Below are positions 1 through 64,000 of a stretch of 64,000 nt of DNA, piece after piece. The position numbers and the translations under genes were made by a program. Below the pieces are notes generated by a model. The model did not search any database. It had not been told where the DNA came from and worked only from the letters and a program-made list of their open reading frames with translations. The stretch covers positions 124,001 through 188,000 of the forward strand of contig NZ_QKVK01000008.1 in the NCBI RefSeq assembly GCF_003234965.1. Direction: 5' to 3'. Every line of letters starts with the position of its first letter. Position 1 is the first letter of the stretch. The stretch comes from Aestuariivirga litoralis. Its GTDB lineage: Bacteria > Pseudomonadota > Alphaproteobacteria > Rhizobiales > Aestuariivirgaceae.

Positions 1-2610
1 CCATTTCTCGTACCAACTCCTGGCGGCGCCGGTTCCACGGAGCTTGTCGAAACGGCCTTGGTTCGTTGCGCTTAGAAAGACAGGGCGAGGGCCACCCTTG
101 GCCATCCGGGGCATCCATTCGCCCCGCCCACCGAGACTTATCAATTTGAAGTGGTTCTCGTCCTGGGCGTACTCGATCAACATTGGATGCATGACGCCGC
201 CGCGTTGCCGCATGTGGGTGAGCATACCCCAGAGCCACTGGGAGATCTGCTTGCCGGACAACTCCCGTATACCGAGGCGCTCGCCGAACACCGGCAGAAG
301 GTTCGCGGTCACGCGTTCGACGCGCTCCCAGGGAACGGTCAGCACGGCCTTGCCGATACGTTCTAGGGAGCGGCCGCGCTGGCTCTGATAGGTGAGGTCG
401 GAGAACAGCTGCCAGAGCAGGCGTTTCTTGACCTTGTCGGGCAGACGCGAGCCGGCTGGCAGCGCCTCGTTTGTGCGGAGCTCGCTCCAGCCGCGCTGCC
501 AGGTCATGTCGGGTGCCAGGAACTCGGCGACGAGTGTTTCCTTCGGCATGCACAGGACGGAACCGGCCGAGGTGAACTGCGCTTCGGCCAGTTCCAGCAC
601 CTTGCTCCAGTTCTTTCCCGAAGCGCCCATCATATCGAGGCTTTGAACCCATGCGGTACGGACGTTGTTCTGCCAGGTGCGCGCGCCGAAGAAGCCAGCC
701 CGGTGAGCGGCGTCCTGAACGGAATCGGAGAACGCGATGAGCTTCTTGTCGTCATTGAAAAGGCTTGCCCAGGAGGCATCGATGACCTGCGCGCCGAGCG
801 TGGCGTTGCGTGCGCCGAGCAGGATCAGTGCCCCATGCGCACCACAGCTGGGACAAGTGTCGTCATGGCGGGTGATGTTGGCGCCTTGGCGTTGAATTTG
901 CCTTGAGCCAGTGGCGAGGAACACACCCAACAGCTCGCGCTGGCCGCATCCGCCGCAGATGTCGGCCCCGTTTTGCAACGTCCCGCAGGACGTGCAGAGC
1001 TGCTTGCGGATGCCGTCAGCGTGGTCCCCAGTCTCGCTTTCGAGGGCATAGATGCGCACGGCTTCCGGATCCTGGCGGAACCAGGCTTCGTAGATCTTGT
1101 CGAGTTCGGAAGAAAGTTTCGGATGTGCCGGGGGTCGGCGCGAGAGCCAACCCGTCGTGCGGCACTGGTTGCATTGAAGGAGCGGAAGATAGACGCCGCC
1201 TCTGTCGGCCGGAAGATCGCGCTCGGGTACCAGCCGCAGCTCGGCAGAGTTCCTGACGACCTTGCTGACCATGCGCCTCAGCTCGCGGACCCATAGCTGC
1301 ATGCGCAAGGTGACGAGCGGCAGATTGTTCTCGCGGAGTGCCCATGCGACGAGGACGAGCAGGGCGTCGAGCACCTTCTCCACCTCCTGCGGCGTGGCCG
1401 TGGGCATACTGCGGGCGAAGGACTGCTTGAGGTCGGAATAGGGCACTACTCCGCTACGCAAGAGCTTCAGCAGGTTGACGAAAAGTTGGTGCTGCTTCAG
1501 CCGCTCGCCGAGGCTGCGTCGCCACGCCCGGTCCTTCACGTCCGCTGGCGCGGCCTCGCCATTGAAGAAAAGGGGATACCATGCCTGCACTGCTGCCTCG
1601 GGGCTGGCATAGGCATCGGGCGACAGGACTGGCACTAGGGCAGGCTGGAAGAGGAACATGTATTCGACGGTCGCTTCGTCGAGGAAGGAGGCGACCGACC
1701 GTCGGTTCTCCATGATAACCGAATCCGTGTCGAAAGCAGTGCTGAAGATCTGGCGGGCGTAGTCACGCAGTGCGGTGGTATCGTTACCGTGACCGAGCGT
1801 AGCCGAGGTGCCGGCGCAGATCAGATGGTCCTCAGGAATCTTTAGACGGGCGCGGAGGCGCCTCAAGAGAAGTGCGAGATCGGTTCCCTGGGCACCGTCA
1901 AAGGTGTGGAGCTCATCGACCACAACGTAGCGCAGTGTCTCGGGGCCGTTAGACTCCCACAGCTGCCGGTCTTTCGGGCGCAGCATGAGGTAGTCGAGCA
2001 TCTTGTAGTTGGTGAGCAGGATGTCCGGCGGGTTCTTGCGCAGTGTGTCCCGGTCGGTGATCACGTGGGTGGGCGCCATGAGCATGCCCTCGCCGGGGTT
2101 GGCAACGGATCCGCCCACATACAGGCCCACGCGCAGCTGCTTGAAGGCAGGGATGCTGTCGACCAGCTCGGCGATACGGCGCGCCTGGTCGGTTGCAAGG
2201 GCGTTCATGGGATAGATGATGAGGGCCTTGATGCCCTTCTCGCCGCCTGCCCGGGCGCGTGCCGCATGGTCGAGCACGGGATAGAGAAAGCATTCCGTCT
2301 TGCCGCTGCCCGTGCCGGTGGCGATGAGCGTGCTGAGTGCCCTGTGGCGGGAGGAAAGCCGCTCCCACGCCTTTTCCTGATGATCATGGGCGGGGTGCTG
2401 GGTCTGGAAGTCCGCAAAGAACGTGCGCCCGGCCTTGCCCGGCACGAAGGGCAGGCCCACCTGCACATAGGGTCCCTTGAGCCATTGGGTCTCATCCTCG
2501 GCAAAACGCGTCATCAGCCCCTGGAAGAAGCGGTCGCCCGGCTCATAGGCGGCCATCAGGAACTGCTTCAGGCTGGTGCGGATGTCACGCGCGAGGAGGG
2601 AGGGCAGCAT
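1..2610 (-). CDS. Large DEAD/DEAH-box helicase with Cys-rich zinc region (3' end outside window)
   Basis: The 870 visible codons stay open to the window edge. Walker A TGTGSGKTE lies near residue 95, the DELH Walker B near 230, motif III TSAT near 265, and the helicase C-terminal block FSDSVQDAAHRAGFF near 622. Between them sit Cys pairs of a zinc-binding region: CNQC near 480, CTSC near 538, CGGC near 551 and CPSC near 585. This resembles the very long DUF1998-type helicases of defence islands, so a DUF1998 C-terminus is expected beyond position 1 (inference). The ATG at 2610 is chosen because the next upstream codons run into the methylase gene, which stops 21 bases earlier. It is last of three minus-strand genes with the methylase and an SNF2 helicase, suggesting one complex acting on foreign DNA. 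It differs from the DrmA-type helicase at 47003-50161. Confidence 0.85.
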   Translation of the reverse strand, partial: MLPSLLARDIRTSLKQFLMAAYEPGDRFFQGLMTRFAEDETQWLKGPYVQVGLPFVPGKAGRTFFADFQTQHPAHDHQEKAWERLSSRHRALSTLIATGTGSGKTECFLYPVLDHAARARAGGEKGIKALIIYPMNALATDQARRIAELVDSIPAFKQLRVGLYVGGSVANPGEGMLMAPTHVITDRDTLRKNPPDILLTNYKMLDYLMLRPKDRQLWESNGPETLRYVVVDELHTFDGAQGTDLALLLRRLRARLKIPEDHLICAGTSATLGHGNDTTALRDYARQIFSTAFDTDSVIMENRRSVASFLDEATVEYMFLFQPALVPVLSPDAYASPEAAVQAWYPLFFNGEAAPADVKDRAWRRSLGERLKQHQLFVNLLKLLRSGVVPYSDLKQSFARSMPTATPQEVEKVLDALLVLVAWALRENNLPLVTLRMQLWVRELRRMVSKVVRNSAELRLVPERDLPADRGGVYLPLLQCNQCRTTGWLSRRPPAHPKLSSELDKIYEAWFRQDPEAVRIYALESETGDHADGIRKQLCTSCGTLQNGADICGGCGQRELLGVFLATGSRQIQRQGANITRHDDTCPSCGAHGALILLGARNATLGAQVIDASWASLFNDDKKLIAFSDSVQDAAHRAGFFGARTWQNNVRTAWVQSLDMMGASGKNWSKVLELAEAQFTSAGSVLCMPKETLVAEFLAPDMTWQRGWSELRTNEALPAGSRLPDKVKKRLLWQLFSDLTYQSQRGRSLERIGKAVLTVPWERVERVTANLLPVFGERLGIRELSGKQISQWLWGMLTHMRQRGGVMHPMLIEYAQDENHFKLISLGGRGEWMPRMAKGGPRPVFLSATNQGRFDKLRGTGAARSWYEKW

Positions 2611-2630
2611 GTGGTCACGTTCCCATGGGA

Positions 2631-5600
2631 TCAGGCGGCGATTTCGGAGGAGGCACGTGACTCGAAATGCGCCCAGGCGAGGCGATAATCGGCTTCGCGG
2701 TTAGCGAGCACGAAAGGCGCCACATAGCGCCGTTCCACCACGCGGGGGCCGCCGGGCTGCGTATCATCGCTGACCCACTGCGTGACGACGGTGCCATCGG
2801 GCACGAGGAACTTGCCCTCCTTGTACAGGTCTTCCCAGCCGAAATTGCCCTCGCGGGACTTGCCGTCAGGCGTCTGGATGCGCGTCTTCGGGGTCTTCTT
2901 TCCACCCTTGCGGGGAAGGCCCACGCCCACAAGGCCCTTGCTGATGGTGAAGACGATCCGGCCCCTCATGTCATACCAGGTGTCGCGCTCATATTGCTGC
3001 ATCACTGGGAACTGGACGCGGTAGATCAACAACAGCTCATCGAGCGTGAGGCCCAGCGCTTGCGCCACCAAAACATCGATCTCCAACAGCGCCATTCGTC
3101 GGGCATAGTCGCTGCGCAGCGCGCAATCGCGTGTCCATGTGCTTGTGAGGTTCTGCCAGAAGTCCCCCGATAGACGCGGATTGTCAGGCTGGCTCCAAGT
3201 CTGGTCGGTGAATGTGAGGTCGAAGACTTCTTCCCACAGAGGGGCATAGTGGGTGGTGAGGCAGTTGAGAACGAGGGCGCGTGCAGCAAGTTGCGTAACT
3301 TCGACAATAGGTAGTCGCTCGAGCGTCGATTCAGCTAAATCCGAATACCCAGTAGCCTTTATCATAAAATCCGAAATAATCGAAGCCATGGACCCAGCAA
3401 TCGCCGCAATGACCCCAGGCTCTTCGATGCCAAGACTTAATACCGTGTCTATGTGCACGACGTATTGGGGTAGAATTGCTGCGGTGAGCGTTCTCTCTCC
3501 TGATATCGAAAGTCTTCGCCTAAAGCATATCCTGAAAAACTGATCCATCCGGGAACCCGTCCCCCATGGCGCGGACGGAATCTTTGCATCAAAAGCGGGG
3601 TTGACGCGATTCGCTCTGAACTTCGACCGCGGCAGATAGCTCTCGGTACTTTCGCTCAGATCAACCGGCAGAAACGCTCTATGTGTCTTGCAAACGCGCA
3701 TTGGAGTTTGCGAAAAAGCGTTTGCAACATTTACTTGTGGCCCACAGAGAACTAGATGATCCGCCTTTGATGGAAATTCGGTTAATCCCCCGGCTTGCCT
3801 TTCTATCAATCGGGCATCTTCAGAAGCTGTTTCACCAAACATCTGCGTGCTCAGGTAGGGAATTTGAAGTGTCTTTAGCTTGTTTTTGTAGAGCTCGATT
3901 TTTGTGAGTGTATTGACGATATTTGAGCTGAACACAGGTAATATCCGTGTATCGAGCGGATCAGCTTCCGGATCATATACATCGCGGAAGAGAGTTAAAA
4001 TGTTTCGATCTACCTTGATAACTCGACTGCTGTGTCCTGACAGGTTCCATGATCCATTCTGATCTTTAAGGCCTCCAGTGGGGTCACCAACAGTTGTCAC
4101 GTAACAATCGTCAATGGTCTTCGGATGAAACAGATTGGCAATAAAATCAAAACAAGGTGTTTGTCGCTTGGAGAGGATATTGATGCAATAGCGACGAGTA
4201 TTTCCGATAGGAAAAAGTTTCATCTCGTTCTGAAATAGAAAAGCAGATCGGAGACGATGGTATAGCTCTCGCCGAAGCATAGTTCCGTTAGTATCTTCAA
4301 ATGGGCCGAAGGGACACAATATGGCAACTACACCATTGGTTTGGGCAAGCCCCCAGCTCTTTGGCAAAAAGCATTTATAGAGATTCGCTGCCGAACCGTC
4401 CATGATTGAGTAGTTTTGGATTGATCCAAGAAACGACTGCGTGCCCTGCGCCTCCTCTAACTCTTCCGTCCATGCTTGCTTCAGCCCAGGAAACAGACTG
4501 AATGCTGCCGACCGGCGCTTTGTGAGTTCAGTGGCGCTGAATTTGCGGATGGCGAAGAGTGGATTGTATTCGCCAAGTATTCCAGCCTCCTTCCACTCCA
4601 CCCTCAGCCAGGGTGGATTTCCGAGAATGAGGTCGAAGCCGCCGCGCTGGCGGAGGATGTCGGTAAAGAATAAGGGCCAGTGCATGAAGCGGCGACTGGC
4701 GGCGATTTCCTCGACGAGGACTATGCGCGGGAACACATCACGCAGCTTGCTGATGCGCAGCTGGCCCAGCCGGTCATGCAGCTTCGACGCTTCTTCTGTG
4801 ATGGTCAGGCCGGGTTGCGGGTCAAACCCGTCGAAGCTCGGCTGCGCCTTCGGCGCGAACTCCTGCTTGCGGGGTGGGGCAGGCTGGGGCGCATCGAACA
4901 CGAAGCCGGGTTCCGGCGAGATGTCCATCACATTGCCTTCGAGGATGGCACCCAGTTCCATCAACCACATCTCACGGCTGGGCAACTCGCTGCTGCGCGT
5001 GATGGGCCAGAACCACAGCGCACACCAGTAGTCCATCACCAGCTTCAGCCGCCGGAAGGGCGTGGCGAGATCGCCATCCTCGTTGAAGAGGCCCTTCTTC
5101 CGGATTGCATCCTTCTCCGCACGTGGGGTGATGGTGCCTGCGGGCTTCGTGGTGTGCGGCCACACATCCACCGGGTCTTCCGTGCGCTCCCGGTCTCGCG
5201 CCACGGCCCTGGTGTGCTCGTCCCACAGTTCCTCTACCTTGGCGCTGAGCTGCAACAGCCGATCTGTCTCATGCGGCTCGAGCGGTGCACAGAAGGTCTT
5301 GCGCCACTCCTTCAGCCGCACGAAATCCTGCGGGTAGAGCGCCTTGGCATTCTTGTCCGTATAGTCAGACATGCCGGGATCGGGCAGCAGGAAGTGCCAG
5401 ATTTCATCGGCCCTGCGCGGCGCGTCACGAGTGACGTCGCGCGGTGCCGTCTCGTGCCACTTTGGTTCGGCGCGCTTGCCCAGGCTGCCGATGGCATAGG
5501 CCTGTTCCCGCGCGCCGATGAGGCTGTTGCCGGGAAAGAGCTGATAGCCGAACCACGGGACGCGGGCGGGAAGGGGGCGGCCCTTCTCATCCGTCTCGCC

Positions 5601-7700
5601 ATAGATGGCGTTGAGCCAGAGCGAGACTTCCGCCAGTTCCACCGCCACGGGGTTGAGGTCGACGCCGAACACATTGCGGTCGGCCAGCACCATGCGGACC
5701 TTCTGCAGCTCCTGCGCATAGTCATCGTGTGGAATGCGGCGGCCGAGCTCCTCCTGCTTCCGGATGAGATAGGCCTCCGCCAGCTGGTTGACGGCCTCGT
5801 TGAGGAACGCGGCACTTCCCATTGCCGGTTCGCAGACGGTGAGGCTGAGAATGTCATCGGCGCAGGTCACCCGCTCGCTGGCGAGAAGCTCCTTCAGCGC
5901 ATATTTCACCAGGCACTGGGTGAGTACCTGCGGGGTGTAATAGCTGGCACTCTTTTCGCGGTCCCGCCCGGCCAGGCGGTAGATGAAGCTGTCCTTGGGG
6001 TGGCTGCGCAGTTTCTTGTAGCCGTTCTCGTCGTAATCGTGGACGCGCTCATCCTCGGTGTATTCGGGGAGGCGGCTGGCAGTCACGAACCATGCGTTTG
6101 CAAGCTTGTCGCCGTCCTCCTGTCCTGCATGCCCTTTTTTGCTGTGGAAGGAATCGCCCTCGCCTTCTTCGGCCTCGTCATCGGAACCGGACTCCTCACC
6201 TTCCTCCTCATCGCCCACTGCGGCGGTTGCCTTAGCGCTTTCCTTCGAGGGCTTGACCTCATACAGGGTCTCGGCAGCAAAGAATCCACGGTAGCTTAGA
6301 AGCGCTTCATAGACGGCCCCAAGCTGGTTGATCGAAAGAAGCTGATAGCTCACCCTCCCGCTGCGCCCTCCCTTGCCCTTACCCCGTGTGAGCGACAGCA
6401 GCCGAATGACGCGCTGCCAGACATGGTTGGGGAACACGACCTTGCGGAGTAGCGGCAGTGCGGAGTCGTCGAACAGGCGGCTGTCGAGCGGTGCCAGCGC
6501 GAAGGTCTCACGAGCACTTGAATGCTTGCCAAGCTCATGCTGCACGGGCTCACCCAGCCCACAGCCCTGCGCCACGAGCCGGAACAGCTGGCGCAACGTG
6601 GCATCGAAATAGGAGCCATTGCGTGCCTGCTGGGTGAGGAGCGGCTGCATCTCCAGCTCGCGCAGGCTCTGCAGGCTGTAGCCCTTCAGATAGATCTCGC
6701 TCTTGCCGATCGGCACGTAGCCGAGCTCCGGCCGTGCCTCGATATAGAACATGAAGAGCAGGCGGTAGACGAGGCGTAGGCACTCGAGGCTCAGATCTGA
6801 TGCTTCCAGCTGGTCCTTGCCGCTGTAGAAGCCCTTCTTGGCCGCTGCCGCCCGATCGCGCAGCTGCAAGGCCGCTTCGTTGCCCAGAATTTCGATGGCT
6901 TCGCGGAGCGCGTATTTCAGGTCTTCGCTGACGCCATAGGCATGCTTGTGGGCGTTCTCGTCGAGGCTTTCGAGAAGGCTTGCGCCTTTTGCAGGCGCCA
7001 GGCTCTCGCGGTGCAGCAGCGCCGCGCATGCCTTCAAAGTATCGGGATCCTTGCGATCGAGGATTTCCTTCCAGTCGAACCGCAGTGCGCGGCTGCTCGG
7101 CCATTTGTAGCGGTCTATCAGCAGCCACTCGTCAAGCCCTGCCAGCAGCACATAGCGCGGCGGCGCTTCGCTGCCGAATACGGCATCCGTCAGAAGATCG
7201 GCCCAGCTCTGGTCCCTGAGGTTCTTCGGCACTCCGCTCTCGCCATAAAGCAGGGGATGAAGCTTCTGGTCGAGCAGCGCGTCTTCCTTCACCCCAGGCT
7301 CAAAGGCCGGAAAGACGGCAAGGCCCGGCAGCTGCGCGTGCCAGACCGGCAGCGGCATGCCGGCCGCTATCTCTATGAGCCGAGGCAGGCCGGTCGGGGC
7401 CTCATAGCCCAGCGCACCGAGCAGGTCGACCTGGAGCCGGGTGAAGCCATCCCACAGCGACCGGGCATCCTGATCGCCGCTGGCCAACCGCTCGCGCATC
7501 CTGAACCAGCCTTGTGCAAGTCCCCGCAGGCGGTTGTGTGGCGCGCGGTGGGCCGCATCGCCGGGGTGGGCCTTCTCTTCCTCTTCCCATAGATCCAGAC
7601 GGGCGCGGATGTCCCCCTTGAACACTTCTGTCAGATAATGGTGGCTGTAGAACTCGTTGACATTCTCGATGCCGGGGAAGGTCTGCACGGCGTCAATCAT
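2631..7700 (-). CDS. Very large N6-adenine DNA methylase (Eco57I/DrmMI-like)
   Basis: At 1689 residues this is longer than typical PglX-like methylases of about 1,200. SAM-binding motif I appears as CEPAMGSAAFLNEAV near residue 623, followed by VDLNPVAVELAEVSLWLNAI, and catalytic motif IV is the intact NPPW (DLILGNPPWLRVEW) near 1027. An acidic low-complexity stretch rich in E, D and S lies near residues 490-530, just before the methylase core, and may be a linker. The segment after NPPW (about residues 1050-1470) should hold target recognition, and its DNA (about 3290-4540) is visibly richer in A and T than the rest of the gene. The gene overlaps the upstream SNF2 gene by 4 bases and is followed by the long helicase. 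It probably marks self DNA for a DISARM- or BREX-like system; a combined methylase-nuclease role is possible but no nuclease motif is evident. Confidence 0.88.
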   Translation of the reverse strand: MIDAVQTFPGIENVNEFYSHHYLTEVFKGDIRARLDLWEEEEKAHPGDAAHRAPHNRLRGLAQGWFRMRERLASGDQDARSLWDGFTRLQVDLLGALGYEAPTGLPRLIEIAAGMPLPVWHAQLPGLAVFPAFEPGVKEDALLDQKLHPLLYGESGVPKNLRDQSWADLLTDAVFGSEAPPRYVLLAGLDEWLLIDRYKWPSSRALRFDWKEILDRKDPDTLKACAALLHRESLAPAKGASLLESLDENAHKHAYGVSEDLKYALREAIEILGNEAALQLRDRAAAAKKGFYSGKDQLEASDLSLECLRLVYRLLFMFYIEARPELGYVPIGKSEIYLKGYSLQSLRELEMQPLLTQQARNGSYFDATLRQLFRLVAQGCGLGEPVQHELGKHSSARETFALAPLDSRLFDDSALPLLRKVVFPNHVWQRVIRLLSLTRGKGKGGRSGRVSYQLLSINQLGAVYEALLSYRGFFAAETLYEVKPSKESAKATAAVGDEEEGEESGSDDEAEEGEGDSFHSKKGHAGQEDGDKLANAWFVTASRLPEYTEDERVHDYDENGYKKLRSHPKDSFIYRLAGRDREKSASYYTPQVLTQCLVKYALKELLASERVTCADDILSLTVCEPAMGSAAFLNEAVNQLAEAYLIRKQEELGRRIPHDDYAQELQKVRMVLADRNVFGVDLNPVAVELAEVSLWLNAIYGETDEKGRPLPARVPWFGYQLFPGNSLIGAREQAYAIGSLGKRAEPKWHETAPRDVTRDAPRRADEIWHFLLPDPGMSDYTDKNAKALYPQDFVRLKEWRKTFCAPLEPHETDRLLQLSAKVEELWDEHTRAVARDRERTEDPVDVWPHTTKPAGTITPRAEKDAIRKKGLFNEDGDLATPFRRLKLVMDYWCALWFWPITRSSELPSREMWLMELGAILEGNVMDISPEPGFVFDAPQPAPPRKQEFAPKAQPSFDGFDPQPGLTITEEASKLHDRLGQLRISKLRDVFPRIVLVEEIAASRRFMHWPLFFTDILRQRGGFDLILGNPPWLRVEWKEAGILGEYNPLFAIRKFSATELTKRRSAAFSLFPGLKQAWTEELEEAQGTQSFLGSIQNYSIMDGSAANLYKCFLPKSWGLAQTNGVVAILCPFGPFEDTNGTMLRRELYHRLRSAFLFQNEMKLFPIGNTRRYCINILSKRQTPCFDFIANLFHPKTIDDCYVTTVGDPTGGLKDQNGSWNLSGHSSRVIKVDRNILTLFRDVYDPEADPLDTRILPVFSSNIVNTLTKIELYKNKLKTLQIPYLSTQMFGETASEDARLIERQAGGLTEFPSKADHLVLCGPQVNVANAFSQTPMRVCKTHRAFLPVDLSESTESYLPRSKFRANRVNPAFDAKIPSAPWGTGSRMDQFFRICFRRRLSISGERTLTAAILPQYVVHIDTVLSLGIEEPGVIAAIAGSMASIISDFMIKATGYSDLAESTLERLPIVEVTQLAARALVLNCLTTHYAPLWEEVFDLTFTDQTWSQPDNPRLSGDFWQNLTSTWTRDCALRSDYARRMALLEIDVLVAQALGLTLDELLLIYRVQFPVMQQYERDTWYDMRGRIVFTISKGLVGVGLPRKGGKKTPKTRIQTPDGKSREGNFGWEDLYKEGKFLVPDGTVVTQWVSDDTQPGGPRVVERRYVAPFVLANREADYRLAWAHFESRASSEIAA

Positions 7701-10700
7701 GATGAAGCTCCGGCACGGACGATCTGATCGGGATGGCAGACTGCAAGCATGACCTGAATCCAGGGCTTAGGCTCCGCAGTCAGGGTGTCCTCCACCCAGC
7801 CGCGGTAATCGTCGAAGACCTTGTTGATCTCGCGGCTACGGCGGCTTCGGCGGCTGGCGCGCACCGTTTCCAGCTGCTTTTCGAGATCGAGTTCGAGCTG
7901 GTGGATCTGCCGTTCCTGCATCGCCTTCAGCTCCGCCAGAGTGTTGGCGAGGCGGGCACTCAGATCGGCGGAGAAGCTCCGGCATAGGTCAGCCATGTGC
8001 TGGTCCATCAGGCGGATGGCTCCGGACAGCGCCTGCTGCAGGCTGGTGATGACAGGTCCAGTCCCGCCCGGCCCGCGATTCGGAAGTGCGCCAGCCCTCA
8101 GCCCCGCCCGGCGGATGAACTCCGCAAAGGGCTCGAGCGCAAAGACCCCCGCGCCACGCCGGGTGGCTGCCTGCCAGTCCACGAGCAAGGGTTGCCCCTT
8201 GCGGTTGGGAATGAGGCTCATCAGTACGAATGCCTGCTCATCCGGTGCGATGTTCGGGCTTTGGATGAGGGGCGCACGGTGCCGGCCGAAATGCGTCAAT
8301 ACCCGGTCGCCCAGCCACTCCATGATGGGGTGTTGGGGCCACAAGTATTGCAATGCCGGCCAACTTTCCTCTTCGGACTTAGCCTGTCTTGCCTCTTCGA
8401 TGGCGCGCGCCACCGCATCCTTGTCCGCGCTGAGGTGATACTGCCCGTCGTGAACCTGCGCTTCCCGCGGCAGCTGCTTGAGACGTTCTTCGAGATCCGG
8501 TGGCGGGGTCAGCGAGATCACCTGGCCGCCCGAGTGAGACCAGAACCGGTGCTTCTGTCCCTGGCTGAGTTGCTCCAGGGCAGCCTTGGCATAGGCAAAA
8601 TCGCTTTCAAAAAGGCTGGGGGGCGCTTCGATCTGCTGCATGCTGCGTTCGCCCGCTGAACGTCCGGCGTCTTCAGTCTCGGGTTCAGCAGCAAAGAGGC
8701 GCAGCAGAAACTCGCCTTCGTCGTCTTCCTTGGCCTGGGCCGTCTTGTCGAGAATCGTTTCGAATTCCTCTGCCGATTTGCCAGCGGCCATGATGTCGCT
8801 GACCTTTTCGCTCTCCTTTTCCGCAGAGTGGACACCGAGGAAAATGGAAGGATCGCCGAGGTTCTTTACGGCCTGCTCGTCTTTCTTCTCGAGGATCTCG
8901 AGGATGCGCAGGTCGCCGCGTATCTTCTCACTGGCCGCTTCGGTGAAAAGATAGATGATCTGTGGCTGATGCTTCTGTCCGTAGCGGTCTACACGTCCAT
9001 TGCGCTGCTGGAACACCATGAGTGACCACGGCAAGTCGAAATGGACCAGTCGGTGGCAGAAATAGTGGAGGTTCAACCCTTCGCTGGCGACATCAGAGCA
9101 TAGCAGGATGCGGATCGTGTCATCGCTTCTGCCAAAGCGTTCAACCAGATCCTGCTGCTCGGTATCGCTCATGGCCCCATGCAGCACGGCGATCTGGTTT
9201 GAGTGGAGGCCCAGGTCCTGGCGGAGGTGCTCCAGGAGCCAGTTCAGCGTTTCGATCCGCTCGGAAAAGATCACCAGGCGATCCGCGGTGTTTCCTGCCG
9301 ACCAGCCAAAGGCCGGATCGCGGAGCTGGCCCAGGAGACGCTGGTACTTGCTGAAGCTTGCCGCATCTGGCTCGGCAAGCAGGGCGTCGAGACACGCCTG
9401 GAAGTCCTCCAGGCCGCGAATCTCCTCCCGCTCCGCATCACTTGTCTGTTCCTTGCTGGCGAGCAATTTGATGCGGTTCTCGGTGGATTTGCGAGCGGCT
9501 GCCGGGCTGGAAAACAAGCCCTTCTGCAAGCCGACACGCTGCAGCTCCTGATTCTTTCCCGCCTGATAGCGGCCGGACTGGGTGAAGCGGATGTTCAACA
9601 AGGCCTCGTAGGCGCGTTCTTCCGAGGCGCTCGCCTGCTGGCGCAGGCGCAGAACCGACCGCTCCTGGAAATCATCGGCAACCTGGTCCTTGATGTCCTT
9701 CTTGAACCGTCGGATCACGAGCCCTTTTCCGCTGTAGTCATCCCGAGTGTAGTCATCCGGGTCCGAGATCGACGTAGGATCGAGCAAGGTCATGAGCGAG
9801 GCAAAGCTGCGCGCCGACCCATCATGCGGGGTCGCTGAAAGCAGGATCAGAGTATCAGATCGAGTAGAGAGCTGGCGGGCTAGCCGGGCGCGTCTTGCCA
9901 GGCCCTCTTCGCCGGCGCGTGCGGCCACGTTGTGGCATTCATCAATTACGATGATGTCCCACCAGGCGTTCTCAAGATAATTCCGGTATTCGAGATTGCT
10001 CTTCAGGGTATCGACAGAGATGATCGTGCGATCAAAATAGTTGAAAGGATTGTGGTTTGCTGGAATGCGGTTTCTGACTCTCGCGATTCCCTGGGAATCC
10101 AGCCTGACAAGCGGGATTGAAAACCGGCACCACCATTCTTTCTGGAACTGGGTCAGCATGGCTTTCTGTGTGACTACCAGAATGCGTTTGCCCCGACCAC
10201 GCTGAATGAGTTCAGTTGTGAGGATTGCTGCTTCAAGGGTTTTGCCAAGGCCCACCGCATCGGCGATCAGAAGCCGTGTGCGCGGTTGACGCAGTCCCTG
10301 AATGGCAGGATCGAGCTGATAGGGAACAAGGTTCATCACCGCGAGATGGCCGAGCCTCAGCTTGTCGTCATTCGGCAGGCAGCGCCGCAATGTGCTTTCG
10401 AGGAAGAGCATTGCGGCATCGAAGGAATTGCTCTCGTCCGCCACCAACTCGGTCCGGGCGGGGTCGAGAATCGCAATGTTGTCTTCGAGCTTGGTGAGAA
10501 AAAGGGCAGATCTTCCCTGCACAAGATCTGAAACACCCTCACAGCTCAAAACAAAGCCGCCGTCAGCCGATGTATCAACGCGCTTTACGAGCCATTCCTC
10601 GTTTCGAACTTCAACGCGCGACCCGGGTGCTATAGACGAAAGCATCTTCAGCCCAACCTCTAACGCTGCGGCGACTGCCAAGGGGCTGATCTCAGCAGCA

Positions 10701-10711
10701 GTTTTGACCAA
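7697..10711 (-). CDS. SNF2-family helicase/translocase (DrmD-like)
   Basis: A 1004-residue superfamily 2 ATPase. Walker A reads DAVGLGKTLEAA near residue 155, the DECH Walker B (VIDECHNVAAR) near 260, motif III LLLSATPHDG follows, and motif VI is QRNGRVDRYGQ near 573. A Lys/Arg-rich coiled segment near residue 950 may contact DNA. Size and a position directly before an adenine methylase match DrmD of class 1 DISARM, but the N-terminus is not the DrmD sequence I know, so it is called DrmD-like only. The start is TTG at 10711; the upstream sequence carries a palindrome and a TATA-like -10, and no better in-frame start is visible. It is first gene of the 10711-to-1 operon and overlaps the methylase start by 4 bases. 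Confidence 0.85.
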   Translation of the reverse strand: MVKTAAEISPLAVAAALEVGLKMLSSIAPGSRVEVRNEEWLVKRVDTSADGGFVLSCEGVSDLVQGRSALFLTKLEDNIAILDPARTELVADESNSFDAAMLFLESTLRRCLPNDDKLRLGHLAVMNLVPYQLDPAIQGLRQPRTRLLIADAVGLGKTLEAAILTTELIQRGRGKRILVVTQKAMLTQFQKEWWCRFSIPLVRLDSQGIARVRNRIPANHNPFNYFDRTIISVDTLKSNLEYRNYLENAWWDIIVIDECHNVAARAGEEGLARRARLARQLSTRSDTLILLSATPHDGSARSFASLMTLLDPTSISDPDDYTRDDYSGKGLVIRRFKKDIKDQVADDFQERSVLRLRQQASASEERAYEALLNIRFTQSGRYQAGKNQELQRVGLQKGLFSSPAAARKSTENRIKLLASKEQTSDAEREEIRGLEDFQACLDALLAEPDAASFSKYQRLLGQLRDPAFGWSAGNTADRLVIFSERIETLNWLLEHLRQDLGLHSNQIAVLHGAMSDTEQQDLVERFGRSDDTIRILLCSDVASEGLNLHYFCHRLVHFDLPWSLMVFQQRNGRVDRYGQKHQPQIIYLFTEAASEKIRGDLRILEILEKKDEQAVKNLGDPSIFLGVHSAEKESEKVSDIMAAGKSAEEFETILDKTAQAKEDDEGEFLLRLFAAEPETEDAGRSAGERSMQQIEAPPSLFESDFAYAKAALEQLSQGQKHRFWSHSGGQVISLTPPPDLEERLKQLPREAQVHDGQYHLSADKDAVARAIEEARQAKSEEESWPALQYLWPQHPIMEWLGDRVLTHFGRHRAPLIQSPNIAPDEQAFVLMSLIPNRKGQPLLVDWQAATRRGAGVFALEPFAEFIRRAGLRAGALPNRGPGGTGPVITSLQQALSGAIRLMDQHMADLCRSFSADLSARLANTLAELKAMQERQIHQLELDLEKQLETVRASRRSRRSREINKVFDDYRGWVEDTLTAEPKPWIQVMLAVCHPDQIVRAGASS

Positions 10712-10758
10712 ATCATCGTCTTTTGAGCGAATACGGTCAACAGTATATTATCCTGAAT

Positions 10759-10773
10759 GACGCCAGTGGCGTC
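10759..10773. promoter_or_regulatory. Perfect 7-1-7 palindrome upstream of the SNF2-methylase operon
   Basis: GACGCCAGTGGCGTC lies 48 bases upstream of the TTG start at 10711 and just upstream, in the direction of that operon, of an AT-rich block reading GGATAATATACTG. It has no T-run, so an operator is more likely than a terminator. The regulator is unknown. Confidence 0.4.
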
Positions 10774-10904
10774 TGGAGAATCACTAAGATTTTGGTACGG
10801 TTAGAGCCGTCGCAGATGTAGTCGTCACCCGACTCGGCAGGCGTCGTCGCAGCAGCTGAGAGGCCATATCACGGCTTGCCTCGCTTCTTATCTGGGTCCA
10901 CTGA

Positions 10905-12560
10905 TCAGGTCTTGGCTCGCACGTCCTGTACGTGCTTGCAATTCCCCCGGTAGAGGAAACCCTCGCACGTACACTCTAGGTGTCCGGCGCGGCCGTAGGT
11001 AACCCGGTATGACTTCGACGGGTCCCTGGAGGACTTGAATTCCCACATCCCGGGATTGTCCGCCTCCTCCTGTTCTCGATGGGTCTTCGGGATCAGGGTG
11101 GTGAGTTCCGCCAGCCGGTCCTTCGGATCGCTCTTGGCCAATTTCGCCTCCTGCATGAGGGCAGGGGCGATGGCGCGAAGCCGAGCCTCCAGTTCGGCAA
11201 GGAAGGAGGCTTCGGGGGCGACTTCGGCCTCGACCGATCCGATCAGAGCCATTTTCAGCGAGAGGAGTTCCGAAATGTATTCGTCCAGCGAGCCTGCAGC
11301 GTAGAAGTATTCGACCGTCACCCGGTTCTTCTGCCCAAGTCGATAGCAGCGGTCCTCTGCCTGGGCGTGGTTCGCCGGCACCCAGTCGAGGTCCTGAAAG
11401 ATCACGTGGGTTCCGGCTGTGAGCGTGATGCCGACGCCGCCGGCAATCAAATTGCAGACTGCGACCTTCACGTCCGGATCGTCCTGGAAGCGCTCGACGG
11501 TCGCCTGCCGCTGCTCCGCCGTGTCCGACCCGGAAATGGTCACACAAGCCTCTCCCAACGTCTTCGCGTGGCGCTTCAGCCCCTCGGTGAAGGATGTGAA
11601 CACCACGACCTTCTGACCAGTGGCGAGAACGTCCTCGATGCGCTCCTCAACCGCCTTGTGCTTGGCCTTGTGGAGTGCGGTCCGGACCTTCATCAGTTTG
11701 GCGAGGAACTGCTTGTCGTTGGGGTTCGCCGGATCGGTGGCGGCGTACCAGCGCATGAACGCGAGCGAACTCTCGACCGCCGAGGGGCTGGACGCGACAT
11801 CGACTGGGACCCAGCTACGGACCTTCGGCGGCAGGTCCAGGACCTCCTCCTTCTTCCGGCGGATCGACACCTCCTTGAGCAGTAGGTTCAACTCCTCGAG
11901 GTTCGAGGCTCCGGTCGTCACCCAGCCGAAGTCATTCTGATAGGCATCGCAATAGCGCTTGGCAAAGGACAGGAAGGACCGCGCCGCCGGGTGGCCGACG
12001 CAGCGGAGCAGGTTGAACAGGTCCCGCGGGCGGTTGGTCATGGGCGTTCCCGTAAGCAGGAACACATACTGGGGTCCGATCACCGGCGCCCGGGCCTCCT
12101 TCTGGACGCCCAGGAGCTTCAGGCAGTGGCCGGTGCGCTGGCTGGCGTTCTTGATGAAATGCGCCTCGTCTAGGATCACCCCGGCCCATGGAATATCGTG
12201 CAACCGGGCGGCGTACTTCGTCAGCAGATCGTAATTGACGACAACCCAGCGTGGCGTGGCTTCGGGTGCTCCGTCCTTCGCGCCAATGACCTCCACCACG
12301 GCATCCGGATCCACCATCCGGATCTCGCGTCGCCAGTTGAGCTTGAGCGATGCGGGGCAGACGACGAGGATCGCCCCTTCGGGCGCGCCGACGTTCATGG
12401 CTACTATGGCCTGCCGGGTCTTTCCGAGACCCATGTCGTCCGCGAGCACCACGCGCTTCTTCGACAGCAGGAAGGCGACGCCGTCCGACTGATGCGGATA
12501 GAGCATCCCGGGAGGGATTTTAGAGAGTTCCGGCAGGTGAGGGATTTGTATGCCGTCCAT
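10905..12560 (-). CDS. SNF2-family helicase with C-terminal SWIM zinc finger (copy 1)
   Basis: A 551-residue SNF2 ATPase. LADDMGLGKTRQAI (Walker A) is near residue 38, the DEAH box (VILDEAHFIKNAS) near 130, TGTPMTNRPRDL near 170, and motif VI EDRCYRLGQKNRV near 400. The last 30 residues form a SWIM finger, CTCEGFLYRGNCKH (CxC...CxH), typical of nucleic-acid-binding SNF2 proteins. A second gene at 58866-60521 is nearly identical, about nine residues in ten by eye. In both places a small protein gene lies directly upstream, and the same promoter and leader RNA stand at the head of the transcript. Here the operon also holds MetK and a DUF3293 protein. Its role is probably remodelling or sensing foreign DNA; no nuclease domain is seen. 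Confidence 0.88.
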   Translation of the reverse strand: MDGIQIPHLPELSKIPPGMLYPHQSDGVAFLLSKKRVVLADDMGLGKTRQAIVAMNVGAPEGAILVVCPASLKLNWRREIRMVDPDAVVEVIGAKDGAPEATPRWVVVNYDLLTKYAARLHDIPWAGVILDEAHFIKNASQRTGHCLKLLGVQKEARAPVIGPQYVFLLTGTPMTNRPRDLFNLLRCVGHPAARSFLSFAKRYCDAYQNDFGWVTTGASNLEELNLLLKEVSIRRKKEEVLDLPPKVRSWVPVDVASSPSAVESSLAFMRWYAATDPANPNDKQFLAKLMKVRTALHKAKHKAVEERIEDVLATGQKVVVFTSFTEGLKRHAKTLGEACVTISGSDTAEQRQATVERFQDDPDVKVAVCNLIAGGVGITLTAGTHVIFQDLDWVPANHAQAEDRCYRLGQKNRVTVEYFYAAGSLDEYISELLSLKMALIGSVEAEVAPEASFLAELEARLRAIAPALMQEAKLAKSDPKDRLAELTTLIPKTHREQEEADNPGMWEFKSSRDPSKSYRVTYGRAGHLECTCEGFLYRGNCKHVQDVRAKT

Positions 12561-12575
12561 TCCGTTCTCCTGTTC

Positions 12576-12869
12576 TCAGGAATTGGGGTTCCAGTCGATG
12601 GTGATCTTCATGGCTTCCATGGTGATTTCATCGCGCAGTGCCTCAACAAGGGAAATCCGCTCCACCCAGGCCTTCCGTGCCATGTCACCGTTGGTTCCGG
12701 ATGGAGGTTCGTAGTCACAATCCTCGGGCAAAGCCGCCCCCAGTGATCTCAGCAAGTCGTCGCAAGCCTCCATCACGACGAGGCGCTGCTCGGCAAGCAC
12801 GGTCTTCGATCTTCCGGCAGCGTTAGGCTTCGGTGTCAGCAAGGGAGACAACGTCAGACCAGGATGCAT
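12576..12869 (-). CDS. Small unknown protein paired with the SNF2-SWIM helicase (copy 1)
   Basis: I do not recognise a family. The 97-residue product matches the 103-residue product of 60518-60829: both begin with a block ending LSPLLTP, share AGRSK, then PEDC-YEPP in the middle and EALRDEI-MEAMKITI near the end. The start at 12869 is chosen because it matches the homologue's N-terminus and has GGAG ten bases upstream; an ATG 45 bases further up is open but not conserved. The C-terminal half looks helical. Constant linkage to the helicase suggests an accessory subunit (inference). Confidence 0.7.
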   Translation of the reverse strand: MHPGLTLSPLLTPKPNAAGRSKTVLAEQRLVVMEACDDLLRSLGAALPEDCDYEPPSGTNGDMARKAWVERISLVEALRDEITMEAMKITIDWNPNS

Positions 12870-12934
12870 GGTGAATATCTCCATCGATGGCGGCGCGGTG
12901 GGATGGCCGAACATGCTGCGGAAGGTTTCAGATA

Positions 12935-13117
12935 TCAGTGAACAAGATCGTCTGGGCCCAGAGCGAAATCCTTCGATTGGCCGTTCGTCGCCGTTTGAAT
13001 GCCAGGAAGCATCTCGTCGCAGGCATCCCAGCCTTCCTCGCCACTTTCATGCTGGCTGCGGACTCCGGGAGTGACCTTGATGGTGAGCCGCAAGCCTTGT
13101 TCAAGCTTCCAGGCCAT
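12935..13117 (-). CDS. 60-residue unknown protein
   Basis: No family recognised. A strong ribosome site (GAGGAGG, 5 bases before the ATG) and a 17-base overlap with the end of the previous gene argue that it is translated. It begins with a possible strand, LRLTIKVTPGV, followed by an acidic polar tail with HESGEEGWDACDEM. It lies within the MetK operon between the 118-residue gene and the helicase-linked small gene. Confidence 0.55.
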   Translation of the reverse strand: MAWKLEQGLRLTIKVTPGVRSQHESGEEGWDACDEMLPGIQTATNGQSKDFALGPDDLVH

Positions 13118-13457
13118 GCTGCCTCCTCGGGATGATCCTCTTATAGATAGTGCCTTCGCCGGGCTCTGGTGTTGCCAGACCTACGCCAAGCTGCTGATGG
13201 TCGACGGCTATGTCCCTCGCCAGAGCCACGAGCCTGTCCAGGTCCGAGGTTGCCATATGGATCACCAGCGTTTCTTCGGGTCGTCCGCGGAAGTATCCCA
13301 TGGCCTCGATGCAGGTGAAGGATGGAAACGCTTCGCCGCAAAGATCGAGTATGCGCTGTCGCTCTGCAGGCGACAGCGTTCCTGTTGGACCTGATCCAAC
13401 GTAGAGCGAATGAAGGGGGCCGACGCGCTCGACTATGTGCCCGAATTCCGCGTTCAA
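13101..13457 (-). CDS. 118-residue unknown protein translationally coupled to metK
   Basis: It starts at TTG 13457, which overlaps the metK stop as TTGA, and GGAGG lies 7 bases upstream; the longer reading frame upstream is a shadow of metK. The product is a small soluble alpha/beta-type protein with [15 protein letters not shown] near the start and [20 protein letters not shown] in the middle. I do not know the family. Tight coupling to metK suggests a role in the same process. Confidence 0.6.
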
Positions 13458-14602
13458 TGGACTGCCTCCCAGGGAAGGGGGAGGTCCGTGCGGCCGAAGT
13501 GGCCGTAGGCCGCGGTGGGATAATAGATGGGTCGCTTGAGATCCAGGATCTCGATGATCGCCTGAGGGCGAAGATCGAACTCCTGCGACAGCTGGGCGGC
13601 GATGTCGCGGGAAGTGCTCTTCTCCGTCCCGAATGTCTCGACGGCAAAGCTGACCGGCTCCGCGACGCCGATGGCGTAGGAAAGCTGAACGAGGGCGCGC
13701 GTGGCCCATCCTCGAGCGACCGCCTGTTTCGCGAGGAATCGAGCCATGTAGGAGGCTGATCGGTCGACTTTCGACGGGTCCTTGCCGGAAAACGCACCGC
13801 CGCCGTGGGGTACCGAGCCGCCGTATGTGTCGACGATGATCTTGCGCCCCGTGACCCCGGTGTCACCCTTCGGGCCGCCGGTGACGAACCGGCCGGTTGG
13901 GTTGATCAGGGTGCGAAAGCCCCTGGAACGAAGGTCCGTGGGTATGACAGCATCGATGATGTGCGACTGTACGGCGGAACGGACTTCATCGAGCCCGGTT
14001 TCAGCGTCGTGCTGGGTCGACAGCACGACCGCTTCGATCTCCAAGGGGTGCCCGTCTTCATAACGAAAGGTGACCTGTGACTTCGCGTCCGGCCTGAGCC
14101 ACGGCAGGCCGCCGTTTCGCCGGATCTCTGCCTGCCGCCTCACCAGGTGGTGGGCATATATGATCGGCGCGGGCATCAGTTCCGGTGTTTCATCGCAGGC
14201 GTAACCGAACATGAGCCCCTGGTCGCCGGCGCCAAGGACTCCGTCCTCACGGTCGACCCCCTGGTTGATGTCCTGGGACTGTCTATTGAAGCGGACCTGC
14301 ACCTCGCAGCGGTCTGGATCGATCCCGGTGGCAGCATCGCTATACCCCGCCTCCTGCAGGACCTCGCGCACCAGTCGAACGGCATCCTCGCGGACAGACC
14401 GGAAGTCGTCGATGCGCCGGGTCCTGAACTCTCCGGCAACGACAACGCACTGGTCGGCGAGCAGGGTCTCGCAGGCAACCCGTGCGTCGGGATCAAGCTT
14501 CAGGAAGGCGTCGAGGATTCGGTCGGAAATCCTGTCAGCCAACTTGTCGGGATGCCCCTCGGACACGGACTCCGACGTGAACAGACCATTGCGGATGGAC
14601 AT
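13454..14602 (-). CDS. metK: S-adenosylmethionine synthetase (methionine adenosyltransferase)
   Basis: Makes SAM from methionine and ATP in the cytosol. The 382-residue length is normal, and family signatures are intact: [14 protein letters not shown] at the N-terminus, [12 protein letters not shown] near residue 115, and [16 protein letters not shown] near 260, so it should be active. The ATG at 14602 follows AAAGGAGA and places the first residues ([20 protein letters not shown]) where MetK normally starts. It sits between a DUF3293 gene and small unknowns in a helicase operon, not beside methionine-cycle genes. Together with the large methylases nearby this suggests a second, defence-linked copy feeding SAM-dependent modification (inference); the chromosomal copy cannot be seen. 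Confidence 0.95.
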
Positions 14603-14695
14603 GTATCTTCTCCTTTTAGCCGCACTTGACGAAATGTCGGGGGCGGCAATCCGGATCAAATCCCCCCGGCCAGTCAGGTTGGCCAGACCAGGTTT

Positions 14696-15124
14696 TCAGC
14701 GAAGCAGCAGCAATTGCGGGACGGCATCCTTTCCAATCCAGACCACAGCGTCCTGCTCGAAAAGGCGTCCCAGTTCCCGGGCCACATCGGCATCGATCCC
14801 CAATGCGAGATAGCTCCTTTCCGCGGGCCATTTCCCGGCAGCATCGGCGCCCTCACCTTCGATGAGATGGTACGTGACCGCCCGGAGCCCTTCCTCGAGC
14901 CGCGCGTGAGCGGCCTCGTTGGCGGCATCATCCCGCTTCTGCCCAAGGGGATTGAAGGCCGTGATGAAAAGGGCGCAATTCGACCCGGTGTTTTGGTAGA
15001 GTGACAACAGTTCGGGCGAATGCTGGCCGATCCGCATGACCAATGCATCAGGTCCGCCTCCCGCACGATAGTCGGTGGCCAAGTATGCACTGATCTTGTC
15101 CGGTGGGATTTCCGTCTGCGTCAT
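14696..15124 (-). CDS. DUF3293 family protein
   Basis: The 142-residue product has the DUF3293 pattern: an early NCALFITAFNPLG block, then a WPAERSYLALGID segment and a C-terminal DAVVWIGKDAVPQLLLL. The biochemical function is unknown. It is first gene of the transcript that starts at the promoter near 15287, with a GAGGGAA ribosome site and the start codon 22 bases after the closing helix of the leader RNA, so its translation could respond to that fold. metK follows after about 90 bases. Confidence 0.8.
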   Translation of the reverse strand: MTQTEIPPDKISAYLATDYRAGGGPDALVMRIGQHSPELLSLYQNTGSNCALFITAFNPLGQKRDDAANEAAHARLEEGLRAVTYHLIEGEGADAAGKWPAERSYLALGIDADVARELGRLFEQDAVVWIGKDAVPQLLLLR

Positions 15125-15146
15125 CTGCGTTCCCTCGTCACATGGA

Positions 15147-15240
15147 GGGTCGACGCACCCCGCATAGTTGCTCTTTCAAGCCACATCTCCTTTCGGATAC
15201 CACCTTGCCCGGGAAGGCAGGTTGGTCTGGGCGTCGACCC
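15147..15240 (-). ncRNA. Structured leader RNA, copy 1 (candidate cis-regulatory element)
   Basis: Read on the minus strand, 94 nt are closed by a 10-bp helix (GGGTCGACGC with GCGTCGACCC). Inside are a hairpin built on ACCTGCC and GGCAAGGT, a short stem TCC-GAAA-GGA, and a stem GCTT-GAAA-GAGC. The copy at 60984-61077 has the same length and fold; its differences fall mostly in loops, GNRA loops stay GNRA (GAAA to GAGA), and a U-G pair becomes C-G. That pattern points to a selected RNA structure. A metK downstream suggests a SAM-type ligand, but I cannot match it to a known riboswitch class, and copy 2 has no metK. Confidence 0.6.
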
Positions 15241-15250
15241 AATCTAGATG

Positions 15251-15287
15251 CTGTGTTCTTTATAACGAACAAGCGCTATCGTGTCAA
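15251..15287 (-). promoter_or_regulatory. Sigma70 promoter with palindromic operator over the -10 (copy 1)
   Basis: The -35 TTGACA (15287-15282) and -10 TATAAA (15264-15259) are separated by exactly 17 bases on the minus strand. The -10 lies inside the near-perfect 18-bp inverted repeat TGTTCGTTATAAAGAACA, so a bound repressor would block polymerase. The same arrangement stands at 61091-61124. Transcription should start about ten bases before the leader RNA. Confidence 0.75.
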
Positions 15288-15527
15288 TCAAAACCGCCGA
15301 TTTGACAGCAGGCGTCTCCGGTCATGCTTCCCCGAAGCCGAAATGCTGCAGACGACAATTCCAGACGATCAGTGAAGAGTTTTCAGATGGATTCGGGCGC
15401 CAAGGAAATGCAATCTGGCTGTCCCTGCGGAGATAGCCAAGTGGGAAAATGGCTTGGTGTGGAATGTGGGACTTCTGCCACGTACTGCGCCACCAGAAGT
15501 CGGAATGCTTTCGAATAGGGCGTGCAC
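15288..15527. other. Intergenic region upstream of the 191-residue gene
   Basis: No gene recognised. It contains an inverted repeat of GACTTCTG and CAGAAGTC (15470-15477 and 15494-15501) with a 16-base loop, 26 bases before the next start, which could be an operator or leader hairpin. Confidence 0.35.
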
Positions 15528-16103
15528 ATGAACAGAATCCCGAAACTGAATGTGTGGAAGCAGATCGCCGCAGATCTTTCAAAGCGCCCACACGTCACCT
15601 CCCCACCTCCTGTCCCCTCGTCGACCCACACCAGGTGGGAGCGTGAGAGAGCCTGGTCAGCGACAATCAAGTGGATGAACGAGAATGATGCCCTGGGCGC
15701 CATCAGCGCCCTGAAGGATGAAGACTATTCTTCAGAAGGGACTTTCCGCCCCTCCGGAATATCAACAGAGGACTTCACCGGTGAGATAGGTAGGCTACTG
15801 AAAGCTGTTCTTGAGGAGGCGACTTGGACAAGGCGAAAACGTCAGCTTGTTGCTGAACTGAAGCAGTGTCTCGAAGGAAGTGGTTACAACAAGGTCAATG
15901 GCCATGGTGTTCGTTACGTTGTCTCTCAAGTCGGGGAATCATTCATTTATCAGGTGCCCGCCAGCCAGCATGGACACCTGAGGCCATATCGGGGGAAGAA
16001 GGTCCGCGTGGTTTGTATAGGGTCGGGATCACGCTCATATCGCACCTACATGGTTGGACAGTTCCCTGATTCCACTTCGGGAATGGCCATCGGCGAACTT
16101 TAG
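15528..16103 (+). CDS. Unknown 191-residue protein
   Basis: No family recognised. The N-terminal half is polar and Pro/Ser-rich; residues from about 90 are helical with a basic stretch (TWTRRKRQLVAELKQ), and the C-terminus looks like a small beta fold (VRYVVSQVGESFIYQV, KVRVVCIGSG, YRTYMVGQF). ATG 15528 is preferred; an in-frame GTG lies two codons upstream. It is followed by the HAD-phosphoribosyltransferase and DprA genes on the same strand and may belong with them. Confidence 0.6.
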   Translation: MNRIPKLNVWKQIAADLSKRPHVTSPPPVPSSTHTRWERERAWSATIKWMNENDALGAISALKDEDYSSEGTFRPSGISTEDFTGEIGRLLKAVLEEATWTRRKRQLVAELKQCLEGSGYNKVNGHGVRYVVSQVGESFIYQVPASQHGHLRPYRGKKVRVVCIGSGSRSYRTYMVGQFPDSTSGMAIGEL

Positions 16104-16199
16104 AGTTCGAAAGCGACCATAAGAGTTCTGCAGGCGGTCTAGACATCAGGCTGGACCCTAGGCATTTTGTTTAAAATGCTACCTAATAGGGATGTCGCG

Positions 16200-17453
16200 G
16201 TGTTCGAGCTCCTCCTTTTCGACCTGGATGATACGCTGCTGCGGACTGCGGATCTCAAAGAGGTTCGCGAGCTTGGGAGAAACTCTGATACGGAGGAGTA
16301 TAGGATCAGGGTCAGGACTGCTTACTCCATGAATAGCAAGAGATTGATCTACAGCGTAGATCTCCTCAGGGTTATCCGGAGTGACTTTCCAAGCCTGAAA
16401 ATAGGTGTCTTTACAAGAGCGCCGCGTTCCTATGCTGAAACCGTTCTCGCCTGTGCCTATCCGGGCTTCGAATGGGACGTGATGGTGGCATTCGAGGACG
16501 TAAAGAGGACGAAGCCTTTTGGCATGGGAATTCACCAGGCGATGGACGCCTTTGGGTTGGAGCGTCTGGACCACGTCCTGATGGTTGGTGACCAAGATAC
16601 CGATGTCCGTGCGGCGTATAATGCTGGCGTTGCCGTTGTCCTAAATACCAGCTCTTGGGCTATCGATCGAACATATGATAACTGGAACTCTCTCGCGCAT
16701 ATACCAGATGCCATAATTGACGACCCAGAGGACCTGCTGGGCGTACTGCAGGCATTGCCAAAGTATCAGCCCGACCTCGAAAGATTACTCGCAGGCATAA
16801 AGGAATCTATCAGGCCGAGACGATACGACCGCGTCGGAAAGTTCATTCCAAAGGCCGTTGCCATAGACAAGACACCATATCCCGTTTTCGTCTGTGGACG
16901 ATCGTTCGCTGGCTATCGGTCAATATCGGAGCGCGAAAAGTGGCATCTCTTGTCGAAGAGTGTCCAGGAAAACAAAGACTCGACCGTATTTCCCGAGGAG
17001 TGGGTCAACAGTATTCATGGGTTCATCAGGAAGAAATATCCTGAATTGGCATTCTCCGGAAACCTTGTTGTATCGGTAGTTCCGCATAGACCAGGGCGGA
17101 CACCTCGGTTAGAGAATTTCCTGAGACAGATCGAGGCATGCGTGAGGGAAAATACATTCACGGGTTCAGATCGCATTACCTTTGAACCGGAGCTTCTTGC
17201 CTATCGTGATGGGGTACTGTCGAATCATAAGTTTCACCTGAATGCCGCTGAGAGATTCGGGAACGTCCGTGATCATTTATATGTGAAGAAGCCTGATGCG
17301 GTAATGCCAAGAAAGATGGTTCTTGTGATAGATGACGTATGCACGACTGGTGCTAGTCTGATTTATGCCGGCAAATTCCTGGAGGCGGCTGGATCGGGCG
17401 AGGTTACTCGGCTCGCAATTTCCATGAACATTGGCAACGTACTCTATGATTGA
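16200..17453 (+). CDS. HAD hydrolase fused to ComF-like phosphoribosyltransferase
   Basis: The N-terminal half is a HAD phosphatase: motif I FDLDDTLLRT at the very start, VFTRAPR in the motif II position, KRTKPFGMG, and motif IV MVGDQDTDVRAAYNAGV. The C-terminal half ends in a phosphoribosyltransferase PRPP loop, VLVIDDVCTTGASL, about 50 residues before the end. GTG 16200 is chosen because AGGGA lies 7 bases upstream and little usually precedes the first HAD strand; TTG 16167 and ATG 16176 are alternatives. It overlaps the DprA gene by 8 bases. Pairing of such fusions with DprA is, as I recall, catalogued as a candidate defence pair (DprA-PRTase); the substrate is unknown. Confidence 0.82.
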   Translation: MFELLLFDLDDTLLRTADLKEVRELGRNSDTEEYRIRVRTAYSMNSKRLIYSVDLLRVIRSDFPSLKIGVFTRAPRSYAETVLACAYPGFEWDVMVAFEDVKRTKPFGMGIHQAMDAFGLERLDHVLMVGDQDTDVRAAYNAGVAVVLNTSSWAIDRTYDNWNSLAHIPDAIIDDPEDLLGVLQALPKYQPDLERLLAGIKESIRPRRYDRVGKFIPKAVAIDKTPYPVFVCGRSFAGYRSISEREKWHLLSKSVQENKDSTVFPEEWVNSIHGFIRKKYPELAFSGNLVVSVVPHRPGRTPRLENFLRQIEACVRENTFTGSDRITFEPELLAYRDGVLSNHKFHLNAAERFGNVRDHLYVKKPDAVMPRKMVLVIDDVCTTGASLIYAGKFLEAAGSGEVTRLAISMNIGNVLYD

Positions 17454-18438
17454 GATTTCTGCGAAGACCAGAGTTCTTCTTGCGCTGTCGATGCTCAGAG
17501 GCGTCGGTCCCGCTGCTCTGCGTAAGGTTGCTGCAGTAAGCGAATTTGAAGTATTGTCGAGGAAGGATTTGGCTTGCCATCTGCCTCGCAGCGCTGCAGC
17601 GGGCATTGGTGAGGGCGCTTGGGTTCAGGCAGAGCGCGAAGCGGACAAGCAAGTCAATCTAGCTGTCGCCGCGGGTGCTCGTATCATATCGTCAGCAGAT
17701 CTCGGCTATCCTCAGTTGCTCATGTCAACCCGGGACGATCCGCAGATTCTATTTGTCAAAGGGTGCTTGGCAAATGTGCCTGAGAAATCGGTAGCCATCA
17801 TCGGAACGCGTGAACCAACGGATCATGGAATGCTTATCGCGCAGCGCCTCGCGGCGTTTTTTGCGGGTGAGGGATGGAGTGTGGTCAGCGGTCTGGCCAT
17901 TGGTTGCGATGCCGCCGCGCACGAAGCAGCTATCGACGTGGGTGGACACACTGTGGCGGTAATGGCTCATGGTCTGCAGACGGTAGCCCCAAGCCGGCAT
18001 AGGGCGCTCGCTCAGCGTATATTGGATTGTGGTGGAGCGCTTATTGCCGAGTATCCCTTTGGACAAGAACCTTTGCCGGCCAATTTCGTGAAGCGAGATC
18101 GTATTCAAGCGGGTCTGGCTCAAGGCGTTGTCATGGTTCAGTCTGATTTGACCGGTGGCAGCTTGCATGCTTCTCGTGCCGCAATCAGTTATGGTCGCTG
18201 GCTCGCTGTTCCCTATCCGACGGAGCAGGACATTCAGCGCAGTGAGATCAAGATACAGGGCAATCTCCTGTTGGCTGATGGCTCTCCAACTGAGAAGGTC
18301 GCTCTCCTTAGATGCGATGAGCGGGATCTGCGTCGGCTTATCATCTTGCGAAGCCGCAATGACTACACGCTCCTGGTCGAATCCACTGATGTCAAAGAAC
18401 CGCCGCGGATGCCTCCCGTTCAAGGGCAGCTTCTTTAA
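17446..18438 (+). CDS. dprA: DprA/Smf-family DNA-processing protein
   Basis: The Rossmann-like DprA core is clear: SVAIIGTREPTDHG near residue 120, VVSGLAIGCDAAAHEAAI, VAVMAHGLQTVAPSRHRAL, and RDRIQAGLAQGVVMVQSDLTGGSL where canonical DprA has the RNRII motif and an SGSL-like block. An N-terminal helical region (LSMLRGVGPAALRKV) resembles a helix-hairpin-helix DNA-binding unit. Canonical DprA loads RecA on incoming single-stranded DNA. This divergent copy, coupled to a nucleotide-metabolism fusion, more likely serves defence than competence (inference). ATG 17446 overlaps the upstream gene; a TTG 15 bases earlier is possible. Confidence 0.88.
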   Translation: MIEISAKTRVLLALSMLRGVGPAALRKVAAVSEFEVLSRKDLACHLPRSAAAGIGEGAWVQAEREADKQVNLAVAAGARIISSADLGYPQLLMSTRDDPQILFVKGCLANVPEKSVAIIGTREPTDHGMLIAQRLAAFFAGEGWSVVSGLAIGCDAAAHEAAIDVGGHTVAVMAHGLQTVAPSRHRALAQRILDCGGALIAEYPFGQEPLPANFVKRDRIQAGLAQGVVMVQSDLTGGSLHASRAAISYGRWLAVPYPTEQDIQRSEIKIQGNLLLADGSPTEKVALLRCDERDLRRLIILRSRNDYTLLVESTDVKEPPRMPPVQGQLL

Positions 18439-18443
18439 GCTCT

Positions 18444-18887
18444 TTACCGTGAATTCGTCCCAATTTCGATCTGATTGACGTCTGTCCTCAGCCAGTCTGC
18501 CAGGATTGCTGCAGTCTCTGCGATTTTAGCGGGCTCTTTAAGCGTGCATTCCCAGACAACAGCGATGCGCCAGCCAAGATCAAGAAGCGCCGCTCGGTTT
18601 CTGATGTCGCGCTCAGTGTTGCCCTCGAATTTACCTTTCCAGAAGTCGGGTCGTGATGCCGGCACTGTTGCAAATCGGCACCCCCGGTGACGGTGCCAGA
18701 AGCATCCATGGACAAAAACTGCGGCTCCGTATCTGGGAAGCAGGATATCGGGCCGACCAGCTAGGCCCTTTGCATGAAGCCGGAAGCGGAAACCGAGCCG
18801 GTGAAGCGCCCTCCTAAGTGCCAGCTCGGGTCTGGTATCCTTTCCCCTTATGCCGGCCATCATACGCGACCGGGTCTGTCTATCCAC
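18444..18887 (-). CDS. vsr: Very short patch repair endonuclease (Vsr)
   Basis: Vsr nicks beside T:G mismatches that arise when 5-methylcytosine deaminates. The 147-residue product carries the family blocks: RSRMMAGIRGKDTRPEL, the catalytic segment GRPDILLPRYGAAVFVHGCFWHRH, and a C-terminal LGWRIAVVWECTL. GTG 18887 is chosen because the protein then starts just before the conserved RSRMMAGI block; an AGGAGG lies 15 bases upstream. It is divergent from the cytosine methylase at 18966, its expected partner, and converges on dprA with 5 bases between stops. Confidence 0.92.
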   Translation of the reverse strand: MDRQTRSRMMAGIRGKDTRPELALRRALHRLGFRFRLHAKGLAGRPDILLPRYGAAVFVHGCFWHRHRGCRFATVPASRPDFWKGKFEGNTERDIRNRAALLDLGWRIAVVWECTLKEPAKIAETAAILADWLRTDVNQIEIGTNSR

Positions 18888-18965
18888 CGTATCCGTGACT
18901 TGCCTCCTGGAAAAGTCTCTCCAAGCTAGTATACACTGCGGCAGGGATCCAGCCGGGAGCATGAC

Positions 18966-20498
18966 TTGTCAGAAGTGTTCAACATCGTCGATCTCTTTGC
19001 AGGCCCCGGGGGTCTGGGGGAGGGATTTGCATCACTTGAGGTCAAGGGTCGGAGACCCTTCAGGATTGGGATCTCGGTCGAAAAGGAACTGTCTGCGCAT
19101 CGGACTCTTACCCTTCGCTCCTTTATTCGTGAATACCGAGCTCGGCACGGAAAGCTACCCAAGCCCTATCTGGAGTTTCACGCGGGCGAGATTGCGGAGC
19201 CGGACTGGTCAACCGTAGATGGCTCCGCATGGAAAGTTGCGGTTCAAGAGGCTCTCTGCCTCGAGCTTGGCAGGGATCCCGCGACTGAAATCATGAATTC
19301 CTCAATCAGGCGGGCGAGGAAAGTGCAAGGGGATACCGTCTTGATCGGAGGGCCACCATGCCAGGCGTACTCGCTGGTTGGCCGCGCGCGCTCGAGGGGA
19401 AAGGTCGATTACGTTCCAAAGGACGATGAACGGCATTTTCTGTTCCGTGAATACATCCGAGTTCTCGACAGGCTCCGGCCCGCAGCGTTTGTCATGGAAA
19501 ATGTGAAGGGAATGCTCTCGTCTACAGTCGAGAGCCGTCTTGTCTTCGAAATGCTCATGGAGGATCTGTCCTCGGTGGGCTCGCGGCGTGGGCATCTATA
19601 TGAGTTGCGCGCAATACGTGTCGAGGACGGTCAGGCCATGCTCAGGGCGCCAGAGCAACCCTCCGATTTTGTGGTGAGAGCTGAGGAGTTTGGCGTGCCG
19701 CAGCGTCGGCACAGAGTGATCATCGTTGGTTTGAGGAAGGATGTCGCTCGCGGGGCTGATACCGCTAGTATCACCGTACCTCGTGACCAGGTTACCGTGA
19801 CAGACGCAATTGGAAACCTCCCCCGGCTCCGGAGTGGGTTAAGTTCGAAAGATGACCCCATGGCGTGGCAGGGTGCAGTTGCCGAAGCTGCAAAACGGCT
19901 CTCTGCACTCGACGCTGCAGGAAAGAGCCGACATCTCCAAGAAGCATTCGCACGTCTTGCAGGCGAGTATATGAGGGGTTCGCCACTACCGCGAAGTGCT
20001 ACCGAGCTTCCCCACCGATATGGAAAGTCCAAGTCGCTCCTGCTGCAATGGCTTGAAAAATCAGAACTTAAGGCTATCGCTCAACACGAAAGCCGGGGGC
20101 ATATGCGATCGGATCTCGATCGATATCTCTTCGCTTCGGTGTTTGCCCAGCTGAGTGCTTACAGTCCGAAGGCTTCCGAGTTTCCTGTCCAGTTGGCCCC
20201 TGATCACCGGAACTGGCACAGCGGAATCTTTGCAGATCGCTTCAGGGTTCAACTTGCAACCGAACCCTCGACTACAGTTACCAGTCACATTTCGAAAGAT
20301 GGACACTACTTTATCCATCCTGATCCAATGCAGGTACGCAGCCTCACCGTTCGAGAGGCTGCGCGGCTGCAGACATTTCCAGATGACTATCTCTTTCTAG
20401 GCAATCGAACACAACAGTATGTCCAGGTCGGAAACGCGGTGCCTCCATTGCTAGCCCGACAACTGGCCGCACTTGTAGTTCAGGCCATTGGCATATGA
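18966..20498 (+). CDS. C5-cytosine DNA methyltransferase
   Basis: All main C5-methylase motifs are present in order: motif I DLFAGPGGLGEGF at residue 9, motif IV IGGPPCQAYSLVGR with catalytic Cys near 131, motif VI FVMENVKGML, motif VIII VPQRRHRVIIVG, and motifs IX-X TVREAARLQTFPDD and VQVGNAVPPLLA. The 510-residue length allows a target-recognition domain between VIII and IX. The start is TTG 18966 with GGGAG six bases upstream; GTG 18975 is an alternative. Neighbours are Vsr and the AIPR-DUF4420-Z1-GHKL operon, so it is the modification arm of a restriction-like system. Target sequence is not deducible. Confidence 0.93.
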   Translation: MSEVFNIVDLFAGPGGLGEGFASLEVKGRRPFRIGISVEKELSAHRTLTLRSFIREYRARHGKLPKPYLEFHAGEIAEPDWSTVDGSAWKVAVQEALCLELGRDPATEIMNSSIRRARKVQGDTVLIGGPPCQAYSLVGRARSRGKVDYVPKDDERHFLFREYIRVLDRLRPAAFVMENVKGMLSSTVESRLVFEMLMEDLSSVGSRRGHLYELRAIRVEDGQAMLRAPEQPSDFVVRAEEFGVPQRRHRVIIVGLRKDVARGADTASITVPRDQVTVTDAIGNLPRLRSGLSSKDDPMAWQGAVAEAAKRLSALDAAGKSRHLQEAFARLAGEYMRGSPLPRSATELPHRYGKSKSLLLQWLEKSELKAIAQHESRGHMRSDLDRYLFASVFAQLSAYSPKASEFPVQLAPDHRNWHSGIFADRFRVQLATEPSTTVTSHISKDGHYFIHPDPMQVRSLTVREAARLQTFPDDYLFLGNRTQQYVQVGNAVPPLLARQLAALVVQAIGI

Positions 20499-20567
20499 CC
20501 GGCGCCAAGTGACCACAAGAACGGCTCCGCCCCGAAGGTCTCTGAGGTGTTGTCCTGGTGCTTGACG

Positions 20568-22667
20568 TCAGACCGCATCTTCGGATGTACCTAGTGCAAA
20601 ACCAACAGCCCGCAACTTGTCCAGCGCCGCCAGAGCGATGATGCATTGCTTATCGCTCGGCATTCGCCTTGGTGAATTTTCGGCACAGACATCTAGAATT
20701 CCTAACTCACGTGGCGTCAGAGTACCCTTGGTCTTGGCCCACTTCCGCGCCTCATTCCAGAAGGCTGCTCCTAGCCGGTGCACTTCCAGTTGGGCGTCGA
20801 CCGCGTTATTCACAGCTCGATCGGATCGAACTTCCCTCACGCGCTCGTCCGCCAGTTCCTGTGAGATAACCACCCGTTCTAGTTCATCTGGGTAGTCCAG
20901 CTTGTAATCCGCAAGCCACTTCCAGCAAGCCTGCTTCTTGGCCCACTCACTGAAGTTACGGACGCCTGTAGGCGGATGCGTAATTATCTCTTGTGCTGCT
21001 CTTGCCGTGAACAGCACAACATTTCCAAGCTCCTTGGAAACACTTTGCTGGCGCCAGACCACATCAAGATCAACAACCATGTCGCGCTCCTTCGCATCAT
21101 GCACGAGCTTGGCGATTGCGTAAGTGACGATGTTGGCCCTATAGCCGCCTTCATACCAGTCGGCCCCGGAGACAAGCGTCTCTGTCGACCTGAAGATAAT
21201 GGCTTTCGCTATCGTGCGCTTGAACCACAGCTCATCAAATGTGGCACCATCGTCTCCCCATCGCTTGCCGATATGCTTGGCGAACTCTCCAAAATTCTTC
21301 TGCGCACCAAGGCTTACAACATGCGGCTGACATGCCCATGTGTTTTCGAACTTGGCGAGATCGGTTTTCGTCAGGAACTGTGAACGCGGATATTCCGCGT
21401 CGAATTTCTTTCGTTCTGTGACCGAGCGTCGCCCTCTTTCGTCGGCGTACTGACCTCTCGCTCGCTCATAGAACCACTTGGTATCCCGATAACCACCCTC
21501 TCCGCGGGCCAGTACTTTTCTTGACAACTCCTCGGCCCGCAAGTGGAAGGGGTGGTTGGCAAAGAAGTCCGCAGCGCTGACCTTGTTCTGGCTATTTGCG
21601 TACTCCGAAATCCGTGGAACAACGACTTCTGAATCTGTCCGCGGTACGATGGTCAGCTTCATTTGTACGTAAACGCTCTTCAACTGCTCTGCAAACGTCT
21701 TCCGGGCCGCGTGCAGAGACGCCGTTGTCTGACCGCCGTTCACAATCTGCAAGTTGTCTGCGCAAATCAGCAATAAACCTTTGTCTTCCTGCCTAACCTC
21801 TATTGCGTCTGCCGTCGCACTCAGTCCGTTGTTGTAGGAGAAGAACATGTGAGGCTCATCGCGAATGGTATCACGGATCCCCTTGTTTACCTTGCCGCGA
21901 GCCTGGAGAAAGCTTCTGACATTGGCCTCAAGCAGACGAGGCCCCCACTTGTCGTAGATTGTGGCTAACTGCGCACCTGGAACAACGGCCAGATAGCTCT
22001 CCAAAGCGGAATCTCCTTCTGACTTCGCTCCGCCTGATGCCGCAAGCAGCGGTATTCCGCCTCCGAAGTCTTTCTCGAAATCGATCAGGAGATTGGCCCG
22101 TGCCTGTCCCTGTTCCATGTATTGCTTGAGCCGCTTCAGATCCCAGACACTCAGCGTTACAGATTTGCCTTCGATGTCCGCTACCTTCGCGGCGTCTGCC
22201 TGCGTCCTTGCGTCAGCATTCGAGATGATGACAAGCTTTATCTTCTGAACGTCCTTCCATGTGGTGGAGATCAGATCAGCAAGACCGAAGCCAGCACTGG
22301 TTTCCTCAAGTTGCTCTCTGAAATCCCGCTTCAGGCTTGCTTTCAGGAACCGGTGAACGGTGTTCAGAAGTACCTGAAGCTTGTCCTTGTGTATGAGCCG
22401 GACTTTCTCCGTTATCTGGAAGTCACAGAGAATGAGACTCAGAACACCATCACCGTCACGGGGATCCCCACCGTATCCATCTACACGAACGGGATTTCCT
22501 GATACGCTACCCTCGTAATATGCTCGACTTGCTTCGTCCAATTCACCAGCTTCCGTGAGCAATTCTCCGGCCCTGTCGAAGAACGCCTCATCGGTGACGA
22601 GACCCCCGTCTGCATCGCCCTGAACATGGGCAATCAGTTGATGATGGAATTCCTCAAGGTCACTCAT
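20568..22667 (-). CDS. AIPR-family protein
   Basis: A 699-residue protein with the AIPR (abortive infection phage resistance) pattern: YDKWGPRLLEANVRSFLQ near residue 240, IRDEPHMFFSYNNGLSATAD near 275, and LQIVNGGQTTASLHAARK near 310. The family is linked to restriction and abortive infection; its activity is not established. It is last in a four-gene operon in which each gene overlaps or nearly touches the next, and it converges on the cytosine methylase with 69 bases between stops. AIPR, DUF4420, Z1 and GHKL genes beside a C5-methylase are a recognised set. Confidence 0.88.
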   Translation of the reverse strand: MSDLEEFHHQLIAHVQGDADGGLVTDEAFFDRAGELLTEAGELDEASRAYYEGSVSGNPVRVDGYGGDPRDGDGVLSLILCDFQITEKVRLIHKDKLQVLLNTVHRFLKASLKRDFREQLEETSAGFGLADLISTTWKDVQKIKLVIISNADARTQADAAKVADIEGKSVTLSVWDLKRLKQYMEQGQARANLLIDFEKDFGGGIPLLAASGGAKSEGDSALESYLAVVPGAQLATIYDKWGPRLLEANVRSFLQARGKVNKGIRDTIRDEPHMFFSYNNGLSATADAIEVRQEDKGLLLICADNLQIVNGGQTTASLHAARKTFAEQLKSVYVQMKLTIVPRTDSEVVVPRISEYANSQNKVSAADFFANHPFHLRAEELSRKVLARGEGGYRDTKWFYERARGQYADERGRRSVTERKKFDAEYPRSQFLTKTDLAKFENTWACQPHVVSLGAQKNFGEFAKHIGKRWGDDGATFDELWFKRTIAKAIIFRSTETLVSGADWYEGGYRANIVTYAIAKLVHDAKERDMVVDLDVVWRQQSVSKELGNVVLFTARAAQEIITHPPTGVRNFSEWAKKQACWKWLADYKLDYPDELERVVISQELADERVREVRSDRAVNNAVDAQLEVHRLGAAFWNEARKWAKTKGTLTPRELGILDVCAENSPRRMPSDKQCIIALAALDKLRAVGFALGTSEDAV

Positions 22668-23622
22668 CCCGAAGTCCCTTTCTGATTACGTCCATCAATT
22701 CGCCCCGAAACTTGAATGGCTCGCATGCATCCAGGGCTATCGAATATCGAACACTTCCTACGCCCGTAGCGAGCGGCAATGAAATGCGCGGAAATCCATC
22801 GACTACTTCGTAGCTCGTCGAGGACCCCACGAGCCATCGTCTGCTGTCGTAGTCGTCCTCAGGAACATATCCGGCCGAGTAGATGGCCTCTTCCCATGCC
22901 TCGAACACCCCGGCGTCTTCCTCGAAGTGTGTAGCAGTAACGCGCACATGATCATGCAGACTCTGACCATCGGGCAGGATGGCCGAAGCAACATTGACAA
23001 CACGGAGGAACACCCGACATCCATCGACATCGGCCAACTGATCTTCGGAGGAGATTGCAATGAAGGGTTTGGCGGCGGATCGATGTGCCTTTACCTCTAT
23101 GCAGGTTCCAATGAGTTCGAAGTCCTTTGCGGACCCGGTTGGGCCGGTCCACGATTCAATTGCAGTTGCGGGGCCAAAGGCTGAAGCCAACTCGCGAAGG
23201 AAGGTCAGCTCTCCCACGAGACCTCGTTGCTCCTCGGCGGTGAGGCTCTTTGGCCCTCCTCCGCGCAGGAGGTGATGCCAGCGTCGGGTGCGCTGCAGTA
23301 CTCTCGAAAGGGCTTCATCGAGGTTCTGACTGTCCTCCCCGGCTTCGACAACGTCGTGGCACAGTGTCACAAATATATCGAGTTGGCTCCGTTCCTTGAG
23401 ACCCAGAACGAATGCAGATCCGCCTGATACAGGGCGGAATGATATGATGAGGTTCTTGAGCTTGGGCAGGCGTGGGGTAGGTTGCGGCACGGTAGGCAGC
23501 CGCAACATCAAACCTGGCATTTCCCCCTCGAGGACGACCCAGAAAAAATCAAAGCGTCCGTCTAAATCGACCCGCCGTGCATCAAATACATTCAACTTGT
23601 CCCAAGGATCATTCACTCTCAA
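22660..23622 (-). CDS. DUF4420 / PD-(D/E)XK-motif protein
   Basis: About 320 residues with a core pattern fitting the PD-(D/E)XK nuclease fold of DUF4420: WTGPTGSAKDFELIGTCIEVKAHR, where D, E and K (D-F-E...EVK) are the candidate active-site residues near 175-190. It probably supplies DNA cleavage in this system. TTG 23622 is chosen because AGGAGG lies 6 bases upstream; an ATG at 23643 has no room for a ribosome site. It overlaps the Z1 gene upstream and the AIPR gene downstream. Confidence 0.85.
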   Translation of the reverse strand: MRVNDPWDKLNVFDARRVDLDGRFDFFWVVLEGEMPGLMLRLPTVPQPTPRLPKLKNLIISFRPVSGGSAFVLGLKERSQLDIFVTLCHDVVEAGEDSQNLDEALSRVLQRTRRWHHLLRGGGPKSLTAEEQRGLVGELTFLRELASAFGPATAIESWTGPTGSAKDFELIGTCIEVKAHRSAAKPFIAISSEDQLADVDGCRVFLRVVNVASAILPDGQSLHDHVRVTATHFEEDAGVFEAWEEAIYSAGYVPEDDYDSRRWLVGSSTSYEVVDGFPRISLPLATGVGSVRYSIALDACEPFKFRGELMDVIRKGLRDE

Positions 23623-26341
23623 GGGCGGCCTCCTGACCTTCATCCTCCTCTTCGTCTCCGAATAGTTCCCTGTAGCGAACGGTGTTCACAACATACTCCA
23701 CGCGTTCGGAGGGGCGTGAAGATACGGGAAGGCTGATGCCCCATGCCACTGCTGGCGCCTCGGGAAGCAATGCCACGTTCTTTGAACCTTCCTCGCCTTT
23801 GGGAGCTTTGGCTCTCACGTAGTGCAAGATGAGTAGACCACGATCCCTCACACGCCGGTATATTGAATCCGGATAGTTTACCTGGTCATCGTCGGACTTG
23901 CCTATTTCCTCCCGGTAGGCCCGCTCTGCGTCGGCAGCTTTCTGAGTATCTACTCCGGCCTTCTCGATCCCTCTCGAGGCCACCCTCATCCTCTTTCCAC
24001 TGAACGACATGAAGTCATGATGCAGGTCGTCAAGATCGACGTATCGTCTTGCCGGTATGATGGGGATCCCGAGTGCGGTGTCTTCGTCACCTTTCACGAG
24101 GCTAGGAACGAGGACGTCCCAGAATTTCAGCTCGTCATCCTTCCTCGATCGCATATAACTGCGAACAGGTCCGGTATCGGTGGTCACGCTTTGCTCCGCG
24201 TTCCGCCATCCAGCAAGGAACTCATCAATCAGTTCGATCGAGACATCTCTTGCTAGATATCCCCAGGGCGGAGCGGGCTGGAATTTATCGAGCAATTTTG
24301 ACACAAGCAACTTGGCCGCTTCAGCGTTGGCAGCCAGATCCTTGGAACGGATGCTGACCCTAGATGTCTCGACGAATTTGTTGGAGAGACCGACCAACGT
24401 TGTGATCTTCTGCCCTGAACCCATCTTGTTCCGGGCGGTCACTAGTAGCGATGCAGGGTGACTTCGAACGGCCAGTCCGAACATCCGCGGTGTCGCCTTC
24501 GCTCTCTCCATGACGCGCAATTCTTCGTGCAGTTCATCAGTCGCGTTGGCGATGAATGCATACCAGTCTATGGCTTCGGCCGGCATCCATATGCGACACA
24601 AGTCCTCATATCCGCTACGATAGCCGAACCAACGTCCCATCTGCATCAGAGTGTCGTACATCAAAGAGTTTCGAAGGAACCAGGTAATGGTGAGTCCCTC
24701 GAGCGTCAGACCGCGCGACAGGGAGAACCCGCCAACCGCCACGACTGTCTGGCCGCGCTCCCCGGATCTAGAATAATCGAGCTCATTCAGACGATTGTTG
24801 ACCTCTACGATCTTTGCTGATGCTATTGCATCAAGAAGATCTGACTGAATTGCCGGCCAGTCCGGCTCGGCTTCAACATACTCCTTCCGCCAAACCTGAT
24901 GAAGTGCGGATATCTCCGGATCGCTGAGGGCGGCAGTGCCTCGGCTCGCATTGATTCTGACGGCATTCTGAATTCTTTCCAACGCTTCATGTAGCCGATT
25001 GCGCAAGCGACCTTGAACGCCGGTGAATCGGCTCGCGTTGACCAGCATTGAACAGTGCGATGACTTCTGGCCGCGTTGATTTCTTATGGTTCTGGCGAGC
25101 AGGAAAGCTCGCAAGGCCTCCAATAGGGAGGCGGGCAAGGCGTCGAGTTGATGGTCAATTCTGTGCTTGATTGGGAGAATGTCTTCGTTATCGTCGATGT
25201 ATCTCAACCACGTCGGGTCGCCGTCATCTGGCAGGCCATCTACGAAAATCTTCTTTGCTCCGAAGTAGTTGCTCGGAGCATCCAGTCCGATGATGAAGTC
25301 CCTTGGGAAGAGATCTTCGTTGTACATCTCATCGTCTTGATCGGGGTCGATGAAGATATTTGCAAACGGAGTTGCGGTGTAGCCAACATAGCAACTACGA
25401 TGAAACATGTTCAGCAAATCTCTGATTTGCCCATTTATCTTTGTTACAAGCTTTTGCCCATATTTTGTATTGATCGAGGCGTTGTCGGCCTCATCGTCGA
25501 TCAGCAGCATTGGCTGATCTATCATTTCCTGGTCGCCGCGGGCACTGTTATCCTTCAACCAATCGAGAAGGTTTGCAAGCGTTCGATGATTCTTCTTGAT
25601 GACCAGAATTACGGGGACTTTGTAAGAGTCAATTTCGCTGGTGTTAGTGGATGCGGTGGTTTTGTTGAAGTCGCGGAGAGTATTGGTGAGGCTGACGGGA
25701 GTATTGCTTGGATCAAAGTGACCCACACCAATTATGTGCTTCGCACCTCCGTTCCTCGTCTCAAGTGACTTTCCCGTATCTCGTCCAATGAATCCTTCAT
25801 CAATCCGGGCTTGTGTCTGATTGCGGAGATTGTTGTGTATTCCCGCGATGACTATGATTAGTCGATAACCGGCATCCGCCGCCCGGCAGATAAGACCCGT
25901 ATAGTTTGCGGTCTTGCCGCTCTGAACGTGACCAACCACCATGCCTCTTCTGTCCCAACTCGAGTGCTTGTTGGGATTGCCAAGGCGGCTCAGGATCTTG
26001 TCGGTTACCTTGTCCGTTGAGATGACGACGTCTTTCGGAAGCCCATTCTTCAGAAGTAACTTCCTATAGCGGTCCCAGTAATAAGGTGTGATGGACGACT
26101 TTGCGTCGTCCAGCCATGGTTCGAAGTCTTCGCCATCAACGATAGCTCCCAAGCCAGCCTTTATGCCTTGCTTGAATTCAATCTCTCGGGCAATTTGTTC
26201 GATGTCCGGGTCTGTCAAGTCCGGCGCGACCGCTGCAGCAACGCCTCTTATCATCGTGCGTAGTTCAGTTTCTGTCTTGCGGGATTGGTTGAACAGGCCC
26301 ATCTCGACCATGTTCCGCACCGTGTCCATTGATCCACTCAT
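23609..26341 (-). CDS. Z1-domain P-loop ATPase
   Basis: A 910-residue member of the Z1 family, superfamily-2-like ATPases known from restriction-type operons. Walker A is GHVQSGKTANYTGL near residue 137, Walker B LLIDDEADNAS near 281, then GYTATPFANIFID, and the Z1 core GGFSLSRGLTLEGLTI with QMGRWFGYRSGYEDL near 560. It probably translocates or remodels DNA for the PD-(D/E)XK partner encoded next. It starts 2 bases after the GHKL gene stop. Confidence 0.92.
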   Translation of the reverse strand: MSGSMDTVRNMVEMGLFNQSRKTETELRTMIRGVAAAVAPDLTDPDIEQIAREIEFKQGIKAGLGAIVDGEDFEPWLDDAKSSITPYYWDRYRKLLLKNGLPKDVVISTDKVTDKILSRLGNPNKHSSWDRRGMVVGHVQSGKTANYTGLICRAADAGYRLIIVIAGIHNNLRNQTQARIDEGFIGRDTGKSLETRNGGAKHIIGVGHFDPSNTPVSLTNTLRDFNKTTASTNTSEIDSYKVPVILVIKKNHRTLANLLDWLKDNSARGDQEMIDQPMLLIDDEADNASINTKYGQKLVTKINGQIRDLLNMFHRSCYVGYTATPFANIFIDPDQDDEMYNEDLFPRDFIIGLDAPSNYFGAKKIFVDGLPDDGDPTWLRYIDDNEDILPIKHRIDHQLDALPASLLEALRAFLLARTIRNQRGQKSSHCSMLVNASRFTGVQGRLRNRLHEALERIQNAVRINASRGTAALSDPEISALHQVWRKEYVEAEPDWPAIQSDLLDAIASAKIVEVNNRLNELDYSRSGERGQTVVAVGGFSLSRGLTLEGLTITWFLRNSLMYDTLMQMGRWFGYRSGYEDLCRIWMPAEAIDWYAFIANATDELHEELRVMERAKATPRMFGLAVRSHPASLLVTARNKMGSGQKITTLVGLSNKFVETSRVSIRSKDLAANAEAAKLLVSKLLDKFQPAPPWGYLARDVSIELIDEFLAGWRNAEQSVTTDTGPVRSYMRSRKDDELKFWDVLVPSLVKGDEDTALGIPIIPARRYVDLDDLHHDFMSFSGKRMRVASRGIEKAGVDTQKAADAERAYREEIGKSDDDQVNYPDSIYRRVRDRGLLILHYVRAKAPKGEEGSKNVALLPEAPAVAWGISLPVSSRPSERVEYVVNTVRYRELFGDEEEDEGQEAALESE

Positions 26342-26342
26342 G

Positions 26343-27842
26343 TCAATCGGCCTTCAGAAGGTCATTGAGGATTGGTTCTGCTGATTCCCACCTAGCCTTC
26401 AGGAAGGGGTTGGACTTCAGCACGTCGGGTAGCTCGCTTTTCGGCACGCCGTTGTCTGTAAGGGTCAATGCAAGAGTATGAATGAATTCTCGCAAGTCTC
26501 GTTCATTGACCTTGTCCGCAGCTATTTCCTCTGCGTTGCCGGCGATTTCAGCGTGCAATGCTTCGATTGGAAGACCTGCGCCGACAAGGCGAATACAACG
26601 CTCGAAACCCTCGCGGAGTGCATCTGACAGCTGCTCAGTGTACGCCGTTAACAGTGGATGCTCCATGTTTGGACGGAAGACAATTTTGCCGTCAATCTGA
26701 AGGCGGGACCACAGTGGGAATCTTGTTTCATCAACAAGCCGTTGGCCCTTGGCTCGATAGGTACGTTTCGAGGTGCCAACAAATCGCTCTATTACGGTCT
26801 TGAGGCGCTCCCTCACCAAGGGTGGCAGTTGGGCTGATGCCTTTTTGACGTCAATCTTCCATTCCGAATCCATGGTGTTCGGAATGTCGACGGCAATCCG
26901 GCAGAGTTTGGTCAGTTCCGTCTGCCGTGTTAGTCCAAGCCAACCACCTGCAATGATGAGTCGATCCTCACGATACACATAGAGGCCTTGGGTCTTGAGG
27001 TGTCCTTCGGGTCCGCCGACTTCATCCCACTGGTCAGAGGTCATCCGATTATGATGAGGTAGGGTGTAACATCTAACCCTGACGTCTCCGTGCTTCAATT
27101 TTAGGAAGTCATCTGGATCCTTCTGGGTGGCGGGATGAGTTGATGCCATTGGATCTATGGGCTTCAGCTCCCTACCGTTCAGCGACAACCTCACGCGAGG
27201 CTTCGTTCCCTCGAGGAAGCGATGAAACACAAGTCGTAGATGGCGCTCGGCTCGGGTAAGCTCTCCGTTCATGTATTCGGCCCGTTTTACGCGATCGTTC
27301 GCGTATCCGCCGTTCATTCTATCAAGTACTTCCCAGACAACTACAGTGCCTTGGGAGCCTAAGAGATCGTATGAAGGCAGTGTTTGAGGGTTGTCGATGA
27401 GTTCAAGGCTCCAATCGTTGCAATGTGCTATTCGATCCAGATCCCAGCGCGCGCAGGAGATCTTCTCATTGCGTTTAGTCAGCACAGTCAGCTTTCTGCA
27501 TTGCGAAAAGCTTGCGCTTTTTAGTCCTAGTCCAAATCGTCCCAGATCGTGTCTGTTTCGCTTATCGAGAGGGTTCTTCGATCCCAGTCGCATGGCCTCC
27601 ACCAACTCGGATTCTTCCATTCCGCAGCCATCGTCCGCCAAAGCGATCCAAGGTTCTTCCGCAACCGTGTCCGCCATCAGTTTGATGCTCTTGCTGCCAG
27701 CGGTAATGGCGTTGTCAATGATGTCGGCGAGGGCGGTATCCAAGCTGTAGCCGAAATCTCGATGGCCTTCGACCAATGACGCCGCGTACGGAGTGGCATC
27801 GACCGTTCTGATGGATAGCTCGCGATCTAGGGCATCGTTCAT
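26343..27842 (-). CDS. GHKL ATPase (MutL/MORC/Hsp90-like)
   Basis: 499 residues with an N-terminal GHKL ATPase domain. The N box is ADIIDNAITAGSKSI near residue 38, G1 is LADDGCGM near 70, and G2 is GRFGLGLKSASF near 105. The C-terminal half is helical and unassigned. GHKL ATPases of this type, encoded with Z1, DUF4420 and AIPR proteins, were described by Iyer, Abhiman and Aravind as MutL-like components of restriction-modification systems and relatives of MORC. It is first gene of the operon, so its promoter lies in the 288-base region shared with the divergent regulator at 28131. Confidence 0.92.
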   Translation of the reverse strand: MNDALDRELSIRTVDATPYAASLVEGHRDFGYSLDTALADIIDNAITAGSKSIKLMADTVAEEPWIALADDGCGMEESELVEAMRLGSKNPLDKRNRHDLGRFGLGLKSASFSQCRKLTVLTKRNEKISCARWDLDRIAHCNDWSLELIDNPQTLPSYDLLGSQGTVVVWEVLDRMNGGYANDRVKRAEYMNGELTRAERHLRLVFHRFLEGTKPRVRLSLNGRELKPIDPMASTHPATQKDPDDFLKLKHGDVRVRCYTLPHHNRMTSDQWDEVGGPEGHLKTQGLYVYREDRLIIAGGWLGLTRQTELTKLCRIAVDIPNTMDSEWKIDVKKASAQLPPLVRERLKTVIERFVGTSKRTYRAKGQRLVDETRFPLWSRLQIDGKIVFRPNMEHPLLTAYTEQLSDALREGFERCIRLVGAGLPIEALHAEIAGNAEEIAADKVNERDLREFIHTLALTLTDNGVPKSELPDVLKSNPFLKARWESAEPILNDLLKAD

Positions 27843-28130
27843 GAACTAAGTTTATCAATCCTTTGACTAGCAAGGCTGATTGACGTCTCGGTATTAGGCG
27901 TGCATCTCAGCGTCGGCGTTAGTCGTTGCCCTGGGATGGTGAAATGAGCCTTGGGAGCTCTCCCGATTGGTTCGCGAACAACACATAAAGCTCCCAACAG
28001 ATGCTCATTCGACATTTAGATCAGGCGATTGCGGTTTACGTCAAGTCGCTTTCTAGTTTTCGCGGTAAACCGAGGTGATCGGCAGATTTTCATTGACATC
28101 ATAAAATGTAAACGCCAATATGTAACGGCA
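27843..28130. promoter_or_regulatory. Divergent intergenic region
   Basis: Separates the minus-strand GHKL operon from the plus-strand MerR-like gene. TTGACA near 28093 and TATGTA about 20 bases later could be a long-spacer promoter of the type MerR proteins activate. GTTTACG- and GTAAAC-type hexamers recur near 28033, 28067 and 28107 and may be operator parts. Confidence 0.35.
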
Positions 28131-28778
28131 ATGAAAAATGACACCGAAGATCTCCGGTCTTGGACCGGCAACATTGATGAGCTGGCGCGCAAGGTCGCCG
28201 CGCTGCTCGGTGCCAGCGGTGCCGAGGATGCGGACCCACCTTCGGTTCGCCTGGTGCGTGACTATCTGCAGCGCGGCCTGCTGGGACAGGCTGCGCGGTC
28301 GGGCAAGGAGCTGTCCTTTGGCTATGAGAACCTGCTCCGCTTTGTCGCTACCCGTGTTCTCCTGCGGGACGGATGGAACCTCGGAAAGATCTCCGAACAT
28401 CTCGATCAGTTTTCCATGGAGGAACTCGAAGCATTCCTTCCGAAGACCGAAAACCGGGCGCTTGCCGCACTTGGGCGGATTAGACGGATGAGTTTTGCAT
28501 CAATGGATGCTCCCCCCCCCGCCGCAACGTTCATGCGGAGGGCAGTCGCGTTGACGCCGCTTCAGAATGAAATGAAGACCGCCCTCCAGCGGCTTGGGCT
28601 TCCGGAAGATGGGCCTGCGACGGAGGCGGTAATTCTCATGGCCATCACGCCATGGTTCCAGGCACTGGTTCAATCAGACAGGATCTCTCGAATAACACCG
28701 GAGGAAGCCGACGAAATAGGACGTGCAGTCACCGCCAGCCTCATCAAGCTCTCCCGCAGAAAGGAATTCCGCAAATGA
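28131..28778 (+). CDS. MerR-like winged-helix regulator
   Basis: 215 residues. The segment PSVRLVRDYLQRGLL followed by FGYENLLRFVATRVLLRDGWNLGKISEHL has the spacing of a MerR-type winged helix (about residues 38-95). The remainder is helical and unassigned. ATG 28131 is chosen because the frame upstream is low in coding character. Its last codon overlaps the VWA gene (ATGA), so it probably regulates its own operon. A run of nine C at 28512-28520, inside the coding sequence, is a possible slippage site. Confidence 0.65.
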   Translation: MKNDTEDLRSWTGNIDELARKVAALLGASGAEDADPPSVRLVRDYLQRGLLGQAARSGKELSFGYENLLRFVATRVLLRDGWNLGKISEHLDQFSMEELEAFLPKTENRALAALGRIRRMSFASMDAPPPAATFMRRAVALTPLQNEMKTALQRLGLPEDGPATEAVILMAITPWFQALVQSDRISRITPEEADEIGRAVTASLIKLSRRKEFRK

Positions 28779-30130
28779 TCAATCTCACGCTGAAGCCGCT
28801 TCGCGATGGTATGCCCGCGGGCGAGGCTTTTACCACCGAGGTTCTACTGCGGATCACTCCGGAAGCCATGGTGGAGGATGGAAGACGGGCCAATCTCAAT
28901 CTCGCATTGGTAATCGACCGGTCCGGCTCAATGGCCGGGCGTCCGCTGCATGAGGCAAAGCGCTGCGCCGCAATGGTGATCGACCGTCTGACCGCCCGGG
29001 ACCGGCTGGCGATCGTGGCGTATGATGATCAGGTGGAGGTGATGCTTCCGTCATCGCCCGTGGATGACCGTGAGCGTTTCAAGCGAGCGGTTTCTGCCAT
29101 CCTCGACGGAGGGACCACCAATCTCCATGGCGGATGGCATGCCGGCGCGACTGCAGTTGCGCGCGCCATGCAGCTCGTGCCGAACGGCCTGTCGAGGGTG
29201 CTCCTCCTGTCCGATGGACAGGCAAACCAGGGCGAGACGAACACGGCTGTCATTGCCAGCCATTGTGCCGAACTTGCTGCTGCCGATGTCAGCACCTCGA
29301 CCTACGGTCTTGGAGAGAGCTTCAATGAAGACCTGATGACCCAGATGGCGAGGGCCGGGCAGGGTCAGTCCCACTACGGCCGCAGCGCGGAGGATCTCAT
29401 CGATCCCTTCCAGCAGGAATTTGACCTCCTGCAGGCGCTGGTAGCGCGCAGGCTGCGTCTCGAAGTGTTGCCGGAACGCGGGGTCAAGGTAGATGTGCTC
29501 AATCTCTTCACGCCGGATCCCGAGACGGGGGCACTCATTCTTCCGGATCTGGCAGCCGGTGGAGAGCTCTGGGCCGTTCTCAGGCTGAAGGTCGAGGCGG
29601 GAGTTTCGCTCGGTTCTGCACCCGCGAGGCTTCTCACAGCACGCCTGAGGTACGTGGACCGTGATGATCACCGCCACGCCACCGATCCGGTTGCTCTCCA
29701 TCTCGGCCCACTTTCGCCTGCGGCCTATGCAGCGCTTCCTGCCGAGGCGCTGGTTCGTGATCGCACAGGGGAACTCGAAGTGGCACACCTTGCCGACCTC
29801 GCTCGCGAGGCGGCGCGGCACGGTGACTGGCAGCGAGTGGAAACGCTTACGGCCGAGATGCTTGAAAGAGCTGCCGGCAATGAGTGGGTGGCCGAATCGG
29901 TTCGGAGCCTTCGCGAGCTCGCGCAGTCGCGGAACAGGGAGGGCTTCTCGAAGGAGGCGCTCTACAAGTCCACCCGCATGAGATCCAGAATGGCATCTCT
30001 CGATGAGTCCACGACCTCCTATGGCTTCGCCGAGGAGTCGGCGAAGCCGTCATTCCTGAGGAGGAAGCGGGAGGAAGGACGCCGGTTCGACGCGGACGAC
30101 GACGGTCCTGTTCGCCCGTCCACCCCCTGA
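28775..30130 (+). CDS. von Willebrand factor A domain protein
   Basis: 451 residues with a complete metal-ion-dependent adhesion site: DRSGSMAG (DxSxS) near residue 48, GGTTNLHGG near 118, and LLLSDGQAN near 150. The region after 250 is a beta-rich domain, and the last 60 residues are charged and probably disordered. There is no signal peptide, so it acts in the cytoplasm, probably as a scaffold binding a partner through Mg2+. It is coupled to the MerR-like gene and followed by HEPN, HD, phosphoesterase and exonuclease genes. Confidence 0.88.
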   Translation: MINLTLKPLRDGMPAGEAFTTEVLLRITPEAMVEDGRRANLNLALVIDRSGSMAGRPLHEAKRCAAMVIDRLTARDRLAIVAYDDQVEVMLPSSPVDDRERFKRAVSAILDGGTTNLHGGWHAGATAVARAMQLVPNGLSRVLLLSDGQANQGETNTAVIASHCAELAAADVSTSTYGLGESFNEDLMTQMARAGQGQSHYGRSAEDLIDPFQQEFDLLQALVARRLRLEVLPERGVKVDVLNLFTPDPETGALILPDLAAGGELWAVLRLKVEAGVSLGSAPARLLTARLRYVDRDDHRHATDPVALHLGPLSPAAYAALPAEALVRDRTGELEVAHLADLAREAARHGDWQRVETLTAEMLERAAGNEWVAESVRSLRELAQSRNREGFSKEALYKSTRMRSRMASLDESTTSYGFAEESAKPSFLRRKREEGRRFDADDDGPVRPSTP

Positions 30131-30195
30131 GACAGCTTGACCTACAGTGGAACCCAGGACGTTCTCTGGTAAACTGCATTCATTGGAAGCCCGGG

Positions 30196-30897
30196 ATGGC
30201 TGGCATGAGTGACGGAGACGACCTGGGTTTCGGAGCCCTGAAGGACAAGCAGCGATCACTGAGGTCGGGGTTTCCCGAACCCCTGGGACTTCGTGTACAC
30301 CGGGCGCTCAGCTGGTACGGTCGATCAACGCAGTCGATGGACGACAACGACATCCGTTTCATCCTGCTCTGGGTCGCGTTCAATGCAGCATACGCGCAGG
30401 ATATGGGAGGGCCGGACGCAGGCGGAGAACGCTCGGCCTTCCGCACGTTCTTTGAGGCGCTTGTGTCACTCGATCGCTCCAACCGGATCTACAACGTTGT
30501 CTGGAAGCGGTTTCCCAACGAGATCAGGGTCCTGCTCAACAACAGGTTTGTGTTCGCTCCCTTCTGGAGCCATCAAAATGGAGCCACCGGCTCCGTGGAC
30601 TGGGCTGCCGCACTGGCTGCCAGCCAGAAGATAATTGCCTCTGCAATGGCGCAGCAGGATACCGGCAGATTGCTTTCCATCGTCTTCGACCGCCTCTATG
30701 TCCTCCGGAACCAGATTGTCCATGGCGGAGCGACCTGGAACAGCAGCATCAACCGAAGCCAGGTGAGGGACGGTGCAGCGGTGCTGGCCAGTCTGCTGCC
30801 GGTCTTCATCGACATCATGATGGACAATCCGGAATATGACTGGGGCAGGCCCTTCTACCCGGTCGTGGAAAATGTCGTCGAGGCATCGAATGGTTGA
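30196..30897 (+). CDS. HEPN-domain protein (probable RNase)
   Basis: 233 helical residues. The HEPN signature Rx4H is RNQIVH near residue 176 (LYVLRNQIVHGGATW), preceded by the family's helix FILLWVAFNAAYAQD near 55. Many HEPN proteins are metal-independent RNases used as toxins or abortive-infection effectors, and the R and H residues are intact here. It overlaps the HD gene by 8 bases. It could be the toxic arm of this operon, with its neighbours as sensor or antagonist (inference). Confidence 0.72.
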   Translation: MAGMSDGDDLGFGALKDKQRSLRSGFPEPLGLRVHRALSWYGRSTQSMDDNDIRFILLWVAFNAAYAQDMGGPDAGGERSAFRTFFEALVSLDRSNRIYNVVWKRFPNEIRVLLNNRFVFAPFWSHQNGATGSVDWAAALAASQKIIASAMAQQDTGRLLSIVFDRLYVLRNQIVHGGATWNSSINRSQVRDGAAVLASLLPVFIDIMMDNPEYDWGRPFYPVVENVVEASNG

Positions 30898-31393
30898 GCT
30901 GGAGGAAGTGGATACCATTGGTCTCCTGAGGGATGCCACGAGCAGGTTCACTCTCGACAGGGACAGCATACATGGACCCGCCCACTGGCGAGCAGTTCTT
31001 GCAAATGCGATGGCTCTGGCAGATGCCCTTGAGTGTGACCGGTCGCTTGTGGCGGTGTTTTCTCTCCTCCATGACTGCCGGCGGGAAAACGAATGGCGCG
31101 ATCCCCGCCATGGAGAGCGGGCGGCCACGGTTGCTCGTGAACTGAATGGACAGTTCTTTGATTTCTCGGAGGCCCGCCTCTCGAAGCTTCTCGAGGCCAT
31201 TCACTGGCACGATGCGGGACGGACTTCGGAAGATCTGGATGTTTCCTGCTGCTGGGCCGCGGACCGCATCGAGCTGCGTCGGGTGGGTATCGAACCTGCC
31301 AGGTGGGGCTTCTGTTCGCGGACCTGGCCGACGGTCCAGGAACTCCTCTCCCGTAGATCCAAAGTCCCTCACAAAGTTAAACAAGGATCCTGA
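30890..31393 (+). CDS. HD-domain phosphohydrolase (copy 1)
   Basis: 167 residues with the HD metal-binding pattern: HGPAHWRAV near residue 27, LLHDCRRENEWRDPRHG near 65, and IHWHDAG near 105, then CCWAADRIELRRVGIEP. It closely matches the protein at 61236-61730 along its whole length. HD enzymes hydrolyse phosphate esters, often of nucleotides. The next gene begins at the base after its stop. In its location, degrading or resetting a nucleotide signal is a reasonable guess; no direct evidence. Confidence 0.85.
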   Translation: MVELEEVDTIGLLRDATSRFTLDRDSIHGPAHWRAVLANAMALADALECDRSLVAVFSLLHDCRRENEWRDPRHGERAATVARELNGQFFDFSEARLSKLLEAIHWHDAGRTSEDLDVSCCWAADRIELRRVGIEPARWGFCSRTWPTVQELLSRRSKVPHKVKQGS

Positions 31394-32272
31394 ATGCTGT
31401 CAGTCATTCCCGACCTGCATGCCGACCCTCAGCGACTGTTGGATACGCTGGCTCGGATTGGTCGTTATAACCGGATTGCGCTTCTCGGGGACCTTATCGA
31501 CGCCGGGAAGAATGTCAGACATCCTTCTGATCGCGCCGTACTCTCAATGGCCCGGGAGCTTGTTGACAACGGCAGGGCCGTCGCAATCATGGGAAACCAT
31601 GAGCTCAATGCAATCCTTTTCCATCGCTTGGGCCCCGGGGGGCCTCTGAGGGAGCGCAGTACCAAGAACCTCAAGCAGCACTGGAGTTTCGTTGCTGACT
31701 TTGGAATCGGCACGACTGCTGCACTTGAGTGGACGAATTGGTTTCTCGATACCCTGCCGCTCTGGCGCGAAATCGATGGCCTGCGCCTCGTGCACGCATA
31801 TTGGAGCGAGCGGCTGATCGCGATCGTTGCGGCACGGAGACCGGATGGATATCTCCGTGAGGAAGATCTCCCGGAAATCGCCGAAGGTCGGAGTGAGTTC
31901 GCCACCGCAGTCAAATTGCTTGTGTCGGGACCTGAGTTTCCTCTGCCCGGCAACGGAAGGATTACCGACAATTCCGGGCACAGGCGATCGGAGATAAGGC
32001 TGGCGTGGTGGAAGTCAGCACCGGCCACCTGGAAGGATGCGGCTCTTTCGGTTGCCAGGCCTGAGGAGATCCCGGACGGATGGGTCCCCCCCGAATATCT
32101 CCAGGGTCTGGAAACAGGCTCACTCCCGATTGTATTCGGGCACTACAAGATCGCGGGCGAGCCATGCCTGCTGGATGCCACGGCCGCTTGCCTCGACTTC
32201 CCTGCTCGCCCCTGTTTCCTGACGTGGCGCGGAGGGGAGAAAATTGAGGCGGAAGACGTGATTACGGTTTAG
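31394..32272 (+). CDS. PPP-type metallophosphoesterase
   Basis: 292 residues with all calcineurin-like motifs: DLHADPQR at residue 7, LLGDLIDAGKN near 36, IMGNHELNA near 70, an isolated H in LVHAYWSERL near 137, and VFGHYKIAG near 250. It should be an active di-metal phosphatase; diadenosine-polyphosphate or protein phosphatase activity cannot be separated from sequence. It directly follows the HD gene and precedes the DnaQ exonuclease. Confidence 0.9.
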   Translation: MLSVIPDLHADPQRLLDTLARIGRYNRIALLGDLIDAGKNVRHPSDRAVLSMARELVDNGRAVAIMGNHELNAILFHRLGPGGPLRERSTKNLKQHWSFVADFGIGTTAALEWTNWFLDTLPLWREIDGLRLVHAYWSERLIAIVAARRPDGYLREEDLPEIAEGRSEFATAVKLLVSGPEFPLPGNGRITDNSGHRRSEIRLAWWKSAPATWKDAALSVARPEEIPDGWVPPEYLQGLETGSLPIVFGHYKIAGEPCLLDATAACLDFPARPCFLTWRGGEKIEAEDVITV

Positions 32273-32284
32273 CCTGACCGGCAA

Positions 32285-32983
32285 ATGCCTAGAATCATTC
32301 GTGTAATCGATTACGAAACGACCGGCCTGCCCGAGAATACGGGATCCGAGATCATCGAGCTTGGTAGGATCGATGTAGACATCCTGTCGAAGGCCATCCG
32401 GAACCCTTGGAGATCCTTTGCGCTGCCGAAAGGACCGATTCCTCCGGAGGTGAAGGCCGTTCATCACATCCTGGAGGAGGAACTCGCCGGAGCTCCGCCC
32501 ATTTCTGACCTTTGGACGACGTTCTGGGAGGGCTGCGCAGGGGATGATATCCTGGCCGCCCACAATGCTTCCTTCGAAATGCACTTTCATGCGGGTGACG
32601 GCCGTCAGTGGATCGATACCTACAAGTGCGCCCTGACGGTCTGGCCGGACGCTCCTGCCCACAACAACCAGACGCTCCGATACTGGCTTGGAATTGATCA
32701 ATCCGCAGGGTTTGACCGGGAGTTTGCAATGCCCCCGCATCGGGCCTTGCCGGACGCCTACGTCACGGCACACATTCTGGTCCAGCTGTTGTCAAAGTGC
32801 AGCGTCTCGGAACTCGTCACGATTTCGGGAAAACCCGCACTTCTGAACAGGCTTAATTTCGGAAAATATAGGGGAATGAAGTTTTCCGCGGCGCCGGCGG
32901 ATTACCTGCAATGGATCCGCGACAAGAGCGAATTGAATGAGGACGTCAAGTTCTCCGCAGCCTATTGGCTGCAAAGGCGCTGA
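32285..32983 (+). CDS. DnaQ-like 3'-5' exonuclease with DUF3820-like tail
   Basis: 232 residues. The DEDDh exonuclease motifs are VIDYETTGLP (D and E of Exo I) at residue 8, AAHNASFEMHF (Exo II) near 95, and HRALPDAYVTAH (H and D of Exo III) near 155. The C-terminal 45 residues, NFGKYRGMKFSAAPADYLQWI, match the DUF3820-like motif often attached to such exonucleases. It is last gene of the operon, 12 bases after the phosphoesterase. The substrate could be DNA or small RNA. Confidence 0.9.
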   Translation: MPRIIRVIDYETTGLPENTGSEIIELGRIDVDILSKAIRNPWRSFALPKGPIPPEVKAVHHILEEELAGAPPISDLWTTFWEGCAGDDILAAHNASFEMHFHAGDGRQWIDTYKCALTVWPDAPAHNNQTLRYWLGIDQSAGFDREFAMPPHRALPDAYVTAHILVQLLSKCSVSELVTISGKPALLNRLNFGKYRGMKFSAAPADYLQWIRDKSELNEDVKFSAAYWLQRR

Positions 32984-32993
32984 CCGGTCTGGA

Positions 32994-33020
32994 TCCGGTT
33001 GGTGGTTCGCCGCCCCCTTT
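32994..33020 (+). terminator. Possible terminator after the VWA-to-exonuclease operon
   Basis: GGTGG-TTCG-CCGCC (33001-33014) forms a hairpin with a TTCG loop followed by CCCTTT, 18 bases after the last stop. The T-run is short, so the call is tentative. Confidence 0.4.
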
Positions 33021-33469
33021 AGAATGAGTTCTCCCCAAGCCTGTCGAAGACCTATTCAATACCGGAAAAATGTCAGATAGTTTGATACAGACGGGCGGGG
33101 TATCCGAGGATCGGGACATTTCAGAATGTCCTGTGGAGTTGAGATACAGAGGGAGATGTTTCCGAGCTTCAGAGGACGCTTTCCGGGGTGGGCCGAAGCA
33201 ATATTGAGGATCCGCTGACTGCGGCATGTTCGAAATGTTTTGGCGCGACGGGCAGCCACATCCAGCTCTTGAAAATGATGGCTCTTTCGAATTTCAGTGA
33301 GCTGAGGGAGGACGTCTTGGCCGATGTCGAATCTTTTGCAGGTGTCTGCTCTGGACCGGGCACCACTCGCTTAGACCGGTCAGGCTCACACTTCGATGCT
33401 TGTCGACGCAATCGGGAAGCCACGCTACATTGTAATAGAAGAGCAAAAACTATGATAGTTGCATAGACA
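33021..33469. other. Gene-poor stretch before the 481-residue gene
   Basis: No credible gene. It holds a perfect hairpin with 7-bp arms (GGACATT-TCAG-AATGTCC, 33114-33131). The promoter for the next gene should lie near its end, which is A/T-rich. Confidence 0.5.
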
Positions 33470-34915
33470 ATGACTAATAACGATTCATCCAGCCAACAAC
33501 AGCCTGAAGCAGGTGATCAACAAGCGTGGGCGGCGCGTCTTCGAGAGTTGATAAGAACTCGTACTTTGAAAAAGGACAGGTTGGACGAGCCTGAAATACG
33601 TATTGCAATTGAAGGCTTGGCTGCCACGGTTGAGAATGGAGCTGCTCCCGACCTTCGGCTTGAGGCGGCTGCAGTCCTCGGAAAGGCTGCTGAGGTATCT
33701 GTGCCGATCAGGGCTGTTGTCCAGCCGCTACTGGAGCACAGCCTGAGACAGGGGCTCCCGCCCGTCCATGCTTGGGGGAACGCTGAAGACCGGTTCTATC
33801 TGTCAAAGGCGCTATCAGCATCACCTGCTGCTTGGGTACGGGATTATGCTGCTGCTGAGCTCGCTCGAGCTGATGTGGACGAAAAGCTATCGCGCCAGAT
33901 GTGGGCCGAACTAGCGATAAGCAGAGCCGACAGCCTTTCCATTGCCCTTGAGAAGGTTGCGCGATCGTTGTCTGACCATTTGGGGTCCACGCCTAGCGCC
34001 GGCGACACCGCCAACCGAAAATTGATCAGAATTGCGGAGGCGCTTACGCAAACCCTCCTTACGGCGGACGTGCCCACAGGAAGCGGCTTTGGCCGGGCGT
34101 TAAGCATGTTAATGCTTCAAGGAGGAGGCAGCAAAGGAGCGGAAGCTCTGCGGGTACGTGAGGATGCCGCAATTGCGTGTCTCGAACTGCTGGTTCAGAT
34201 TGTGAGGCTGCGCTTCGAGGCTCTCCTGGACTCCGATGTTTACAGAGCTGCTGGTACAATTAGGGGCTGGTGGCGACCGGGGCGTCCACCTGACGCCGTC
34301 GAACGAAAGGCAGATAGACTTCTCAATCTTGGAGTTGATGGCCTGTTGGTTCTCTGTCGACAGGGCATCATGGACAAGGATCTCAGGCAGGCAATGGTTT
34401 CTGCGTTCGGTGCTGATCGTGTTAACAGCGCGGGCAGTCAGAAGGCCAGTAGTGATCCTGCGCTGAATGCCGATTGTTCTCACTGGCTTGCCACAGGAAG
34501 CAATCGTTCTGCGGCGCGTTCAAATGAAGTCGTGCGAGAAATGGGAGATCATGCCCTGCACGAACTGATTGGCCAGTTGCTCATTGTTTCTGATAGTCAT
34601 GATGGTGGTCCACAAACCCTCAGAGGCATCGCTGACTCTCTCGAGGTTTTTGAACCATCCCAAGCTTCCACACTTAGGTCGGCTGCGGACAGATCTGCAC
34701 TGATCAACCAATGGGTAGCAGCATTGGCCGCAAAGCGGCGGATATCTCTCAGTGGAAGAAAAGGAGAAGTGGTAAGCTATGATCCACTCTTGCATGAATG
34801 CAGTGAGGTTGTGCAACGTTCCGCCAACGTCAGAATGGTAGTGCCCGCGGTCATGTTGTCCTTGGAAGGGCGATCACCTGAAGTGGTCATCAAAGCAATC
34901 GTCGAAAAGGCTTAG
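33470..34915 (+). CDS. Unknown 481-residue helical protein, partner of the Hsp70-like ATPase
   Basis: I do not recognise a family. The sequence is almost wholly alpha-helical with alanine- and leucine-rich repeats resembling HEAT/ARM-type solenoids (for example LRLEAAAVLGKAAEVSVPI and VRDYAAAELARADVDEK), with a polar Gln-rich start. No catalytic motif is visible. It lies 15 bases before the Hsp70-like gene and probably forms a complex with it. Codon use in this pair is less GC-biased than in region A. Confidence 0.75.
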   Translation: MTNNDSSSQQQPEAGDQQAWAARLRELIRTRTLKKDRLDEPEIRIAIEGLAATVENGAAPDLRLEAAAVLGKAAEVSVPIRAVVQPLLEHSLRQGLPPVHAWGNAEDRFYLSKALSASPAAWVRDYAAAELARADVDEKLSRQMWAELAISRADSLSIALEKVARSLSDHLGSTPSAGDTANRKLIRIAEALTQTLLTADVPTGSGFGRALSMLMLQGGGSKGAEALRVREDAAIACLELLVQIVRLRFEALLDSDVYRAAGTIRGWWRPGRPPDAVERKADRLLNLGVDGLLVLCRQGIMDKDLRQAMVSAFGADRVNSAGSQKASSDPALNADCSHWLATGSNRSAARSNEVVREMGDHALHELIGQLLIVSDSHDGGPQTLRGIADSLEVFEPSQASTLRSAADRSALINQWVAALAAKRRISLSGRKGEVVSYDPLLHECSEVVQRSANVRMVVPAVMLSLEGRSPEVVIKAIVEKA

Positions 34916-34930
34916 AATTGGGGGAATGAC

Positions 34931-36562
34931 TTGGAGAATGGCTTTGCGAGATATCTGCTCAGGAACCTTCTGGAGCGAGCAATGTCGCCGGGAGAGCGGA
35001 CATTTCTGACATCCATGGAGATAGAGGCACTTCAGGAAGTCCTTGGACAGGTTTCTGAACAGATACCTCCTGCTGCTTCCGCTGAGCCCTCAGGGACCTC
35101 GGGGGCATCCGAACCGGTAAGGAATCCGGATAGGCCGCAGCTGGCTCTGGCGAAAGTTCAGGATAACGATATTCCAAAGAACCTGATGCTCTGCGTGGAT
35201 TTCGGAACTTCGTTTTCCAAGGCCTTTGCTACTATTGACAATGGTGATGACCGACCTGAGCTCATTGATCTGCCTATCGGTGAAGGTAGCGGTTCAGCCA
35301 GACTTGTGACCCCGTCCGAGCTGATAATCGATGCCGGGCAGATTTTCTTTGGCGGTCGCGCTCGACAGAGATTGGACGAAACTCAGCAGGCAGCTGATCG
35401 ACTGATTGACTCGATCAAGCAGTATGTAACCCTCAATCAAGATGTCTCTGTGCTGGGAACCGCGCGTCTTGATCAGATACAAGATCCCACTCAGGCGTTG
35501 TCGCAACGGGACATCTTGGTACTCTATCTTGGCTACCTGATGTATGTAGCTGAGCGTGCCTTGGTGACAGCCGGACAGACAATCAATGCGCAGAGACGAT
35601 TCGCGCATCCGGCATGGCCTGAGAATACGAGGCAGCGCAACGAAGACGAGATGCGAAGAATGATGGCCGAAGCTGTTGTTCTGGCTCGATCGGTGAAAGA
35701 TGGCTTTGAGGGTGGACTTTCCGTGATCGATGCGCGGGAGCTCCTCGACAAGTTGAAATCGCTTGCCGCAGATTCTCTACCTTTGAATCTCATTCGGGAG
35801 CCAGTCCGGGAGGCAACTGCGGCTGGAGCAGGCGCTCTTCTGAGTACAGCCGAGGGCCATCGCGAGAAGTATCTGATTGTGGATATCGGCGCTGGCACAA
35901 CGGATGTCGCAGGGTTTCACTGCGTGAATAACCCGAACTGGGACAGGTCGCGTGTTTGGGAGATTTCCGGAGCCGCCAAAGCGAGGAACATGGCCGGCAA
36001 CGTTCTCGACAACGCTTTTCAGAAGTTTGTTCTTGGCAAGAGTTCCCTCACGGAGGGATCTGAGGAGTACAGGCAGGCTGGTTTGGCAGTCAGGCGGAGC
36101 AGGCGTCTCTTGAAAGAGCAGCTGTTCAGGGAAGGAAGTGTCATTGTCTTGCTGCCCACTGACGAGACGGTGCCGGTGGATTTGGATGAGTTCCTGGAGT
36201 ATGGGCCTGTTGTGTCGTTCACGAATGCCATAGTGGCGATGGTTGCGGAAGCTGCTGATCTAGTTCAAGGAAATGATGTCAGTAGCATACGGCTTGTCGC
36301 GACAGGCGGTGGTGCAACTCTTCCGGTGATCACCAAGATTGCAGAACATGGTGTAGACGTTGGTGGGCGACATATTGGATTTGAGCTCAGCGATGCGATC
36401 GCCGAAGGCGTTAGGGAGACAAATCCTGATCTAGTCGAGGCCTATTCGCAGATTGCTGTTGCTCTGGGTGGAGCTCTCCCCAATTTGCCGGAACAGCGAG
36501 CCAACGTGCGTGGAGCAATCAATGCTCCTCCTCCCCGTGTCATTCAAACGACATACCGGTGA
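34931..36562 (+). CDS. Hsp70/actin-like ATPase
   Basis: 543 residues. The actin-fold nucleotide motifs are present: phosphate 1 CVDFGTSFSKAFATI near residue 90, phosphate 2 VDIGAGTTDVAGF near 317, and adenosine ATGGGATLPVI near 457. The first 85 residues are an added, probably helical domain, and the usual Hsp70 substrate-binding domain and lid are missing, so this is not a general chaperone. The start is TTG 34931 after GGGG; ATG 34983 is an alternative. With the upstream helical protein it may act as an ATP-driven switch; similar Hsp70-like genes occur in defence islands beside helicases. Confidence 0.85.
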   Translation: MENGFARYLLRNLLERAMSPGERTFLTSMEIEALQEVLGQVSEQIPPAASAEPSGTSGASEPVRNPDRPQLALAKVQDNDIPKNLMLCVDFGTSFSKAFATIDNGDDRPELIDLPIGEGSGSARLVTPSELIIDAGQIFFGGRARQRLDETQQAADRLIDSIKQYVTLNQDVSVLGTARLDQIQDPTQALSQRDILVLYLGYLMYVAERALVTAGQTINAQRRFAHPAWPENTRQRNEDEMRRMMAEAVVLARSVKDGFEGGLSVIDARELLDKLKSLAADSLPLNLIREPVREATAAGAGALLSTAEGHREKYLIVDIGAGTTDVAGFHCVNNPNWDRSRVWEISGAAKARNMAGNVLDNAFQKFVLGKSSLTEGSEEYRQAGLAVRRSRRLLKEQLFREGSVIVLLPTDETVPVDLDEFLEYGPVVSFTNAIVAMVAEAADLVQGNDVSSIRLVATGGGATLPVITKIAEHGVDVGGRHIGFELSDAIAEGVRETNPDLVEAYSQIAVALGGALPNLPEQRANVRGAINAPPPRVIQTTYR

Positions 36563-36703
36563 AAACGCAGAATTAATGGCTTTTGGCCGGGCTCTTATCT
36601 TCAATGATGCTTCAAATCCTGGGAGAACTGATCGCGCATTCTAAGAAGCGCTGATGCCGGACATATCTTCTGCGTCTACAGCCTTCAAGAAATGTGGCCA
36701 GAT

Positions 36704-37456
36704 TCAGATATCCTCGTACCTAACAACTACTTTACCGCGTTTTGTAATGGTGACTGGGCGACCGGTGCGAGTTCTTGCCTTTCCGGCAGGCAATCGTATC
36801 CAGCCCTCTGATTCGCAATACTCCTCGACATCAAAATATTCCTTTTCATCAAGAAAGACGTGAATCCCCCGTTCAAGTTTGGCTGCATCATAGAATCTGC
36901 TGGATGGATCAGCGCTTAGCCTGTCTGGCGGTGTCAGTACGGTCATCTTGCGCCTCTGAAGAAATTCAGTTGATTTGAATTCCTCGGGGAGAAGAGAACC
37001 CTTTGCGCCGTTGCATGCCTCGCACGCTGCAACGGTGTTTTCTTTAGTGTCCTCTCCCGCACGAGATCTCGGTATAACATGATCAATAGTCGGTCTGCAG
37101 CCGATTAGTTTCCCCTCTGTCGCCTGTCGCATGTCTACGCCACAGTAGTAGCACTCGTTGTTCTGAGTCACGAGGTGATCAGAAAGCCAACGGCGCCTGT
37201 CATCTGGTTTTGAAATATCTCGCATCTTCCACGCTGCATCCAATTCTAGGGAGCGGCGCCTTTCTGGCCTGTTCATTAAGAGGCGATCGAGAACGGTGAG
37301 AGGACGAGCACCCGGCAGATCAGGTCCGGTCGGAGTGTTGTTCTTCTTTATGAATCTGCAATCCCGGGGTAGGGCTACGTGATCCGAGGTGGCGTGATAC
37401 CCTGTGCCCTCCACGAGGCTGAGTAGCGCTGCATACCGGCTTGCGTAATCTTCCAA
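36704..37456 (-). CDS. HNH endonuclease fused to a DUF3297 domain
   Basis: 250 residues. The HNH core is ECYYCGVDM, then RPTIDHVIPRSRAGED with the catalytic DH, then NTVAACEACNGAKGS, giving two zinc Cys pairs around residues 100-155. From about residue 175 the sequence (PPDRLSADPSSRFYD, then DVEEYCESEGWIRLPAGKA) matches DUF3297, normally a free-standing small protein. The fusion is unusual. The gene overlaps the previous one by 82 bases if ATG 37456 is used; a GTG at 37414 would shorten this. It is last of a five-gene minus-strand run and converges on the Hsp70-like gene. Confidence 0.85.
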   Translation of the reverse strand: MEDYASRYAALLSLVEGTGYHATSDHVALPRDCRFIKKNNTPTGPDLPGARPLTVLDRLLMNRPERRRSLELDAAWKMRDISKPDDRRRWLSDHLVTQNNECYYCGVDMRQATEGKLIGCRPTIDHVIPRSRAGEDTKENTVAACEACNGAKGSLLPEEFKSTEFLQRRKMTVLTPPDRLSADPSSRFYDAAKLERGIHVFLDEKEYFDVEEYCESEGWIRLPAGKARTRTGRPVTITKRGKVVVRYEDI

Positions 37457-37710
37457 TGATCGCCAGTGACTACGATGAGTGGCATGTCTTCCGGTGCCTC
37501 ATGCCGTGACTTGCTCACTCTACCGCTCTTGAGCTTGTTCACGTTGCTCTTTCCCAGCATCATGAGAAGTTCGGCAACGGTTCCACTGCCATTCCGCAGG
37601 GCATATGCGTAATCCGCGAAGTTGAGTGGGTTGCCTGCGGTTACCTGGTAGACTCCGTCAACAACTTGGCGAGGATTCCAGTTGCGAACCACTTTCCTGT
37701 CCTCTGACAT
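37375..37710 (-). CDS. Unknown 111-residue protein
   Basis: No family recognised. It has a possible helix-turn-helix-like helical pattern in NFADYAYALRNGSGTVAELLMMLGKSNVNKLKSG and a C-terminal WKITQAGMQRY typical of winged-helix tails. The start MSEDRK (37710) is preferred over the ATG 27 bases upstream because it begins the polar N-terminus. It overlaps the HNH gene, so translation may be coupled; a regulatory or DNA-binding role is a guess. Confidence 0.55.
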   Translation of the reverse strand: MSEDRKVVRNWNPRQVVDGVYQVTAGNPLNFADYAYALRNGSGTVAELLMMLGKSNVNKLKSGRVSKSRHEAPEDMPLIVVTGDHWKITQAGMQRYSASWRAQGITPPRIT

Positions 37711-37785
37711 CTTCGACCTCGAGGTTATTGATCTCACTGAGAAGATGGAAACTATATATAAAGAGCTTGAATTCGGGAATACTGT

Positions 37786-38100
37786 TCAATGAAGAAAGGT
37801 GATCTTTCCCTCGGTCAACCTTTTGCCCCGGCCAGGGATCAGCGAGCGTCGTGTAGCCTGGCAGAGCAGGTTGATGCTCCACTGCTTCTCTTTTGACGGA
37901 CCGGAGCCAAGTCGCTGCACCATATCGTTCACAAGGTCTGACGTTTCGGAGTATGCGATCTCAGTGGAGTCAGTCCAGAGCGCGGCCAAGCTGGGAGCTA
38001 TGCGAATCGCGAAAACCTCGAGGTTCTCAAGTGTTTGCTTGCTTCCATTCAACGGGGCGAAAACTGCGCTGATGGATGCGAGCGAGACGAGGAAACTCAT
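37786..38100 (-). CDS. Unknown 104-residue protein, possibly the 3' part of a broken gene
   Basis: It lies in the same frame as the 89-residue frame upstream, separated only by a TGA at 38109-38107 and two codons. The first residues are hydrophobic (SFLVSLASISAVFAPL) and could be a membrane segment or a former protein core. No family recognised. Confidence 0.4.
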   Translation of the reverse strand: MSFLVSLASISAVFAPLNGSKQTLENLEVFAIRIAPSLAALWTDSTEIAYSETSDLVNDMVQRLGSGPSKEKQWSINLLCQATRRSLIPGRGKRLTEGKITFLH

Positions 38101-38106
38101 TGGGAC

Positions 38107-38376
38107 TCACTTGCCAACAGTGCTTAGGATCTCGCCTGGCCTACGGCGCATGCCCTTGAACGCTACGCTCTCGAAGCGACCCTCGTGGCCAGCCTTGGAC
38201 TGGGTATGCCCATTCGAGAAGCCCAGAACCAGAACGCGGGGGTGGGAGGAGCCCCATGCTCCAAGATTGTTCACGACCTTCCAGGTTCCGATCTGCGTCT
38301 CGTCGGATCCCGGTGGGAAGCACTTCCTGCATTCGATCCAGCCGTGGTGAGGCAGCAGCGCAGGGGGATTGTCCAT
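38107..38376 (-). pseudogene. Truncated conserved protein with an AWGS...LVLGFSNG core
   Basis: The 89 codons hold ECRKCFPPGSDE, WKVVNNLGAWGSS, RVLVLGFSNGHTQ and RFESVAFKGMRRRPGEIL. I recall this pattern as the N-terminal part of a longer, uncharacterised bacterial protein family with an alpha/beta core. Here a TGA ends the frame where the protein should continue. A true short variant is possible. Confidence 0.4.
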
Positions 38377-38427
38377 TTCCGTCCTCTCTGGTTTCAGGAT
38401 ACTGCGTGCTGATTGGGAATAGGGTAG

Positions 38428-39396
38428 TCACCCAGCAATCATCTTCCGGATTTCTGCTGCATCCCGCCGTTGCCATGATACGCCGGCCACGATCCCCCAG
38501 TTGCCATTCCCATTCGGCCGCCGCCAGCAGGGTGTGGCAGCCCTCGACAGCAGGGTGACTGCTTCGAAGTAGTCGCTTACCGGCTGTTCTGCACCCTTTG
38601 GACCAATGGTGTATCCGCGGCTGTTGCGGCATGATACGGGGTCAAAGATGGTGCCGTCCTTTGCGACTGGCACGAAGACAGCTTCCTCGATTGTTCTCGG
38701 CTCGGTGAAGCGGGGTGGTTCTGCACATCCCTCGGCCTCCATCCAGATCGACGGCCTGAACCCATCCCGCTTGCCAAGCCACCGGAGTGCGTCCGCCGCG
38801 GAAACCATGCCTGCGGAATTGGAACGAAGATCCGTATCGCCGCTGCTGGGGGTCAGAAGGTTGCGAATACTCTTGCTCGTCATCCGCGCAATCGCTGCAA
38901 GCTGCTCCACCGACAGATCCCGGCCGAAGTCGAGATTGAACCTTGCCTCCGCAGCTAGAAGGGTCCTCTCCATTTCGTCGAGTGAAGCCCAACCCCGAGG
39001 GATGCTTTCGATGAGTGTGCGGCCCTTTGCGATGTGGAGTTCATAGAGGCGCTCGCGATCAGCGTTGCTCGCATCCAGGCCGGCAGCAAGCGCAAGGCCA
39101 TAATACCCATAGCCATTCAGTTCCACGAAGTACTCGGAAGTCTTCGTGATCCCCACATCCATTCCGGCGCCTTCCCAGTAGAACCGCCAGGGCTCGTCGC
39201 CGGTCGTCGTGTAGTTCGACGTCTTCTCGTAGAGAGCCTTCATCGCATGATCCACCGCATCGGCTTCTCCCGTGAGTTGCTCCAGGAATGCGCCGGTCGC
39301 GATGACCAGTTTCACAAGTTCGGAGGTCTCGAAGTCCTGGTAATCTTCCCCGAACTCCTTGACCCGCTGGCTGTAGTCATTGGGCAGATTGGTCAT
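38428..39396 (-). CDS. Unknown 322-residue protein with central HTH-like segment
   Basis: No family recognised. The N-terminal 130 residues are helical and acidic. A helix-turn-helix-like segment lies near residues 163-180 (DLSVEQLAAIARMTSKSIRNLL). The C-terminal region (SIWMEAEG, EEAVFVPVAKDGTIFDP) resembles a ligand- or nucleic-acid-binding fold. The start ATG 39396 has GGAG six bases upstream. It heads the minus-strand run that ends with the HNH fusion, and repeats of GGATWATCC stand upstream, so it may regulate itself. Confidence 0.7.
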   Translation of the reverse strand: MTNLPNDYSQRVKEFGEDYQDFETSELVKLVIATGAFLEQLTGEADAVDHAMKALYEKTSNYTTTGDEPWRFYWEGAGMDVGITKTSEYFVELNGYGYYGLALAAGLDASNADRERLYELHIAKGRTLIESIPRGWASLDEMERTLLAAEARFNLDFGRDLSVEQLAAIARMTSKSIRNLLTPSSGDTDLRSNSAGMVSAADALRWLGKRDGFRPSIWMEAEGCAEPPRFTEPRTIEEAVFVPVAKDGTIFDPVSCRNSRGYTIGPKGAEQPVSDYFEAVTLLSRAATPCWRRPNGNGNWGIVAGVSWQRRDAAEIRKMIAG

Positions 39397-39422
39397 TTGA
39401 GCTCCAAAATTCGGAGGAATGA

Positions 39423-39493
39423 GGATAATCCCTGATCCTTAACACTCTCTAGATCATCTGCATTACCGAAGTAAAGAGGAAAAAGGATTATCC
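39423..39493. promoter_or_regulatory. Repeated GGATWATCC palindromes
   Basis: GGATAATCC (39423-39431) and GGATTATCC (39485-39493) are 9-base near-palindromes 62 bases apart, with a partial third copy (GGATAATA) at 39523. They lie just upstream of the 39396 start and could be operators. Confidence 0.35.
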
Positions 39494-39935
39494 GGCATCC
39501 TGTCGAAGATCCTATCTCTTTTGGATAATATTTCACTATTAAGTTGCTGCCTTCGTGCTTGGCAACGCCAATTCCGGGCGCGCTCGATATCCGGCAGGCC
39601 TAGGCACAACAAGCATGTCCGGTTGGAAGCCGCGTCTGACACAAAATGTCCGCCGCTCTCGGAAGGAGGGGAAATCTGTCCGCCCCGCTTCAATCAAGGG
39701 GGATCCAGTGCCGAGCAGAAGGCATTCCTCCGCGTACCACAATTCCGCCCACATCGAAGAACATACGGGAAACGTGTGATGCAACCTGGCGCTACTGTGG
39801 AGCGCAGGACTGCCACCATTGCCGCTACATCCCTGTCGAGCTGCTTCACGATTGATTTTCCAGCCTGCGCTGGAAGGCCTTGTGTTCCGCTCGTCCTTGA
39901 TTTGCCTTTCCTCAAATCGGCATCGCGGAGAAAGC
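39494..39935. other. Intergenic stretch between divergent operons
   Basis: No convincing gene on either strand. It contains a 7-4-7 hairpin, TTCCAGC-CTGC-GCTGGAA (39858-39875), 60 bases before the next start, and presumably promoters for both directions. Confidence 0.45.
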
Positions 39936-40325
39936 ATGACCAATACACGGAGTTTGACGGAACTGCCCTGGAGCCAGGGCGGCAGAAGCGGAGTGATGCG
40001 GGTCATCACGAAACCGGATGATTTCGTCGAGCTGGAGCTCGGCGAACTCGGCAAGTGCAGCTTGCCCAATTCGGTGCTGAGAACCCTTATGATAACGCTG
40101 CTGAACACGGTAAGGAAAAACCAGCCTCCATTCCATTGGACGGAAGCCGATCGCCACTACACCGAGTGGGACTCCCACGCAGAAAACCAGCAGCGGCGAT
40201 TGATGTCCGACTTCCGGAATTTCATGGAGGTCTTCATCTACCTCGCCTCACTGGAATTCAACCGAACCGAGAATTCGGTCCGCTGGAAACTCAACGGGCT
40301 TGATCTCCGGAAGCATCTCCCATGA
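39936..40325 (+). CDS. Unknown 129-residue protein
   Basis: No family recognised. It has a small beta region (GVMRVITKPDDFVELELGELG) then helices with aromatic residues (FRNFMEVFIYLASLEFNR). ATG 39936 follows a GGAGAAAGC ribosome site, giving good support for translation. Its stop overlaps the next start as ATGA, so the two are coupled. Confidence 0.65.
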   Translation: MTNTRSLTELPWSQGGRSGVMRVITKPDDFVELELGELGKCSLPNSVLRTLMITLLNTVRKNQPPFHWTEADRHYTEWDSHAENQQRRLMSDFRNFMEVFIYLASLEFNRTENSVRWKLNGLDLRKHLP

Positions 40326-40552
40326 GCGGGCCGAGGAAGAAGTTGCTCAGGTCCTATGAAGTGAAGGCTCATCACTTTGAGCGGGTCGAAACCTCGATGA
40401 TCCTCGAGGCGGCTTCGGCCGAGAAAGCGAGGGAGCTGGCCCTCGACCATCTCAGTCGGATATCTGACGACTGCACTCTCGAAAGCGTGGTGGAGATAGC
40501 GCCACAGGAGAGAGAGGAACTGGAGACGCACTACCAGCGGCGACTGCACTGA
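40322..40552 (+). CDS. Unknown 76-residue protein
   Basis: A small charged helical protein with SYEVKAHHFERVETSMILEA near the start, probably a short beta hairpin then helices (AEKARELALDHLSRI). It overlaps the upstream gene by 4 bases. The family is unknown. Confidence 0.6.
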   Translation: MSGPRKKLLRSYEVKAHHFERVETSMILEAASAEKARELALDHLSRISDDCTLESVVEIAPQEREELETHYQRRLH

Positions 40553-40668
40553 GCCTGTTGGCGATGGGAGGGTTGGTTCGACGCCAACCCTCTCGTCGGC
40601 GACGCACATGCATTGAATTCCCCTGGCGATTGCCCGAGTATCCTCAGGCCCCACAGGAGGATGAGTCC

Positions 40669-41097
40669 ATGACAGCCCAGGCGCGGGAGTCACTGAAGTA
40701 CCAGGACGAAACGCTCTCTCTCTGCGGACTGCCACTGGACAGCTATTTCGAGCTTCTGGGGGAGGATCCTCCATTCATGGCACGCGACACGGCATTGTGG
40801 CGGGGTTACATAGGGAGCTGGGAAATCCTTGACGGGCGCCTCTATCTCGTGGGTCTCGGCGGTTATGGACAGACCGGCAAGGACATCGACCTTTCCGATC
40901 TCTTTCCCGAGTACCCGGAGCGTGTCTTCGCACATTGGGTCAATGGCATCTTTCGCGCAGAGCGAGGAAAGCTGCTCAAGTACGAACATGCCGGCTTCGC
41001 GAGCCTTTACGAGCAGGACCTCTTCTTCGGATTTGAACACGGACTTCTGCAGTCGGTCGAGGTGAAGTCAAATGCCGTTCCCGCCAGCGAGGACTGA
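40669..41097 (+). CDS. Unknown 142-residue protein
   Basis: No family recognised. ATG 40669 follows AGGAGG at suitable spacing; the longer upstream frame is not coding-like. The fold looks beta-rich (LWRGYIGSWEILDGRLYLVGL) with conserved-looking aromatics and FPEYPERVFAHWVNG. There is no signal peptide. It may be part of a small operon with its neighbours. Confidence 0.65.
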   Translation: MTAQARESLKYQDETLSLCGLPLDSYFELLGEDPPFMARDTALWRGYIGSWEILDGRLYLVGLGGYGQTGKDIDLSDLFPEYPERVFAHWVNGIFRAERGKLLKYEHAGFASLYEQDLFFGFEHGLLQSVEVKSNAVPASED

Positions 41098-41148
41098 TGC
41101 GAGGCGCTGGCGAACACAGGGCAGTTTCGGAATCGGGAGTGTGAAGAC

Positions 41149-41742
41149 TTGAAGTGGATCGTGGCCTATCTCGGCATCGGCATTCTGGTCCTTCTCGGCT
41201 TCCTGATCGACGCTCGTCTGCGGGAGCCACGCAGGAAACAGGACGGCTGGAACGAAATGCGGGCACTGCTCCTCAAGGGCAGGCAGTCCTGGGCGTCACG
41301 TGTCGTCGACAGCTATCTGATCCCCGGGCTGACCGCGCTCCTTGTTCTGGCCTTCTGGCCTGCGGCCCTTGTTCTTGCGCTTTACATGAACCGTGACCAG
41401 AGGAAGGGATCGGCGCAGGCTGAAGGTGAGCTCCCTGCGCAATTCATTGTCACCCGGGAGCATCTGCGCGAAGCGCTGAGCCCGGAGCGGATCGAGATGC
41501 AGGAGATGGTCGTCGACCCCCTCGATGCCGCCCCGAAGGTCCCGTTCGGTTTCCTGAACGGGGGCTGGCAGAGGCTACGAAGGGAGGCGCAGGAGGGTGA
41601 CCAGTTCTGGTCATTCGATGCTCCATGGGGACGTTATGGCACTGCTACTTCCAGACGCGTTGGCTATGCCCTCGTTCGCGACGGGAAAGTGGTGACATGG
41701 TTCGTCGGGTCGATCGTGCCTCTGGACAACGGCTATCTCTAG
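41149..41742 (+). CDS. Small inner-membrane protein of unknown function
   Basis: 197 residues with two membrane segments, IVAYLGIGILVLLGFLI near the N-terminus and LTALLVLAFWPAALVLALY near residue 65, and a soluble C-terminal part (RYGTATSRRVGYALVRDGKVV) on one side of the membrane. The start is TTG 41149, the only in-frame start before the first membrane helix. Function unknown; membrane proteins in defence operons often carry out or sense cell damage (inference). Confidence 0.6.
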   Translation: MKWIVAYLGIGILVLLGFLIDARLREPRRKQDGWNEMRALLLKGRQSWASRVVDSYLIPGLTALLVLAFWPAALVLALYMNRDQRKGSAQAEGELPAQFIVTREHLREALSPERIEMQEMVVDPLDAAPKVPFGFLNGGWQRLRREAQEGDQFWSFDAPWGRYGTATSRRVGYALVRDGKVVTWFVGSIVPLDNGYL

Positions 41743-41861
41743 CTCCCCAGTTCTCCTCCCCGGCGAACCGTCATCCTTGCTGCGCAGACGATGGATGTCC
41801 TTTCTGTGGGCGTGCCGACCAGGAGACAGGCGACCGCTGCGGATAGCTGTCCTGCCAGTGG

Positions 41862-41972
41862 CGGCGCCAGGCGCCGTCTCGTGAATGTGGCTTTCGATCA
41901 AGGGATCCGCTGCACCATTACGGATCACCTAGCAGATCCTGTGGAACCGTGACCTGCCGGATCCGGGATCCG
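41862..41972. terminator. Palindromes between convergent genes
   Basis: CGGCGCC-A-GGCGCCG (41862-41876) and CGGATCC-G-GGATCCG (41958-41972) are perfect 7-1-7 inverted repeats between the plus-strand gene ending at 41742 and the minus-strand gene ending at 42025. Neither has a clear T-run; bidirectional termination is possible, and they also mark the start of the palindrome-rich region. Confidence 0.35.
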
Positions 41973-42024
41973 TGGTTTCACCGTGCGGGAGGTCGACGTT
42001 CATGTCCTTCACGAGGCACTTTGC

Positions 42025-42300
42025 TCACCGACGCCGGAAGCGACCTGTCTGCCTCGCCGCCGTGATGAGCTGTCCGTCATCACCGATCACAATATAGACA
42101 TTGAGCCAGTTGCTGATTGGCTTCAGCCCGCGCTCTCCACCCAGATGGGCCCTGAGCCTCCTGCAGGCAGCCTTGTCGAAGAACAGCCGATCTGCTCCGC
42201 CGGATCGCATCGAGCTCCCGAAGCGCTCGAGGAACTCGACGATGATCGGCGGGATCGACCTCTGCTGCATTCTCTCGGCGGCATGATGTGTATTGCTCAT
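42025..42300 (-). CDS. Small DUF4258-like protein
   Basis: 91 residues. HHAAERMQQRSIPPIIVEFLERFG followed by RLFFDKAACRRL and NVYIVIGDDGQLITAARQ fits the small beta-sheet proteins of the DUF4258/BrnT-like type, often toxin components. No antitoxin gene adjoins it, so a toxin role is unproven. Its promoter should lie in the palindrome-rich region upstream. Confidence 0.55.
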   Translation of the reverse strand: MSNTHHAAERMQQRSIPPIIVEFLERFGSSMRSGGADRLFFDKAACRRLRAHLGGERGLKPISNWLNVYIVIGDDGQLITAARQTGRFRRR

Positions 42301-43524
42301 CGTATCTCTCCACGACGATGTGTTGTTGTGATCTGCACGAAAAGGTCGAATTCGCGGTGATGCCTCTTCTCCCCGATCCGGCCCGGATCGGAAGACAGCG
42401 CGTCACTCAATGCGCAGCACAGTTCCGTGGCTGCAGAACATGATCACGTGGCAGGACGATGCATTCTGCCTAACGATCGATGCTGACTGCGTCGCAATCT
42501 CCTTCGAGATTGCAGAGTGTCGAAACTGTCCTGAATGAAGTGAAACGCACACCAGTTCGCGGCGTCTCAGTAACTTGAATCTAGAACGAAACAAAGTTGA
42601 AGTCAATATGGGTGGGTCATGCTCGTTCAAGGCGCGCAACAGGCAACCAGGGAGAATGTCGATTGGAATGATCACCACGCACGAGGTGCAGTGTTGATCA
42701 CGTCAGCATCATTTCCGTTCCGCGGGAGGAACGTGGGCCAGATGAGGAGAGCCGTTCTGTGAGGGTCGTGTCACAAGGACGGTGTCAGCCTTGGCCGATC
42801 GATCCGAGGTGTTCTGTGTACGGCGAGCATTCCAGAGCCAATGCTCCATTGATTGAAGCGAGACCGGGAACTTCGTTGGGACAGGCCTGTCCCAATTCCA
42901 GGATCGTCCTTGAGTCACAGGTGACCCAATGAGCTCGGACGGAGCGGTTCGCCGCTCCGGCGGGGTCACGGCGCTCGGGTGGATGGGAGAATATGTCAGC
43001 CTGACATATGTTCCGCGTCTCCAGGTTCATCTGGCGGACGAAGGGGCCGCAAGCACCATCTGCCATTCTGGTAACCATTACAATTTACAAGGGAATAGCC
43101 GCTCCTCGGATCTGCCGGGCTGGCAGCCTCCACTCGCGCGAAACAGCCACCCCGTGGCCTCGCGGTCGAAGGCACCAATCTCCCGTGACAGCCTGTCACG
43201 GAACCCCCACCCGCATGCCGGATCCGGGCCTGTAGGTCGTTCGCATAACGGGTATTATGGACCGGAGCAGAAGGAAGATGTTTCGCAAGTTCTTGATACA
43301 TCGCGGTAGGGTCTAATGCATCGTAGCGCGCTGCCAACTGCCGCCCAGCCTCCCCCTCATATCCCTTTACAGACCGCAAAATATATCCCCCAGCAGGAAA
43401 CTAGTCCAAGACTGGGACTTCTCCAGAATGGCTTAGTGTCGGCTAGTGGAGATGAGCTAACCCCCAGGAGGCTAACATCCATAGAATTAGGCTCGCGGAC
43501 CCTCTTGGATCCGTGAGATCAATC
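42301..43524. repeat. Palindrome-rich, gene-poor region
   Basis: No credible full gene in 1.2 kb. Perfect inverted repeats are: 42373-42391 (9-1-9, CCGATCCGG arm), 42494-42513 (GCAATCTC arm, 4-base loop), 42716-42733 (CGTTCC arm), 42876-42895 (TTGGGACAGG arm, no loop), 42940-42959 (CGGAGCGG arm, TTCG loop), 42991-43009 (ATATGTCAG arm), 43112-43126, 43146-43158 and 43183-43201 (CCGTGACAG arm). Three of them are 9-1-9 with a central C. Chance would give few. Possible meanings are a large folded RNA, operator arrays or a replication/recombination relic. Confidence 0.65.
43265..43379 (-). pseudogene. Possible N-terminal fragment of a class I SAM methyltransferase
   Basis: From TTG 43379 (GGGGG upstream) the frame reads SVKGYEGEAGRQLAARYDAL then DPTAMYQELAKHLPSAP, which resembles the helical start of small SAM methyltransferases. 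The glycine-rich motif I that should follow is missing, so at most a remnant remains. Low confidence. Confidence 0.25.
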
Positions 43525-45183
43525 CTACTTGTGCCCTAAGCGCGCGATATCTTCAGATGTCCCAGCGAGCTCCAGCAAAACATTTGCCCTGCTAGTAGCA
43601 ACATAAATGAGATCTGGGTCAGTCAGCCCCTCAAGCCCGATCAGGAAGACGCAAGGGCGCGATAGACCCTTGAAGCGTCGCACCGTGTCGAAAACAATGT
43701 GATCCGGCCGAATGTCATCAGAGCGGCATGTTGGTCGTCCAGCTATCTTGTCCGGCATTTCCGACGAGGAGCGCCCGGTTCCAAGGAGCACTGCAATTTG
43801 CCCTGGTGAGACCTGACCAGAGCTAAGGAGTTGGGAAATACGTTCACTCACTCGTGAAAACGCTGCTTCTCCATTGCTGCAGACCAGGCTACCCACAGGC
43901 TCACCCTCTGGTCCAGTAGGGGTGCTCCGACGTCCTTCATACCACTTTGCCATCAAAGCGTGAATTCGTCGTGTATTGCGGAGATTTCTCGTCAATGCGA
44001 TCGACGAGACTGGGAGTGCATCTATGAATCCTCTCTCTGGAGAAAACAGGCGCTGGTTGTCGTCATAGAATACATAGAAGTGACCCGCTTCCGGATCCTT
44101 GATTGTGAGACGCAGGGCATGCAGCCAAGAGTCAAGAAAATCCTGCCCCTCATCGACGATGATTGTTTCGAAGCACAGGCTTGGATCTCTGCTGACAGCC
44201 TCAACAAGTGCCTCAGGAAGTGCGCGATCAAACAATGTCTGATCTACTTCGGACGGCATATTGACACCGGTCTTCTTCGCGAAAGTGCGGCACAGAGAGT
44301 GGAAGCTGGCCGCAACAAGGCCATCGTGACCTTCGCATAGTGTACGTAGATAAGCAGCCAGCGGAGCATTGAAGCAAGTCAGCAGCGTACGCCTACCTTC
44401 AGCAGCTGATCTAACGGCCTTCTCGACAGCAAGCACTGTCTTGCCACTTCCGGCTCCCCCTGAAATCGCCATTTCCTTGTTGTCGGCAAGAGAATCGAGG
44501 ATCCAGGCTTGCTCGGCTGTCAGTCGCTCGATGATTCGCGCATCGTCGGCAAGGCTCATGCCGATATGCGCCTTTAACTCAAAATGGCTAGCCAGAAGTT
44601 CTTCCAACGCCCTCAAACCATCCACGCCGAGGGGGCTTTCACGCGTTTCGCTGCCTTCGGTCATTCGACGGCGAATCCATCGATCAAGAGTGTCCATTTC
44701 ATCCCCGAACGCAATAATGTCGAGTGGCGCGTCAGGTGCCAGCGCTCGCGAGGGACGGACGCTGCCAGGAAGTATCGCGCCGTGTCTTGCTCGTATGAAA
44801 CGACCCTCGAGCGCTCTGCTTGCTCCTAGGCGCTTCAGGAAATGATACTTGCTGCTCCGTGCCTGAGCCAACGGGTTCTTGATCCTGAATCTGAACCCGT
44901 CGCGGTCCTCACTGATCCACTGACCATCGTTCTCTCTGCAACTCACTCTCCCGCCTTTAACCTCGAGAAACAGGAGACCGTACTCAGGGTGTGCGACGAT
45001 GAAATCAGCCTCTCCGTCAAACTGGTTGCCATCTCGATCCGCTTCATACCATGACCGAGAATAGTAGCAGTTGTAGTCCCCTGGGAGTTTGTCTCTTATA
45101 CGCTCGTAGACACGAACTTCAGATGACAATTTCGTATTGCTCAGGATGTGTTCGGGCAATTCCCTAGGATACATTCGCGCCAT
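43525..45183 (-). CDS. NERD nuclease-like domain fused to UvrD-type helicase
   Basis: 552 residues. The N-terminal 150 form a NERD domain (DGEADFIVAHPEYGLLFLEVKGG, the D...ExK pattern of a restriction-like nuclease fold). The rest is a superfamily 1 ATPase: Walker A SGGAGSGKTVLAVEKA near 243, Walker B IIVDEGQDF near 343, and RFKGLSRPCVFLIGLEGL near 505. NERD-helicases are thought to act on DNA in defence or repair. It starts 2 bases after drmB ends, so it belongs to the drmA-drmB operon; it is not a standard DISARM subunit. Confidence 0.88.
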   Translation of the reverse strand: MARMYPRELPEHILSNTKLSSEVRVYERIRDKLPGDYNCYYSRSWYEADRDGNQFDGEADFIVAHPEYGLLFLEVKGGRVSCRENDGQWISEDRDGFRFRIKNPLAQARSSKYHFLKRLGASRALEGRFIRARHGAILPGSVRPSRALAPDAPLDIIAFGDEMDTLDRWIRRRMTEGSETRESPLGVDGLRALEELLASHFELKAHIGMSLADDARIIERLTAEQAWILDSLADNKEMAISGGAGSGKTVLAVEKAVRSAAEGRRTLLTCFNAPLAAYLRTLCEGHDGLVAASFHSLCRTFAKKTGVNMPSEVDQTLFDRALPEALVEAVSRDPSLCFETIIVDEGQDFLDSWLHALRLTIKDPEAGHFYVFYDDNQRLFSPERGFIDALPVSSIALTRNLRNTRRIHALMAKWYEGRRSTPTGPEGEPVGSLVCSNGEAAFSRVSERISQLLSSGQVSPGQIAVLLGTGRSSSEMPDKIAGRPTCRSDDIRPDHIVFDTVRRFKGLSRPCVFLIGLEGLTDPDLIYVATSRANVLLELAGTSEDIARLGHK

Positions 45184-45185
45184 GT

Positions 45186-47006
45186 TCAGTGCTGTCCGTC
45201 AAGGAGTTTGCGGAAGAAGCCGAGTGCGGGATTATCGGGCGTGCCGACCAGCAAGCCTCGATCAAGGTGACGGTTGAAGTGCTCGCATGATGTTTCCGGG
45301 AGGAACGTGCAGCAGTGACAGGCTGCTGACCCAGATCCTTCGGAAAGCGAGAGAATTCCACTGCTGCATAGTGGATCGGATGAACACCACTCCAGATTCC
45401 GGAGTGCGGCGAGTAGGATAGGGCCAATCTCGCTGGTTCGGCCCTTTCGCGACAGTCCCCCCAGAGTTCCGTCGGAGTCCGGCGCTGCAGTGTAAAGAAG
45501 AAAGCCGCACATTCCGTCAGACCCAGGTGAACAGTACAACCTCTCACGTATGGAGGCAGTGGAATAGCCGCTGTCGAGTGACAGGCGCTCCGACAGCGCA
45601 TGGGCTGTGGTATGTACAAGGAGTAGTCTTGCTGAAATGGTTATTGGCAATGGGCGATCGTTACCATTGTGGTCTTGCCACGCACGTTCGGCAGCTCGAT
45701 GTGCCGCAGCAGCCCGTTCGGCAACCTCGGGACGACTCTCCCAAGAGAATACGGCGGCTTCGTCGAAGTTGATGAAGATACCTTCTCCCCTGACTTCGAT
45801 TGCCGGTAACCAGTTAAGCTTCTTTTGGGACAAGGGTGCGACGAATGCGCTGTTGTCGGCTGCTTCCGCTGGGCTAAGCCGAGTGAATGCCTTCAGTGCT
45901 CGCACTTCGCGCAGTCTTTCAACTGAGACGACACGGCCCAGGATCCCTGCCAACTCGCTTGGAATATGCTGAGGCGATATCTGAAACTCTGGGAACTCCT
46001 CTCCCTCTGCGCCACCGGAACAGAGCATTAGGTGTTCGTTGGGACGCAAGTCGCCGGTCTTGTCATCCAGAACAGACAGGAGGGTGAGTATTCTCGCAGT
46101 CAACTCTTGATGTTTCATGTCCGGTTCTGGCCATCTAGGATGGATTCGCTTCCGCACAAAATCAGGAAGCTGTGACCGATCGTCCAAAGCAACGATATCC
46201 GGCCAGAAATCCTCTAGCATAGCCCGGAAGGAGCCGCCAAATGGTGGGACATCGAGTGCTGATGAAATAACGGGAAAATAGGCGTTCGAAGCTCCGCGCT
46301 GAATGGCAACTGGTGGGTTGTTGCATGCCACCGGTTGAGCCTTGAGCCAGGGTGATTTACCATCGCAAGGCAGTTTATTAAGGGCGCCCGGTGACAGTGC
46401 ACCGTCAAGATCGCGTTCTGCCTTGCACTCCGTGCAATGGACCTTTAGCCCCTTCAGTCCTGCTCCATCTCCAATAAGCCTCAGGGGTTTTTTCCGGGAG
46501 CAGGATTCGGAATGTTTCGGCCACGACACCCACGGAAAGTCCTGAAGATGTCCAGCTGCGCACGTTACAATGAAGCGGACAGGTACCGCATAGACTTTTC
46601 GTATGCGCTGACCTCGCCCAGAGCTACAAGAGGGGCACCACAGTTCAGGTTTTCCGATCTCGGAACTCCAAGACCTGCTGCGTTGGAGCAGATTACATTT
46701 TGGACATACGTGCCAATCAGGAAAACGATATGCCGGCAGCAAGCGGGGACGCTTGTCTCGGCCTACTTTCTCGTCTCCGACCGGAGGAAGCCTGAATCCA
46801 TTTACTTGAAGTCTTGCTTGGAGTGGTTCGTGGTGAATGCGCTGATCATTGAGGAGGCCCGGTTTGATGGCCAATTGATCCCAAGCCTCAAGGCCAGCCG
46901 CAACTACTGAGACCGGAGCACCATTTTCTCCTCTGAAATCGATAATGGCACCTGGACCATTACCCGTCAGGGCTTGGCTGCGTCGAATCCTGCCAATCGG
47001 TTTCAC
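45186..47006 (-). CDS. drmB: DISARM protein DrmB (DUF1998)
   Basis: 606 residues. The start IGRIRRSQALTGNGPGAIID, the Cys pairs CPKC near 102 and CPSC near 125, VTCAAGHLQDFPWVSW near 153, HTTAHALSERL near 465, and the DUF1998 tail (MCGFLLYTAAPDSDGTLGGL, then CHCCTFLPETSCEHFNR) match DrmB. In DISARM, DrmA and DrmB form the core complex that loads on foreign DNA with a free 5' end (established for the family). It overlaps drmA by 4 bases. Neither the PLD protein DrmC nor a methylase adjoins it here. Confidence 0.9.
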   Translation of the reverse strand: MKPIGRIRRSQALTGNGPGAIIDFRGENGAPVSVVAAGLEAWDQLAIKPGLLNDQRIHHEPLQARLQVNGFRLPPVGDEKVGRDKRPRLLPAYRFPDWHVCPKCNLLQRSRSWSSEIGKPELWCPSCSSGRGQRIRKVYAVPVRFIVTCAAGHLQDFPWVSWPKHSESCSRKKPLRLIGDGAGLKGLKVHCTECKAERDLDGALSPGALNKLPCDGKSPWLKAQPVACNNPPVAIQRGASNAYFPVISSALDVPPFGGSFRAMLEDFWPDIVALDDRSQLPDFVRKRIHPRWPEPDMKHQELTARILTLLSVLDDKTGDLRPNEHLMLCSGGAEGEEFPEFQISPQHIPSELAGILGRVVSVERLREVRALKAFTRLSPAEAADNSAFVAPLSQKKLNWLPAIEVRGEGIFINFDEAAVFSWESRPEVAERAAAAHRAAERAWQDHNGNDRPLPITISARLLLVHTTAHALSERLSLDSGYSTASIRERLYCSPGSDGMCGFLLYTAAPDSDGTLGGLSRKGRTSEIGPILLAALRNLEWCSSDPLCSSGILSLSEGSGSAACHCCTFLPETSCEHFNRHLDRGLLVGTPDNPALGFFRKLLDGQH

Positions 47007-50000
47007 TGCGCTGCTCCCCTGTCCGATCCACCTTCCAACAGAACGTAGGACACTGACGCTTCAACGGAACGTAGTGAGTTGGGTGTCGGTGTCTGCCCGC
47101 TAAAGCGAGCCCTGTTTCCTCGCTCGGCGGCTGATTCCGCTGAAGCCAGGAGAGCGTCATCGTAATCATTCCAGTAGTTAGTTAAACCCTGTCGATCGAA
47201 CCATGCGTCAAGAAATGCATTGAGTTGAGCGCGCGCAGCCGTCGCTTCTGCGGAATCAATCCGCTCGATCCGGGCAATGATTACTTCCAAAAGTGCTTCA
47301 ACTTCCTGTTGATGCTGCGCTATCGCGCCAGGATCCTGCATGCCTCTCACCAGATGGCGGACCATGGCAACATATGGCGCGTGCAGCGCGCGATCACGCG
47401 CGCGGGGTGCGAAAGGAGTTACGCTTGTGGCCTCTACATCCCGATAGAGACTGCGATGCCAACTGGCAAATGTCTCATACCGGCTGCGGTCGCGGGACTT
47501 GGCCGCGTTGAACAGCGTGACAACAAGACCGGGAGCCTTCTGGCTCCTCCCGACCCGACTTGTGGCCTGAATGTACTCGGCAATCGTCTTTGGTTGACCG
47601 TTGACAACCATCAAACCCAGTCGAGAAACATCCATTCCAACGGATATCATGTTACTAGCCAGAACGATGTCGACGTGGTTCGGCTCGTTCCAGGTTCGCT
47701 CAAGGTCTTTCAGGTACCTTGGAATATCACTGGATCGCACACGGCTTGTCAGTTCGATCTGCATGCCGGCATCGCGCTCGGATTCACCGGGCCTGCGCGC
47801 TGCATATTCACGCACGCTGCGGGCAACGTCGTCGCGCATCAGAACGAGTGCGCCACCTAGCTCCCTCAGTGAATTGAAGTAATTGACGAGAGTCCAGTAT
47901 CCATCGCGCTTATCCGGAGCCAACGTCTGATCGGTAGCCGCCTGCAGCAGAGAAGCCGCGACTGCTTGTTGAGTGAACTTGGCCGAGCGGCCGACAGTAG
48001 AGATACCTATGTAGCGACGTCCAGCCACACTACGGTCCTCGATGGCGAAACCTGAATTGGTGTGATCTAGTCCAGGCGGGGGGAATTGAAAGGAGCGTCG
48101 ATCGAACAGAGCCTTGATCTGATCGTCCGCCCTTCGGATTGTTGCCGTTGATCCAATGACCTTCGCTCGGGCGCCGGATGCCGATCGGCAAAGTTCATCA
48201 ATTGCCGTTTCATATAGACCAGCAAGGCTTCCTAGCGGGCCTGAGATCAAGTGGAGTTCGTCCTGGATCACCAGTTCAGGCGGCTCTGTAGGCGTCCCGA
48301 TTCCGAACAGATAGCCAGTCTTCTGATTTCGAGTGATTTGAGCGTACTTGTCGACCGTTCCGATCACAAGAGTTGGCTGTTCGCGATAGACATCCTCATC
48401 GACCGTCCAGATCGGAAGGAGCTTAAGCACTTGCCCAACATAGCAAGAACTAGTCAGGCAGCGCACTTCTACACGGCTCTTGTCTACCGAGATCCTCCAG
48501 TCGAGTGCCTCGTGACAGCAAGGGCAGCTCTGCAACTGAGCAGGAGAGCTCTCTGCATCTGTACCCAGTACCTTTTCTGCCTGCTCGACAGTGTTGGGTG
48601 TGGCTCCCTCGCCAACCCAGAGCCCAAGGGAGATGGGGACATCTGATGCAAAGTGCGAGGGCAGAGGTGCCTCTATCAGAGTTGACTTGCCGAGCCTCAC
48701 CATCTCACAGGCGCAGATGAGGGCCGCTGCACGCTCGAACTGCTGTATTGTGAGCAGTCGAAGTGTATATCGCATAAACGTCGTCACGCCCGCGCCCCCG
48801 GGATTTCCCTTGGCGCGGATACGACGGAGGAAGATCGTGAAGGCCGTCAGCAGCAGATAGGCTTCCGTTTTTCCACCGCCCGTTGGAAACCACAGTAGAT
48901 CCATCGTCTCACGATCAGGGGAATCGGATGTGGCGATCGACTCAAGGCAAAGGAGCGCAAAGCCGAGTTGAAAAGGCCGCCACGACAGTTCGGGAGGCTG
49001 AGGATTGACACGCCATGAATACTGAAGCGCAAGTGCAGCGTTCGCTAGCCGGAATGCAGTCATCACATCAGATGATGATCTGAGCAGTTCGATGCCCGCT
49101 CGCATCCGCTGTTCAGCGGCTTGACAGCGATGTAGGTGTTGCTGGGCTTGCTCTGAGAATTCATGAGGTATCCCGATTGCTTCGCCTGCCATCCTCGAAA
49201 TCCAGCGAGAGTAGGCGTCGACAAATGATCCCAGTCCATTCAAAAGAGTGGCACCGCTCTCTGATGCAAGCCAGGATGCTCCGAGTGGCATCCTCGCACT
49301 TGTGCTCCGGAACTCGATGTCGCCCTCTGCGCTAACAACATGTACGGTGGCCTCGGGGAACCAGCTTGTCGTGATCCGATGAACAATGCCGTCAATGGGC
49401 TCGTCCCACATGGCTGAACAAGTGTGGCCAACCCCGAATTGCTGAACGTGGCGATAGAGTAGGGCTGATGTGCGTACATCGTCATCTCCCGACGCCGGTC
49501 CGGCTTTGTCTGGCTTGGGAACAAAACTGCATTCACTCTCACACTCAACATCCATCGAGAATTGAAAAATTGCAGCCTCTTCGTTCGCGGAACGGCTTCT
49601 TGCCTCAGTCACTCGTGCGTCGTTGGTCGCAGCCAGCGTGATCAGCAGAATTTCACCCCAAGAAACAATTCTGCAGTGCAGCGACACCCCTGCAAAACCG
49701 ATGCCTGCGAGGCTGATTACCGGAGCCGCTTGCTTCCGCAATTCCGCCACCTCTAGGGCGACTTCGGCGGAGTGCGGCTCACGCCTCCATTTCTGTGCGC
49801 GTCTTCTGGGGGAATCGATTGCTTCTTCAGCGCCGACTTCTGGTCTGTAGCGAGCTCCCTTAACTCTAACGCGCAACCTCGGTGCCGAACCACTCGGCTG
49901 GATCGCGAAGGAGAGGCCAGCAGAGCTTGGCCGAAAGGCCGAGATCGCCTTCACCCCATCGAGGGCAGTACCTACAGAATCGGAATCGTCAGCATCGCTC

Positions 50001-50161
50001 GCCTCATCATCATCCTCAGGCTGAGTGGTCGTACGTGGAGGGAAGAGTATCCCTGTCATATATCGATCGGTGGGCCGATCCGAAATCAATTCATCTGGTG
50101 CCTCAGGACCAATGAGATCGACCTTCATTCTATCCAGTAAAGTGTCGCGCGCGTCAGTCAT
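47003..50161 (-). CDS. drmA: DISARM helicase DrmA
   Basis: 1052 residues. The N-terminus has the DrmA pattern (MKVDLIGPEAPDELI, then PTDRYMTGILFPP) followed by an acidic linker. Walker A is WFPTGGGKTEAYLLL near 427, the DELH box (IQDELHLISGPLG) near 637, and motif VI is QATSRVGRSQKAPGLVV near 867, then RYETFASWHRSLYRDVEATS as in known DrmA. It unwinds or translocates DNA together with DrmB. It overlaps drmB and lies 29 bases after the UvrD-like gene. Confidence 0.92.
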   Translation of the reverse strand: MTDARDTLLDRMKVDLIGPEAPDELISDRPTDRYMTGILFPPRTTTQPEDDDEASDADDSDSVGTALDGVKAISAFRPSSAGLSFAIQPSGSAPRLRVRVKGARYRPEVGAEEAIDSPRRRAQKWRREPHSAEVALEVAELRKQAAPVISLAGIGFAGVSLHCRIVSWGEILLITLAATNDARVTEARSRSANEEAAIFQFSMDVECESECSFVPKPDKAGPASGDDDVRTSALLYRHVQQFGVGHTCSAMWDEPIDGIVHRITTSWFPEATVHVVSAEGDIEFRSTSARMPLGASWLASESGATLLNGLGSFVDAYSRWISRMAGEAIGIPHEFSEQAQQHLHRCQAAEQRMRAGIELLRSSSDVMTAFRLANAALALQYSWRVNPQPPELSWRPFQLGFALLCLESIATSDSPDRETMDLLWFPTGGGKTEAYLLLTAFTIFLRRIRAKGNPGGAGVTTFMRYTLRLLTIQQFERAAALICACEMVRLGKSTLIEAPLPSHFASDVPISLGLWVGEGATPNTVEQAEKVLGTDAESSPAQLQSCPCCHEALDWRISVDKSRVEVRCLTSSCYVGQVLKLLPIWTVDEDVYREQPTLVIGTVDKYAQITRNQKTGYLFGIGTPTEPPELVIQDELHLISGPLGSLAGLYETAIDELCRSASGARAKVIGSTATIRRADDQIKALFDRRSFQFPPPGLDHTNSGFAIEDRSVAGRRYIGISTVGRSAKFTQQAVAASLLQAATDQTLAPDKRDGYWTLVNYFNSLRELGGALVLMRDDVARSVREYAARRPGESERDAGMQIELTSRVRSSDIPRYLKDLERTWNEPNHVDIVLASNMISVGMDVSRLGLMVVNGQPKTIAEYIQATSRVGRSQKAPGLVVTLFNAAKSRDRSRYETFASWHRSLYRDVEATSVTPFAPRARDRALHAPYVAMVRHLVRGMQDPGAIAQHQQEVEALLEVIIARIERIDSAEATAARAQLNAFLDAWFDRQGLTNYWNDYDDALLASAESAAERGNRARFSGQTPTPNSLRSVEASVSYVLLEGGSDRGAAQ

Positions 50162-50190
50162 TCCAACTCTCCAGGCAACGTGATCCCTGC

Positions 50191-52617
50191 TTAGCGGGGG
50201 ATGGTGGCAAAGCCACCCAAAAGAGGCATGATCGCAATGCTTGGTGCTTCCCCGGGACGCGCTGGTACGACAACCGTAGTTGCGCCAACGATGGATATCG
50301 CACCAATTACATCCGGAAGTGGGGCCCCGGGTTCGACTTGCCGCAATGACTGCACTATCTCGATAAACTGTTCAGATAGAACTCCAATCGCAGTCCCCTC
50401 ACGATCTCCCATTCTCACGATAAGTCTGCCGTTGGAGTCAGGGTATGCAGCTACTTGGGGGCCATCTAGCGATGCTTGCCATATCGCTGAGATAGTCTCC
50501 GCCTCACTGGTCATATGTCCGGAACGCATAAATTCGGTCCAGTCTGCAAGGTCCCCCTCCAGACCGACTTCGATGAGGCGGCTATCACGACGAGCGGCCC
50601 AGTAGCGCTCAGGAGTCCCAATGGTGTAGAATTGTCTTGGGTTGATCCACCCTGTTCGGAGTTCCGAGCTCGCCCGCGTTGCCCCAACATAAAGGGTGCG
50701 TGCCTCCTCCGCCCAGTCCACCGTGTCGCCGTGGGGGGCTCGAGTGAGCAATAGCATCACCTTTTCGGCCTCCCTCCCCTTGATGGCGTGGATCGTAGAG
50801 AGTAGCGGCCCCGACCTTCCTTCATAGTCAGTTACAAGGTCTAGTGGAGGATCGGCAAGAGCTTCGGCAACGTGGCCGACTGATATGTCACCGCGTCCGG
50901 ACGCATCTAGATCAAGCAGTATGTTCCAGCAGTCTGCGGCATCGCGCTGCGGTGCAGGTCTAATCTCAGAATAAAGGAACTGAAAGCCATCTTGCGATAC
51001 TCTGGACGTAGCCGGTAAACCACCAAGCAAGGAACCAATCCACGGTTCGATCCTCTGAGGGCGATCAGATAGTCTGACGCGGTAGCTCCGACCCGCCGCA
51101 CGCAACTCCTCAGCTGCTGTGTAGAGACCGCGACGACTTCTAGTTAAAATGAGACCACTTGCCGTAGATGCATGGCTCGCAAAGCTTGTCACGTCCCTCT
51201 CTATGGTCGCTGTTCCAATCTGCTCTCTAACAAGAAGATAATTGTCCCTCGAGCCAACAACATCGGCTTTCAGCGTCTTGCGAATTGAGCCGAACATGCT
51301 CTTCAAGGCCGCAGTTCGAGTGCGATAATCGTGTTCAAGTTGATCACTGGTAAAATCGGAACGCTTCGCAACAGTTGTTAGAAATGTGGCACCCGTCTTG
51401 TCTCTGTATTGGTATCCATAAATCGATTGGGCAAAATCTCCGAAGACAGTTATGCCGCATGTTGGGGCCAATAAGTCTAGGAGCGCCCCACACATGTGCT
51501 CGCGATCCCCCACCAGATCCTGGGCTTCATCAATGATCACATGTTCGAGTTGGCCCATCGCGTCTACCACGACTGGGTTATTCGAGCGCAATAGCTTCGT
51601 AGCAGCCTGAATGGTTGCGTCATGGCCGCCGGAATTGCCAAGGCCAACTGCTGCAAGTAGGCGTGCAGCAAATGAGTCGAAAGTTCTGACCTGCAAGGAT
51701 GCCACGTTCGGAGTGTTATCGAGGCGTCTTTGAATTCTGTTTCGAAGTTCAGCAACCGCAATACGCGTAAAGCTTAGAATCAGGATACGCGCTGGAGCAA
51801 GATCGTCGTTCTGTACCAAGGAAATGACACGTTCGCAGGCCACATGAGTCTTCCCGCTACCAGGCCCGGCCTCAATAACCAATCTGGAGTCCGAAGTTGC
51901 TTGCACCACACGCAGTTGGCTTTTGTCCAAAATCTGTGCGTCATATGAGGGGGAGTCCACTGGTGCGCAGTCGAACCACTCATTGAGGAACTCTGTGTTG
52001 GCCTCACTCATCGACCACCTTTGCTCCGCAGGATCGAACGATCCACAGAGGAGGATAGCTCTACGCAGAGAGCGAGGCATCGGAGTATCGCTCGTCCAGC
52101 TTCCTGCCGGTTCGAGCCTACCTCGGCTCCCTAACATCCTTGGCTCGTCTGACGCTGCAAGGACTTCGACGAGGGTCTCTGTTGCTTGACCTGTGGTCTC
52201 TGGAAAAAATCTGTCGGATCCAGCCGAAGGCGGGACCCCGTGATCCCCGAGCGCGACGACCTTTCCGTCCGGAAGAGCGACGCGACGCTCTGGCAGAGCC
52301 ACCAGAACACGGTCGCCCCGCACCGTTCCGAAGCCTATGTCCTGCATCTCGCACAGAAGATCGATCACTCCTTCCACCTGTGACATTGCCTGATGCCTGT
52401 CGGCGTCACCAATAAACTGCGAAACCCAGTCAGCGACCGCAGCTCGGCCGACTCCACGACGTGCATGTACAATGTGCCGGACCAAATCCGCGATAACTCT
52501 CAAAGTCGAGGGCCCATACAGATTGGGAACGTGGGGTCCGGTGGAAATCATATTCTCTGAAATCAAAAAATACCTCTCGAGAAATCGTCCAAATATGATT
52601 GACCTTTGGTAAGACAT
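50191..52617 (-). CDS. UvrD/PcrA-type helicase
   Basis: 808 residues. After an unassigned N-terminal region of about 230 residues come the superfamily 1 motifs: Walker A VIEAGPGSGKTHVACERV near 249, LILSFTRIAVAELRNRI, Walker B HVIIDEAQDLVGD near 359, TVFGDFAQSIYGYQY, LEHDYRTR, and LLSTIHAIKGREAEKVML near 610. The long N-terminus differs from housekeeping UvrD and may bind a partner. It is first gene of the drmA operon and diverges from the 52694 gene across only 76 bases. Confidence 0.9.
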   Translation of the reverse strand: MSYQRSIIFGRFLERYFLISENMISTGPHVPNLYGPSTLRVIADLVRHIVHARRGVGRAAVADWVSQFIGDADRHQAMSQVEGVIDLLCEMQDIGFGTVRGDRVLVALPERRVALPDGKVVALGDHGVPPSAGSDRFFPETTGQATETLVEVLAASDEPRMLGSRGRLEPAGSWTSDTPMPRSLRRAILLCGSFDPAEQRWSMSEANTEFLNEWFDCAPVDSPSYDAQILDKSQLRVVQATSDSRLVIEAGPGSGKTHVACERVISLVQNDDLAPARILILSFTRIAVAELRNRIQRRLDNTPNVASLQVRTFDSFAARLLAAVGLGNSGGHDATIQAATKLLRSNNPVVVDAMGQLEHVIIDEAQDLVGDREHMCGALLDLLAPTCGITVFGDFAQSIYGYQYRDKTGATFLTTVAKRSDFTSDQLEHDYRTRTAALKSMFGSIRKTLKADVVGSRDNYLLVREQIGTATIERDVTSFASHASTASGLILTRSRRGLYTAAEELRAAGRSYRVRLSDRPQRIEPWIGSLLGGLPATSRVSQDGFQFLYSEIRPAPQRDAADCWNILLDLDASGRGDISVGHVAEALADPPLDLVTDYEGRSGPLLSTIHAIKGREAEKVMLLLTRAPHGDTVDWAEEARTLYVGATRASSELRTGWINPRQFYTIGTPERYWAARRDSRLIEVGLEGDLADWTEFMRSGHMTSEAETISAIWQASLDGPQVAAYPDSNGRLIVRMGDREGTAIGVLSEQFIEIVQSLRQVEPGAPLPDVIGAISIVGATTVVVPARPGEAPSIAIMPLLGGFATIPR

Positions 52618-52693
52618 TAGTCAACCTCGCCATGGGAGGATTTGGTCTCTTGTCGGCATATGGCGGTGGCAGTCCCGCGGGTATGGAGGACTG
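52618..52693. promoter_or_regulatory. Compact divergent promoter region
   Basis: Seventy-six bases separate the UvrD-like start (52617, minus) from the 989-residue gene (52694, plus), whose ribosome site is GGAGGACTG. No clear -10/-35 pair is visible. The spacing suggests both arms of the cluster are controlled together. Confidence 0.4.
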
Positions 52694-55663
52694 ATGCAGG
52701 GTATAGATCTGCTGTCAGATCGACATGAGCAACTTGCGGAAAGATTTGCAAGCTTGGCTCGTGCTCGTGGGGAGAGGCCCGTCTTCGCCATCGAGCATGG
52801 GCTCGACGATTTGGCGCTTGTCGAATTGAGAACTTCTGTCTCGCGACTGCTTGAGGAAGATCCACAACTCACTCGGGCATCGTGGTCGTTGAAATTTCTT
52901 CCTATGGTCGTTATCGCGAGCGAGGTGGGCTACCGATACCGCGGCACTGGAACCGATTTCTGGCCTTTGCTCTCGCAAGAACTCGGTGTCGAAGCAGGTA
53001 CTGCATTCCGAATCGGTCTTTCGGAGCTGTTCGAACTCGGACATCGCAGGCTACGGCTGTTCCGACCCGGGGACAGCCCCTGGGAACGTCACTTTCCGCA
53101 TATATCGTGGCCGATTGGCAACGCCGTGGTACCCCTTGAGATACAACCTCAGCTCACGGACGCACTCCGACGTGCCGTCAGGGCGGGGATATCAGCTGAG
53201 GACACGGAAGGGCTGCTTGATTACATCCGTGCACTTGCGGCGGGGCACGCAAGTCGTCGCTTCGAGAATTGGTTGCTCCAAAGAGATGTTGCCCTAGAGG
53301 TCATGCGTCGCCTCCTTGCTCCTGAGTCTGAGGGTTGGCTTGCAGACAGCATACTCATTCGAATAGATCGCGATATTCGAAGGGATTGGGGTGCGTTTCG
53401 TGCGATTACGGAAGCGCGGCGGACGATTGCAAGGCGATCGGCGCGCCTCTCGCAGATTGTGTCATCTCGGTATGTTCTCGCGCTGGACAATGGCGTGCCA
53501 CGGCAATTGGCCATTCGTGGGCCAGTATTGTCGGCGCAGTTGCGCGACGAGGTGGTTGCTGCGTTGCGTATACATGGAGACCGCATACGAGCAGTTGATG
53601 GAATGCACGCAATTTCTCTCAGTTCATTCCTTGCTGGTGGTGAAATTGCGCTAAGGAACATCTGCCCGTTCCCGGTGACACCCTTGCGCCGGGACCACGC
53701 CGTCGATCTGGATGAGGGGGCTGCAAGTTCATTGATGAGATCATTGCAGCCTCTTGAGCCCGAGTTCTTCCTTGTTGAACCTGATGGACTTACGGCTCAG
53801 GCGATTTTTCCCAGTGAAAAGATTCGGCCTGACGTGAGAATCATTCGGTGTCTTGGTCTGAGTGATGAAGGGAGCCTCGAGACCCGTATTTTGAGCACGT
53901 CGGCTCCTTCTGATGCCGAACTCCTCCGACGCCGCGGGTTTGCGATTGCAAACCAGGTCCCCACGCTGCAACTCCTCGGACTGCCCGCTCCCGGATTCTC
54001 AAACAGGTTCCTCAGCACCTTCCCAGTGCTCGTAACTCGGCGTGTTCCCACCAGTTCTGAACTCCTTATCGATGGCTCCCGTGCATCGGGTGAGATTCTG
54101 AACATATGTGGTGTTCAGTGGAAAGCCCTGCGACCCGAAGTTGGTCGGCATCTGATCGAACTTTCCGAGGGCCGAGAGCTTGACAGACTGGAGTTCGAAG
54201 TCATTGAGCCCCCAGATGTTGAACCTGCTGCGATCAAGGTCATTCCAGAAAACGCAAATGTTTCCGACCTGGAGAGCGGTGAACTCGAGATAAGGGTTAC
54301 TGCGCCACTGGCACTTGAGTCAGTTCCAATCCGTATTCGCGTAGTCTCCCCAAGCGGGCCTACGTTTGTTTCCGAAGGTGTGATCGAGCGATTGCCCGCC
54401 AGGATAACTGGCCGTTCTCCCGTCCTGTACGCAATACAGTCAAAGCTGCCTGGTCTGCAGGCAAGCGAATCCGGTCTCCGTTTGTCTGTGGATGTAGGTG
54501 GACTCTTTGAGAAGGTATTTTCCCTTCCACCGGTTCGCAGGGAGCTTCGCTATGACTGGGAAAGACGTATCTGGACAAGGATTGGCCAGGACACATTGGT
54601 GCTGCCTTCGGTCAGCGCGACCATTGAGGAACCGCTCCTCAATAAGGAGGAGCGTGACTGGTTGGTAACCCGACTGATTGTTCCAGACGCCGGAGATCAC
54701 GAGTCGTTGGCGGCGGGCCTTATTCTGCCAGGACAGGAGTCCAGTCGATTTGAACTTGGTGATCGTTGTACAGTAACACTCCCTGAATTACTTCGAGAGC
54801 CGACGTCAAGTGGAAACGGCGTGGGACTCATCGAACTCGCCCGTGCCAATGTTGCGTGGCAGCTCGCTGAGGCGCATGAACTGCTGAGTAACTGGCGGCG
54901 CTGGAATCTCGTCGAAGAGCTTGAAGCCGCTTTGGTCGAGCAGCTTTGTGGGAAGGGTTGGCGCGGGTTGGAAGCTGGAATAGACCTGTCTATTCTTTCA
55001 CCGCATGAGGCTCTCCTTCGATGTGCAGACGGTCTAGACCTCATTTCCGGCAAGGACTTGCCAGATGTTGAGCGGACTTCCGATAAGGAATTCTTGCGAG
55101 ATCGGCTGATCGCACGTTTGTCCGCAGCTGTACCAGATGTGTCGGAAGCGCTTCTGAAGTTCAGTGACGATCTTGCAGGAAAACTCGATCTCGCCGTGAT
55201 CGAAGCATACGAGGATTTGCGGCACCAGCAGGAAGCAGACGGCATCAAAACATTCGAAGAAGTGGACATGTCCCGTCCAGCAGAGTTGTGGCGCAAAGCA
55301 TTGGAAGACTCTCGTGAAGTCCCCCTTCTGCCGATGTTCCGACCGTTCATTTTACCAGAAGCGCGTTGGTTGGCGTTGATAACGCCCATCTACAGTGAGC
55401 TCACCGAAGACGATCTGATTGACTTGCTCGACTCCACCCACGTCGATGCATCCCGGCGATCCGGGTTCCGCTGGCTCGGCCGCGCGGAACTCCGAACTAT
55501 GTTGCAACTCTGGCTCTCCCCCAAGACGATGGTCGAAACAGAAGGATGGCGGGACCTTCTGGCGAGGGGGCTTTCGGATGTACGGACAAGCAGAGCAGTT
55601 CGATATGTTGCGCTTCGGCGGAAACTCGCGCTGAGAGACCTCCCGGACGCGGGCGCCTTTTGA
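52694..55663 (+). CDS. Unknown 989-residue protein coupled to an SNF2 helicase
   Basis: I do not recognise a family. The N-terminal 250 residues are helical (SRLLEEDPQLTRASWSLKFL, FWPLLSQELGVEAGTAFRI). Residues about 520-640 look like a beta-sandwich (LEIRVTAPLALESVPIRIRV), and the C-terminal third is helical and acidic. No nuclease, ATPase or methylase motif is seen. ATG 52694 has GGAGG at good spacing. Its stop overlaps the next start as TGATG, so it is translationally coupled to the SNF2 gene and is probably a structural or recognition subunit of the same complex. Confidence 0.8.
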   Translation: MQGIDLLSDRHEQLAERFASLARARGERPVFAIEHGLDDLALVELRTSVSRLLEEDPQLTRASWSLKFLPMVVIASEVGYRYRGTGTDFWPLLSQELGVEAGTAFRIGLSELFELGHRRLRLFRPGDSPWERHFPHISWPIGNAVVPLEIQPQLTDALRRAVRAGISAEDTEGLLDYIRALAAGHASRRFENWLLQRDVALEVMRRLLAPESEGWLADSILIRIDRDIRRDWGAFRAITEARRTIARRSARLSQIVSSRYVLALDNGVPRQLAIRGPVLSAQLRDEVVAALRIHGDRIRAVDGMHAISLSSFLAGGEIALRNICPFPVTPLRRDHAVDLDEGAASSLMRSLQPLEPEFFLVEPDGLTAQAIFPSEKIRPDVRIIRCLGLSDEGSLETRILSTSAPSDAELLRRRGFAIANQVPTLQLLGLPAPGFSNRFLSTFPVLVTRRVPTSSELLIDGSRASGEILNICGVQWKALRPEVGRHLIELSEGRELDRLEFEVIEPPDVEPAAIKVIPENANVSDLESGELEIRVTAPLALESVPIRIRVVSPSGPTFVSEGVIERLPARITGRSPVLYAIQSKLPGLQASESGLRLSVDVGGLFEKVFSLPPVRRELRYDWERRIWTRIGQDTLVLPSVSATIEEPLLNKEERDWLVTRLIVPDAGDHESLAAGLILPGQESSRFELGDRCTVTLPELLREPTSSGNGVGLIELARANVAWQLAEAHELLSNWRRWNLVEELEAALVEQLCGKGWRGLEAGIDLSILSPHEALLRCADGLDLISGKDLPDVERTSDKEFLRDRLIARLSAAVPDVSEALLKFSDDLAGKLDLAVIEAYEDLRHQQEADGIKTFEEVDMSRPAELWRKALEDSREVPLLPMFRPFILPEARWLALITPIYSELTEDDLIDLLDSTHVDASRRSGFRWLGRAELRTMLQLWLSPKTMVETEGWRDLLARGLSDVRTSRAVRYVALRRKLALRDLPDAGAF

Positions 55664-58635
55664 TGGACTCATACCTTCGGTTCATTAATGGCGTTCAGGC
55701 ACTGCGGCGGAAGATCTCCGCCCTGGAAATCAGCTTGGGTGGCGCGCTTGGGGTCGCCGCCGATCCATTGCCGCATCAGATCGCAACGGTGCGCCGGATT
55801 CTTTCCGACACACATGTCCGTCATTTGATTTCAGACGAAGTTGGGCTTGGAAAGACCGTACAGGCTTTGATGATTGTCAATGCGTTGCGTTACCAAGATC
55901 CCAAGCACAGAACACTTGTGATTACGCCAGACAATCTGTTGTCGCAGTGGCAGGAAGAGTGCTGGATCAGAGGTCATGTGATGCCAGCCATCGCAGGTGC
56001 CGTGGGAGAAGGCACTCAAGACGATCTGCCATCTGTAACGCTGGCGCGTCCGCGCGATCTGATGGCTCGTCCTGGTCAAGGAGCGCGAACCATCAATGCA
56101 GATTCCAGCGTCTTCGATCTCCTAATTGTTGACGAGCCCCAAACAATGCCGCGTGAGGTGATCCAGGCCATATCCCAGGCGTCGGATGACTTTCGGCAGG
56201 TTCTTGTTCTGTCTGCCACACCGCGACTGGGCGACCCCGTGTGGCGGGAGCCGATCTTGCGGATGATTGAACCAGAAGCTGCTTCGCTTGCGCGGTTGGA
56301 AGGCCGTAGTGTGGTCGACGTTCTTCAGAGCCGCGAGCAGGCTGCAATGACTGCCCTGAGCCGATCGGACGATCCCGATAGCTTGACGAGGGGATTTCTT
56401 CAGTCCGGAGCCTCCCGGCGTATCATCAGGAATGGTCGGTCAGACTGGGCCGCATATCTTCCGCAGCGCCGAAATCACGAAGTTCGATTGAAGCCTCTCG
56501 CTTGCGAGAAGATGCGACATGACCTCGCTGCCATGGTGCTGGAGAGCACAGACCCCCGTCAAGGTCTTCAGGGCCCGGCTTGGACGGCGGCCCGCGCGCT
56601 GCAGCGCAGTGCGCGTGCAGCGAGGAATGTTCTGACCGAACTGTCCGCGCGCGGAGGGGCTATTGGTCAACTCGCAGAGGCCGCTCGCCTCAAGTCGCTT
56701 GAGGATCCTGGTGACAGTCGATTGGAGGCTTTGCTGGACATACTGTCGGAGCAGTGGTCGGAGAACGAGAAGCGCACCTTCATCATAGTCTGTGGAGACA
56801 ATCCGACGATCGACATGCTGCGTTCAGCGCTTCCACCCTACTTTCCGTTCTTAGCTGATGCGATTTCTGTATTGCGACGCCCTGCCGCCGCGGAAGTGGA
56901 AGGCGTAACATCTCTTCAGGAAAGCCAAGAAACGCTTGCGCCACTTCTATCGGGTGAGAGTCGTCTTCTGCTCGTTGGCGACTGGGTACAGGCTGGGCTC
57001 AACCTCCACCACGTCGCACAGGGAATAATCTTCTTTTCACTGCCTTGGGAAATTGACGGTATCGATCAGCTGATAGGACGCGTCGACCGAATCGGTGCAG
57101 CTAGCGACCGCAAGGGATCAAGAAGTGTCATAGATATCTGGAGAATCCTGATCGATGGATCGCAGGAAGCCGCAATTGCAGATACCGTTGCTGCTTTCGG
57201 CATATTTGACGCCCCGCTTCCACCTCTTTCATCAGTTGAGCTGACGGAACTTCAGACGACGCTCGGGCACTCTGCCATCCGGCGTAAGGCAATTCCTTCG
57301 GTCGCCAAACTCACTGGTAATGGTGGTGGTTTGCCGTCCTGCTTCAAGCAGGCCGATCCCTTTACCAGACAGAAGGCAATTGCGGACTTTGAGCTTTGGC
57401 GTGAGAAGCCCTGTCCAGCACCAGTCGTGATGTATGAAAGTGCTCGCCCCAAAGATACACCAATACGCCGTGAAGAGCGTGCAATCGGAGCGTGGTTGAA
57501 AGTCATTACCGCTTCAACCGACTTTGATATTGGTTTCCGACGCGACAGATCCGATGACTATGGGTTCCACACGCTGTGGTATCATGGAATCGGTGGTCGG
57601 GGGCCTGCTGGTGAGAGTCCGTTCGTCCTGCCTGGTGTGCGTCGAGAGAACTGGATGACAAATCACATCCCGTTCATCTATCGCCGATCAGATATATCTG
57701 CTCCGCCGCGAAAGAGTGTATTTACAGATGACGGAGAGCTTGGGGCGGACAGCGAGAGAATGGCGCGCCCGCTACGCTTTCTGGATCATGGCGAATTGAT
57801 GCACGATGTTCTGGTTGCTGGCTACGAAGCTGCGACCCTCAGTGCGTTCGGCGCAGTAAGTCCGGTCGTGCAAACCAGCGTTAGACTGCCTCAAGGCCAT
57901 CCTGCAGGAACGATTGGCGCGATCGTAATCATTTCGGTCGCTCACGCTGACCCATTTCCGGACAATCTCATCCCGCCGCTATGGACGCAAGAGGCGAGTG
58001 CGATTCTAAAGGCCGCGCCAACCGACGTGCAGAAGAGAGCTCTCACCGCTGACCGACGCATGCTACGAAGCCTCTTTCGTGCGCTACAGCGCAGGATACG
58101 GAATGTCGCGCCAACAAGACTTGTTCGAGTTGGGTCAAGCAAAGCAAGAGGAGAGTGGCTGCCACTGACTGAAGAGACGCTGGATCTCTGCCTGCAGCCA
58201 ATGACCTCCTCAACCAACAATGCAGTGGCGAAGGGGAGACCACCACTAATAGCTCTTGAAAGGCGCGATGTTGCAAATGGAGTCCGGTCTCGGCAATTAT
58301 CCGCGATCACTGCGCAGGTGGGGAATCTAAGGTCTTCCGCTCTGAATCTCGTTCAAAATGAGCTTGTCGGCTTCGCCTATCAGGTCAGTGCCCACTTTCA
58401 GGCCGAGATCGCAAATCGGGAGCTGGCCTTGGAGCGTCGTAGGCAGTTGCCACCAGAAGCCGGTCCAGTCGAGCTAAGGCAGGGTCAAGTGGCAGCTTTG
58501 GAGAGATATCTGGAGATGTCTCGGCTGAATTTTTCGGAAGCGACCAACTTCATCAAGAGCCTCTCTGAGGGGAGTGTCCTGTATGGCAACATTCAAGCGC
58601 GCACAATTCTCATGTCACTTGTCGTACAGGATTGA
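55663..58635 (+). CDS. SNF2-family helicase-like protein (DpdE-like organisation)
   Basis: 990 residues from ATG 55663. Walker A is SDEVGLGKTVQALMI near 63, Walker B is DEPQ (LLIVDEPQTMP) near 165 instead of DEAH, LVLSATPRLGDP follows, and motif VI is IDQLIGRVDRIGA near 470. The C-terminal half (after 620) is long and unassigned. The layout recalls the SNF2-like DpdE proteins of 7-deazapurine DNA-modification clusters, but no DpdA-type transglycosylase is in the window, so the name is not applied. It is coupled to the upstream unknown and diverges from the drmA operon. Confidence 0.85.
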   Translation: MDSYLRFINGVQALRRKISALEISLGGALGVAADPLPHQIATVRRILSDTHVRHLISDEVGLGKTVQALMIVNALRYQDPKHRTLVITPDNLLSQWQEECWIRGHVMPAIAGAVGEGTQDDLPSVTLARPRDLMARPGQGARTINADSSVFDLLIVDEPQTMPREVIQAISQASDDFRQVLVLSATPRLGDPVWREPILRMIEPEAASLARLEGRSVVDVLQSREQAAMTALSRSDDPDSLTRGFLQSGASRRIIRNGRSDWAAYLPQRRNHEVRLKPLACEKMRHDLAAMVLESTDPRQGLQGPAWTAARALQRSARAARNVLTELSARGGAIGQLAEAARLKSLEDPGDSRLEALLDILSEQWSENEKRTFIIVCGDNPTIDMLRSALPPYFPFLADAISVLRRPAAAEVEGVTSLQESQETLAPLLSGESRLLLVGDWVQAGLNLHHVAQGIIFFSLPWEIDGIDQLIGRVDRIGAASDRKGSRSVIDIWRILIDGSQEAAIADTVAAFGIFDAPLPPLSSVELTELQTTLGHSAIRRKAIPSVAKLTGNGGGLPSCFKQADPFTRQKAIADFELWREKPCPAPVVMYESARPKDTPIRREERAIGAWLKVITASTDFDIGFRRDRSDDYGFHTLWYHGIGGRGPAGESPFVLPGVRRENWMTNHIPFIYRRSDISAPPRKSVFTDDGELGADSERMARPLRFLDHGELMHDVLVAGYEAATLSAFGAVSPVVQTSVRLPQGHPAGTIGAIVIISVAHADPFPDNLIPPLWTQEASAILKAAPTDVQKRALTADRRMLRSLFRALQRRIRNVAPTRLVRVGSSKARGEWLPLTEETLDLCLQPMTSSTNNAVAKGRPPLIALERRDVANGVRSRQLSAITAQVGNLRSSALNLVQNELVGFAYQVSAHFQAEIANRELALERRRQLPPEAGPVELRQGQVAALERYLEMSRLNFSEATNFIKSLSEGSVLYGNIQARTILMSLVVQD

Positions 58636-58865
58636 GATAGAGACCAACATGCACGTGGCAAGGGGATTAACAGCGAGATGTATTTGATTTCACCGAATGT
58701 TGGATCAGGAATTTGAAAGGGCCTGCTCCATGTGAATAGTGGCACAGAGGTCTGAGTTCTTGGATGAGCCTAACAAGACGGCTCTGCCGACTCGGACGGG
58801 GCAGGAGGACATTCGCAAGGCGCGTTATGGCATTTGGCCGGCATAAGCCTGTCCGCGGCCGTCGG

Positions 58866-60521
58866 TCAGACTTTCGCCCGCACGTCCTGTACATGCTTGC
58901 AGTTCCCACGGTAGAGGAATCCCTCGCACGTACATTCCAGGTGCCCGGCGCGACCGTAGGTGACCCGGTATGACTTCGAAAGGTCCCGGGAGGACTTGAA
59001 CTCCCACAGGCCAGGATTGTCGGCCTCTTCCTGCTGCCGCTGGGCCTTTGGGAGTAGGGCAGTGAGCTCTGTCAACCGGTCCTTTGGGTCGCTCTTGGCC
59101 AGTTTCGCCTCCTGCATGAGGGCAGGGGCAATGGCGCGGAGCCTGGATTCGAGTTCGGCCAGGAAGGAGGCATCAGGGGCAACCTCCGCCTCCACCGACC
59201 CTATCAAGGCCATCTTGAGGGAGAGCAGCTCCGAGATGTACTCGTCGAGCGAGCCCTCGGCGAAGAAGTACTCCACCGTCACCCGGTTCTTCTGGCCGAG
59301 GCGGTAGCAGCGATCCTCTGCTTGAGCGTGGTTCGCCGGTACCCAGTCAAGGTCTTGGAAGATCACATGTGTTCCGGCCGTTAGGGTAATGCCGACGCCG
59401 CCTGCAATTAGGTTACAGACGGCGACCCGGACCTCCTGATCGTCCTGGAAGCGCTCCACGGCGGCCTGCCGCTGCTCGGCCGTGTCCGACCCGGAAATGG
59501 TCACGCAAGCCTCGCCCAGTGTTTTTGCGTGGCGCTTCAGCCCCTCGGTGAAAGAGGTGAACACGACGACCTTCTGACCAGTCTCCAGAACGTCCTGAAT
59601 GCGCTCCTCCACCGCCTTGTGCTTGGCCTTGTGGAGGGCGGTCCTGACCTTCATGAGCTTGGCGAGAAACTGCTTGTCGTTCGGGTTAGCTGGGTCTGTG
59701 GAGGCATACCAGCGGATGAAGGCCAGCGAGCTCTCGATCGCAAAGGCGCTGGAGGCAACATCGACCGGCACCCAGCTCCTTACCTTCGGCGGCAGGTCGA
59801 GAACTTCCTCCTTCTTCCGGCGTATCGAGACCTCCTTGAGAAGGAGGTTCAGCTCCTCCAAGTTCGAGGCGCCAGTCGTCACCCAGCCGAAGTCGTTCTG
59901 GTAAGCGTCGCAATAGCGTTTGGCGAAGGACAAGAAGGAGCGCGCTGCCGGGTGTCCGACGCAGCGGAGCAGGTTGAACAGGTCCCGCGGGCGATTGGTC
60001 ATTGGCGTGCCGGTCAGCAGGAACACGTACTGCGGACCGATCACCGGTGCCCGTGTCTCCTTCTGGACGCCCAGCAGCTTTAAACAGTAGCTGGTCCGCT
60101 GGCTGGCGTTCTTGATGAAATGCGCCTCATCGAGGATCACCCCTGCCCACGGAACGTCGTGCAGCCGGGCGGCGTTTTTCGTCAGTAGATCGTAATTGAC
60201 GATGACCCAGCGCGGCGTGCCTTCGGGAGCTCCGTCCTTCGCGCCAATGATCTCCACCGCGGCACCCGGATCGACCATCCGGATCTCACGCCGCCAGTTG
60301 AGCTTCAGGGATGCGGGGCAAACGACAAGGATTGCTCCCTCTGGCGCGCCGACATTCATCGCGACAATGGCTTGCCGGGTCTTTCCCAGGCCCATGTCGT
60401 CCGCGAGCACCACACGCTTCTTCGACAGGAGGAAAGCCACGCCATCTGATTGATGCGGGTAAAGGAGACCCCGGGGAATTCTTGAGAGTTCAGCCAGGTG
60501 GGGAACAACGAAGTCGTTCAT
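58866..60521 (-). CDS. SNF2-family helicase with C-terminal SWIM zinc finger (copy 2)
   Basis: 551 residues from ATG 60521, nearly the same as the protein of 10905-12560: same Walker A (LADDMGLGKTRQAI), DEAH box, motif VI (DRCYRLGQKNRV) and SWIM finger (CTCEGFLYRGNCKH). Differences are scattered, conservative substitutions. The start overlaps the small gene's stop as ATGA, showing translational coupling that the first copy lacks. The transcript begins at the 61124 promoter and includes the second leader RNA. Confidence 0.9.
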   Translation of the reverse strand: MNDFVVPHLAELSRIPRGLLYPHQSDGVAFLLSKKRVVLADDMGLGKTRQAIVAMNVGAPEGAILVVCPASLKLNWRREIRMVDPGAAVEIIGAKDGAPEGTPRWVIVNYDLLTKNAARLHDVPWAGVILDEAHFIKNASQRTSYCLKLLGVQKETRAPVIGPQYVFLLTGTPMTNRPRDLFNLLRCVGHPAARSFLSFAKRYCDAYQNDFGWVTTGASNLEELNLLLKEVSIRRKKEEVLDLPPKVRSWVPVDVASSAFAIESSLAFIRWYASTDPANPNDKQFLAKLMKVRTALHKAKHKAVEERIQDVLETGQKVVVFTSFTEGLKRHAKTLGEACVTISGSDTAEQRQAAVERFQDDQEVRVAVCNLIAGGVGITLTAGTHVIFQDLDWVPANHAQAEDRCYRLGQKNRVTVEYFFAEGSLDEYISELLSLKMALIGSVEAEVAPDASFLAELESRLRAIAPALMQEAKLAKSDPKDRLTELTALLPKAQRQQEEADNPGLWEFKSSRDLSKSYRVTYGRAGHLECTCEGFLYRGNCKHVQDVRAKV

Positions 60522-60829
60522 TCCTTTTCCCTCTTCTCCTCGACCGGAGACCATTCGATTGTGATCTTCATGGCCTCCATTGCAATTTCGTCTCGCAATG
60601 CCTCTATAATTGCACTGCGCTCGCGCCAGGCCCTGCGGGCTTCATCGCCGACCTTGGGCGTTGGCGGTTCGTACTCACAATCTTCCGGTAAGGTGGCCTT
60701 GATTGCCTTGAGAAGTGAGTCACAAGCAGCCATCACTTCTAGCCGTCGTTCCACCAATTCTGCCTTGGATCTTCCGGCAGTGTGTGGCGTGGGTGTGAGC
60801 AGTGGGGATAGCTTCAGGCTTGGATACAT
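60518..60829 (-). CDS. Small unknown protein paired with the SNF2-SWIM helicase (copy 2)
   Basis: 103 residues, homologous to the product of 12576-12869: shared LSPLLTP, AGRSK, LPEDCEYEPP, EALRDEIAMEAMKITIEW. It ends with a charged tail EKREKE not present in copy 1. The ATG follows GGAGCG. Conservation of both the gene and its position supports a functional tie with the helicase. Confidence 0.75.
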   Translation of the reverse strand: MYPSLKLSPLLTPTPHTAGRSKAELVERRLEVMAACDSLLKAIKATLPEDCEYEPPTPKVGDEARRAWRERSAIIEALRDEIAMEAMKITIEWSPVEEKREKE

Positions 60830-60983
60830 TTAAAATCGCTCCGTCCATGGCTCCGCGTGAGGTGGGCAGGCGAGTTCCAAGTGAATAGCCAGAGGCAAAA
60901 CCTCGTGGGAAGTGGCTCTGCTGAGCTGATTTCGTCACTGGAATATTCCGAAGGCGCCAATCCCAATTCCCCGTCAAAAAGGA

Positions 60984-61077
60984 GGGTCGACGCACCCCGC
61001 ATAATTGCTCTCTCGAGCCACATCTCCTCTCGGATACCACCTTGCCCGGGTAGGCAGGTTGGTTTGGGCGTCGACCC
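60984..61077 (-). ncRNA. Structured leader RNA, copy 2
   Basis: Same 94-nt length and fold as 15147-15240: 10-bp closing helix, ACCTGCC/GGCAAGGT hairpin, TCC-GAGA-GGA and GCTC-GAGA-GAGC stems. Compared with copy 1 both GNRA loops change GAAA to GAGA, and one U-G pair is C-G. About 155 bases separate it from the first start codon, and TCCTTTTT follows the closing helix, so premature termination is one way it could act. Confidence 0.6.
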
Positions 61078-61090
61078 AATCTAGATGCTG

Positions 61091-61124
61091 CGTTCTATAT
61101 AACGAACAGATCTGCAAGAGTCAA
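61091..61124 (-). promoter_or_regulatory. Sigma70 promoter with palindromic operator over the -10 (copy 2)
   Basis: On the minus strand, -35 TTGACT (61124-61119) and -10 TATATA (61101-61096) are 17 bases apart. The inverted repeat TGTTCGTTATATAGAACG spans the -10, as in copy 1. The same operator at two operons 46 kb apart implies one shared repressor. Confidence 0.75.
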
Positions 61125-61235
61125 CGAGTGTTGTCGAGCTATGCTTGCACGAGTGAGATATTTTGAGCGATACTGTCAGTTCTCATGACGGATAAATGTC
61201 GTTCTGCAGCGACATGATATAAAGCCAGTTACAGC

Positions 61236-61730
61236 ATGCTCAATTTGAATGACGTCGACACAGTAGAGTTGTTGAGAGAGGCGGAATCACGCTTTACTCT
61301 CGGCAAGAGAAGTGTCCACGGCCCACTGCATTGGCGAGCCGTGTTCTCAAATGGCATTTTGCTGGCAGATGAACTCCAGGCCGACAAGGCACTCATTGCC
61401 GTCTTCGCGCTTCTCCACGACTGCCGGCGAGAGAATGAACGGGACGATCCCCGCCACGGTGCGCGTGCCGCGGTTGTCGCCAGGGAGCTCAATGGCCGCT
61501 TCTTCGAATTCGAGGAAGAAAGGCTTGAACGCCTGGCTGAGGCGCTACATTGGCATGATGCAGGCAAGGTGCATGAGGACCTCGACATTTCCTGTTGCTG
61601 GGCGGCTGATCGGATCGAACTGAGGCGGGTCGGTATCGAGCCTGCAAAATGGGGTTTCTGCGATCGCACTTGGCCGGTCGCCCGGCAGATCCTTGCTGCC
61701 AGGAGAGGAGCGAATGCCGCAACTGCCTGA
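61236..61730 (+). CDS. HD-domain phosphohydrolase (copy 2)
   Basis: 164 residues, paralogous to 30890-31393 along the full length: HGPLHWRAV, LLHDCRRENERDDPRHG, LHWHDAG and CCWAADRIELRRVGIEP. Metal-binding H and D residues are intact. It is divergent from copy 2 of the SNF2-SWIM unit, with about 110 bases to that promoter. The next gene begins inside its end. Confidence 0.85.
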   Translation: MLNLNDVDTVELLREAESRFTLGKRSVHGPLHWRAVFSNGILLADELQADKALIAVFALLHDCRRENERDDPRHGARAAVVARELNGRFFEFEEERLERLAEALHWHDAGKVHEDLDISCCWAADRIELRRVGIEPAKWGFCDRTWPVARQILAARRGANAATA

Positions 61731-62271
61731 AATACCTGTGGAGCACCTGCCGATCTGCAACGCACTTGTTCTGCACGCGCTCGGAAAGGGCCCGGAGCCC
61801 GGGGAGACTTCAGAGCTGGAGGCTTTTCGATCCTGGATTCTCTATGAGAGCGGCGCAATGGGGGCAGACGACTACGAGTGTGTGGTCGTACTGAACCAGC
61901 TTGAATTTGAGGATGATCGAGTCAGGTTCGTTCTCGGTCTGGATGATGACGCGCCAATCTCCGATGCGCAGCGCCTGGCTCACGCGAGGGAGTTCATTGA
62001 CGCGTATGGAGACGATGGCAACAATGATCCTCACTACGCCGAGTGCTTTCAGTTGCCAGCGCCATCTGGCTCCAAGGTTTTCTACTGCTGTGTGGCCGAG
62101 TTGGCCGGGCAGAGCGGGATATTTGCCGATTGGTATGGCTGCTACCTGGATCGGGGTGAGTTCTTCGACAGGCTGCGCCACGATGGGTATTGGGTTCTCA
62201 GTGATCCAGCGTCGAGAATTCCCAACGACACCATTTTCGCCCGTTGGTATCATCCGGAACGTCGAATCTGA
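61714..62271 (+). CDS. Unknown 185-residue protein
   Basis: No family recognised. It is acidic, with HALGKGPEPGETSELEAFRS near the start, DDYECVVVLNQLEFEDDRVRF in the middle and FDRLRHDGYWVLSDP near the end. ATG 61714 overlaps the HD gene by 17 bases and has GGAGAGGAG upstream. Its place between the HD protein and exonuclease I suggests an operon. Confidence 0.65.
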   Translation: MPQLPEIPVEHLPICNALVLHALGKGPEPGETSELEAFRSWILYESGAMGADDYECVVVLNQLEFEDDRVRFVLGLDDDAPISDAQRLAHAREFIDAYGDDGNNDPHYAECFQLPAPSGSKVFYCCVAELAGQSGIFADWYGCYLDRGEFFDRLRHDGYWVLSDPASRIPNDTIFARWYHPERRI

Positions 62272-62327
62272 CACCCGAGCGAGCTTGTGCTAGCAGTTGA
62301 TCGAAATTTCGGGGCGGCGAGACGACA

Positions 62328-63734
62328 ATGTCATTCGTGTTCTATGACACCGAAACAACCGGCAGCAACACATTCTACGATCAGATCCTGCAGTTTGCTG
62401 CGATCCGGACTGACGACGCGCTCAAGGAAATAGACCGATTCGAGATCCGCTGCCGCATACAGCCTCATGTTTTACCTGCTCCCGGTGCACTCTTGGTCAC
62501 GGGTGTCACGCTGTGTCAGCTGTCTGATCCAGGCCTCCCATCCCACTTCGAAATGGCTGCTGCCATTCACGCCAAGCTCACCGAGTGGTCGCCCGCCGTA
62601 TTCGCTGGTTACAACAGTCTTGAGTTCGATGAGGGTCTTCTTCGGCAGGCATTCTACCAGTCGCTGCTGCCAGTGTACCTTACCAACACCGGTGGCAGCA
62701 GTCGCCTCGACATCCTGCAGTTGGCGCTCGCGACCAACGAGTTCGCCCCCGGTCTTTTAAAGATTCCCGAACGGGACGATGGCGTACCAACCTTCAGGCT
62801 AGACCGTCTCGCCCCTGCCAACGGTTTTCTCCATCCAAACGCTCACGATGCCATGGCTGACGTGGAAGCGACGGTTTTCCTGGCAAAAACGGTGAAGGAA
62901 GGAGCGCCGTGGATCTGGGATCACCTCTTGAGGATGGGGCAGAAGGCCGAGGCCTTGCGGGAGGCCAAAGCGTCGTCGGTCCGACTTTACACGGAGTTTC
63001 GCTTCAACAAGCCCAACCACTGGCTCGTTTCCGCAATTGACGCCGATCCGTCCAACAAGGGGAACGTGATTGCCTTCAATCTCGCCCATGACCCAGCTGA
63101 ATTGCTGTCGGTCGGGGATGACTCACTCAGGAAATGGGTTCTCAGCAAGCCCAAACCGCTGCGGACAATCAAGGCGAACAGTAGTCCTATTCTTCTGAAT
63201 ATCGACATGGCCCAGGGTCGTGCCGATATCATGAAGATCGGTGAGGGCGAGATCATGCGGCGCGCCAAAGCGCTTCAGGAATCTTATGAGCTTCGACACC
63301 GGTTGCTGAAGGCTTATGTGGAAACCCGGGAGGTTTACGAGGACTCACCTCATATTGAGGAGCAGATCTACGGAGGTTTTCCGGGATCTGGAGACACGGC
63401 ACTGATGCGGGAGTTCCATCGTTCTTCGTGGCCGGCGAGGATCGAGATCGCCAGCCGATTCGAAGATGACAGATTACGCAGGATTGCCAGACGAATAGTG
63501 TTCAATCACCGCCCCGATCTTTTCAGTGAGGATATGAGGCAGGCATTCTCCAAAGCTATCGCACAGAGGTGGTTGGCGAAAGAGAAGGTCAAGTGGCTGA
63601 CGATCGAAGGCGCCCTTGGCGAAATCGAGGAACGTCGAGAGGGGTGTTCCTATGAGCAGGCGCTTTCGCTTGAAGCGATGGAGGCATACTTCGTCGACAA
63701 GCGGGCATGGGCGGAAGGGCAGTTGGCAGGCTAG
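62328..63734 (+). CDS. sbcB: Exonuclease I (SbcB-like 3'-5' ssDNA exonuclease)
   Basis: 468 residues, close to the 475 of E. coli exonuclease I. DEDDh motifs: FYDTETTGSNTFYDQILQFA at the start, FAGYNSLEFDEGLLRQAF near 100, and HDAMADVEATVFLAKTV near 175. The exonuclease-I middle domain and helical C-terminus are present. It degrades single-stranded DNA and works in recombination and repair; in an island it may process phage DNA or protect the cell. It follows the 185-residue gene by about 55 bases. Confidence 0.9.
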   Translation: MSFVFYDTETTGSNTFYDQILQFAAIRTDDALKEIDRFEIRCRIQPHVLPAPGALLVTGVTLCQLSDPGLPSHFEMAAAIHAKLTEWSPAVFAGYNSLEFDEGLLRQAFYQSLLPVYLTNTGGSSRLDILQLALATNEFAPGLLKIPERDDGVPTFRLDRLAPANGFLHPNAHDAMADVEATVFLAKTVKEGAPWIWDHLLRMGQKAEALREAKASSVRLYTEFRFNKPNHWLVSAIDADPSNKGNVIAFNLAHDPAELLSVGDDSLRKWVLSKPKPLRTIKANSSPILLNIDMAQGRADIMKIGEGEIMRRAKALQESYELRHRLLKAYVETREVYEDSPHIEEQIYGGFPGSGDTALMREFHRSSWPARIEIASRFEDDRLRRIARRIVFNHRPDLFSEDMRQAFSKAIAQRWLAKEKVKWLTIEGALGEIEERREGCSYEQALSLEAMEAYFVDKRAWAEGQLAG

Positions 63735-63897
63735 CACATGGGCCATAACGCTCCACGCGCCGTCCTTTGTTCGCGGCGCGACCCGGCCGCAATTGCGATT
63801 CTAACGTCTGAACCGACGATGGCGCGTGCCAAGGGTTGGCCCAAGTGCTCTTCGGTTAGCTCAACTAAGGCAGTCCGATTCGGGAGGAATAGAATTC

Positions 63898-64000
63898 ATG
63901 GCTGAAGTGGTTTTCACTGAGAAGATCGAGGACCTTTATGGAAACGACAAGTTTCTTGATATCTGTATTGGTGATATTCTGCATCCCGATGAAAAACCGG
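63898..64000 (+). CDS. Start of an unidentified gene (runs off the window)
   Basis: ATG 63898 with GGGAGGAAT at good spacing; 34 open codons beginning MAEVVFTEKIEDLYGNDKFL. Too short to assign. The 160 bases before it hold its promoter but no clear pattern. Confidence 0.55.
   Translation, partial: MAEVVFTEKIEDLYGNDKFLDICIGDILHPDEKP

Follow-up and report, generated by a model that had tools for sequence, protein, structure and literature searches.

DISARM systems share a drmA-drmB core, to which class 1 adds drmD and drmMI and class 2 adds drmE and drmMII. In a stretch of 64,000 nucleotides of the Aestuariivirga litoralis genome (contig NZ_QKVK01000008.1, positions 124,001 to 188,000; hereafter the window), this core occurs beside a UvrD-type helicase, a NERD nuclease-helicase, an SNF2 ATPase and a 989-residue protein, raising the question of whether the six genes constitute a single defence system and from which known systems its parts derive. 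The analysis presented here suggests that they probably form one predicted anti-phage system, in which a UvrD-DrmA-DrmB-NERD group and a divergent 989-SNF2 pair join the DISARM DrmA-DrmB core to parts of Druantia type I. The block looks like an undescribed DISARM-Druantia hybrid defence with an added nuclease, and many related bacteria carry its genes in this order. No description of the gene set was met among the listed titles and abstract openings of the DISARM and Druantia literature.

Organization and distribution of the six genes

None of the six reading frames is interrupted at the coordinates given in Table 1. The first-pass annotation of this DNA had called DrmA and DrmB clear, and both assignments hold, that of DrmA by PADLOC, though its NCBIfam score falls slightly below the cut-off. 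The UvrD-type helicase and the NERD-helicase are likewise recognized by Pfam at the places where they had been reported. Across the spacer, a protein with no family match is coupled, as had also been reported, to an SNF2 ATPase with a DEPQ Walker B (LLIVDEPQ).

Table 1. Genes and spacer of the unit, and the methylase found in the same window
Feature	Position	Strand	Evidence and predicted role
NERD nuclease + SF1 helicase, 552 aa	43525..45183	(-)	Pfam NERD 5.5e-9, UvrD-helicase 3e-7; PADLOC RTasNERD-Hel 193 bits; candidate effector nuclease
DrmB, DUF1998/MZB protein, 606 aa, GTG start	45186..47006	(-)	NCBIfam NF038324 469 bits (cut-off 240); Pfam MZB
DrmA, YprA-type SF2 helicase, 1052 aa	47003..50161	(-)	PADLOC DrmA 682 bits; NF038325 915.9 bits, slightly below cut-off 950
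UvrD-type SF1 helicase, 808 aa	50191..52617	(-)	Pfam UvrD-helicase 2.3e-27; DruD-like domain in first ~228 residues
76-base spacer separating the divergent groups	52618..52693		Coordinates
989-aa protein	52694..55663	(+)	Homologue of protein X (~955 aa) from DruA-X-DruD-DruE operons; candidate sensor or regulator
SNF2/RapA-like ATPase, DEPQ Walker B, 990 aa	55663..58635	(+)	Pfam SNF2-rel_dom 2.9e-9
DrmMII-like cytosine-5 methylase, 510 aa	18966..20498	(+)	PADLOC best model DrmMII 282.7 bits; 23 kb from unit; uncertain member

The SNF2 frame was first listed from 55546, and the ATG at 55663, which sits in a TGATG overlap with the stop of the 989-residue frame, is its most likely start. Only this join (1 base) and that of DrmA with DrmB (4 bases) overlap, the NERD-helicase and DrmB genes being separated by 2 bases and DrmA and UvrD by 29; the compact divergent layout described earlier stands, but the stop-start overlaps attributed to it do not extend to these two joins. 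To judge from the layout, each divergent group may form a single transcript.

Related loci were recovered by a pattern scan of genome contigs for the 989-residue family, which depends on conserved peptides and is not exhaustive, and the gene content of the 30 loci obtained was assigned by blastp of their frames. A YprA-family helicase lies beside the 989-residue gene in 28 of them, DrmA in 24 and a DruE type in four. The co-occurrence with drmA that had been proposed as a check is thus present, and the contrary pattern, 989 and SNF2 genes occurring mostly without drmAB, was not seen. Half of the loci (15/30) show the layout of the window, 14 with all six genes (the NERD frame being split in L013) and one (L018) truncated by the end of its contig. 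Because the same layout recurs in other genera it is beyond chance, and the earlier proposal that the six genes are one unit is supported.

Nine loci, termed form B, carry DrmB-DrmA-UvrD and 989-SNF2 but lack an adjacent NERD gene; one of them, L035, has its 989 gene in two short frames. Four others, form C, combine 989-SNF2 and NERD with a one-piece helicase and a small DruD-like gene, without drmAB. The remaining two, L016 and L020, contain 989-SNF2 and show no YprA helicase; L016 is a metagenome contig ending within the 989 gene, and L020, which also keeps UvrD, has in the 2.4 kb from there to the contig end (1-2422), where DrmA would be, a transposase-like frame named by reading and nothing similar to the six genes. 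Neither assembly gave a DrmA match in a search that was positive for two control genomes.

The 989-residue family is rare, occurring in three of 289 alphaproteobacteria and three of 398 Pseudomonadota, the A. litoralis genome being counted in both cases. Among 72,556 plasmid records it was found in six, five of them typed as conjugative or mobilizable, and five of the six were examined for layout. Rhizobium pTA1_2 carries the six genes as in the window, a second Rhizobium plasmid has all six with broken frames, an Azospirillum plasmid has the window layout with SNF2 truncated by the end of the record, and the Leisingera and Paracoccus plasmids are of form C. A scan of viral contigs yielded one window-type and one form B locus.

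One chimeric locus (L023, 380-15936) unites a 989/SNF2 half near that of the window (58-64% identity) with a distant UvrD-DrmA-DrmB half (41-46% for DrmA/DrmB), the latter with two UvrD-like frames (29-35%). With one half close and the other distant, the halves can evidently be exchanged, which suggests that they may recombine at the divergent spacer.

The 989-residue protein and its Druantia relatives

The 989-residue protein had no match at 0.01 in Pfam, PADLOC or NCBIfam and none in PADLOC at 0.1, and 28 aligned homologues gave three isolated weak matches to Pfam and PADLOC. A hidden Markov model of 29 proteins of the family matched an unnamed protein of about 955 residues, here protein X, in four DruA-X-DruD-DruE operons (E 9.6e-38 to 3.7e-47), and alignment of the family with X by hhalign gave E 1.1e-33 over 732 columns. 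In these operons (L009, L010, L041 and L049) the homologue precedes DruD and DruE, in a single same-strand run with DruA; L009 and L010 are the two loci that the survey of 289 alphaproteobacteria yielded besides that of A. litoralis. The components of L009 are recognized by Pfam (DruA, 4e-81) and PADLOC (DruD, 455 bits; DruE1, 2046 bits), and L041 (Nitrosococcus pNWAT01, in which DruA is annotated) and L049 (genome G619) share the arrangement of L009 and L010. On these profile comparisons, the 989-residue protein is homologous to X of Druantia type I. The P. putida pKF715A genes identified as DruB and DruC from their position show no relationship to it.

The second tie to Druantia lies in the UvrD-type helicase. 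Comparison of its N-terminal domain (23 sequences) with a DruD-like set (seven sequences) gave E 2.2e-11 over 129 columns in hhalign and a score of 84.7, against a highest score of 18.1 among 200 column shuffles. With the four Druantia-I DruDs alone the match was weaker (E 6.3e-4), so the bridge runs via the form C proteins. In the form C locus L007 the helicase is DruE1 by PADLOC (1528 bits), the small gene resembles DruD weakly (22.4 bits), and further along there is a DruA1 gene; the helicases of the other form C loci resemble that of L007. Since the 989-residue protein is a homologue of X and the UvrD N-domain matches DruD, the DrmAB core appears to be equipped with Druantia-I parts, and the association of the 989 family with a DruE-type helicase, together with the DruD-like domain in UvrD, makes the system half Druantia. 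The first-pass annotation had correctly seen a DISARM relative in the locus, and missed this second parent.

A relationship of the 989-residue protein to DruH, the proposed sensor of Druantia type III, is only suggested by the comparisons made. Its AlphaFold2 model, built with 29 sequences, has a mean pLDDT of 83 and a pTM of 0.44, and the latter value makes its domains more trustworthy than their arrangement: a helical N-domain to about residue 253, beta-rich domains to about 680 and a helical C-domain. In DruH, according to PMC13192584, helical ends flank Ig-like domains at 257-748, and E75, R78/R79 and W88 of the N-domain are required for defence. E77 and W90 are invariant across the 989 family and spaced as in DruH, and the protein of the window has R81 between them (E-x3-R-x8-W). 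Profiles of the two N-domains, seven full and two partial proteins representing DruH, matched with P 0.0098, one of 200 shuffles scoring higher; comparisons over the whole length and the C-domain yielded nothing. Foldseek with the 989 model gave no match at E<=0.001 in PDB or BFVD, and the 50 matches listed are mostly tandem Ig-like or beta-sandwich proteins. DruH itself, PDB entry 9tud, is absent from these 50; a profile search of PDB sequences returned nothing usable, and a search of E. coli DNA with part of DruE1 found no match.

The two halves could also be separate systems that travel together, a DISARM variant (UvrD-DrmA-DrmB-NERD) and a 989-SNF2 pair meeting at the divergent spacer. Such a reading agrees with the divergent layout, with the different closeness of the L023 halves to the window, with the pairing of 989-SNF2 with another helicase in form C, with its presence in L016 and L020, whose assemblies gave no DrmA, and with a UvrD-DrmA-DrmB-NERD-helicase locus (L094) whose genome had no 989-family match. 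It is nevertheless unlikely: a YprA helicase accompanies the 989 gene at all but two of the loci, both cut or disrupted, X shares one same-strand run with DruA-DruD-DruE in Druantia I, and the UvrD N-domain and X/989, lying one in each half, are both Druantia-I parts and so tie the halves together.

The DISARM core, the accessory motors and the genomic island

The usual DISARM partners had been reported not to adjoin the DrmA-DrmB core, which is the case within the unit of the window: among its six genes there was no match to DrmC and, by Pfam, PADLOC and NCBIfam, no DNA methylase. Frames with the HxKx4D pattern were sought in 33 + 14 + 6 stretches, and none of DrmC size lies beside DrmB. As a control, the pattern retrieved in L089 a DrmC-sized frame that is DrmC by PADLOC and that a stricter PLD pattern missed. 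Farther off, HxKx4D frames, identified from the motif alone, occur in L004 and L005 (273 aa, annotated as an integrase in L004), L025 (433 aa) and the flanks of L021 (332 aa) and L019 (556 aa).

DrmA matches above 200 bits were found in nine of 385 alphaproteobacteria including A. litoralis, and the other eight genomes provided nine neighbourhoods. DrmA adjoins a large methylase-like gene in three of them (DrmMI by PADLOC in two, recognized from an NPPY motif only in L090), and one of these methylase-type DISARM loci, L089, has DrmC. NERD-helicase-like genes with other partners occur in four (L092, L093, L095 and L096), the match in L093 being weak and the better one in L095 not adjacent; of the remaining two, one is L094 and one a fragment. 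Seven of the eight genomes, including that of L094 and the three with methylase-type DISARM, were searched with the 989 profile and none gave a match, in a search without a positive control of its own. In a tree of 35 DrmA sequences, a branch (100/99) sets the 989-linked proteins and L094, 28 rows together, off from the others, and the three methylase-type DISARM loci stand apart (99/97); the tree is midpoint-rooted and its long branches make the deeper joins uncertain.

Two side observations concern these neighbourhoods. L094 contains frames inserted between DrmA and DrmB (8095-10853), perhaps a mobile element. L092 (3156-13504), L093 (6169-16412) and L096 (3509-13750) represent another DrmAB variant, composed of a large protein, a NERD-helicase-like gene, DrmA and DrmB; the large proteins have 1109, 1107 and 906 residues, the first two are related (3e-16) and none of the three matches PADLOC. 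Comparison ruled out a relationship of these proteins to the 989-residue protein.

The catalytic motifs of the motors are largely conserved. DrmA ATPase motifs are present in 27 of 27 homologues, and in the UvrD homologues Walker B is found in 28 of 28 and Walker A in 21 of 28. All 15 NERD homologues have the D...ExK pattern and 14 the Walker A pattern of the helicase, L022 reading GGAGAGKT. In the SNF2 family, Walker A is present in 28 of 29 proteins and DEPQ in 21 of 29; the ATPase of the window scores 134.8 bits against NCBIfam DpdE (cut-off 500) and 65 bits against DrmD of DISARM class 1 (cut-off 610).

According to the first-pass annotation, the nuclease function of DISARM might have moved to the NERD protein. 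This fits the main form of the unit, in which NERD occupies the place of DrmC. It fails for the nine form B loci, where NERD is missing beside drmAB: whole-genome search of eight form B genomes (that of L029 left out) gave no NERD-helicase match in any. NERD can therefore not be the nuclease on which all members of the group depend. Among ten genomes searched for NERD-helicase, only those of L023 and L036 gave matches.

As to the methylase, the earlier description holds for the unit of the window alone. A drmC plus methylase adjoining in close relatives had been named as evidence against the earlier proposal, and the methylase, not drmC, was found there. The frame of a cytosine-5 methylase ends 23 bp from that of NERD in both L011 and L012 and 58 bp from it in L014, and in L015 the distance is less than 1 kb, all being convergent with NERD; in L013 some 4 kb lie between the two. 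The methylase of the window is 67-68% identical over 509 residues to the NERD-adjacent enzymes of L011 and L012; the remaining methylases in the comparison fall into a second, Dcm-like family. Counting L016 and L020, 13 of 21 window-type loci have a C5 methylase in the visible flank (L004, L005, L011-L015, L019, L020, L022, L024, L028 and L107), and in five of the eight without one (L006, L016, L018, L023 and L031) the end of a record or contig truncates the locus on one or both sides. The window enzyme abuts a MzaB-E set, and it is possible that, from 23 kb away, it acts as the self-marking partner of the unit. Five of six extended form B flanks (L101, L102, L104, L105 and L106) contain C5 methylase, Vsr-like, GHKL ATPase and SNF2 genes convergent with DrmB, and four of the six an HNH-like gene, some of the names resting on motif reading.

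That the locus is an ordinary DISARM, its drmC and methylase lost or displaced and its additional genes mere island neighbours, is a reading with some footing, since DrmB scores above and DrmA only slightly below the curated cut-offs, DrmC is often absent and non-essential in DISARM (PMC9142583) and a DrmMII-like methylase occurs in the window and adjoins the unit in close relatives. We regard it as improbable, given that the extra genes keep their order across many genera, that the DrmAs of the unit group separately and that the three methylase-type DISARM genomes gave no 989 match in the search described above.

Several other elements were noted in the window. A probable ARMADA type II set spans window positions 1-10711 and the left flank from the same genome (L099, 14180-19998), in the order SNF2 (BrxHII-like), Eco57I/PglX-like methylase, YprA-like helicase and a 690-aa gene that matches a helicase weakly, an order as in PMC12458937. 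The MzaB-MzaC-MzaD-MzaE set (PADLOC) occupies 20568-27842, and two genes at 33470-36562 match the A and B components of the PADLOC candidate PDC-M61. An SNF2-SWIM gene is duplicated (10912-12897 and 58873-60857, 82% DNA identity), as is a SAM-I/IV riboswitch (15130-15271 and 60967-61108, 92%); one riboswitch copy accompanies metK, and it is unusual for a SAM riboswitch to precede an SNF2 gene. A role of the unit against plasmids or conjugation or in DNA repair, rather than against phage, is very improbable: it would suit a set made up mostly of motor proteins and carried on mainly conjugative or mobilizable plasmids, but the unit shares its island with Mza and probable ARMADA genes, and its relatives DISARM and Druantia are anti-phage systems (PMC9142583, PMC13192584).

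Proposed function and comparison with known systems

From the parts list and homologies presented here, we infer a course of action for the hybrid system, every step of which is conditional. By analogy with the proposal for DruH, the 989-residue protein would sense infection or gate the system, and the SNF2 ATPase would travel along duplex DNA. DrmAB prefers DNA with 5' overhangs, and it is both subject to autoinhibition and slowed by 5mC (PMC9142583); it may load on single-stranded 5' overhangs, which the DruD-UvrD helicase could widen, and cutting would fall to the NERD nuclease. Cytosine methylation by a DrmMII-like enzyme would lower DrmAB activity on self DNA and so protect it.

In copies of the window type a fused NERD nuclease-helicase adjoins DrmB, so that point mutations can test which nuclease acts with DrmAB. 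Through its tie to Druantia I, an unnamed family of about 955-989 residues gains a context and a testable role as sensor; the tie also suggests that YprA-family defence helicases have swapped partner sets. A broader and more tentative proposal, to which we give somewhat less than even weight, is that the YprA helicase serves as an exchangeable engine. A single partner set (the sensor-like 989/X protein, the DruD domain, SNF2 and NERD) would work with either the split DrmA plus DrmB of DISARM or the one-piece DruE of Druantia, and these loci would represent a third class that physically links the two systems, each locus having a DruH-like sensor.

Compared with named systems, the unit differs from ARMADA, which has a one-piece YprA helicase with PglX and BrxHII, in its split DrmA/DrmB and the absence of PglX among its six genes. 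With TALON (PMC12458937) it shares a YprA helicase associated with a NERD nuclease; the YprA protein is, however, of DISARM rather than ARMADA-like type, and no TPR-CSD or TBP domain occurs among the six genes. Its SNF2 ATPase is closest to DpdE of the Dpd system, but below the cut-off, and no other Dpd part scores above cut-off in the unit. With DISARM it has in common adjacent and overlapping drmA and drmB genes, an SNF2 ATPase and a DrmMII-like C5 methylase recurring nearby, and it is distinguished by UvrD, the NERD-helicase and the 989-residue protein, by an SNF2 score far under the DrmD cut-off, by a DrmA that groups separately, and by showing no DrmC and no methylase within the unit of the window. 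Druantia type I (DruA-DruB-DruC-DruD-DruE) has, in its four-gene form DruA-X-DruD-DruE, the homologue of the 989-residue protein, and its DruD is represented, by profile comparison, only as the N-domain of UvrD; unlike it, the unit has no DruA among its six genes and no DruE (best match 16.1 bits), its YprA helicase is split into DrmA and DrmB, and NERD, the UvrD motor and SNF2 are added. With Druantia type III (DruH-DruE), which the unit exceeds by four genes, it shares a DruH-like layout of the 989 model and, in the protein of the window, the E-x3-R-x8-W motif of the N-domain, sequence homology to DruH being only suggested.
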